This document shows positions 1 to 34,517 of a DNA stretch of 34,517 nt, in pieces. The position numbers were made by a program, and so were the translations under genes. The DNA is from Eubacteriales Family XIII. Incertae Sedis bacterium (GTDB taxonomy: Bacteria; Bacillota; Clostridia; Peptostreptococcales; Anaerovoracaceae), in the NCBI GenBank assembly GCA_031266025.1, contig JAISBV010000016.1, positions 1-34,517 of the forward strand, given 5' to 3'. A model generated the notes under the pieces. That model saw only the letters and a program-made list of their open reading frames with translations. It did no database searches and had not been told where the DNA came from. Numbering within the stretch: position 1 is the first letter of the stretch; the number at the start of each line of letters is the position of its first letter.

Positions 1-118
1 AGTTAAGATGGATTCCACCGGCCCAAGGCAGCCGGTACAAGCGGGACAAGCCCGGAATGACGTTCGTTGGATTTTAACGATTTAATATTTTAGTTTGCAG
101 CATACCTGTGAACTGTAA
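1..118. repeat. MITE-like repeat, copy 1 (left part outside window)
   Basis: This is the right-hand portion of a dispersed element also present at 19988-20176, 24729-24797 and 28882-29051. It ends at 104-118 with ACCTGTGAACTGTAA, one mismatch from the terminal inverted repeat of the other copies. Inside it carries the palindromic stretches GATTCCACCGGC and GGACAAGCCCGGAATGACG that recur in the other copies. The matching left terminus would lie before base 1. No open frame in it looks like a gene. Confidence 0.75.
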
Positions 119-206
119 CACTCAAACGCCATATTTACAGTTAAAGTATCCGTTTTGCTTGCAATAATGACGACAGTATGGTATTTTATTAGAAGAAAGG
201 AATGTA

Positions 207-1238
207 ATGAAAAATCCGATAAGTGAATTTAACAAAGCCGAAGAGCTGAAGAGAAACGGCAAGTATGAAGAAGCCGCGGCAATATTTATTTCGCTTGAAA
301 ACGTCAAGGAAGTCGCGCCGATCTGCTATTATATGCTTGCGCAGATTTCCAACATGACGCATGATCCCGTCACGGCATACAATCTGTATTACAAGGCGTT
401 TTCGGCCGAACCGGGCATTGCGCGCCAAATTTACGGCTCGGAGCATTCAAGTCGCGATTATGTGTTTCGCGGCAAAAAGAAAGAACGCAGGAATACAGAT
501 TGTCCTCTGTGCGGCGGCCGCGGCGAACCTCATTGGTGCTACCCGTTACCCGAAGCCGCAGGCTACAATAAATTTTTCAATCCCATTCGCATGTGGCTGC
601 GCTGTTCCGATTGCAATCATTTGTTCGCTCAGGATTTTCCCGAAAAATTGTTTATTTATAACAATTCTCCCAGAACGGCAAATCCCGCGTTTTTCTCTTA
701 TTATTCCAATGTCTTGTCCAAGATGCGACAGTACGCCGGCGGTATGCGCCTGTTCGAAGTGGGAATCGGAGCATGCGAATGCCTGTTGGCCGCTCGGGAG
801 ATCGGCTATGAAACATTCGGAATCGACGTGATCGAACGCCATGTAAAGGACGCGCGCGATAAATTCGGACTCTCCGTTGAAGCGCGCGATTTCGTTGAAT
901 ACGAAACAGATCAAAAATACGACGTAATAATAATGGGCGACGTGCTCGAACATGTCAGCGATCCGATATGCGCCGTAGCCAAAGCAAATGAGCTTTTGGA
1001 GGAAAACGGCGCTCTTTGGATTTCAACGCCCAACTTTGAAAGCGCGTTTTCTTTGGTGGCCGGACACGACGACGCTATGCGCCGTCAACAGTATCATTTG
1101 AATTATTTTTCGCGCGATTCATTGTACAAACTGCTTCTTGATAACAATTTGGCGCCCGTTGATTATCAAATATCAAACCACTATAACGGTTCTATGGAGG
1201 TTATCTCCATTAAACAGGAACGGCTCGCGAATATATGA
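207..1238 (+). CDS. Class I SAM-dependent methyltransferase with N-terminal TPR-like segment and zinc-ribbon-like motif
   Basis: The 343-residue protein has three parts. Residues 1-75 are helical and TPR-like (NKAEELKRNGKYEEAA). Residues 99-136 hold two CxxC pairs (CPLC, CSDC) that look like a split zinc ribbon. From about 180 onward there is a methyltransferase fold with the glycine-rich SAM motif LFEVGIGAC, the acidic end of strand 2 (GIDVIE) and the DVLEHVSDP motif IV typical of Methyltransf_12/UbiG-like enzymes. The start is ATG 207, preceded by AAAGGAATGTA. It follows a MITE end and converges on the Tad operon. The methylated substrate cannot be told. Family members with zinc ribbons often modify sugars or polyketides, but that is only an analogy. 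Confidence 0.8.
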   Translation: MKNPISEFNKAEELKRNGKYEEAAAIFISLENVKEVAPICYYMLAQISNMTHDPVTAYNLYYKAFSAEPGIARQIYGSEHSSRDYVFRGKKKERRNTDCPLCGGRGEPHWCYPLPEAAGYNKFFNPIRMWLRCSDCNHLFAQDFPEKLFIYNNSPRTANPAFFSYYSNVLSKMRQYAGGMRLFEVGIGACECLLAAREIGYETFGIDVIERHVKDARDKFGLSVEARDFVEYETDQKYDVIIMGDVLEHVSDPICAVAKANELLEENGALWISTPNFESAFSLVAGHDDAMRRQQYHLNYFSRDSLYKLLLDNNLAPVDYQISNHYNGSMEVISIKQERLANI

Positions 1239-1253
1239 AGTTAATTGTTACTA

Positions 1254-1290
1254 AGTCACGAGCCACCACTTCAAGTGGTGGCTCGTGACT
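1254..1290. terminator. Perfect long hairpin between convergent genes
   Basis: Arms of 18 bases (AGTCACGAGCCACCACTT and its exact reverse complement) surround a single C, giving in practice a 16-bp stem with a 5-nt loop. It sits between the stop of the methyltransferase and the stop of the last Tad-operon gene, where a bidirectional terminator would be expected. There is no T-run on either side, so classical intrinsic termination is uncertain. Confidence 0.5.
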
Positions 1291-1298
1291 ATTAACCG

Positions 1299-1751
1299 CT
1301 AATTCGGCAGCTCATACATGGTTTCACGTTCAAGCTTTGTTACGGTTAGAAACGGCAGACGAAATACGTCTTCCGTCGTCACGCTCAGCCTTACGGCTAC
1401 CGCAGGGTGCATAACGACGCCGAAAGAACCGACGATCGCGCCGTATGAACCCCTGTCGTCGTAGAACGAAACGGTCGCGGCGACAGTACCTGTGGCTTTG
1501 ACGTCGGGAGACGGAACCTCGGACGTCGCGAGCAGGTGCGCGATATACGCACGAGCCTCGGTTTCGTTGAATATCATGTGCCCGTCGGCGTAGGCCTCTT
1601 CGTCGAAATAGAGCGCCGCGCCGGCGGCGCATTCCTCCGCGAGAGCTTTCAAAGCCGTCTGCGCGCGCATGTATCGGCCCATATCGTTCTGATAGAACAC
1701 GAATGACGAGCAGATCAGCAGCATACCTATAAATACGATAAGCGATTTCAC
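1299..1751 (-). CDS. Tad-locus pseudopilin-like membrane protein
   Basis: This 150-residue protein has one N-terminal hydrophobic helix (about 4-20) and an extracytoplasmic remainder that looks like the C-terminal part of TadE/TadF-type pseudopilins. It is the last gene of the Tad operon and overlaps the upstream gene by 4 bases (ATGA), so translation is probably coupled. No conserved prepilin-peptidase cleavage site (G followed by a hydrophobic run with E at +5) is obvious. The assignment rests on position, size and topology, not on a recognised domain. It could be a minor pilin or an assembly factor. Confidence 0.6.
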   Translation of the reverse strand: MKSLIVFIGMLLICSSFVFYQNDMGRYMRAQTALKALAEECAAGAALYFDEEAYADGHMIFNETEARAYIAHLLATSEVPSPDVKATGTVAATVSFYDDRGSYGAIVGSFGVVMHPAVAVRLSVTTEDVFRLPFLTVTKLERETMYELPN

Positions 1752-2167
1752 GGCTCGTCTCTCAGTTTCTCACTGGCCGTACTGCCTTTTATGACGTAGC
1801 GGCCCGCGTTATCCGCGTCGGCTATCCCCATCAACCTGTTACCCGCCATGATCTTATCTATGGGAACCTCGACCCTGTATTCGATCATTTCACGTTCGTC
1901 GAATCTGTTTCGTCTGTACTTTACACGATTGTCCGATTCTATGACGACGTCGCCCGCGTCGATCTCGAAGCGCTCGGCTATATCTCGCGCGAGCGCCGAT
2001 TTTATCTCAGGTGTAAAACGACCTTCTTGTTTTGCCTGTTCCTTCGCGCTGTATACGAGTTCCTGTAAAGCCGCTATCCTGCCCTGATTCATCTGTTCGA
2101 GCGCAAATTGCATGACAAACACCATGAGAAGCGGCAATATTGCGGCCAATACGATAAACTGTTTCAT
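1748..2167 (-). CDS. Tad-locus pseudopilin-like membrane protein
   Basis: The 139-residue protein begins MKQFIVLAAILPLLM, a single membrane helix, followed by a helical stretch rich in A, E, Q and K (about 25-70) and a beta-rich tail. Topology matches TadE-like minor pilins. The start ATG 2167 is preceded by GGAGGATCGGGT. Its opening MKQFIVL is shared with the next gene upstream and resembles MKQTIIL in the one before that, suggesting duplicated membrane leaders. The function is inferred from operon context. Confidence 0.6.
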   Translation of the reverse strand: MKQFIVLAAILPLLMVFVMQFALEQMNQGRIAALQELVYSAKEQAKQEGRFTPEIKSALARDIAERFEIDAGDVVIESDNRVKYRRNRFDEREMIEYRVEVPIDKIMAGNRLMGIADADNAGRYVIKGSTASEKLRDEP

Positions 2168-2182
2168 ACCCGATCCTCCAAG

Positions 2183-2329
2183 TTAAGGTTCCCGTGTGCG
2201 AAGTTCAATTTCATCCGCCCATATCGTCTTCACCGACGACAGCAAGGAATGTTCGCCGGTACCCGCTATCATGCCGTATATCATAAGGCCGAGCCCTATC
2301 ATAGCAATCAAAACAATAAACTGTTTCAT
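2183..2329 (-). CDS. 48-residue single-helix membrane peptide, Flp-pilin-like position
   Basis: The start is ATG 2329, chosen because GGAGG lies 5 bases upstream (GGAGGCGGCTATG); longer frames have no such site. The peptide is MKQFIVLIAMIGLGLMIYGM followed by about 28 polar residues. It is exactly the same length as the neighbour at 2387-2533 and shares the MKQ-hydrophobic opening. In Tad loci this position often holds the Flp pilin, but the usual G/xxxxEY processing motif is absent, so it may be a minor pilin or scaffold peptide. Too short for firm family assignment. Confidence 0.6.
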   Translation of the reverse strand: MKQFIVLIAMIGLGLMIYGMIAGTGEHSLLSSVKTIWADEIELRTREP

Positions 2330-2386
2330 AGCCGCCTCCGCGCCGCCGAACCGGGAAAAGAACCCGGCGCGGCGCAAACAAAAACT

Positions 2387-2533
2387 CTATTCATCACTAA
2401 ATTGCAACTGTGTCGCCATCTTGTTCTGCGTCGCCGTTGTAATCCTTTCTGTTGTTTCACCGAACGTCAGTATCATCGCCGAAATCGCGATGCCGAGTAT
2501 GACCATAGTCAGCAAAATAATCGTCTGTTTCAT
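2387..2533 (-). CDS. 48-residue single-helix membrane peptide, paralogue of its neighbour
   Basis: The start is ATG 2533, with GGGAGGACGCT immediately upstream. The peptide is MKQTIILLTMVILGIAISAM plus a 28-residue polar tail ending LQFSDE. Length, topology and the MKQ opening match the gene at 2183-2329, while the tails differ, as expected of an old tandem duplication. It lies directly downstream of the two T2SSF membrane proteins in a Tad operon, so a pilin or pilin-associated role is likely. No cleavage motif is visible. Confidence 0.6.
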   Translation of the reverse strand: MKQTIILLTMVILGIAISAMILTFGETTERITTATQNKMATQLQFSDE

Positions 2534-2572
2534 AGCGTCCTCCCGGGCAAGCCGCCCCAATAACCGATACAT

Positions 2573-3232
2573 TCAAAAAAATAAGCCGCTCATCATATCG
2601 CGCTGCTCTGCGAAATAAGCAACGAATATGAAATTTAAAAATATGAGCAAAATATTTACAATGACGGGAATATATATCAAGTCACTCAGCAATTCATCCC
2701 TCTTCTTGCGCGCTGTGACGCGCATCTCTTTCAGGCTCTTCTGATAGGATATCAGCGACGCTGTGAGCTCGCGCGGATCGATATCGTCCCATTGCAATAC
2801 TACACGAATAAAATCGAGCCCGAGTCCGTTGCCGACGGCTTCACCGAATTGCTTGGCGGCCTCTTCGCGTTTGTTCATCCTAAGCAGCCCCAAGGTCTTC
2901 GCGTAAACAGGCTGCAGCACGCCCTTGTTTTCCGACAGTCTTTGCAGCGCGAGATCGGCGCTCATGCTCCCGCTCATCCCTACAGCCGTAATATTTCGCA
3001 GAAAGCTTATAGCTTCGTATATCTCCCTGTCTTTTCGATCCTTTTGCAAAAGCTCGCGCAGCGACTTGATTTTGCGGCGCACTTTGCCCCGCGCGCGCCG
3101 CGCGCCGTCCCTGCCGCGCTCAAACAGGGCCAAACGGCTTCTTGTCGGCAATGTCAACCATCCGCCGGCGCAGGCGATCAATAAACAAAGCGCGTAAGCG
3201 CAGTAAGTAACGCGTTCCATACTTATCACCAT
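2573..3232 (-). CDS. Tad pilus inner-membrane protein, TadC-like (T2SSF family)
   Basis: About 215-219 residues: an N-terminal membrane helix (about 9-28), a basic region, a cytoplasmic helical bundle (about 65-175) of the type II secretion F kind, and a C-terminal helix (VIVNILLIFLNFIFVAYFA). The Tad system normally uses two such proteins, TadB and TadC, as the platform on which the ATPase acts; this is the second. AGGAG lies right after the previous stop, so the start may be ATG 3232, the GTG just inside it, or the ATG of MERVTYC at 3220. It is shorter than typical TadC and appears to have fewer membrane helices. Confidence 0.7.
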   Translation of the reverse strand: MVISMERVTYCAYALCLLIACAGGWLTLPTRSRLALFERGRDGARRARGKVRRKIKSLRELLQKDRKDREIYEAISFLRNITAVGMSGSMSADLALQRLSENKGVLQPVYAKTLGLLRMNKREEAAKQFGEAVGNGLGLDFIRVVLQWDDIDPRELTASLISYQKSLKEMRVTARKKRDELLSDLIYIPVIVNILLIFLNFIFVAYFAEQRDMMSGLFF

Positions 3233-3238
3233 TCTCCT

Positions 3239-4183
3239 CTAATAATCCATCTTCTGATGCGTTACGAGCTCAATCAGAATCACGTTCACAGCGAAAAGCA
3301 GGATGATCAGAACAAGCAGCGTAAAACCCTCCGGCGTGCCTAGTTGATTGCGTATGAGAACGGGAAAGGATATGCCGAGAAAGCGCACGGAGAGCGCGAC
3401 GGAACCGAGATACAAAAGCGGCGCAAAGAACGTTATTATGCGCGAAGCCTCAGCGTTCAGGCGTTTGGTTTCCTCCATGACGGCCCGCGCGTCGCGCAGC
3501 TGTACGAGTATGTCTTCTATGCCGGGAGAAACATTCATGCCTCGACCTGCGCCGAGCCTTATGTTGTATGACAGCATACGGCTCCAATTCGTATCTATGG
3601 CGCGCGCGAAAGCATCCGTGGCCCGATACAGTTTTTCACCGTTCCCCGTATTTCTTATTTCGAGCAGCAGCTTGAGCAGATATCTGCCGCATACGCGAAA
3701 CTCCGTACTGCCCGCCAAGCTTTCGAGCGTCGCGTATACATTGTAGTTCTCTATCCTGTATCGGTTCAAAAATGCCGCCACAAGACGCTCTCCTTCCTGA
3801 CTTCCGCGCCGTCTGACGGTTTCCGCCCGTATTCTTAACAGGGTGTACGGCGTCAGCCCGGCCGCGAGCGCGAGCGGCGCGGCCGCCGGAAGACTCACAC
3901 TCTGCATGCCGGCGAACATCATGCACAGAAATATGAGAACGCTGACGGCTTTGAAGAGATTCGTGGAATACCTCTTCTTAAAAACGGTGTGCATGAGCAA
4001 CGCGATATGCTCATCAGCCGCTCCGGCCGTGCGCGCGCGGTTTCCGAGATAAAGTCTTCGCCGCGTGCCGATGATCAAGAGCAAGGTCTTAAACTGCGGC
4101 AGCCGTGAAAGCAATATACCGCCCGCAAAGAGCGAATACAGCGCGCCCGTGATCAATATGTTTATGTTTTCCTCTCGCATCAT
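3239..4183 (-). CDS. Tad pilus inner-membrane protein, TadB-like (T2SSF family)
   Basis: The 314-residue protein has hydrophobic helices near residues 10-28, 80-105, 245-270 and 280-305, with a cytoplasmic T2SSF-like helical domain between the second and third. This is the usual TadB/GspF platform architecture. Its ATG overlaps the stop of the ATPase gene by 4 bases (ATGA), consistent with coupled synthesis of motor and platform. The next gene is the shorter second platform protein. No unusual residues were seen. Confidence 0.75.
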   Translation of the reverse strand: MMREENINILITGALYSLFAGGILLSRLPQFKTLLLIIGTRRRLYLGNRARTAGAADEHIALLMHTVFKKRYSTNLFKAVSVLIFLCMMFAGMQSVSLPAAAPLALAAGLTPYTLLRIRAETVRRRGSQEGERLVAAFLNRYRIENYNVYATLESLAGSTEFRVCGRYLLKLLLEIRNTGNGEKLYRATDAFARAIDTNWSRMLSYNIRLGAGRGMNVSPGIEDILVQLRDARAVMEETKRLNAEASRIITFFAPLLYLGSVALSVRFLGISFPVLIRNQLGTPEGFTLLVLIILLFAVNVILIELVTHQKMDY

Positions 4184-5538
4184 GAGCTCCCTCCTTCCGC
4201 CAGACGGCGCAGCGCCGCGTCAAACTCACGAAACGCCTCCGCGTCCTCTTCCTCGCCCGAAACCCGCTTGTCGGCGCCTATATGGTAGCGCCATCTCCAA
4301 CGATCCTCAGCGTGGATATATCCGCATATCTCGTGCATGGTCACACGGCGGCTTTCGGGATGCAGTCCGAGTTCATATATACCGCGCAGTCTCTTTTGCC
4401 CTTTGTTTTTGAGTTGAACAAAGTGAAATACATAGTCAAAGCTTCCGGCGACCCTGCACGCCGTTTCTTCGATATCGCCGCCCATCGTCCGCACTATTTC
4501 CACCGCGACGTCGTGCGCGAACGTCATAGGATCACGCGTATGAAACGTCATTTTCATGCGGCGCGTTCCTTTGCGCGCCATTCTGACCGCCGTATCCAGA
4601 GCGACGCCGTCGCGCGCTTCCGCCAATATGAAGTAATCCGCGTCGCTTCTCAGCAGATTCTTCGATATGTCACGGAGTTTTTCCCGATCCGCGATCAGCT
4701 GTATAACGGGCGCTTCCGGCATCAGCTTGTGCAGAGGTATCTCAGGATCGGTTTCCACCATAACCCCTTCGAGCCGACTGTCCTCACAACTCTGCCACGT
4801 GGACAGGAATGTGGTTTTCGCCGAACGGACGGGCCCGCAGAAGGCCACGTTATAACCCACGCGCACCATGCTTTTGAAAAGGCGCGCCGCCTCCGCAGGT
4901 ATGGAACCGCGCGAAGCCTGCTCCTCAAAGCTGTAGTTGGGTATAATATAACGCCTGAATATGATGGAGTCCTGGCCGGATTTGGCCATGCCGCCCCGAA
5001 ATACGGTTACGCGTGTTCCGTCGAGCATGTATATCTCGTGAAATTCCTTGTCAAGACGTTCGTCGGGCGTCGTCAGAAGCAGGGCGCGCACCATTTGCTC
5101 CCGCCGATCAAGACTTATCTTCTGCGGCATAAGGCGCATGGCGCCGTCTTCCAAGAAATACATACGCTCTCCGATGATCTTCGCCGAGCTGCTCTCCGAA
5201 AAAGCGTCCGAAAACCACTCGGACATGCCGGCAAGCCCCCAGTTTTCATGATAGATCGCGTCGGACAATGACGGATACCAACTCGGAAAAGCAGTCTTTT
5301 CGCCTTTGAACCTTCGAAGAAGACCGGATATTTTGTTTTTGAAATAAGAAACTTCCTTTTCGTAGCCTATGATGGCGCGTTTTTGTATTTCTATGATCTT
5401 GTGCGCGTCATTCCTCTCTTCTTCCCACTCCCGCCTGAATTCCGTCTCTATTTTTTCGCATATACCCGCGAAACTCAAGGCTTCGCGGTCGCCGGACGAC
5501 CGTTCCGCCAAGTATCGCTCTATATAAAACTTTTCCAA
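4180..5538 (-). CDS. tadA: TadA/CpaF-type pilus assembly ATPase with atypical P-loop
   Basis: The 452-residue protein matches the type II/IV secretion ATPase family. The N-terminal part (1-110) is helical, followed by the PAS-like N-domain and the RecA-like C-domain. The P-loop reads GPVRSAKT (235-242), where the family has GxxGSGKT: the Gly before the catalytic Lys 241 is Ala. The Walker B-region glutamate (LAEARDG, E307) and the conserved His (MTFHTRD, H333) are present. It would power Flp pilus extension. The start is TTG 5538, with GGAGAAAGCG upstream. It overlaps tadZ by 19 bases and the TadB-like gene by 4. Confidence 0.85.
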   Translation of the reverse strand: MEKFYIERYLAERSSGDREALSFAGICEKIETEFRREWEEERNDAHKIIEIQKRAIIGYEKEVSYFKNKISGLLRRFKGEKTAFPSWYPSLSDAIYHENWGLAGMSEWFSDAFSESSSAKIIGERMYFLEDGAMRLMPQKISLDRREQMVRALLLTTPDERLDKEFHEIYMLDGTRVTVFRGGMAKSGQDSIIFRRYIIPNYSFEEQASRGSIPAEAARLFKSMVRVGYNVAFCGPVRSAKTTFLSTWQSCEDSRLEGVMVETDPEIPLHKLMPEAPVIQLIADREKLRDISKNLLRSDADYFILAEARDGVALDTAVRMARKGTRRMKMTFHTRDPMTFAHDVAVEIVRTMGGDIEETACRVAGSFDYVFHFVQLKNKGQKRLRGIYELGLHPESRRVTMHEICGYIHAEDRWRWRYHIGADKRVSGEEEDAEAFREFDAALRRLAEGGSS

Positions 5539-6296
5539 CGCTTTCTCCTTTTGTGCGCGGCGGGCAGAACGGGATATTCGCCCATGATCGCGGTCGCTAT
5601 CTCAGTGATGTCGTCCGCAAAACCCTCATCGGTATTCGTCCGGAGGGTCTTGTGCTCTATTTCGGCCCGTCTTCCGTTCTGTACAAAGCGCACGCAATGA
5701 AATAGCCGCCGTTCCGCCGCGAACCTGCGCGCAACGTAATCTGCGGGATATATGTCGTTTTCGATATAGTTGTTCAGGACATAAGCTTTTGGCGCGACAC
5801 CGAGCCTTTCGTACAGGGTTCTGCGTTTTTCCCATCGGGACAGCGCCGTTTCCTGCTGAGTCAGCACAAAGAATCGGTTGGCGTCGTAGGAAAGCGCGCC
5901 GAACGCGAGACCGTTGTCCAAGCGATTGCCGCTGTCTGCGAAGATGAGGTCGAAAGCCTTCCCGGCTACGTCGAGCAGAAAGGCGGCCGACTCCGGCATA
6001 TAGTAGCGTTCCTCTTCCTCGTTGGCTATACCTCCGAGCACAAACAGATTTTTTACACGCAGGCAGTGCGCGATCAATTCGTCCTCGCCAAGCAGCCTGC
6101 TTTCGAGCCTGCTTTTCAACGAGTCTATACTCTCCGCGCCCTCGCGCACGTAGTCCGTGCTTTCGCGCCCGTTCAGAGCCAGAAACAGCACATTCTTTTC
6201 AGGCATTCCGGCCGCCGCCGCTTCCGCAAGCGACATTGAAATCATCGTGGTTCCCACCTTGTGGTCTATACCGTGAAATATAAAGTATTCGCTCAT
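5520..6296 (-). CDS. tadZ: TadZ/CpaE-like MinD-family ATPase-type localisation protein
   Basis: The 258-residue protein opens with a P-loop-like sequence HKVGTTMISMSLAEAAAA, a deviant Walker A as in many TadZ/CpaE proteins. It keeps a ParA/MinD-like order of elements: FDLIFADSGNRLDNG at about 115-130 matches the DxxP/switch II region, and RFFVLTQQE at about 148-156 the following strand. TadZ places the pilus machine at the membrane. No separate receiver domain is present, unlike classical CpaE. Its ATG overlaps the stop of the CpaB gene (ATGA). Confidence 0.75.
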   Translation of the reverse strand: MSEYFIFHGIDHKVGTTMISMSLAEAAAAGMPEKNVLFLALNGRESTDYVREGAESIDSLKSRLESRLLGEDELIAHCLRVKNLFVLGGIANEEEERYYMPESAAFLLDVAGKAFDLIFADSGNRLDNGLAFGALSYDANRFFVLTQQETALSRWEKRRTLYERLGVAPKAYVLNNYIENDIYPADYVARRFAAERRLFHCVRFVQNGRRAEIEHKTLRTNTDEGFADDITEIATAIMGEYPVLPAAHKRRKRWKSFI

Positions 6297-6958
6297 CCGG
6301 CATCCCCCCTTTGAATAATCAGCAGCGCCGGCGAGCCGGCGTTTTCGGCAAAAACCCTTATAGACTCGTAGGCCGCTCTTGTGGCAATGATCTCCACATG
6401 ATCTATCACCGCGTTGGCGTCCGTGCGCTCGCGTCTCTCAAGCGCTTCGAAGAGCAATTCCCCGCTCGCCGGCATATCGCGCACCTCAATTTCATCCTCG
6501 TCCTTCACAAAAGCCAGCTTATACCTGCCAAAGCTTGTCTTTTCTCCGGATGCCGGCGTTATTTCCACCGTATCGCCGCGCCGCAGAGCGCTGCTGCGCA
6601 TAGCAATCCATTCAGCCGGTATAACGAAGAAGGATTCATCTCCCTTCATGTAATCGTCTTCGACCATGAATATATCCGAAGATATCTGCTGCCGCGCGGA
6701 AATGGGCAGCGCCGTTCGCTTACCCACTATCTCCGTCTCGCGTCCGGAGGAGAATCCCGTCGCTATCACGCCGTCATTCGGAATCAGAACAGTCGTGAGC
6801 ATATCCGCCCGCAAGACTGTTCCCGCGCGAATATCGGCGCTCGCTACAACGACTCTGTCCATGAGCAGCCTGCTCCGCCCCGCCGTCTCCCAGAACGCGA
6901 GTCCCGCGACGGCCAAAATCACAAGCAGTATACCCGCAAAAAGTCTCCACCGTTTCAA
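6293..6958 (-). CDS. cpaB: CpaB/RcpC-like SAF-domain pilus assembly protein
   Basis: A TTG start at 6958 is chosen because AAAGGAGG lies 7 bases upstream; an extension to 7024 has no ribosome site. The 221-residue protein has an N-terminal membrane helix (LFAGILLVILAVAGLAF) followed by an SAF domain (VVVASADIRAGTVLRADML, about 35-95), the signature of Flp pilus assembly CpaB. A second domain of about 100 residues follows. It is the first gene of the Tad operon. In Gram-negatives CpaB works with the secretin; here, with no secretin seen, it probably acts at the cell surface or wall. Confidence 0.8.
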   Translation of the reverse strand: MKRWRLFAGILLVILAVAGLAFWETAGRSRLLMDRVVVASADIRAGTVLRADMLTTVLIPNDGVIATGFSSGRETEIVGKRTALPISARQQISSDIFMVEDDYMKGDESFFVIPAEWIAMRSSALRRGDTVEITPASGEKTSFGRYKLAFVKDEDEIEVRDMPASGELLFEALERRERTDANAVIDHVEIIATRAAYESIRVFAENAGSPALLIIQRGDAG

Positions 6959-7059
6959 AACCTTGCCTCCTTTCTTGCAGTAATTTACATAACGACGACT
7001 TAGCCAATGGCCGTTGCCCAACAAACGCGGTTTGATGTGAGCACTTCCATTTATTTTAG

Positions 7060-7087
7060 ATTATACTATTATATTCCAATATGTCAA
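7060..7087 (-). promoter_or_regulatory. Consensus sigma-A-type promoter of the Tad operon
   Basis: On the minus strand a perfect -35 TTGACA (7082-7087) and a perfect -10 TATAAT (7060-7065) are separated by 16 bases, about 100 bases upstream of the TTG start at 6958. A second TATAAT lies between them. Both hexamers match consensus, so basal expression of the pilus operon may be high. Confidence 0.75.
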
Positions 7088-7145
7088 GGGGTTTTAATAC
7101 AAAATATATACTTTTTTACAAATGAGCTTTCCGCTCAAGTGTAAG

Positions 7146-7179
7146 CAAAAAGAAAAAGACCGCCCGAGTCGGGCGATCT
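7146..7179 (-). terminator. Intrinsic terminator of the MerR gene
   Basis: Read on the minus strand, a 9-bp stem (GATCGCCCG / CGGGCGGTC, one G-T pair, ACT loop) is followed by TTTTTCTTTTT. It lies just past the MerR stop codon at 7202 and ahead of the Tad promoter. Confidence 0.85.
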
Positions 7180-7201
7180 TCGCGGCAACGCGGCGGTATC
7201 C

Positions 7202-8011
7202 CTAAGTACTTACGCTTATCGAAATACGCATAAGATAATTGTTTGTATCCGCTATGGATATCTCATTCAGCGGGTATGTCTCGTATGTCGGCCCGCATAT
7301 TTCAATGTTGTTTTCCTCAATATATGCCATCATTCTCCTGTACAGCGCATCGCTGTTGCCGTAATATCCGCGGGTATAAGCCACCAGATATAAGCCTTCC
7401 GGCTTCTTATCGGGGGCGTTCGGCATTTTAAAATAAAAGTGATCGGGCAAATACCAATCTCTGTTCTTTATACGCCGCTCCGAGAATACGCCCCATACGG
7501 GATAGTTCAAATCCAAAGAGGCATCATGCGTTCTGCAAAATTCATAAAATTCAAGCATAGCCTCTTCCACGGTTTTTCCTCCGGAGTAGTCTATCTGAGG
7601 GCCAAGAAGCAGTGATTCTTCCTTCACGCGGCGCACTTCCATCCTGCCTTCGTCCGCTTCCAATCCTTCCGTTATGACTTCCTTCAGCGTTTTCATCAGC
7701 GTTTGTGTACGCCGCAGCTCGGCGATGTTTTGCTCCAAATGCGACTCGTGCTTTTCTATCAACTCAAGCAGACTCTCGGGCGTGCGGTTCTGCACTAACT
7801 TCGATATCTCCTTGAGCGGCATACCGATAGTCTGCAGCGTGGCGACAAGCCTTATGGATTGAAGCTGCCGCGATGAGTAGAGACGGTAGTTGTTATCGCC
7901 TCGTTTCACCGGTGAAATCAGATTAAGATGATCGTAATGTATCAGAGCGGAACGGGAAATTCTCGCATACCTCGCCATCTCACCGACGGAAATAAGACCT
8001 TCGCTGTACAT
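7202..8011 (-). CDS. MerR-family regulator with GyrI-like effector-binding domain
   Basis: The 269-residue protein starts at ATG 8011, because AAAGGAG lies 8 bases upstream; the GTG at 8020 overlaps that site. It has a MerR winged-helix domain (ISVGEMARYARISRSALIHYDHLNLI, then NNYRLYSSRQL), a dimerisation helix (about 75-115), and a C-terminal domain of about 150 residues resembling the AraC/GyrI-type small-molecule binding fold (BltR/TipA-like regulators). Such proteins usually sense hydrophobic or cationic drugs. Its target is unknown: it stands alone, with a terminator after it and a divergent FIST gene upstream. Confidence 0.8.
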   Translation of the reverse strand: MYSEGLISVGEMARYARISRSALIHYDHLNLISPVKRGDNNYRLYSSRQLQSIRLVATLQTIGMPLKEISKLVQNRTPESLLELIEKHESHLEQNIAELRRTQTLMKTLKEVITEGLEADEGRMEVRRVKEESLLLGPQIDYSGGKTVEEAMLEFYEFCRTHDASLDLNYPVWGVFSERRIKNRDWYLPDHFYFKMPNAPDKKPEGLYLVAYTRGYYGNSDALYRRMMAYIEENNIEICGPTYETYPLNEISIADTNNYLMRISISVST

Positions 8012-8028
8012 AAATAACACTCCTTTCT

Positions 8029-8047
8029 CGTCTCACGACGAGAGACG
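8029..8047. promoter_or_regulatory. Inverted repeat in MerR leader
   Basis: CGTCTC and GAGACG flank a 7-base spacer just upstream of the MerR ribosome binding site. It could be an autoregulatory operator or an mRNA hairpin; nothing else supports either reading. Confidence 0.3.
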
Positions 8048-8090
8048 CCGCCTGACGCGTAAAGAACAGCTCAACATATACTTTAAATGG

Positions 8091-8119
8091 ATTATATCAC
8101 TTTATGCTTGCAATGCAAA
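8091..8119 (-). promoter_or_regulatory. Likely promoter of the MerR gene
   Basis: On the minus strand a -10 TATAAT (8091-8096) lies 17 bases from a -35-like TTTGCA (8114-8119, four of six consensus bases), 80 bases upstream of the ATG at 8011. Confidence 0.5.
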
Positions 8120-8206
8120 GACCGTAAATTCAAGAAAAGTGATTACTTGACGGCTAAAAAACGCAAAACACGCGTAAACGCGCATAAATTATTTAAAATT
8201 TCCCTC

Positions 8207-8235
8207 TTTTTCAAAAGAACATTCCGGTGTATAAT
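8207..8235 (+). promoter_or_regulatory. Possible promoter of the FIST operon
   Basis: A TATAAT (8230-8235) lies 52 bases before the FIST start. The matching -35 position reads TTTTTC, a poor match, so this would need an activator or another start point. Confidence 0.35.
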
Positions 8236-8286
8236 AAAACGGATAAGCCGTAACAATTACTTATATCTGTGAAATGAGGTGTGGTT

Positions 8287-9453
8287 ATGATAAAAATGCT
8301 TACCGCGCATACTTTTGAAATGGATTTCGTTGACGACGCCGTTGAAGAGATATTGCGGCAGCTCAATATTGAAGATGGTTTTTCGTCGAACGCAATCGGT
8401 ATCATCACTTGCCACGCCGAATTTATACGTACCGGCGTGGTGGAGACTTTATGCAAGCGTCTGCCATTTACCGTTGCGGGATGCACGACGCTCGGCAGCG
8501 CCTCGGGAGACGCGGAAGGGCATCAACTCTTGGCGATCTCCGTGCTGTCGGGCGATGATGTGGAATTTTCCGCCGCGCTTTCGGACGTCATATCCGAGGG
8601 GAATGTGGCGCAGCCTATAGAAAACGCATACGCCCGCGCGCTCGCCGGTCTCTCGGATCCTTCGCCCGTGCTTGCTGTCGCGTTTCTTCCTTTTATGCGC
8701 GCTGTGGACGGCTCCAAATTATTCAACAGCCTATCCCGTTCATGCGGGGATACGCCCGTCTACGGCACGATTTCGTGCAGTGAAAACGCCGACCTGTCCG
8801 GTTGCTTTACGATATTGAACGGCGAGACCGCCGAGCACGCTGCGGTGATCGTTTTGGCGCGCGGCAATATAAAACCGCGATTCTTCGTCACATCCGTCGA
8901 CGACGACAGGATGGGAAAACAAAAGGGGCGAATCACGGACGCAGAGGGTTCCCTGATCAGAACCGTGAATGATATGAAGACGGTCGACTTTCTCAAAATA
9001 TGCGGCATAGCGGAGGATACGCTGAATAGGGCGTCCGCGTCTATCCCCGTTATGATCGACTACAGGGACGGGTCGGATGCGCTCGCTTGCGGCATTTACA
9101 ATGTTACGCCCGAGGGCTATATACATGTAGGCGCGGATGTTTCCGCCGGCGCATACCTATCCATCGGCACACAGGACTACAACGGGATTATGTCGTCTTT
9201 GGATTCGGTGCTCGGCCGGATGCTGAGCGAAACAAATCCGGCCGGCATACTGATGTTTCCCTGCCTGTCCCGCAGCCTTATGCTCGGCATGAATTCAGAG
9301 GATGAGCTTAAGGCCGCCGTAACGAAGCTTGGCGACGCGGCGCCATACCATATCGGATATTCCGGCGGAGAGATATGCCCCGTGTATATAGACGGAAATG
9401 CGCACAACAGATTCCATAACTTTACATTTACCGCGTGTGTATTTGAAAAATAA
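8287..9453 (+). CDS. FIST-domain (FIST_N plus FIST_C) sensory protein
   Basis: The ATG at 8287 has GAGGT 6 bases upstream. The 388-residue protein has the two-part FIST layout: an N-terminal domain (about 1-200) with the VAGCTTLGSASG turn and the repeated GTISCSEN turn, and a C-terminal domain (about 230-385) with IYNVTPEGYIHVGADV, GILMFPCLSRSLMLG and the closing YSGGEICPVY typical of FIST_C. These cytoplasmic domains are predicted to bind small ligands such as amino acids and feed signal-transduction proteins. The hybrid kinase starts 46 bases downstream, which makes this the likely sensor input for it. No membrane segment or signal peptide is seen. Confidence 0.85.
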   Translation: MIKMLTAHTFEMDFVDDAVEEILRQLNIEDGFSSNAIGIITCHAEFIRTGVVETLCKRLPFTVAGCTTLGSASGDAEGHQLLAISVLSGDDVEFSAALSDVISEGNVAQPIENAYARALAGLSDPSPVLAVAFLPFMRAVDGSKLFNSLSRSCGDTPVYGTISCSENADLSGCFTILNGETAEHAAVIVLARGNIKPRFFVTSVDDDRMGKQKGRITDAEGSLIRTVNDMKTVDFLKICGIAEDTLNRASASIPVMIDYRDGSDALACGIYNVTPEGYIHVGADVSAGAYLSIGTQDYNGIMSSLDSVLGRMLSETNPAGILMFPCLSRSLMLGMNSEDELKAAVTKLGDAAPYHIGYSGGEICPVYIDGNAHNRFHNFTFTACVFEK

Positions 9454-9499
9454 ACGACCCCGGAGCTTGCGAACGGGTAGCATAATAATTGGACGGTGA

Positions 9500-11689
9500 T
9501 TGATTTTGACTGCAGAAAAGACAGAATACGTATATTCGCACGAGGAAGTTAAGGCGTTGGAACGGCGCGTCGAGGAGCTTGAATCCGAAAATACCGCCCT
9601 GAACCGCGCAAGCGTCAAGCAGATACGGCAGATCAAAAATCTTGAGGAAACTTTGGAGCGCAATCGCGCAGTGGCGACGGCGGCGGTTGATCTGGAAACG
9701 ATGCGAACGGGCGAACAGAAAAAATTAGAACGATATATGCGGCTTTTGCTCGAAAACAGCCCTGATATGATCATTTTGCTTGACGACAACAGCCGCTTTT
9801 CCTATTGTACGGATGCATTTTTAAGAAAAGCAAACATATCCGACTTCCGGCAAATCGACGGCGTGAGCTGTATTGATCTCTTTTCGAACTTTTCCGGCGG
9901 GGAATGGAGCGGAAAAACACGAAGGATATTGCTGCGCGCCATTCACGAAAAAAAAAGCGTTTCTTTTGAAGAAAGCATAGACTTAAGCAGCGACGGAAAT
10001 CATCGCAGCTACTCCGTCCACTTCACGCCCATCTACAACGCCGACGGCAATCTGAACGCTTCCATGCTTCTGCTGCATGACGTCACAGAGCTTGTCCTTG
10101 CCAAAGAGACTGCCGAAAACGCGAGCATGGCCAAGAGCTCATTCCTTGCGAATATGAGTCATGAGATGCGGACGCCGATGAACGCGGTCATAGGAATGAC
10201 GCTTATCGCGAAAAATTCCGACAGCATCGAACGCAAGGACTATTGCCTGAACAAGATCGAAGACGCGTCCACGCACCTGCTCGGCGTGATCAATGATATA
10301 CTGGACATGTCGAAGATTGAGGCGAACAAATTCGATCTTTCCTTCACAACATTCGATTTTGAAAAAATGCTGCAAAAGGTCGCGAACGTTATAAATTTCC
10401 GTGTGGATGAAAAAAAACAGAATTTTGTCGTCCGCTTGGACAAGCATATCCCGCGCATGTTGATAGGCGACGACCAGCGTTTGGCGCAGGTAATCGCGAA
10501 TCTGCTCTCCAACGCCGTAAAATTCACCCCCGAACAGGGCATAATTCGCCTTGACGCGCAGCTGTCGGAAGAAGAGGACGACGGCATATGCGTTATTCGG
10601 ATTTCCGTAACCGACACAGGCATAGGAATAAGCGAAGAACAGCAGCTGCGACTTTTCGGCTCATTCGAACAGGCCGACAGCAGCACGTCCCGCAAATTCG
10701 GCGGAACCGGCTTGGGTCTCGCGATTTCCAAACGCATCGTCGAAATGATGGGCGGAGAGATTTGGATAGATTCCGAAATCGGCAAGGGTTCGACGTTTAC
10801 GTTTACATTGCGGGCCGAGCGTGCGGCCGACGCGCCGTCCAATCTGCTGCGCCTTGGCGTCAGCCGCGACAGTATCCGCATTCTCGCTGTGGACGACGCG
10901 CCGGAAATTCTCGAATACTTTGCGGATATTGCGCGTCAGTTCGGCGTTTTTTGCGATACGGCGGCAAGCGGCGACGAGGCCCTCTCCATGATAGAAAAAA
11001 ACGGCGCCTACAATCTCTATTTTGTGGATTGGAGTATGCCCGGCATGGACGGCATAGAGTTTTCGAAACGCATCCCCAAAAGCGGAATCGACGATTCCGT
11101 CATAATCATGATTTCCGCCGTAGAATGGAGTCGAATCGAGGACGACGCAAAGAGCGCGGGCGTAGACAAATTCCTGCCAAAACCCCTTTTTGCTTCATCA
11201 ATCGCGGACTGTATCAACGAATGTCTCGGAACGGAAGCCTTGCTTGAGGCAGAAAACGCGCAGCCGGACAAAATCAACCGCTTTGAAGGCTATCGTATGA
11301 TGTTGGTCGAAGATATCGAAATCAACCGTGAGATCGTTTTGGCGCTGCTTGAACCTACGGGGCTCTCGATCACCTGCGCCGAAAACGGCGTGGAGGCCCT
11401 TCGCATTTTCAGCGAAGCGCCGGAACGCTACGATTTAATCTTTATGGACGTGCATATGCCCGAGATGGACGGGTATGAAGCTACGCGCCGTATACGCGCG
11501 CTCGATGTACCCGAGTCGAAGAGTATTACAATCGTCGCCATGACCGCGAACGTATTTCGCGAAGATATAGAAAAATGCTTGGATGCCGGCATGAACGATC
11601 ATATAGGCAAACCTTTGGACTTCGAAGAGGTATTGGCAAAACTGCGCAAATATCTGATCGCTCCCGCCGCAGAGCGCCTTGCGCAGTAA
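9500..11689 (+). CDS. Soluble hybrid histidine kinase with PAS and two receiver domains
   Basis: The 729-residue protein has a coiled coil (about 12-80), a PAS-like domain (about 82-200), HisKA with the phospho-acceptor His 221 ([16 protein letters not shown]), and an HATPase_c domain with an N box (LLSNAVKF), G1 (DTGIGIS) and G2 ([10 protein letters not shown]). Two receiver domains follow, with phospho-acceptors Asp 510 ([11 protein letters not shown]) and Asp 650 ([11 protein letters not shown]). No Hpt domain or membrane helix is visible, so it is a cytoplasmic phosphorelay hub that must pass phosphate to partners encoded elsewhere. The start is uncertain: TTG 9500 or TTG 9506 after GGACGGTGAT. 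The FIST gene just upstream probably supplies the signal. Confidence 0.9.
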
Positions 11690-11707
11690 ACAAAAAAAGG
11701 GGGTATC

Positions 11708-12553
11708 ATGGAAGATTGCCGAGAACAGCTTTCACGAGGATCGGAAGCTTTTGTTTTATCCTGTTCCGCCAACATTGTTTCCGCCGGAGCGGCGCGCACG
11801 CCTGAAATGGCGGGTCTTGTGCTGTACGACGCGCCTATCTTGGGCATATCCCGCACGGACGATCCCCTCTTCGACAGGCTCAAGGACTCGGGCGTCGTCG
11901 GCCCCCACGCCATAAGTCCCGACGAATGGCTCCCGGGAGCCCGATCCGTCGTTTCGTTTTTTCTGCCCTACAGTGAACGCGTACGGGCGTCAAACCGCAG
12001 CAACTACGATTGGCCCTCTGTGGAATGGACGCACGGGCGCATTGAGGGCCATGAAATGGTTATAACACTTGCCAGGTATATAATAGGCTTTTTTGAAAAG
12101 CGCGGCGCGCGCGCCATGATGCCGACACTTGATGCGCGCTTTGGGCCAAGGTTCCATTTTGAACGTGAAACGGCGGTAAATCCGCCTCCGAGGTACAACA
12201 GCCGTTGGTCTGAAAGGCATATCGCTTATATCTCGGGGCTTGGCACATTCGGTCTTTCGCGCGGACTTATCACGCGCTGCGGCATGGCCGGGCGCTTGGG
12301 CAGCGTTATAACAGATATGGCGCTTGAACCCGACAGCCGCTCATACGTCGATATCTATGAATACTGCAACCGGTGCGGGATTTGCGCGAAACACTGTCCT
12401 GTGAACGCGATCAGTCTCGAAACCGGCAAAAGTCACCCGCCCTGCTCCGATTTTTTGAGCGCGGTTCTCGAAAAGGAGGGGGAACCCTACTATGGCTGCG
12501 GCAAATGCCAAGTGGGCGTTCCCTGCGAAGCGCGCATTCCGAAGCGTGTTTAA
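11708..12553 (+). CDS. QueG-like double 4Fe-4S protein
   Basis: The 281-residue protein shows the QueG/reductive-dehalogenase-like layout. A central region (WSERHIAYISGLGTFGLSRG) resembles the cobalamin-binding part of epoxyqueuosine reductase. The iron-sulfur motif CNRCGICAKHCP follows, then a second cluster motif CGKCQVGVPCE near the C-terminus. It is about 100 residues shorter than E. coli QueG and lacks the C-terminal HEAT domain, as do many anaerobe homologues of unknown function. It begins 18 bases after the kinase gene, behind AAAAAAGGGGGT, so it is probably cotranscribed with the sensory pair. A true tRNA-modification role is possible but not shown. Confidence 0.75.
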   Translation: MEDCREQLSRGSEAFVLSCSANIVSAGAARTPEMAGLVLYDAPILGISRTDDPLFDRLKDSGVVGPHAISPDEWLPGARSVVSFFLPYSERVRASNRSNYDWPSVEWTHGRIEGHEMVITLARYIIGFFEKRGARAMMPTLDARFGPRFHFERETAVNPPPRYNSRWSERHIAYISGLGTFGLSRGLITRCGMAGRLGSVITDMALEPDSRSYVDIYEYCNRCGICAKHCPVNAISLETGKSHPPCSDFLSAVLEKEGEPYYGCGKCQVGVPCEARIPKRV

Positions 12554-12616
12554 TATAGGGCGTAATGACCGGTAAAGTTTTTAGAGGGCGCCGGTACTGC
12601 GGACGACGGCGCGCCG

Positions 12617-13531
12617 TTATATGAGATAGCCGTGCCGAGCAATTTCCTCTCTGACGTATTCAATGAATTTTACAGTAGCCGGACTCAATCGCGTATTCTT
12701 CCTGAAAATCAGTCTGCATTCCGTCGGCGGCAGCTCTGTTTCGCTTTCAAGCGAAAGACTGACGACCCTCCCCTGCGCAATGGCGTTTTCTATGGTACTC
12801 AGCGACAGGATGCCGAGACCAAAGCCGTCTTCCACTATATTGAGCAAAATACTTCCGTCCTCAACCTGAATTCGGTTGCTTGCGTCAATGCCAAGCTGCG
12901 ACAAGAAAACGTTAATCCTTTGGTTGTATCTCGATCCGTTAAGGCAGTTAACAAAAGGAAATCCCAATAAATCATCCACTGTCACGGTTTTTTTATCCGC
13001 CAGTGGATGTGTTTTTGCGCAGAAAAGCGTCATGGGGGTTTTGTAAAGCAGTTCGTAGTCAAAGCAGGGATCGTCTTCCGATTTTTGCTCAATGCCGAAA
13101 TTGACGACGCCGTGCTGCACTAACCGCTTTACCTCCATACTGTTCCCCGCCCTGAAAACAAGAGAAACTTTGGGATTGGCTCGCAGGTAACACGCGGCGA
13201 TCTTACTGAACAACGGTTTGCATACGGAGAGGGCAAATTTCACCTCCCCCCGATTTCCGGCCGTAAGTTCACGCAAATGAGAAACCATTTCCTGAGTCAT
13301 AGCCGAAAAATCGACGGCGTACCGATAGAGCAGCATCCCATCTTCGGTAGGGCGCAATATCCGGCGGTACGGTTGTTCAAACAGCTGTACATTAAGTGTT
13401 TCTTCCAAGCGGTGGATATGGGCGCTGACCGCCGGCTGCGATATCTGCAGATATTGCGCCGCCGCGCGAAAGGATTTTAACTCCATCACGTCTTTGAAAA
13501 TTTGAAGTCCCAAAGGAGAAATATACTCCAC
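12617..13531 (-). CDS. LysR-family transcriptional regulator
   Basis: GTG 13531 is preferred, with AGAGGT 7-8 bases upstream; GTG 13540 overlaps that site. The 304-residue protein has an N-terminal winged HTH (FKDVMELKSFRAAAQYLQISQPAVSAHIHRLEE, cut here by description into the usual LysR helix pair) and a two-lobed substrate-binding domain (about 90-300). It is divergent from the isomerase-TRAP-flavoprotein operon at 13692, and LysR proteins usually control the divergent operon with its substrate as coinducer. That makes it the probable specific regulator of that pathway. Confidence 0.9.
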   Translation of the reverse strand: MEYISPLGLQIFKDVMELKSFRAAAQYLQISQPAVSAHIHRLEETLNVQLFEQPYRRILRPTEDGMLLYRYAVDFSAMTQEMVSHLRELTAGNRGEVKFALSVCKPLFSKIAACYLRANPKVSLVFRAGNSMEVKRLVQHGVVNFGIEQKSEDDPCFDYELLYKTPMTLFCAKTHPLADKKTVTVDDLLGFPFVNCLNGSRYNQRINVFLSQLGIDASNRIQVEDGSILLNIVEDGFGLGILSLSTIENAIAQGRVVSLSLESETELPPTECRLIFRKNTRLSPATVKFIEYVREEIARHGYLI

Positions 13532-13585
13532 CGACCCCACCTCTAAGCATTAAGTTATCGGCTGAAAACCATACCTGTTATTGTT

Positions 13586-13614
13586 ATCATACCATGAATA
13601 AAGTAGAATTGCAA
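13586..13614 (-). promoter_or_regulatory. Promoter of the LysR gene, in the divergent control region
   Basis: On the minus strand TTGCAA (13609-13614) and TATGAT (13586-13591) are separated by 17 bases, 55 bases before the GTG at 13531. The same 160-bp divergent region holds partial dyads (TTATT...AATAA at 13579-13600) and a direct CAGTTAA repeat near 13660 that could bind the regulator. No clear promoter for the plus-strand operon was found, as is common for activator-dependent genes. Confidence 0.5.
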
Positions 13615-13691
13615 ACAAGACGGGCGAACAAAAAAGTCGTCTGTTCCTTAAAGGTTACAGTTAAAAACAGTTAATCAGGAGGCGCACAGTT

Positions 13692-14465
13692 ATGAAATTA
13701 TCAACGAAAGATTTGGGGCCTTACCAACTTTGGCGGTCTAATCAAGGATGGAGAGCAAGAATCGGCGTCATATATCCCGGACCCGGTTGGCACCATATCG
13801 GCGACTTCTATAAGTTGGCGCCAAATGGCGTCGCCGTGGGAGGCATCGGCGTACCGAGACACAAGGATGAGAGCGCGGAGGAAATGTTGCATCTGGATGA
13901 GCAGGTTGTGGAAAAGGCGAAGATGTTCGTCTCCTACAGCCCCGACGTCATCCTGTGGAATTGCACCGCAGGCAGTTTTCTTAAGGGAAAAGACCATGAC
14001 GCGGAACTTATCAATCAGATGGAAGAAGCGACCGGGGGCATCACATGCACTTCCACATCCACTTCGCTGTGCCTTGCGTTCAGAACGACAGACGTCAAAA
14101 AGATAGCCATGTGCACGCCGTATCCGAACGACGTCAATGACGTGGAGAAACGGTATTTTGAGGACAACGGCTTTGAAATTGTCAACTGTATAGGCCTTGA
14201 TTTGGTCGACAACAACATTTTGGCCAACCTTGCGCCAAGTGTGCTGTATAAGTTGGCGCGAACGGCCGACGTCCCCGAGGCGGAGGCGGTATTTATCAGT
14301 TGCACCGGTCTTGACGCGCTGGATGTGATCGACGCTCTTGAACAGGATATAGGCAAACCGGTGTTTACGTCCAATCAGGCCGCCTGTTGGAACGCGTTCC
14401 GTCTGGCAAAGATAGGAGCGCCTATTCAAGGCTACGGTTCCCTGCTGAGCCGGTCGAGAGTGTAA
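13692..14465 (+). CDS. Maleate cis-trans isomerase / arylmalonate decarboxylase / Asp-Glu racemase family protein
   Basis: The 257-residue protein has the two pseudo-symmetric domains of this superfamily, each with a catalytic-type cysteine: Cys 91 in WNCTAGS and Cys 204 in ISCTGLDALDVID. The CTPYPNDV segment (141-148) is also typical of maleate isomerases. Having both cysteines fits isomerase or racemase chemistry better than the single-cysteine arylmalonate decarboxylases. AGGAGG lies upstream of ATG 13692. It is the first gene of an operon with a TRAP transporter and a fumarate-reductase-like pair, so maleate or a related carboxylate isomerised to a reducible form is a reasonable hypothesis. 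Substrate not proven by sequence. Confidence 0.75.
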   Translation: MKLSTKDLGPYQLWRSNQGWRARIGVIYPGPGWHHIGDFYKLAPNGVAVGGIGVPRHKDESAEEMLHLDEQVVEKAKMFVSYSPDVILWNCTAGSFLKGKDHDAELINQMEEATGGITCTSTSTSLCLAFRTTDVKKIAMCTPYPNDVNDVEKRYFEDNGFEIVNCIGLDLVDNNILANLAPSVLYKLARTADVPEAEAVFISCTGLDALDVIDALEQDIGKPVFTSNQAACWNAFRLAKIGAPIQGYGSLLSRSRV

Positions 14466-14510
14466 ACTGCCCGCAGCATGACTACACGGTATTAGCGAGA
14501 TGGGCAGTTT
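14464..14510 (+). promoter_or_regulatory. Inverted repeat at the end of the isomerase gene
   Basis: AAACTGCCC (14464-14472, starting within the stop codon) and GGGCAGTTT (14502-14510) form a perfect 9-bp stem with a 29-nt loop. Only three T residues follow, so it is a weak terminator or an mRNA-processing/attenuation structure before dctP. Confidence 0.45.
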
Positions 14511-14535
14511 GACATGAGAGGAAGTTATTGGGAGT

Positions 14536-14593
14536 GGGTTCAATACCCTACGTTGTGAATAAGGAAGCGCAGCAAACACAGGGTATTGAACCC
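14536..14593 (+). promoter_or_regulatory. 14-bp inverted repeat in dctP leader
   Basis: GGGTTCAATACCCT (14536-14549) and its exact reverse complement (14580-14593) enclose 30 bases, ending 36 bases before the dctP start. It could be an RNA stem that sets the high relative level of binding protein, or a protein-binding dyad. Confidence 0.5.
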
Positions 14594-14629
14594 GTTTGCA
14601 TAATAAACAGACTTTAAGGAGCTGTGGAG

Positions 14630-15682
14630 ATGAAGAGTAAAAAGAGTTTCGCCGCGTGTCTTGCGGCAGTTTTTGTAAGTTTCATTTTTGCCGCCTGCAG
14701 CGGCGAGCAGAGCGTTCCTCCGACGGAAAATACGCCTTCGGAAGATGAATCTGCGTCTGCAACCGAGGTCATCACGCTTAATTGGGTTTCGTTCCGTGCT
14801 TCCAATCATCAGGGTGTTCAGAGTATACAACAGGTGTTCTTTGACAAGATCAATGAACGCACGAACGGGCGGGTAGTCATTGAGTATAAAGGCGGCCCGG
14901 AGGTGATGAGCCCCAGCGATCTCGGCATGGCGATTAAGAACGGCGCCGTCGATGTGGCGGATCTGTACATGGGCGCGTATGCGTCTATTGTTCCCGGAGT
15001 CGGCGGCTGTATGCTGACGCAATATACCCCTATGGAAGAGCGCGAAAACGGCGCATACGACTTTATCGCGCAGATGCATGAGCAGAACGGGATCAAATAC
15101 TTGGGACGCCCCGCGCCTCAAGAGTCAAACTATTTTTATACATACATAAAAGGCAGAAAAGCGCCCGAAACCCAATCGGACATCAGCGCCTTGCGTATCG
15201 GCACCGCAGCCGGATCAAAGGACGCCGTCGCGGCTTGGGGCGTTAACCCCACAAACGTAGCCGTGGCTGAGAACTACGAGGCCCTGCAGAGCGGAATCGT
15301 GGACGCCATTGCCGGACAGCCTATGGAGGGCGCGATCAGCAGCGGTTGGGATGTGATGTGCAACTATGTTATCGATCACCCGTATTACCAATCGACCACC
15401 CTTCTTATTATGAACCTGTCCAAATGGAACAGTCTGCCCGAGGACATTCGGGATATTATTACGGAGTGCGTCATTGAGGGCGAAAATGAGGTTATGGCGT
15501 CGCGCGACATGAAGGAAGCGGAGTATAGGAAGACCATTGAGGGAAATGGCGTCGAATTTATCACACTGCCGCCGGATGTAGCCGATTGGTATCTGACGCA
15601 GGCCTATGAGGGCTCTTGGGCCGCCGAAACCATGAACTACCCCGATGTTGCGCCAAGGCTCAGGGAAATGATTACAAAGTAG
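14630..15682 (+). CDS. dctP: TRAP transporter substrate-binding lipoprotein (DctP family)
   Basis: ATG 14630 has AAGGAG 8 bases upstream; GTG 14624 is too close to it. The 350-residue protein starts with a lipoprotein signal (charged MKSKKS, hydrophobic core, lipobox FAAC followed by S), then a DctP domain. The Arg of SALRIGTAAGS aligns without gaps to the carboxylate-binding Arg of the other DctP in this window, so it should bind a carboxylate. The NYEALQSGIVDAIAGQP segment is a hallmark of the family. It delivers substrate to the DctQ-DctM pair encoded just downstream. Confidence 0.9.
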   Translation: MKSKKSFAACLAAVFVSFIFAACSGEQSVPPTENTPSEDESASATEVITLNWVSFRASNHQGVQSIQQVFFDKINERTNGRVVIEYKGGPEVMSPSDLGMAIKNGAVDVADLYMGAYASIVPGVGGCMLTQYTPMEERENGAYDFIAQMHEQNGIKYLGRPAPQESNYFYTYIKGRKAPETQSDISALRIGTAAGSKDAVAAWGVNPTNVAVAENYEALQSGIVDAIAGQPMEGAISSGWDVMCNYVIDHPYYQSTTLLIMNLSKWNSLPEDIRDIITECVIEGENEVMASRDMKEAEYRKTIEGNGVEFITLPPDVADWYLTQAYEGSWAAETMNYPDVAPRLREMITK

Positions 15683-15725
15683 GCGCTCCGCAGAATTTCG
15701 GTCATTACAGAAGAGGGGTGATATT

Positions 15726-16262
15726 TTGAAAGTCTTTGCCGCGCTGAGTTATGCCTACAATAAGATACTTGACGCCCTGTATTTCGCAGTGGGTATCGCG
15801 TTGGTGTTCGTCATGCTGACCGTTACCGTCGGTATTATAACAAGATATTTTTTTTCTGTATCTCTCGGTTGGAGCGCGGAGATCAGCGGGTATGTCCTTA
15901 TACCGTTGGCGCTTCTTGCCGCCCCGAAAATGCTCAGGGACGGCGGACACATCAAAGTTGATCTAATATCCAACGCGGTAAGCCCCAAGATCAATTCATT
16001 TCTCGTTATCATAGGGAGCGTCTTGGGCGCCGCCGTGTTTTCCCTGCTGACCTTGGCAGGGTCAAAGATAACGATAGATATGCTTGAAACAGGTTATCGC
16101 ACGGATACATTCCTTCGTGTGCCGAGATTTATATTGATCGGAATTTCCGTACTCGGCTTATTGCTCATGACCGTCCAATTTTTAAGGAATATTATCAAAA
16201 CCGGCGGCGTACTCACAGAGAAACAAAAGCCGCCGTCCGAAGAATACGTGGAAAATAGGTGA
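15726..16262 (+). CDS. dctQ: TRAP transporter small membrane subunit (DctQ)
   Basis: The 178-residue protein has four predicted membrane helices and the family segment LGWSAEISGYVLIPLALLAA followed by RDGGHIKVDLI. The start is TTG 15726 behind GAGGGGTGAT. DctQ bridges the binding protein and the DctM channel. It lies between dctP and dctM in the standard P-Q-M order. Confidence 0.9.
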   Translation: MKVFAALSYAYNKILDALYFAVGIALVFVMLTVTVGIITRYFFSVSLGWSAEISGYVLIPLALLAAPKMLRDGGHIKVDLISNAVSPKINSFLVIIGSVLGAAVFSLLTLAGSKITIDMLETGYRTDTFLRVPRFILIGISVLGLLLMTVQFLRNIIKTGGVLTEKQKPPSEEYVENR

Positions 16263-16277
16263 AAAAGGAGAAAGAAA

Positions 16278-17591
16278 TTGGATTGGCCGATTATACTGAT
16301 TCTGCTTTTCGCCGGTCTGATCATTCTCATGCTGACGGGAATGCAGATATTCTTGGCGTTTATGATCATAAATTTGGTGGGCGTCGTCGTGCTGTTCGGC
16401 TTCAACAACGGAATGACGCAATTCACGCTCAGTATCTCCAGTTCGCTGAATTCCTTCGTCTTGGTTCCGATCCCGATGTTTATGCTGCTCGGAGAGATTC
16501 TGTTCCGAACGGGCGTGGCCGGAAAGGTAGTTGAAGTCATAGACCAATGGATGGGCAAAATGCCCGGAAGACTCGGGCTCATGTCTGTATTGGCGGGTAC
16601 GGTGTTCGCTGTGCTCACGGGAACCAGCGCCGCGTCCACCGCCCTGCTCGGCACAATGCTGACGCCGGAGATGGAAAAACAGGGATACAAAAAATCCATG
16701 AGCCTTGGGCCTATACTGGGCAGCGGCGGTCTGGCGATTCTGATCCCGCCCAGCAGCCTTGCCATAATGCTCGGCGCGATCGGCGAGATATCCATCGGCA
16801 AACTTCTCATAGCCATCATTGTTCCGGGGCTCTTGGTGGCGGCCCTGTGCGCGGGCTACATTATTCTTCGCTGCGTTATAGACCCGTCCCAAGCGCCGCC
16901 GTACCGAGTGGAACCCGTATCAATATCAAAAAAGCTGAAAGATACCGTTATTTACGTCCTTCCCCTGACGCTTGTGGTTTTCCTTGTCATCGGAGTCGTC
17001 ATACTCGGCGTCGCCACACCGACTGAGGCGGCCGCCAGCGGCTGCGTAGGCGCTTTTATTCTGGCGGCGCTGTACAGAAAATTAAACCTTGAAGTCATCC
17101 ATGAGGCCATTCTTGACACAGTCAAAAATTCAGCCATGATACTTATCATCATTGCAGCATCGACTACGTTCAGCCAGATACTGTCATTCAGCGGCGCCGG
17201 CAGAGGTTTTGTGAACGCCGTAACTGTACTTGACGTCGCTCCGATGGTCATTATCGCCCTTATGATGGGCGTTATAGCGGTCATGGGCGGATTTATGTCT
17301 TTGGTGTCTATTATGATGATCTGTCTGCCTATTTTTATGCCTGTGGTTCGCGGCCTCGGTTTCAGCGACGTTTGGTTTGGCGTTATATTCCTGATCAATA
17401 TCGAAATGGCCATGCTGACGCCGCCCCTCGGCATGAATCTTTACGTCATGGCGGGCGTGGCGCCGAAAGACACAACAATGATGGATATCATTAAGGCCGC
17501 CGTTCCTTTCATGGTGATCGACGTCCTTTCGATCATCATTATCATGTTTGTACCGCAGATCGCGCTTTGGCTCCCAAGCCTGATGACTTGA
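16278..17591 (+). CDS. dctM: TRAP transporter large membrane subunit (DctM)
   Basis: The 437-residue, 12-helix protein is of normal length for DctM. It shows the family's LTGTSAASTALLGTMLTPEM, GSGGLAILIPPSSLAIMLG and VATPTEAAASG segments. It carries out sodium-driven substrate uptake with DctQ. The start is TTG 16278, with AAGGAG 7 bases upstream. Its last bases lie about 40 from the flavoprotein gene, consistent with one transcript joining transport and enzymes. Confidence 0.93.
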   Translation: MDWPIILILLFAGLIILMLTGMQIFLAFMIINLVGVVVLFGFNNGMTQFTLSISSSLNSFVLVPIPMFMLLGEILFRTGVAGKVVEVIDQWMGKMPGRLGLMSVLAGTVFAVLTGTSAASTALLGTMLTPEMEKQGYKKSMSLGPILGSGGLAILIPPSSLAIMLGAIGEISIGKLLIAIIVPGLLVAALCAGYIILRCVIDPSQAPPYRVEPVSISKKLKDTVIYVLPLTLVVFLVIGVVILGVATPTEAAASGCVGAFILAALYRKLNLEVIHEAILDTVKNSAMILIIIAASTTFSQILSFSGAGRGFVNAVTVLDVAPMVIIALMMGVIAVMGGFMSLVSIMMICLPIFMPVVRGLGFSDVWFGVIFLINIEMAMLTPPLGMNLYVMAGVAPKDTTMMDIIKAAVPFMVIDVLSIIIIMFVPQIALWLPSLMT

Positions 17592-17632
17592 TAATGCAGT
17601 ATTAAAAAGCAAACAAAACGGAGCGTATGATT

Positions 17633-19321
17633 ATGGAGAATACGATTTCAACAGATGTATTGGTTATCGGCGGCGGCGGGGCGGCGGTAACGGCCGCAGT
17701 CAGCGCGGCGGCTTTGGGAGCGGATGTGATCTTGGCGTCTAAAGAACCTATCGGATATGGGGATACGCGGATATCAATGGGGATGATCGCAAACCCGTGT
17801 ATGAAGGAAGACGACAGTGAGAAAGAGTTCTGCAATGATCTTCTTGAATGCGGAGAACATTTAAACAATCCTGAAATCGCGTGGATTTTAGCGAAAAAGG
17901 CTCACAGAGCAAGGGAAATCTCAGAAGGGTTCGGTCACCTTTTTCAACGGGATAAGGACGGACTGATCGGCCCCGGCGTCGCTTTTTTCAGCGGAGGGCA
18001 TTCAAAGGCGAGGACGCTTCGCTCCCCGCCCTCAAACGGAATAGGAATAGGAAACGCCCTGCGCGCGGCCGCCGTCCGCAGCGGCGTCCGTGTATTGGAG
18101 GAGACGGCGGCGCACAAACTGCTCAAAGACGGGGATCGGGTCAACGGCGCCGTTTGTTATGACTTGGCGCGCGGCGGGGCAATCATTATTTCGGCCGGAG
18201 CCGTTATACTTGCGACCGGGGGCGCGGGTTGGCTGTATTATCCGCATACCGATTGTATGTCCGGAGCCTGCGGCGACGGTTATTCCCTCGCGTATGAGGC
18301 GGGAGCGGAATTGACAGACATGGAGCAGGTGCAGTTTGTCCCCTTCGCGCTCACACACCCGGCCCCGCTGTGCGGCATTTTTTTCGGCGATCCCGCGTCG
18401 GCGGGGCCGGCCGGCGTCATTCGCAATGCTCATGGGGAGGCAGTGCTGCATAATGTTCACAACCGTACCCGCGCGCAGGTGACCGGGCTAATGTCCGAGC
18501 TTTTGTCGCGGGGAGAAGGCACCGAGCACGGCGGGTTACTCTTGGATTTGAGTGCGAACCTTTTGACCGAAGACGGACGGCGCATGTGGGAGACGCGCAA
18601 CAGACTCGGGCAGTTTGACGCCGTGCGCGCCGCGTACGGTGAAAAAGCTTACCGTTGGGAAGAATCGTTGGACGTGGCGCCTACCGCCCACTATAATATG
18701 GGCGGCGTCAAAGTGGATACAGAGACGCAAAGCAGTGTAAAGGGCCTGTTTGCCGCCGGTCAAGTCATGGGCGGAGTTTTCGGCGGCGACCGCTTGGGTT
18801 CGGCTTCCCTGACAGAGGTGTTTGTGTTTGGGGAAATCGCCGGGCAGGAGGCGGCGCGCGCGGCAAAAGGGGCACGTCCGGCACGCCCGGCGGACGCGAA
18901 ACGCGCTGCCGGCGAATTGACCGGCCTTATCGGACGTTGCGGAAAATACACGCCGATCCAATTGAAGCGACGTCTTCAGGACGTGATGTGGAATAAAGTG
19001 GGAATACTTCGGTATGAGACAGGTATGAAAGAAGCCTTGGCGGAGTTTGCTCTTATAGAAGCGCAGGCGCGGGATATCCGCACCTGCGCTTCACGTACGT
19101 TTAACAGGGATGCGTTGGATGTGATCGAACTGCGCCATATGTTGCGATGTGCGCTGATGATCACGCGCTCGGCTTTGACGCGCCGAGAAACAAGAGGCGC
19201 TCATTTGCGCCCGGACTGTCCCAATAGGGATGATGAAAACTTTGCCCGCAACATAACGGTCAGGGAAAGTGACGGCGAAATGAAAATCTCTAAACCGGAA
19301 ACGGGGAAATGCCATGGCTGA
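17633..19321 (+). CDS. SdhA/FrdA-superfamily FAD-dependent oxidoreductase
   Basis: ATG 17633 has GGAG 9 bases upstream. The 562-residue protein has an N-terminal dinucleotide motif (VLVIGGGGAAVTAA), the Frd-type PTAHYNMGG with His 353, GGDRLGSASL with Arg 387, an NRTR stretch (277-280) at the position of the catalytic Arg, and the C-terminal RGAHLRPD. Where fumarate reductases have QFHPTG and TEGxRGEGG it reads QFVP (234-237) and FGDPASAGP. The residue that carries covalent FAD in FrdA is not His here (GDTRISMG). It therefore looks like a related enoate or carboxylate oxidoreductase with altered substrate contacts and non-covalent FAD. It overlaps the iron-sulfur gene by 8 bases. Confidence 0.85.
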   Translation: MENTISTDVLVIGGGGAAVTAAVSAAALGADVILASKEPIGYGDTRISMGMIANPCMKEDDSEKEFCNDLLECGEHLNNPEIAWILAKKAHRAREISEGFGHLFQRDKDGLIGPGVAFFSGGHSKARTLRSPPSNGIGIGNALRAAAVRSGVRVLEETAAHKLLKDGDRVNGAVCYDLARGGAIIISAGAVILATGGAGWLYYPHTDCMSGACGDGYSLAYEAGAELTDMEQVQFVPFALTHPAPLCGIFFGDPASAGPAGVIRNAHGEAVLHNVHNRTRAQVTGLMSELLSRGEGTEHGGLLLDLSANLLTEDGRRMWETRNRLGQFDAVRAAYGEKAYRWEESLDVAPTAHYNMGGVKVDTETQSSVKGLFAAGQVMGGVFGGDRLGSASLTEVFVFGEIAGQEAARAAKGARPARPADAKRAAGELTGLIGRCGKYTPIQLKRRLQDVMWNKVGILRYETGMKEALAEFALIEAQARDIRTCASRTFNRDALDVIELRHMLRCALMITRSALTRRETRGAHLRPDCPNRDDENFARNITVRESDGEMKISKPETGKCHG

Positions 19322-19976
19322 AAACATTCACGTTGAGATAATGCGTTTTGACCCGAAAACCGATCCCGAGCCGGTTCGGCGTGTATACAGTGTGCGCAAT
19401 GAGAAAAAAAATACGGTACTCGGCGCACTTTTAACCATTCGGGAACACGAGGATTCCACGCTTGCCTTCCGTTACGGTTGCCGCTGCAAACACTGCGGTT
19501 TGTGCGCCGTCCGAGTTGACGGTCTGCCGAAAATGGCATGCCGCACTTATGTGAGAAACGGTATGCTCATAGAGCCCCTCGGAAAATTGCCTGTGCTGCG
19601 GGATCTTGTCACAGAACGAGAAGGCTTGTTGACGATATACAAAAAACACGGCGTCTTCTTGGAAGAAGGCGCGGATTCGGACGTTCCGCTCCGGGAGGAC
19701 GGTATGGGAACGTCACTTAAGCGATGCTTGGACTGTTTGGCCTGTTTTTCCACCTGCTGTAACTATGAGCACGGAAATGCCGGATTTATGGGGCCGTATT
19801 TTTTTGTAAAGACAGCTCAACTGCTTTTTGATCCCCGCGACCGGCAAGATCGAAGGGCGCAGGCCAAAGCAATGGGAATTGAAAAATGCCGGACTTGCTC
19901 CCATAATTGCTATTGTATTAATGGGATTGATATCTACCGACACGCAATCATGAAATTGCTTGGTAATGACGTCTGA
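19314..19976 (+). CDS. SdhB/FrdB-like iron-sulfur subunit with unusual cluster ligands
   Basis: The 220-residue protein has an N-terminal 2Fe-2S domain with the exact spacing C56-x4-C61-x2-C64-x11-C76, plus an extra Cys 58. The C-terminal domain has C138-x2-C141-x2-C144-x3-C148 (then C149), fitting one 4Fe-4S cluster. The last motif reads C192-x2-C195-x3-C199-x-C201, not the SdhB C-x5-C-x3-C-P, and both usual prolines after cysteine are missing. It would pass electrons to or from the overlapping flavoprotein. No membrane anchor gene follows, so the partner is presumably soluble (ferredoxin, flavin or NADH enzyme) or encoded elsewhere. Confidence 0.85.
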   Translation: MAENIHVEIMRFDPKTDPEPVRRVYSVRNEKKNTVLGALLTIREHEDSTLAFRYGCRCKHCGLCAVRVDGLPKMACRTYVRNGMLIEPLGKLPVLRDLVTEREGLLTIYKKHGVFLEEGADSDVPLREDGMGTSLKRCLDCLACFSTCCNYEHGNAGFMGPYFFVKTAQLLFDPRDRQDRRAQAKAMGIEKCRTCSHNCYCINGIDIYRHAIMKLLGNDV

Positions 19977-19987
19977 AACGCGCGGGT

Positions 19988-20176
19988 TACAGTTCAGAGG
20001 TTGTTTGCGTACTAAATGTTTTAGAGCATTTAGTTTGTTAAAATCCAAAGTACGGTCATTCCACCGGCTGCCTTGGGCCGGTGGAATCCAAAAAAGCAAT
20101 ATAGATTCCGGGACAAGCCCGGAATGACGAATTTATGAACCATCATTAGCCTGTCCGGGCTAACCTCTGAACTGTA
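19988..20176. repeat. MITE-like repeat, copy 2 (complete)
   Basis: The 189-bp element is bounded by TACAGTTCAGAGGTT (19988-20002) and its exact reverse complement (20162-20176). It carries internal palindromes (ATTCCACCGGC...GCCGGTGGAAT and GATTCCGGGACAAGCCCGGAATGACG-type arms). It lies between the iron-sulfur gene and the aldehyde dehydrogenase operon and encodes nothing convincing. Confidence 0.8.
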
Positions 20177-20201
20177 GCATGCGCGGCCTTAAATACCTTG
20201 T

Positions 20202-20264
20202 CCAAAGCAAAAACAACATGTTCAAGGTATGCCTTTTCCGGTATACTGTATGTATGGTGATCCT
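20202..20264 (+). promoter_or_regulatory. 63-bp conserved promoter-like element, copy upstream of the aldehyde dehydrogenase operon
   Basis: The segment is 52/63 identical to the reverse complement of 30612-30674, with no gaps. Within it TGTTCA and TATACT are separated by 17 bases in both copies, and the 18-base block CTTTTCCGGTATACTGTA is invariant. It ends 70 bases before the ATG at 20335. The simplest reading is a shared promoter with a binding site. A decayed mobile-element remnant is the alternative. Confidence 0.55.
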
Positions 20265-20292
20265 TTTTGCGGCAGCCGGCAGGCAAGGGCGG

Positions 20293-20306
20293 CGGCAAAA
20301 TTGCCG
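20293..20306 (+). other. Short palindrome in the aldehyde dehydrogenase leader
   Basis: CGGCAAAATTGCCG lies 29 bases before the start codon in an otherwise GC-rich leader (20265-20334). It could form a small hairpin or serve as a half-site pair. The rest of the leader shows no recognised riboswitch. Confidence 0.3.
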
Positions 20307-20334
20307 TAAGGAAAAACCGGGAAGGAGATTAGCT

Positions 20335-21756
20335 ATGGCATTGAATTATGAGGCGTATGTGGCGGATATTGTCGCGAAGGGACGCGAGGCGCAGCGTATA
20401 GCCGAGGATTATGATCAAAAGAGGGTGGATGATCTGACGGAGGCTGTTGCCTACGCGCTTACTGTTCCCGAAACCGCTCTGAAATTCGGCGAGATGCTCG
20501 CCCGAGAGAGCGGCATGGGCATAGCCGCAGACAAACAGGCCAAGATGTTCAGCAAGGTCAAAGGTACTTACGCGCAGATGAAAGGACGCCCGTCCGTCGG
20601 TCTCTGTGATGTCGATGAAAAAATGGGCATAGAAAAATACGCCAAATCCATGGGCGTGGTCGGGGCCGTTATTCCCGTTACAAACGGCGAGGCCACTCCC
20701 GTCGTTAAGTCGCTCATGGCGCTTAAAACGAGAAACGCGATCATACTTGCGCCGCATCCGAAGGCAAAGAATACAAATATGGCCGTCGCCGAGCTGATTC
20801 GGAGCGTACTTCAAAAATACGGCGCGCCCAAGGATCTCGTGCAAGCCGTCGATCCTGAATACGTTTCCGTCGAATGCTCGCAGCAGATCATGAAACAAGT
20901 TGATTTTATAATCGCTACGGGCGGAACGCCAATGGTGCGGCAGGCATATTCATCGGGGAATCCTGCGGTAGGCGTCGGTACGGGCAACGTCGTCTGCATA
21001 GTGGACGGCACGAGCGATCTCGATGCGGCCGCCGATATGATTATACGCTCCAAGACGTTCGACCACGCCACCTCATGTTCAACGGAAAACAGTATAATCG
21101 TGCTTGAAAGCGCTTATGAGGCTTTTACGGACGCCATCTCAAAGCAAGGCGCGTATATCGCCAAAGAAGGCACGCCCGAAAAGGAAAAAATCGTAAAGGC
21201 GCTGTGGCCCGAAACGCCGCAAAACCACGATCTGAACAGGCACATCGTGGCGCAGTCAGCCGCAAAAATAGCGGAAATAGCAGGCGTCGACGCCCCGAGC
21301 GCCAAGATTATCCTCGTTGAGGAAAACGGCGGATACGGCAACGAATTCCCGCTGACGGGCGAAAAACTGTCTCCTGTAGCCGCGCTTCGCAAGGCGAAAG
21401 ATTTCGACGACGCCGTAAAACAGACGCTGAACATACTCGAATATCAGGGCAAAGGCCACAGCATAGGCATACATACGTCGCTGAACGAGCGTGTTACGCT
21501 GCTCGGCGAGAAAATACCCGTCTGCAAGGTATGCGTCAATTTGCCGCAGAGCCTGTCAAATTCCGGTTCATGGAACTGCGGTTTTCCCATGTCCATGACG
21601 CTCGGATGCGGCACATGGGGGCATAACAGCATATCTTGGAACGCTACGTATAAGGATCTTCTGAATTTCACATATGTGGCGCGTCCCATTCCGTCTTGGC
21701 AGCCCAAGGATGAGGAGCTGTTCAGCGATGAGGTGCGCGCGGCGTTCGCGCGGTGA
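20335..21756 (+). CDS. CoA-acylating aldehyde dehydrogenase, sulfoacetaldehyde-dehydrogenase (SauS)-like
   Basis: The ATG at 20335 has AAGGAGAT just upstream; an in-frame extension to 20179 runs through the MITE and leader and is not real. The 473-residue protein has the acylating ALDH layout, with the catalytic Cys 248 in TSCSTENS and the segments GVVGAVIPVTN (108-118) and GVGTGNVVC. It lacks the N-terminal targeting peptide of microcompartment PduP/EutE enzymes. It should oxidise an aldehyde with CoA and NAD(P)+ to an acyl-CoA. Length and overall sequence recall SauS (sulfoacetaldehyde to sulfoacetyl-CoA), but succinate-semialdehyde-type substrates are not excluded. It is first of a three-gene unit with a transaminase and a decarboxylase. 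Confidence 0.8.
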   Translation: MALNYEAYVADIVAKGREAQRIAEDYDQKRVDDLTEAVAYALTVPETALKFGEMLARESGMGIAADKQAKMFSKVKGTYAQMKGRPSVGLCDVDEKMGIEKYAKSMGVVGAVIPVTNGEATPVVKSLMALKTRNAIILAPHPKAKNTNMAVAELIRSVLQKYGAPKDLVQAVDPEYVSVECSQQIMKQVDFIIATGGTPMVRQAYSSGNPAVGVGTGNVVCIVDGTSDLDAAADMIIRSKTFDHATSCSTENSIIVLESAYEAFTDAISKQGAYIAKEGTPEKEKIVKALWPETPQNHDLNRHIVAQSAAKIAEIAGVDAPSAKIILVEENGGYGNEFPLTGEKLSPVAALRKAKDFDDAVKQTLNILEYQGKGHSIGIHTSLNERVTLLGEKIPVCKVCVNLPQSLSNSGSWNCGFPMSMTLGCGTWGHNSISWNATYKDLLNFTYVARPIPSWQPKDEELFSDEVRAAFAR

Positions 21757-21823
21757 CGGATTCCGAGGCCCAACATGCAGCTTCGCCGCATTTCTCCGCA
21801 CACTGCGTGTGCTACGCTGTCCG

Positions 21824-21856
21824 TTTTGCCTACCGAAGCAAAGCTTCGGGGCAAAA
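21824..21856 (+). other. Strong hairpin between aldehyde dehydrogenase and aminotransferase genes
   Basis: TTTTGCC-TA-CCGAAGC, an AAA loop, then GCTTCGG-GGCAAAA form a 14-bp stem with a 2-base bulge. No T-run follows, so it is more likely an mRNA stability or processing element within the operon than a terminator. The rest of 21757-21909 shows no gene. Confidence 0.5.
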
Positions 21857-21909
21857 AGGCAATGCAGACGGCGGAATAACATACAGATGAGCAAAAGGGG
21901 GTGTATACA

Positions 21910-23238
21910 ATGTCAATTATCAGCGAAATGAGCAAGAAATACAACCTGCACTCGTGGAGCGCGCAGGACAAGTTGAATCCAATGACTGTAACAAAGGCGG
22001 AAGGCATATACTTCTGGGACGATGAAGGCAACAAATATTACGACATGTCTTCGCAGCTCGTGAATTCAAATCTCGGCCACGGAAACAAGGCCGTCGTCAA
22101 CGCGATAAAGGCGCAGGCGGACAAGATAGCCTTCATAGGGCCGGGCTACGCGCTCGACGTCCGATCCGAAGCCGCGCGAAAGCTTATCGAATTCGCGGGC
22201 CCGCACTTCAAAGGCGGCAAGGTGTTTTTCACGAACGCCGGTGCGGAAGCCAATGAAAACGCGATAAAATTCGCTAAAGCCTTTACGGGCCGGTGGAAGA
22301 TATTCTCGATGTACAGGTCATACCATGGCGCAACATTCGGCGCGTCGGCTTTGACCGGCGAGCCGCGGCGTTGGATCGCGGAACCCGGCGTACCCGGTTT
22401 CATACATTTTGACGGCCCTTACCCGTACAGAGCGCCCAAAGCGTGCAAATTCGATTCCGAAGAGGATATCACGGCATTCTATCTCGAGCTGCTCGAAAAT
22501 CAAATGAAATACGAAAATCCGCAGGATATAGCGGCGGTATTTGTCGAAACGGTCGTCGGTTCGAACGGCGTGCTGATTCCGCCCGCAGGCTATCTGAACG
22601 GCGTCCGGGAGCTGTGCAACAGGTACGGCGTCATGCTCGTATGCGACGAAGTTATGACCGGATTTTACAGAACCGGAAGCAAATTCGCGTTCATGCAGTT
22701 TGACGTGAAACCCGATATCATAACGTTTGCCAAGGGCTCTACCTGCGGCTACATCCCGCTCGGAGGCGTCATAGTCAAACAGGAGATCGCCGAATATTTC
22801 AATGATCGCAAGATGTATAACGGACTTACCTACAACGCTCATCCGATGGGCTGCGCGGCGGCCGTCGCCACCATAGACGAATACGTACGTCTCGGCATAG
22901 AGGAAAATGTCAAAAAGCAGGGCAAGCTGCTCGCGTCCGGTCTCGACGAGCTTGAACGAAAACATAAATCCGTCGGCGAGACGCGGCATATCGGACTTTT
23001 CGCGATGATCGAACTCATAAAGGACAAGGCGAATCGCGAACCGCTCACGCCGTTCAACAGCGATCCCGAAGGCTGCATGGCGAAGATATGCGGCATGCTG
23101 AAGGCGGAGGGATTCGTCACATATTCTCACGAAAATATGCTTATCATAGCGCCGCCTCTGATCATCACGGAACAGGAACTTCGCGATGCCCTGCGTATAG
23201 CAGACAAGGTGCTTGACGACGTGGACGCGATGATTTGA
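21910..23238 (+). CDS. Class III aminotransferase, taurine:2-oxoglutarate aminotransferase-like
   Basis: ATG 21910 follows AAAAGGGGGTG. The 442-residue protein is a fold-type I class III transaminase: FFTNAGAEANENAIKFAK (about 106-123), the YHGAT turn (138-142), VCDEVMTGFYRTG with the PLP-contacting Asp 246, and the Schiff-base Lys 275 in FAKGSTCGYIPLGG. The opening LHSWSAQDKLNPMTV and SSQLVNSNLGHG resemble proteins annotated as taurine-2-oxoglutarate transaminase. Class III enzymes act on terminal amines, giving an aldehyde, which suits the acylating dehydrogenase upstream. Putrescine, cadaverine or GABA-type amines remain possible substrates. Confidence 0.8.
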   Translation: MSIISEMSKKYNLHSWSAQDKLNPMTVTKAEGIYFWDDEGNKYYDMSSQLVNSNLGHGNKAVVNAIKAQADKIAFIGPGYALDVRSEAARKLIEFAGPHFKGGKVFFTNAGAEANENAIKFAKAFTGRWKIFSMYRSYHGATFGASALTGEPRRWIAEPGVPGFIHFDGPYPYRAPKACKFDSEEDITAFYLELLENQMKYENPQDIAAVFVETVVGSNGVLIPPAGYLNGVRELCNRYGVMLVCDEVMTGFYRTGSKFAFMQFDVKPDIITFAKGSTCGYIPLGGVIVKQEIAEYFNDRKMYNGLTYNAHPMGCAAAVATIDEYVRLGIEENVKKQGKLLASGLDELERKHKSVGETRHIGLFAMIELIKDKANREPLTPFNSDPEGCMAKICGMLKAEGFVTYSHENMLIIAPPLIITEQELRDALRIADKVLDDVDAMI

Positions 23239-23252
23239 ACGGCGCCCGGTGT

Positions 23253-24725
23253 ATGAACATGAAAAAAGACCAATCAAAAACTCCCCTCTTCGACGCAGTC
23301 ACGAATTTCGTTTCGAAGAACCCGACGCCGTTTTTTATCCCGGCTCACAAGATGGGGCGCGGCATCGACCCGCGATGGCTCGATTTTGCGGGTGAGAATA
23401 TATTCAAGATGGATCTGAGCGAAGTCAACGGATTAGACGACTTGCACGAAGCGCGGGGCGCGATATCGGAAGCGCAGGACTTGGCTGCGGACGCCTTCGG
23501 AGCGGATCACAGTTATTTTCTCATAAACGGCACATCCTGCGGCATAGTAGCGGCGATATGCACAGTCGCTTCAGAAGGACAGAAGATCATAGTTCCGCGC
23601 AACGCGCACAAGTCCGTCGTCTTCGGTCTCATAACAAGCGGCGCGATTCCCGTATACATAAGCGCGGAAATCCACCGAGAGAAGGGACTTTTGGGCGGCG
23701 TAAGCAAGGACAAGCTCGACGCGCTGTACGCCGAAAATAAGGACGCTAAGGGCGTATTTGCGGTCAGCCCTTCGTATCACGGCGTATGCTGCGATATGCA
23801 AGGCTTGATCGACGTCACGCACGAAAGGGGTGGGATATTCATTGCCGACGAAGCGCACGGCAATCATGTTTATTTTAACGAAAAACTGTCGCGGGGCGCG
23901 CTTGCGCTCGGCGCCGACTGCGCATGTCAGAGCATTCACAAGATGTCAGGTTCGCTGACGCAGAGTTCGTTGCTGCACGTAAAGGGCGGTCGCATGAATC
24001 TCGGCCGTCTGAAATCCAACCTGCAAATGACGCAGAGTACGAGTCCGTCATACATACTCCAAGTTTCGCTCGACCTTGCGAGAAGCCGCATGGCGACGCA
24101 GGGACGCGACATACTCGAACGCCTGATCATCATGTCGAACGCGGCGCGCAAAGAACTGTCCGCCTTGCCGGGTATAGAAGTCTTGGGCGACGATCTGATC
24201 GGCGAGGCCGAAATCGCGGGCTATGATCCCGTCCGTCTCGTCATTTCCGCGCGCAAACTCGGTATTGACGGCTACACGCTCTACCGTATCTTGAGGGATC
24301 GGTACAACATAGAGAGCGAATTCGGGGATTACTTCTACACGGTCTGCGTTATGGGCGTCGGTTCCGAGCAAGAAGACGTCGACAGGCTGATTTTCGCAAT
24401 AAAGGATATCTCAGCCGGGTATAAAGGTCAGTGCAAACCCTTGTCATGGGACGAAGCGCTCCCGCCCACACCGCCAATGATCATAACGCCGCGGGCCGCG
24501 CATTTTTCCGAACGTACTTTCGTTCACAGGAACGAAGCCAAGGGACGCGTCAGCGCGCAAATGATTGTGCCGTATCCTCCCGGTATTCCCGTACTCTGTC
24601 CGGGTGAACTGATTACGGAGGAAATATGCGACTTTCTGGACGGATTTATAAGGAGCGGGCGGCATTTTCACGGTTCGGAAAGCGAGAATCAAGACAGTAT
24701 AGCGGTCGTGAGCGAACGAAAATAG
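23253..24725 (+). CDS. Orn/Lys/Arg-type PLP-dependent amino-acid decarboxylase
   Basis: The start is taken as ATG 23253, 14 bases after the aminotransferase stop, with no clear ribosome site; a TTG at 23235 overlapping that stop is possible, so translation may be coupled. The 490-residue protein has the major Orn/Lys/Arg decarboxylase domain with DEAHG (199-203) and the PLP Lys 230 in QSIHKMSGSLTQSS. A C-terminal domain ends with PYPPGIPVLCPGE, a family signature. Length matches the short Bacillus SpeA/YaaO class, without the N-terminal wing domain. It would supply the amine used by the transaminase. The natural amino acid (Arg, Lys, Orn or, less conventionally, cysteate) cannot be told. Confidence 0.85.
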   Translation: MNMKKDQSKTPLFDAVTNFVSKNPTPFFIPAHKMGRGIDPRWLDFAGENIFKMDLSEVNGLDDLHEARGAISEAQDLAADAFGADHSYFLINGTSCGIVAAICTVASEGQKIIVPRNAHKSVVFGLITSGAIPVYISAEIHREKGLLGGVSKDKLDALYAENKDAKGVFAVSPSYHGVCCDMQGLIDVTHERGGIFIADEAHGNHVYFNEKLSRGALALGADCACQSIHKMSGSLTQSSLLHVKGGRMNLGRLKSNLQMTQSTSPSYILQVSLDLARSRMATQGRDILERLIIMSNAARKELSALPGIEVLGDDLIGEAEIAGYDPVRLVISARKLGIDGYTLYRILRDRYNIESEFGDYFYTVCVMGVGSEQEDVDRLIFAIKDISAGYKGQCKPLSWDEALPPTPPMIITPRAAHFSERTFVHRNEAKGRVSAQMIVPYPPGIPVLCPGELITEEICDFLDGFIRSGRHFHGSESENQDSIAVVSERK

Positions 24726-24728
24726 ACT

Positions 24729-24797
24729 GCCCGGAATGACGAAATTAACGAATAATTTCCCATTTATGTATCCCGTCAACATACCTCTGAACTGCAA
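24729..24797. repeat. MITE-like repeat, copy 3 (left-truncated)
   Basis: The 69-bp remnant immediately follows the decarboxylase stop. It begins with the internal GCCCGGAATGACGAA and ends with ACCTCTGAACTGCAA (24783-24797), one mismatch from the terminal repeat. The left half is missing. Confidence 0.65.
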
Positions 24798-24836
24798 TAA
24801 TGACATTTTTAGTTTTTGGCTGTAATGTGAAATTGT

Positions 24837-24866
24837 TTGATTTTGTGATATATGCTGTGATATACT
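24837..24866 (+). promoter_or_regulatory. Likely promoter of the diguanylate cyclase gene
   Basis: TTGATT (24837-24842) and TATACT (24861-24866) are separated by 18 bases. The spacer and its surroundings hold a direct repeat, TGTGATATA at 24844-24852 and 24856-24864. Confidence 0.5.
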
Positions 24867-24887
24867 GCCTGTAGCGGATTTGATGAT

Positions 24888-26504
24888 TTGGGGTTTGGGA
24901 AAGGGGCGCCGCAAGAATTGGCAATATACACATGCGTGGTCATACTTATCTCGCTTTCAATACTTGTGACGGTTTATCTGATGATCGTTACGTTTTTGCA
25001 TTGTCGCAGCGAAAAGCGTTACTATTTTATGCTGTGCATGACTTCGATTTTCCTGTATTTGTCCGGCAATTTGCTTGAAATTACCGCTTTCTCGACAGCC
25101 GGGTCACTGATTGCCGTCAAACTCATGTATATGGGCGGCTGTTTTCTTCCCGTATTTTATCTCCTGTTCGCCGCTGACTATTGTGACATAGAAATATTAC
25201 AGCATCGTCTTAAACCTTTCCTTTTCATCCCTCCGGCCATCAGTTTGCCGATTATATTTACGGCCGAATATCACAATATGATGTACGCGTCATATCATTT
25301 TGACAATGACACGCCGCTTTTGGGCTTACAGATTGAAGAAGGCAGTTTGTACTATTTCATTTACGGCTATATTGTTCTGTATATCGCGGCGGGTTGCGTG
25401 ATTTTGATAAATACGCTTCCAAAACGCAGAGAGCAATTTAAATCGTTCATGCTGCTTACCGTGGTGCTGTCCGCTCCGCTTGCGGCGACATTTATCCACA
25501 TCCTCTGTTCGAACGTTTTTCAAAATGCGTTCGGCGATATAAATTTTACGCCTTTTGCACTCGTTGTAACCAATGTGCTCTTCTATATCAGCATCGTACG
25601 TTACGATCTTTTCGATATAGTTCCCACAGCTTATTCGATGACTTTGGATTATATAAGAGACGCTTTCGTACTCGTCAGCAGCGATATGAATTATACGAGC
25701 TCAAACAGAGCGGCGCGCAGGCTTTTCCCCGATTTGGACGGCTTGCGCAAGGGCGCCGCGATCGCGCAGATATCGAATTGGCCGGGCGAACTGCTTGCCC
25801 CCTCCGATTATTCGGAAGAGCTTGGAGTGCGTTTCACGCTGCCCGACAAAAGTGGAGACGACAGGTATTTCAGCGCGCAAATCGACGCCATATTCACAGG
25901 AGGAAAACCGCGTCTGCTCGGTTGGATCATCTTGATTCAGGACATCACAAACATAATCAGTATGATGAAAAAACTCGAACAAGTGGCTTATACGGACGTT
26001 CTCACAGGACTCTATAACAGGCGTCACTTTATGGAGTTGGCCGCCATGCTGTTTGATCGGTCAAAGCGATCGGGTATTTCATGTCATGTAATGATGATGG
26101 ATTTGGACTTTTTCAAGAACATCAACGACACGTACGGGCATTTGGCCGGCGATGAGGTTTTGAAAAACGTTTCCGCCTGTATTAAAGAAACCGTGCGTTC
26201 TTATGACCTTGTCGCGCGCTACGGCGGGGAAGAGTTTGTAGTGATGATCTCGGACTCGGACGAACAAACCGCCCTGCGTCTTGCCGAGCGCATTAGGACT
26301 CATGTCGAGGACAATCCGTGTATCTATGAAGGGCGGTCTCTTACGGTTACATTCAGCATAGGCGTAGCTTCGACCCGTGATATCGTTTCTTTTGAAGACA
26401 TGCTGCGATGCGCCGATGAAGCTATGTATACAGCCAAGAAAAACGGACGAAATCGCGTCGTACCGTATATCGGCTCGAAGCCGGACAGCGAGCAAATCGG
26501 CTGA
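24888..26504 (+). CDS. Membrane diguanylate cyclase with 7TM sensor and PAS-like domain
   Basis: The protein is about 538 residues. Residues 10-240 form seven predicted membrane helices like the N-terminal 7TM domain of sensor kinases. A PAS-like region (about 250-360) follows, then a GGDEF domain. The active-site loop reads GGEEF (446-450) and is preceded by RSYD (437-440), the RxxD inhibitory site at the correct 5-residue spacing. It should therefore make cyclic di-GMP from GTP under product feedback. The start is uncertain: TTG 24888 or TTG 24918, neither with a strong ribosome site. It stands alone and may influence the Tad pilus through c-di-GMP, but that is only inference. Confidence 0.9.
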   Translation: MGFGKGAPQELAIYTCVVILISLSILVTVYLMIVTFLHCRSEKRYYFMLCMTSIFLYLSGNLLEITAFSTAGSLIAVKLMYMGGCFLPVFYLLFAADYCDIEILQHRLKPFLFIPPAISLPIIFTAEYHNMMYASYHFDNDTPLLGLQIEEGSLYYFIYGYIVLYIAAGCVILINTLPKRREQFKSFMLLTVVLSAPLAATFIHILCSNVFQNAFGDINFTPFALVVTNVLFYISIVRYDLFDIVPTAYSMTLDYIRDAFVLVSSDMNYTSSNRAARRLFPDLDGLRKGAAIAQISNWPGELLAPSDYSEELGVRFTLPDKSGDDRYFSAQIDAIFTGGKPRLLGWIILIQDITNIISMMKKLEQVAYTDVLTGLYNRRHFMELAAMLFDRSKRSGISCHVMMMDLDFFKNINDTYGHLAGDEVLKNVSACIKETVRSYDLVARYGGEEFVVMISDSDEQTALRLAERIRTHVEDNPCIYEGRSLTVTFSIGVASTRDIVSFEDMLRCADEAMYTAKKNGRNRVVPYIGSKPDSEQIG

Positions 26505-26548
26505 CAGCGTATTATCAATACTCATTCTGTACTTTTTGCGTACTAATA

Positions 26549-28810
26549 TCAGCGCGTCGCCTTAAATCTTTTCAAACGCAGCGCGTTTGTCAGTACAGAT
26601 ACCGAACTGAAGCTCATGGCGGCAGCCGCGAATATCGGATTCAGCAAAGGCCCGCCCCACAGCAGATGAAGCATACCCGCCGCTATAGGGATGCCGATCA
26701 CGTTGTAACCGAACGCCCAAAAGAGGTTTTGCTTAATGTTGCGGATGGTGCTCTTGGAAAGCCTGATCGCGGCGGAAACGTCAGCCGGATCGCTCCGCAT
26801 GAGAACGATGTCCGCGCTCTCCATCGCTACGTCCGTGCCGGAGCCGACAGCGATGCCGACGTCGGCCTGAGCCAACGCGGGCGCGTCGTTGATGCCGTCT
26901 CCGACCATAGCGACCTTGCGGCCCTCGTCTTGCAGCTTCTTGACCTCGCTCACCTTATCTTGCGGCAGCACCTCGGCCAGAACACGGTCGATGCCCACTT
27001 GCCCGGCGATGGCGGCGGCGGTCTTTTTGTTGTCGCCTGTGATCATCGCCACCTCAATGCCCATCTTGTGCAGGCTCTCAACAGCCGCCCGGCCGGAGAC
27101 TTTCATCACGTCGGCCACGGCTACGATACCCATCGGCCGCCCGTCGCCGGCGACGTACATCGGCGTCTTGCCCTCGTCCGCCAGTCTGTCGGAATCCCTT
27201 TCCAACGACGCGAATGAAATGCCGCGCTCATCCATCAGCTTGCGGTTTCCGGCCAAGACGCGCATACCGCCTATTTGCGCATCGATGCCGCGCCCCGTGA
27301 CGGAGTCAAAGCCGTCGGCCTTCAGCAGCTCCAAACCCCTGTTCCGCGCGCCCGCAACAATCGCTTGGCCCAACGGGTGTTCGGATCCTCTTTCGGCCGA
27401 AGCCGTAATTTGCAAAAGATCGTCGGCAGACAAACCGTCAGCGGTCAAAACATCCGTGACTGTCGGCTTGCCCTCAGTGATCGTGCCTGTTTTATCGAAT
27501 ATAACGGTTTGTATTTTGTGCGCGGTTTCCAACGCCTCGCCGCCCTTGATGAGTATACCGTTTTCCGCCCCCTTGCCGGTTCCGACCATGATAGCCGTCG
27601 GCGTCGCCAAACCGAGCGCGCAGGGGCAAGCGATAACGAGCACGGAAATGAAAATAGTGAGCGCGAACTTGATGTCGCCGCCCGTCCCGAAGAACCACGC
27701 CGTGCCCGCCGCGAGAGCGATGAGACAGACGACAGGGACAAATACGCCGGAAACCTTGTCGGCCAATGCCGCAATGGGAGCCTTGCTGCCCTGCGCGTCT
27801 TCAACGAGCTTGATGATTTGCGCAAGCGCCGTGTCCGCCCCGATTTTATCCGCGCGAAACCGTATGCTTCCCGTCGTGTTGATCGTAGCCGCGTAGATGG
27901 GACTGCCCGCGTTCTTATCCACCGGCATACTCTCGCCGGTGAGCATGGATTCGTCGACGGATGTATGCCCCTCCGTGACCGTACCGTCCACAGGAATCTT
28001 GGCGCCCGGTTTTACAACCAGACAATCGCCGATTTCCACTTCTTCGATGGGGATTTCCTTTTCCTCGCCGTCCTGCATTATAATTGCCGTTTTCGGCGCG
28101 AGCCCCATGAGCTTCTTGATGGCCTCGCCCGTTCTGCCCTTTGACACGGCTTCCAGCGACTTGCCGAGCAGGATGAGGGTGATAATCACGCCCGCTGTTT
28201 CAAAGTAGAGCGATTCCACCGCTATGAATTGGCCTTGCGCGATCCGGCATGTGTTGTAAACGCTGTACAGCACGGCGGCAGTCGTGCCGATGGCGATCAG
28301 ACTGTCCATGTTGGGGCTTCGCCGGAGCAGCGACATAAATCCGACGGTATAAAACTTATACCCTACACCGATAACCGGAATGACCAGCGCCAGTTCTGAC
28401 AGCGCGTAAATCAGCGAGTAGTTCATCGGGTCAAGCCCTTTCGGATAAGGCAGCCTGATTCCGTACCCGGTCAGCATCGGAACCATCGCGATATAAAGAA
28501 GCGGCAGGGAAAACGCGGCGGCGACGATAAATTTTGTCCACAGCGTCTTGATTTCTTTCTTCTTGAGCGCCCTGTCCTCATCGGCGGCATTTGCTTTGTC
28601 CGGCTCAAGCGCCTCGTATCCGGCTTTCTCGATCGCCCCGCGAATAGCCGCGAGACGAACCTGCTGCGGTTGGTACGCGACCGTCGCCTTTTCGGTGGCA
28701 AGGTTGACCGATACGCTTTCAACTCCCTCCAACTTTTTGACGACCCTCTCTATTCGCCCGGCGCAGGCCGCGCAGGTCATGCCGCGTATGCTCAACACCC
28801 GATTTTCCAT
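26549..28810 (-). CDS. copA: Cu+-exporting P1B-type ATPase
   Basis: ATG 28810 is preceded by GAGAGGAG at the usual distance. A longer frame to 28954 reads into a MITE and is rejected. The 753-residue protein has one heavy-metal-associated domain with GMTCAAC (Cys 13, Cys 16), the TGES actuator loop (about 291-294), the membrane metal site CPC (395-397), the phosphorylated Asp 439 in DKTGT, and [10 protein letters not shown]. The last two helices carry FGYN and AMSFSSVSV, the group IB-1 signature for Cu+ (or Ag+) export. A divergent HxlR regulator lies beyond the intervening MITE; no CopZ chaperone or CsoR is seen. Confidence 0.93.
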
Positions 28811-28881
28811 ATAATGAAATCTCCTCTCTGATTTCTGCGCGACGGTTATTTGCGTATTCGCTTTCATGATTACCGACCGGT

Positions 28882-29051
28882 TACTGTTCAGAGGTTGTCT
28901 GCGTAATAAATGTTTTAGGGCATTTAGGTTGTTAAAATCCAAAAGTACGGTCATTCCGGGCTTGTCCCGGAATCCAAAAATATTATATGGATTCCGGGAT
29001 AAACCCAGAATGACGGAAAAAGTATCAAATCCGGAGTACCTCTGAACAGTA
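28882..29051. repeat. MITE-like repeat, copy 4 (complete)
   Basis: The 170-bp element has perfect terminal inverted repeats, TACTGTTCAGAGGT (28882-28895) and its exact complement (29038-29051). Internally CATTCCGGGCTTGTCCCGGAATCC and GGATTCCGGG/CCCAGAATG-type palindromes recur. It lies in the copA-hxlR divergent region and gives copA a false upstream reading frame. Confidence 0.85.
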
Positions 29052-29090
29052 ACACCGACTGCGATATAATTTTATTATAAATTTATCTTT

Positions 29091-29120
29091 TTGCAAGTAC
29101 GCACTTTTTTGTGATATAAT
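29091..29120 (+). promoter_or_regulatory. Promoter of the HxlR gene
   Basis: TTGCAA (29091-29096) and a consensus TATAAT (29115-29120) are separated by 18 bases, 31 bases before the ATG. A second TATAAT lies at 29065-29070, just outside the MITE. Confidence 0.65.
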
Positions 29121-29151
29121 ATCCGAAAGGATAGTAAGGGAGGATACACGC

Positions 29152-29523
29152 ATGAATTGCGAATGTACCGCATACAACTGCCCTGTAGACGCGACTATCG
29201 ACATGATAGGAGGGAAATACAAATCGCTCATTCTATGGCATCTGACTGACGCTACGCTGCGGTTTGGCGAACTACACAAACTTATCCCGCAAGCAACTCC
29301 AAAAATGTTGACGCAGCAACTGCGCGAGTTGGAAGCGGACGACCTAATCACTCGCACTGTGTACCCGGTCGTGCCGCCAAAAGTCGAATATGCCCTGACC
29401 GACGTTGGGCGAAGCATCTACCCTATTTTATCGGCCATGTACGAGTGGGGAGCGGACTACCTGACGCGTAACGGGCTGCAGGTCAACTGCTCCATGTCCG
29501 CCCCCGCGCATCCAAACGCTTAA
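29152..29523 (+). CDS. HxlR-family winged-helix regulator, cysteine-rich N-terminus
   Basis: The 123-residue protein has the HxlR fold: CPVDATIDMIGGKYKSLILWHL, FGELHKLIP and the wing PPKVEYALTDVG. Three cysteines (3, 5, 10) sit at the start. Bacillus relatives such as YodB, CatR and HypR sense thiol-reactive compounds through an N-terminal Cys, so a redox or electrophile sensor is plausible. AGGGAGGA lies upstream of ATG 29152. Divergence from copA suggests, but does not show, that it responds to metal or thiol stress. Confidence 0.85.
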   Translation: MNCECTAYNCPVDATIDMIGGKYKSLILWHLTDATLRFGELHKLIPQATPKMLTQQLRELEADDLITRTVYPVVPPKVEYALTDVGRSIYPILSAMYEWGADYLTRNGLQVNCSMSAPAHPNA

Positions 29524-29562
29524 TAGCCTTAATTTGACAGGGGGCTGTTACAGTCATTCCAA

Positions 29563-30561
29563 TTACAGCAACGGCTTTACGCTCCCCCTGATATCCAATT
29601 TGGCGTCTAATACAACAAGCCGCGTAGGGCCGGTATCACCGTTTATTCTCGCAAGGATGCGATTGGCCGCCTCCTCCCCCATAATACCGCTGTCGACGCC
29701 GACAGAGCTTATGCTTACGGGCATAAAATCCATAAGAGATGTGCGGTCATACGAAATAACGCTGATGTCGTCAGGAATCTTTTTGTTCGACATCCACCAA
29801 CGCTGCGCGAAGCCCATAGCCATCGCAAAATTCACAATGAATACCGCGGTAATGTCCGACGGCTCCGCTATAAGGCGTTCCGCCAACGCCATGCCGCATT
29901 CTCCGGTCAAATCGCCGTATACGATCATATCCTGCCGCACCTCGCAACCCATATCCTCCATTGCTTTAAGGTATCCGGCCAGTCTGTCCTCGGACGCGGA
30001 CGCGCCTTTTATACCTGCCAAATGAAGTATACGTCGATGCCCCTGTTTAATCAAATATTCAGTGGCGCCGTATGCGGCCACAAAGTTATTCTGAATTATG
30101 CTGTCAAAACTCCTTTGCCGCAAATGACGGTTCAAAAGAACGACCGGACATTGCAGCCGGTCAAGTATACGATACAACTGCGGAGATTCGATGGCCGTCA
30201 TCATGATAACGCCCGCAAAGCGAAACTCCGCGGCGAGGTTCAGGTATCGAGCCTCCTTGTCGGCATCGTATCCGCTGTTGCATAATATAGTCATGAAGCC
30301 TTCGCGCGCCAGGACTTCCTCTATTTTTTTCACAGAATGAGCATAATAAGAGTTTTCGATATCCCCTGTAATTATAAGAACCATCCGTATGCTGCCCGCC
30401 ACCATGCTTGCGGCCAACTCGCTCCTTATGAAATTGTTTTCCCGCATAACCGCCCGAATCTTTTCGCGGGTAGACGCTTTCACGTTCGGATCGTCTTTCA
30501 GTACACGGGACACCGTGGATTTTGAAAAACCGCTGATTCGCGCAATGTCAATAATAGTCAT
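29563..30561 (-). CDS. LacI-family transcriptional regulator
   Basis: The 332-residue protein has the LacI HTH (MTIIDIARISGFSKSTVSRVL), the hinge (about 50-60) and a periplasmic-binding-like effector domain (about 60-332) with the VGVDSGIMGEEAANRIL segment near the end. Such regulators usually sense sugars or related metabolites. It is downstream of, and on the same strand as, the amidohydrolase-SDR-TRAP genes and may control them. AAGGAA lies 12-13 bases before ATG 30561, a weak site. The 63-bp element shared with the aldehyde dehydrogenase operon lies upstream. Confidence 0.9.
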   Translation of the reverse strand: MTIIDIARISGFSKSTVSRVLKDDPNVKASTREKIRAVMRENNFIRSELAASMVAGSIRMVLIITGDIENSYYAHSVKKIEEVLAREGFMTILCNSGYDADKEARYLNLAAEFRFAGVIMMTAIESPQLYRILDRLQCPVVLLNRHLRQRSFDSIIQNNFVAAYGATEYLIKQGHRRILHLAGIKGASASEDRLAGYLKAMEDMGCEVRQDMIVYGDLTGECGMALAERLIAEPSDITAVFIVNFAMAMGFAQRWWMSNKKIPDDISVISYDRTSLMDFMPVSISSVGVDSGIMGEEAANRILARINGDTGPTRLVVLDAKLDIRGSVKPLL

Positions 30562-30611
30562 TTTGTTTAATAATTCCTTGGTAAATTAGCACATAAATGT
30601 CAACACACGGG

Positions 30612-30674
30612 AGGATCATCACATGTACAGTATACCGGAAAAGACGTACGCTGAACAGGCTGTTTTTGCTTCGG
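30612..30674 (-). promoter_or_regulatory. 63-bp conserved promoter-like element, copy upstream of the LacI gene
   Basis: This is the minus-strand counterpart of 20202-20264, 52/63 identical. It retains TGTTCA-N17-TATACT and ends 50 bases before the LacI start. Weaker similarity seems to continue a further 10-15 bases upstream. The remainder of 30562-30830 holds no convincing gene. Confidence 0.55.
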
Positions 30675-30810
30675 TCAAACGATTTGTGCACTGCGCTCAA
30701 AGCCGGCGGAGCGTTGAACGACGCCGCCCAATCCCCTGTATCCTTAGGCATGGGGTTACACCGCCTATTAAGCCGACGTGGGATACAAACCCCGGCGGCT
30801 ACAGTCTGCG

Positions 30811-30828
30811 GGGCGGCCGACGCCGCCC
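30811..30828. terminator. GC-rich hairpin after the amidohydrolase stop
   Basis: GGGCGGC and GCCGCCC flank a CGAC loop three bases past the stop codon of the minus-strand amidohydrolase gene. A T-rich tail is present only in the plus direction (GTTTATTTTCTG), so its role for the minus operon is unsure. Confidence 0.4.
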
Positions 30829-30830
30829 GT

Positions 30831-31931
30831 TTATTTTCTGTTTGACGTATTTGCGGAAACATTTTGGTTGGGTCTGTTGAGATATTCCTTGAACAGGCGC
30901 GTATGTGGCGGCTTAATACCGAACAGGCGGCACGCGTTGCCTCCAAGGATCAAATTCAAATCATCCTGCGGAATATTCAACCTGCCAAGTTCTCTGAGAC
31001 TCCATCCGTATATATCGACTTGATGCGAAGGAGGCCCCAAGTTTACATTTTGACTGCAATATGTTTCCGGGACACAACCGGGCATCCATGTCTGCGGCGT
31101 ACAGGACGCGCCCCAATCCGTTCCCCAAAGAAGCTTTTCGGGCCCGATATTGGGATCCTTGAGAGGCTTTTCGTAGAGCTCCGCCCACCATTGCCCGCAT
31201 TCAATATATATATTGTGATGCGAAGAAGCTACATTGAGACAGTCCTCATAATACTTTGTGTAATATCCGCTGCCTTCAATACCGCCGTGCGCCAGAATAA
31301 TGGGGACATCCGGATAATAGTACGCGACCTCATGTGCGTGAAGCGGATTGGCCCAAGAATCTTCATAATTTCCCTGGATTCGCGCCAAGTTCGCCGCGGC
31401 CGCGTAGCCGGACGGAAAGCCTGTATGGTATTGCGCGATTACTTTGTACTTTCTGCACAATTCCATATACCGGCATATCTGTTCCAACTTTTCGTTCCAG
31501 CTTATCCTCTTCCTTTCGGGATGACGGTCGCGCGGAATACCCTCCGCTATGCCTTTGTACCTGCCGGTCTCGAGACATGTCTCTATTTCTCTCAGTGAAT
31601 CCTCTATGTTCCACGCCTTCTCGCCTGTCAGGGATTTTCGCTGCGTTTCCACATCCCACGCCATAGTGACAAATCTGTCGGGATGATTTTCGACGATCTG
31701 CAGATCAATCTCATTTGTCATCGCAAATGCCGGGAAAATCACAGCCACGTCCACGTCATAGCGATCCATATGATAGAGAAGTCTCTCGGAATTGTCGTAT
31801 ACGGTCGCGACGGACATGCCGCCGCTCAAAGTCGCATAATCGGCCTTAAGCCCTTTCTCTTGGAACTTGAACGCGTGTCTTTGCGCGTGCACATGCGTGT
31901 CCACAGTAAAAATGCCTTTTGCAATACCCAT
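30831..31931 (-). CDS. Amidohydrolase-2 family metal-dependent hydrolase or decarboxylase
   Basis: ATG 31931 fits AGGTGAG better than the GTG at 31940, which overlaps it. The 366-residue protein has the TIM-barrel amidohydrolase signature DTHVH (11-15), later metal-ligand-type histidines in QYHTGFP and LAHGG, and the closing Asp in LWGTDWG. Proteins of this family include gamma-resorcylate and aminocarboxymuconate-semialdehyde decarboxylases and various lactone or amide hydrolases. It lies in an operon with an SDR oxidoreductase and a TRAP transporter, so it probably acts on an imported carboxylate. Substrate not recognisable. Confidence 0.8.
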   Translation of the reverse strand: MGIAKGIFTVDTHVHAQRHAFKFQEKGLKADYATLSGGMSVATVYDNSERLLYHMDRYDVDVAVIFPAFAMTNEIDLQIVENHPDRFVTMAWDVETQRKSLTGEKAWNIEDSLREIETCLETGRYKGIAEGIPRDRHPERKRISWNEKLEQICRYMELCRKYKVIAQYHTGFPSGYAAAANLARIQGNYEDSWANPLHAHEVAYYYPDVPIILAHGGIEGSGYYTKYYEDCLNVASSHHNIYIECGQWWAELYEKPLKDPNIGPEKLLWGTDWGASCTPQTWMPGCVPETYCSQNVNLGPPSHQVDIYGWSLRELGRLNIPQDDLNLILGGNACRLFGIKPPHTRLFKEYLNRPNQNVSANTSNRK

Positions 31932-31970
31932 GATACTCACCTTTCTTTACAAACCGAACCCAAGGAATGC

Positions 31971-32006
31971 GTATCCCCGTCTGCGCCTCTGCGCAAACGG
32001 GGATAC
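31971..32006. other. Long hairpin between SDR and amidohydrolase genes
   Basis: GTATCCCCGT and ACGGGGATAC enclose an inner stem TGCGC-CTCT-GCGCA, giving 15 paired bases with one mismatch. No T-run follows in the direction of transcription. It is probably an mRNA stabiliser or partial attenuator within the operon. Confidence 0.55.
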
Positions 32007-32028
32007 ACGCCGCCGCAAGGTTTTATTT

Positions 32029-32841
32029 TTAGATGACTTTTTCCGGCACTATCGCGTCAGCGCCGGCCTTCACCCACATATCTTCATTGTTTTGGCTGCA
32101 GTAGCGACCGCCCGCAAGCGGTATGTCTATGCCCGTCATATATCCGGCCGCTTCGGACGCGAAAAACACGATGGGTTTCGCCAAGTCCTCGGGTGTGCCC
32201 AAACGATGCAGCGCCATAGTGTTCACCAACTTGTCATAATCGCGCGCTATGTGACGTTTGCTCATGGCTGTGGCCACCATGCCGGGGCTGTAGCTCAACA
32301 CACGGATTCCGTACGGAGCAAGCTCGGCCGCGAATGTTCTTGTAAAGCTTGCGATGCCGCTTTTCGCCGCCGCGTAAACCGAATTGCCGGCCAAAGGCAT
32401 ATAGACCGCCATCGACGCCGCGTTGATGAAAACGCCGTACTTTTGTTTCTTCATCTGCCGCGCCACTGTCTTTGTAACGAAGAATGTGGATTTCAGATTT
32501 GTATCTATCGTTTTAAACCAATCTTCCTCTTCAACATCTTCTATCATCTTCGCGTATCCGAACCCGGCGTTGTTCACCCAGATATCGACGCGGCCGTGCG
32601 CCGCCACGATATCATTGACGCATTTCTCTACCGCGGCGTTATCCAAAACATCAAGCGCATACGGAATCAGCGTAACACCCTTATCCTTCGCTTCGGCAGC
32701 CGCTTCGTCCAGCATTTCCTGTCTGCGTCCCAAGATATAAGTGGTCGCGCCCTCGGCGGCAAACTCCGCAGCCACCGCTTTGCCTATGCCCGTACCGCCG
32801 CCCGTCACAACCGCGACGCGGCCCTTCATGCCAAGATCCAT
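32029..32841 (-). CDS. Short-chain dehydrogenase/reductase (SDR) family oxidoreductase
   Basis: The 270-residue classical SDR has the cofactor motif TGGGTGIG (14-21), NNAG, the catalytic Ser-Tyr-Lys set (NAAS...VYAAAKSG) and the closing segment ASEAAGYMTGIDIPLAGG. ATG 32841 follows GGAGGAAAACT. It reduces or oxidises a hydroxyl/carbonyl with NAD(P). With TRAP genes upstream and an amidohydrolase downstream on the same strand it is probably one step in degrading an imported hydroxy- or keto-acid. Confidence 0.88.
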   Translation of the reverse strand: MDLGMKGRVAVVTGGGTGIGKAVAAEFAAEGATTYILGRRQEMLDEAAAEAKDKGVTLIPYALDVLDNAAVEKCVNDIVAAHGRVDIWVNNAGFGYAKMIEDVEEEDWFKTIDTNLKSTFFVTKTVARQMKKQKYGVFINAASMAVYMPLAGNSVYAAAKSGIASFTRTFAAELAPYGIRVLSYSPGMVATAMSKRHIARDYDKLVNTMALHRLGTPEDLAKPIVFFASEAAGYMTGIDIPLAGGRYCSQNNEDMWVKAGADAIVPEKVI

Positions 32842-32906
32842 AGTTTTCCTCCTATAAGAACAGTAACTCCGTCAACATCACAGTCCGAGCAGAAGTATAC
32901 TGCTTG

Positions 32907-33977
32907 CTAACTCGCTCTCTCAATAGCGGCCTGATAAGCGTCGTACACCCTCGGGGTGACCTGTTCTTTTACCGCCTCCCATACGGGCTGACACAGTTCC
33001 TTGCCTTTTTCAATGTCCTCGGCCGTAAAGTCAAACGCCTCGATGCCGTTTTCATCTATCATGATCTGCAGCATATTCTTCTCGTTTTGATCGGCGTTCG
33101 GCCTTGTGGATTCCGCGTACTTCCAAGATTCCATGATAATGTTCTGCTGATCGGGCGTAAGGTTATTGAACCATTCAAGGTTCATCGTATACATTATGAC
33201 GCCCATAAGGTGATAGATGCTCGTGGCGTACGGCGTCTGCTCCTGCAGATTGTTTGTGACCGTCATCGTAAATGAACTGTCGTGGGCGTCAACCAAGCCC
33301 TGCTGCAAGGCCGTGTAAAGCTCGCTCCAAGGCACGGCCGTCGTCACGCAACCCAAAGCCTTAAACGTATTGATGTGATTTTCGTTCTCCATAACGCGCA
33401 TATTCAGGCCTTTAAAATCCTCGATATGACGTATGGGCTTTCTCGATTCCAAGGCCCTGAACGCTGAATTGCCCATAACCCCTATCTTCAATCCCACGGC
33501 GCTGAAGCTTTCGTCTATGGCCGCCACAAAATCCGGATCCGCCAACACTGCCACCAACTGATCATAGTTCTCGATCGCGAACGGCATATCGAATATCGAC
33601 GCGTCCTTGACAAAACCCGTATAGGGCGACGTGGACGCCGCCGTCATCTGAATGCTGCCGTCTTGGGCGCTTTCGATCTGTTCGCGCTCACTGCCAAGCT
33701 GTCCGAGCGGGTAGATTTCCACTTCAAAGTCGTCTGAATTGGCTTCAAGGTATTCCTTGAACGCCACCATAACAAGGTGCGAGGGATTGGTTTCCCCAAG
33801 TCCGTTGGCCATAACGATCTTGATTTTCGCGCCGCTGCTCTGCGTCCCTTCCGTGCTCGCCGCCGCGTCTCCGTCGGAGTCTCCCGCAGCGTCGCCGCTT
33901 CCGCCGCCCCCGCCGCCGCACGCGGTAAAGGCAAACGCAAACGCGATAACCATCATAAGTGTAAGCAGTTTTTTCAT
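32907..33977 (-). CDS. dctP: TRAP transporter substrate-binding lipoprotein (DctP family), second system
   Basis: ATG 33977 begins a clear lipoprotein signal (MKKLLTLMMVIAFAFAF, lipobox FTAC followed by a glycine linker). The 356-residue protein has the DctP domain with GLNMRV, containing the carboxylate-binding Arg, and SELYTALQQGLVDA. It follows a DctM gene in the direction of transcription, so the order is M then P, unlike the P-Q-M order of the first system. The substrate is presumably the carboxylate handled by the SDR and amidohydrolase. Confidence 0.9.
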   Translation of the reverse strand: MKKLLTLMMVIAFAFAFTACGGGGGGSGDAAGDSDGDAAASTEGTQSSGAKIKIVMANGLGETNPSHLVMVAFKEYLEANSDDFEVEIYPLGQLGSEREQIESAQDGSIQMTAASTSPYTGFVKDASIFDMPFAIENYDQLVAVLADPDFVAAIDESFSAVGLKIGVMGNSAFRALESRKPIRHIEDFKGLNMRVMENENHINTFKALGCVTTAVPWSELYTALQQGLVDAHDSSFTMTVTNNLQEQTPYATSIYHLMGVIMYTMNLEWFNNLTPDQQNIIMESWKYAESTRPNADQNEKNMLQIMIDENGIEAFDFTAEDIEKGKELCQPVWEAVKEQVTPRVYDAYQAAIERAS

Positions 33978-34064
33978 CACACTTCCCGTCCTTTCCAAAA
34001 CAAATTATAAAAATTACAACAACTGTCTACTGTATTTTTCGCTCACGCGAGCGGAAAAACCGGT

Positions 34065-34517
34065 CTACCTGCTCAAATTCGGAAGAAAGAGGCTCAACTG
34101 CGGTATAAAGGTAATGAACACGAGCGCAATCAAAAACGCGACCATAAACGGTATGGCCCGCCCCGCTATCTTCGTGATAGAGATGCCCGTGAGCGACTGA
34201 GCCACAAACAGGTTCGCGCCTACGGGAGGCGTTACAAAACCAATGGCAAGGTTCGTCACCATAACGATTCCGAAATGCGTTATGTCGAAGCCCACGGACT
34301 GGGCTATGGGCCAGAGTATCGGGCCCGCTATGAGCACGGCCGCTATCGTGTCCATAAAGCAGCCTATTATAAGAAGCAGCACGTTTATCGCTAAGATAAT
34401 CGCCACCCTCGTCACAAATGTATCCGTCATCCACTCCGTCAGCGACGCCGTCGCGTGGATCAGCGTCATGGCCCGCGCGAAGGCGGTGCAGCATCCTATA
34501 ATGTATATCTGCGGGCC
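34065..34517 (-). CDS. dctM: TRAP transporter large membrane subunit (DctM), C-terminal part
   Basis: The frame is open to the right edge of the window, so only about the last 150 residues are present. Helices and segments such as GCFMDTIAAVLIAGPILWPIA, FVTPPVGANLFVAQ and ITFIPQLSLFLPNL match the C-terminal part of DctM. An apparent start at 34469 is internal. The partner DctQ is not in the window and probably lies beyond the edge. Confidence 0.9.
   Translation of the reverse strand, partial: GPQIYIIGCCTAFARAMTLIHATASLTEWMTDTFVTRVAIILAINVLLLIIGCFMDTIAAVLIAGPILWPIAQSVGFDITHFGIVMVTNLAIGFVTPPVGANLFVAQSLTGISITKIAGRAIPFMVAFLIALVFITFIPQLSLFLPNLSR

Follow-up and report, generated by a model that had tools for sequence, protein, structure and literature searches.

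A LysR-associated gene set for a racemase-superfamily enzyme, a TRAP importer and a FrdA-superfamily oxidoreductase in an Anaerovoracaceae genome: a candidate carboxylic acid operon

In urocanate reductase (UrdA), the triad formed by Arg411, His520 and Arg560 acts on a monocarboxylate, with Tyr373 replacing the fumarate-binding His and Ala387 replacing the relay Glu (PMC10882135). For some arylmalonate decarboxylases (AMDases) of proteobacteria, nearby TRAP transporter genes have been published (PMC4996985). In the window analysed here, the whole 34,517-nucleotide stretch of contig JAISBV010000016.1 (assembly GCA_031266025.1), genes for a two-cysteine enzyme of the Asp/Glu-racemase superfamily, a TRAP importer, a flavoprotein (Fp) and an iron-sulfur subunit (FeS) are arranged next to a LysR-family regulator (Table 1). 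The gene set is tentatively interpreted, with a nearly even chance of being correct, as an accessory operon, controlled by LysR, that would serve the catabolism of, or respiration with, a single carboxylic acid taken up by the cell and other than a C4-dicarboxylate.

Table 1. Features of the operon and its edges
Feature	Coordinates	Strand	Evidence
LysR-family regulator, divergent	12617..13540	-	Pfam LysR_substrate 6e-36, HTH_1 1e-18
LysR/racemase divergent promoter region	13541..13691		151 bp, sequence read
Two-cysteine Asp/Glu-racemase-superfamily enzyme	13692..14465	+	PF17645 (Amdase) 7e-32; C91, C204
DctP, TRAP solute-binding lipoprotein, GTG start	14624..15682	+	PF03480 1e-21
DctQ, TRAP small permease, TTG start	15726..16262	+	PF04290 8e-24
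DctM, TRAP large permease, TTG start	16278..17591	+	PF06808 2e-72; TIGR00786 293 bits (cut-off 268)
Fp, FrdA/SdhA-superfamily flavoprotein	17627..19321	+	FAD_binding_2 1e-50, Succ_DH_flav_C 2e-28
FeS, SdhB-like subunit	19314..19976	+	Fer2_3 PF13085 4e-25; ligand alignment with FrdB/SdhB
Dispersed palindromic repeat copy	19986..20130		3' edge of gene set

Layout and edges of the operon

All seven reading frames are open, and the LysR gene is divergent from an unbroken gene set, as held in a preliminary description of this DNA. The genes on the + strand are separated by 158, 43, 15 and 35 bp in the order racemase-DctP-DctQ-DctM-Fp, the SdhB-like subunit gene overlaps that of Fp by 8 bp as described before, and plausible ribosome-binding sites occur for most operon genes. 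The Pfam matches of the operon genes are not due to chance. The divergent region contains weak sigma-70-like matches on the + strand at 13562 and 13581 and on the - strand near 13615, which do not constitute evidence of function.

The palindromic repeat at the 3' edge contains two strong hairpins (z -4.0) and has 64 matches in the genome, the best other copies matching at 90% over about 145 bp. The next gene beyond it is SauS-like. Membership of the downstream SauS-aminotransferase genes in the operon, as part of a sulfonate pathway, was rejected because four congeners keep the pair at 83-89% and because the repeat lies between it and the operon. The pair is also kept in three other genera, and no match to the operon genes was found on the contigs carrying it in the congeners and other genera. 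Mis-binning of the contig was likewise rejected, as CopA (74-81%), like the SauS-aminotransferase pair, matches the genus. Fp has no match in the four congeners, and the operon is thus accessory in the genus.

The two-cysteine enzyme and the TRAP importer

The two-cysteine enzyme had been assigned to the maleate isomerase family, with catalytic cysteines at positions 91 and 204. These positions are correct, and both residues align with the two cysteines of the maleate isomerase MaiA. The family name itself is a loose label, given that the enzyme belongs to the Pfam family Amdase and its closest solved relatives are arylmalonate decarboxylases: the nearest PDB relative is the AMDase 3ixm (86 bits), compared with 36-61 bits for maleate isomerases, and the motif around the first cysteine is CTAGSF, as opposed to CLVAIM in MaiA. 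Among the NCBIfam profiles, EutA scores 120.7 bits (cut-off 318) and AMDase 115.2 bits (cut-off 225), with C91 aligning with G74 and C204 with C188 of AMDase. By sequence comparison, the enzyme is closest to arylmalonate decarboxylase/EutA and not to maleate isomerase. Its relatives on plasmids all share <60% identity and occur in hydantoinase, fatty-acid-type and other contexts, among which no common pathway emerged, and no matches to the racemase or DctP were obtained when viral contigs were scanned.

DctP, DctQ and DctM all pass their Pfam gathering scores, and the TRAP set is complete, in agreement with the preliminary description. The nearest PDB relatives of DctP are 4mnc/4mni (96 bits), the next best scoring 48 bits. 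The 4MNI entry is presumably a benzoylformate-bound structure, and nothing relevant was found in the literature on the PDB codes 4MNC/4MNI. Folded alone, DctP gave a model of pLDDT 37, a quality too low to support structural comparison or a ligand assignment based on it.

The flavoprotein and iron-sulfur subunits

Fp retains R282, H355 and R389, the equivalents of FrdA R287, H355 and R390, which represent the catalytic Arg and the first carboxylate site. The second carboxylate site and proton relay are lost, with V238, F240, P256 and an Ala at the positions of FrdA H232, T234, E245 and R248, and the FAD-linking His (FrdA H44) is absent, its position being occupied by D46. Fp groups with 14 relatives from several phyla in a distinct clade of 15 (support 99/99), to which these losses are common: H232 is replaced by V/L/I, T234 by F, E245 by P and R248 by A/V, with the further replacements of E250 by P and D288 by A, and D/N in place of the FAD-linking His in the members where this position is aligned. 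The best NCBIfam profile is TfrA, at 328 bits of a cut-off of 718, and the NadB profile scores 225 bits of a cut-off of 453. Only the FAD_binding_2 and Succ_DH_flav_C domains were matched by Pfam, and a separate FMN domain was not found. The AF2 model of Fp matches complex II flavoprotein subunits, although it is only moderate (pLDDT 64), with pocket regions below 50. The earlier designation of Fp as SdhA/FrdA-like is apt for its fold and superfamily, but not for its substrate site.

Maleate or a substituted relative had been put forward as an example of the substrate. Maleate or citraconate would be imported by the TRAP transporter, converted to fumarate by the two-cysteine enzyme and reduced to succinate by Fp-FeS acting as a soluble fumarate reductase, which is consistent with the pair of cysteines usual in maleate isomerases and in racemases, with the superfamily of Fp and its best profile, a fumarate reductase, and with C4-dicarboxylates as frequent TRAP cargo. 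A C4-dicarboxylate is not supported, however, as Fp lacks the equivalents of FrdA H232, T234, E245, R248, E250 and D288, the second site and relay being gone in the whole clade. The TfrA score below cut-off, the place of the maleate isomerases among the weaker relatives of the two-cysteine enzyme and the departure of its first-cysteine motif from that of MaiA further argue against this pathway, which is considered highly unlikely.

FeS carries cysteines for a 2Fe-2S cluster (56, 61, 64, 76), a 4Fe-4S cluster (138, 141, 144, 148) and a third site (192, 195, 199, 201), where all three FrdB-type cysteines are kept and an extra Cys occupies the position of FrdB V207. Every family member whose alignment extends across the third cluster has the ligands and the extra Cys, and the latter suggests that this cluster is of the 4Fe-4S type. 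Against the TfrB profile, FeS scores 150 bits of a cut-off of 385 over positions 3-212 of 488, and at 220 aa it is devoid of the CCG half of TfrB. As previously observed, there is no membrane anchor gene in the operon, and Fp-FeS is interpreted as an oxidoreductase that is soluble, does not depend on quinone and acts on a carboxylate other than a C4-dicarboxylate. It is possible, if somewhat doubtful, that Fp-FeS represents an anchorless soluble family, perhaps ferredoxin-linked, which occurs in several phyla, acts on a carboxylate other than fumarate or succinate and, in this operon, completes a pathway that takes an unrecognised substrate from import through racemisation to redox.

Occurrence, proposed pathway and comparison with known enzymes

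Of the genomes searched, just this one yielded the whole racemase-TRAP-Fp-FeS set. Its conservation elsewhere, which the preliminary description had proposed as a test, was not observed: racemase or TRAP genes occur beside Fp in none of the eight other-phylum and none of the seven same-phylum loci, the neighbouring ORFs at two high-GC Rokubacteria loci being left out of interpretation. As stated earlier, no described pathway with exactly the same gene set was found. Racemase-TRAP and Fp-FeS are both conserved modules, and each recurs without the other. A partner FeS gene is present at every examined Fp locus extending past Fp with the exception of locus L006, which gave no match to FeS, and the pair is, judging from sequence, a conserved unit that is retained in other phyla. 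No Fp relatives were found on plasmids at E 1e-60. Racemase genes adjoining TRAP genes also occur in other genomes of the phylum, and contig C10 of the same genome harbours a second racemase-TRAP cluster (racemase 63%, DctM 50%) with UbiD, followed by a different flavoprotein (FAD oxidoreductase). Contig C57, also of this genome, encodes TRAP, mandelate-racemase-family, CCG, FAD-oxidase, Fp and FeS proteins.

These distributions bear on whether a racemase-TRAP pathway and an independent Fp-FeS oxidoreductase have been joined here only by recent insertion. The occurrence of each module alone elsewhere, the different flavoprotein on C10 and the congeners without Fp are in keeping with two unrelated modules, but DctM and Fp lie on the same strand with a gap of just 35 bp, and same-strand clusters in two further genomes (G688 and G617) again pair racemase-TRAP genes with a FrdA-superfamily flavoprotein and a 2Fe-2S protein. 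A union of this kind is regarded as rather improbable. The Fp-FeS pair follows the OrtAB thiolase (2-amino-4-oxopentanoate thiolysis) in genome G607 and neighbours a sodium:sulfate/citrate-type symporter in genome G476, and these unrelated neighbours suggest that the substrate of Fp-FeS may differ from that of the racemase.

The OrtAB context is also compatible with an amino- or hydroxy-acid racemase combined with an Fp-FeS acid dehydrogenase which would act at C-N or C-O, distantly like L-aspartate oxidase (NadB), and pass electrons to Fe-S. The two-cysteine superfamily consists mostly of racemases, and NadB shares its superfamily and the triad with Fp. The NadB equivalents of H232, T234, E245 and R248 are also lost in Fp, however, the Fp clade lacks a Glu at the position of NadB E121, presumably a functional residue, and the operon contains neither an amino-acid transporter nor a deaminase, which makes this combination unlikely. 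It constitutes one branch within the main explanation.

In the favoured pathway for an imported carboxylic acid, DctPQM would bring the acid into the cell, and the two-cysteine enzyme would remove and return the alpha-carbon proton, racemising or isomerising the acid to the form accepted by Fp-FeS. The latter would move two electrons next to the carboxylate, by C=C reduction or desaturation or by C-N or C-O oxidation, with the carboxylate held by H355 and R389, R282 serving as general acid/base and hydride passing to or from non-covalent FAD. The 2Fe-2S cluster and two others, probably of the 4Fe-4S type, would relay the electrons to a carrier in solution, which may be ferredoxin, rather than to quinone. 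Carboxylate-type uptake, an isomerase or racemase step and two-electron Fe-S redox, as first suggested, are supported. The gene identities, the residues kept and lost, the cluster ligands and the fact that the operon has no anchor gene are read directly from the sequence; the substrate class, the direction, the electron partner and a single pathway for all genes are predicted. The hydrophobic replacements, the relationship to AMDase and the UbiD and mandelate-racemase-family neighbours in the sister clusters allow a guess that the substrate has an aryl or alkenyl side chain.

Automatic annotation would label these genes as fumarate reductase/succinate dehydrogenase and maleate isomerase, with which the residues disagree. 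As this holds across an Fp clade found in several phyla, such labels would lead to misprediction of respiration in the uncultured lineages concerned. The operon, with its importer, racemase and redox enzyme, is a small testable set toward the substrate of the Fp-FeS oxidoreductase family.

Among the known enzymes, AMDase shares its family, the C188 equivalent and, for some published AMDases, nearby TRAP genes with the operon enzyme. AMDase is, however, marked by a single catalytic Cys188 and a defining Gly74, whereas the operon enzyme has Cys for G74 and thus two cysteines, as well as Ala at S76 and Thr at G189. EutA belongs to the same family, with a score under the equivalog cut-off, and MaiA likewise has two catalytic-type cysteines, but shows weaker similarity and another motif around the first. 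E. coli FrdAB resembles Fp-FeS in its flavoprotein fold, R287-H355-R390 triad, two-subunit gene order and 2Fe-2S and 4Fe-4S ligands, whereas the operon enzyme lacks the FAD-linking His and H232/T234/E245/R248 and differs from FrdAB/complex II in its extra third-cluster Cys and absence of anchor genes. TfrAB, also anchorless, provides the best NCBIfam profiles for both subunits, yet both score below half the cut-offs and the C-terminal half of TfrB is missing. Fp also falls under the NadB cut-off and has lost the NadB substrate residues. In UrdA, the triad corresponds to R282, H355 and R389 of Fp, as equated through the FrdA alignment and the published residues, and both proteins keep the general-acid Arg and have a replaced second carboxylate site (PMC10882135); UrdA is, however, an FMN/FAD protein of another branch, whose FMN domain is anchored in the membrane and which has no partner resembling SdhB.

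Layout and boundaries of the operon

All of the genes in the preliminary description, coding for LysR, a two-cysteine enzyme of the Asp/Glu-racemase superfamily (hereafter racemase), the TRAP importer DctP-Q-M, an SdhA/FrdA-superfamily flavoprotein (Fp) and an SdhB-like iron-sulfur subunit (FeS), were located where they had first been read and passed their Pfam family models. The operon, described there as a candidate carboxylate isomerisation and reduction pathway, is real, although it had been partly misread. The plus-strand order is racemase-dctP-dctQ-dctM-Fp-FeS, with intergenic gaps of 158, 43, 15 and 35 bp and an 8 bp overlap between Fp and FeS, while LysR is divergent at a distance of 151 bp. 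Aside from DctM and the general SdhB-type and DctP models, NCBIfam equivalog-level cut-offs were missed by the operon proteins.

The operon ends at 19976 and is followed by a dispersed palindromic repeat. The aldehyde dehydrogenase-aminotransferase pair beyond it occurs in each of the four congeners with 83-89% conservation and also in three further genera, with no match to the operon genes on the contigs carrying it, and is therefore a unit apart from the operon; it may function in the degradation of taurine or another omega-amino acid. The Amidohydrolase_2 and second DctP genes near the window edge probably represent another TRAP-linked catabolic cluster.

Features of the operon region, with one repeat copy from contig C10 of this genome
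Feature	Position	Strand	Remarks
4Fe-4S protein	11708-12553		just upstream of LysR; weakly similar to reductive dehalogenase and epoxyqueuosine reductase models
LysR	12617-13540	-	
Racemase	13692-14465	+	C91 and C204
Fp	17627-19321	+	
FeS	19314-19976	+	
Palindromic element	about 19986-20130		two strong hairpins when folded; 64 matches in genome
Acylating aldehyde dehydrogenase, SauS-like	best start about 20335		good ribosome-binding site; 477 bits against a cut-off of 600
Class-III aminotransferase	within 20335-24725		closest to taurine:2-oxoglutarate aminotransferase 6jix, 439 bits
Short Orn/Lys/Arg-decarboxylase-like protein	within 20335-24725		
Palindromic repeat, further copy	28879-29015		
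Amidohydrolase_2 protein and second DctP	30831-34515	-	
Palindromic repeat copy	C10:31177-31259		about 230 bp upstream of paralogous racemase gene

Distribution of the gene set and its modules

The co-occurrence proposed as a check of the pathway was not borne out for the whole set in the genomes searched: the full set was seen once, in the present genome, but racemase-TRAP and Fp-FeS each recur apart, and they are thus two recurrent modules joined in this operon. No match to Fp was found among 60 relatives, including the four congeners (E 1e-60), or among 390 other genomes of the class (E 1e-75). Relatives occur in seven of the 397 other genomes of the phylum (41-52% identity), and a scan of GTDB contigs yielded eight loci (46-50% identity) in Rokubacteria, Poribacteria, Abyssobacteria, Syntrophobacteria and unplaced bacteria. 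The FeS gene lies 3' of Fp in the loci of this and other phyla, save L006, where no FeS match was found, and L011, where the contig stops within Fp. Neither racemase nor TRAP genes were found adjoining Fp in any locus from the phylum and GTDB scans; its neighbours include OrtAB (genome G607) and a sodium:sulfate/citrate-type symporter (G476). The order OrtA-OrtB-Fp-FeS in G607 (L068:8402-12771) possibly links the family to 2-amino-4-oxopentanoate metabolism.

Elsewhere in the phylum the racemase adjoins TRAP genes in several genomes, yet not in most. Genes for arylmalonate decarboxylase (AMDase) have been reported adjoining TRAP, TTT and ABC transporters and mandelate racemases (PMC4996985). 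At L047 (G688) and L049 (G617), racemase-TRAP genes cluster with a 2Fe-2S protein and an FrdA-superfamily flavoprotein of another branch, L047 also holding acyl-CoA dehydrogenase- and ETF-like genes, identified by reading the sequence.

Within the same genome, contig C10 (L042) carries a second racemase-DctPQM cluster (racemase 63%, DctP 39% and DctM 50% identity), along with a divergent UbiD-family decarboxylase and an FAD_oxidored-family protein. Genes for a TRAP fused permease and mandelate-racemase-family, CCG, FAD-linked oxidase, Fp (about 31-33%) and FeS proteins occur on C57 (L044, L112). These sister clusters suggest that the organism can process several acids of this kind, perhaps aromatic or alkenyl ones.

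Conserved residues and the putative pathway

All 2Fe-2S and 4Fe-4S cluster ligands are kept in FeS. At the third site, all family members that align in this region carry one more Cys, which corresponds in position to FrdB V207; in FrdB such a change converts the 3Fe-4S cluster to 4Fe-4S, suggesting a third cluster of the latter type. This Cys and the absence of an anchor gene favour a soluble electron partner. The sequence itself establishes what the genes are and which residues differ; for the operon as a whole we infer a single pathway, its substrate, direction and carrier all putative, in which DctPQM would import an acid, the two-cysteine enzyme would shuffle a proton at the alpha carbon, Fp-FeS would perform two-electron redox next to the carboxylate and a soluble carrier would give or take the electrons.

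The racemase, initially assigned to the maleate-isomerase family, falls in Pfam family Amdase; maleate isomerases are weaker relatives with a different first-Cys motif. In the alignment, C204 occupies the AMDase C188 position and C91 that of G74, listed as distinctive of AMDase where racemases have a second Cys (PMC4996985). It is therefore not an AMDase and shares with racemases and isomerases a two-base arrangement, and may cautiously be read as a racemase or isomerase of some acid.

The Fp-FeS family is a distinct, widespread branch and the most interesting part of the operon. No named function was found for it in the libraries or literature searched, and it is apparently without assigned function. 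The AlphaFold model of Fp (pLDDT 64, moderate; pocket regions below 50) matches complex II flavoproteins, which confirms the fold only. Aligned with E. coli MG1655 FrdA, SdhA and NadB, Fp retains R282 as the catalytic Arg, along with H355 and R389, the His-Arg pair that binds one carboxylate. The FAD-linking His is missing and the equivalents of FrdA H232, T234, E245, R248, E250 and D288 are also lost, although the short stretch around T244-R248 contains gaps and aligns differently from run to run, making its column equivalence less sure than that of H232, R287, H355 and R390. These losses are common to the relatives, which form one clade (support 99/99) apart from FrdA, SdhA and NadB. The same triad occurs in urocanate reductase, an FrdA-superfamily enzyme with a monocarboxylate substrate, in which the fumarate-binding His and relay Glu are replaced (PMC10882135).
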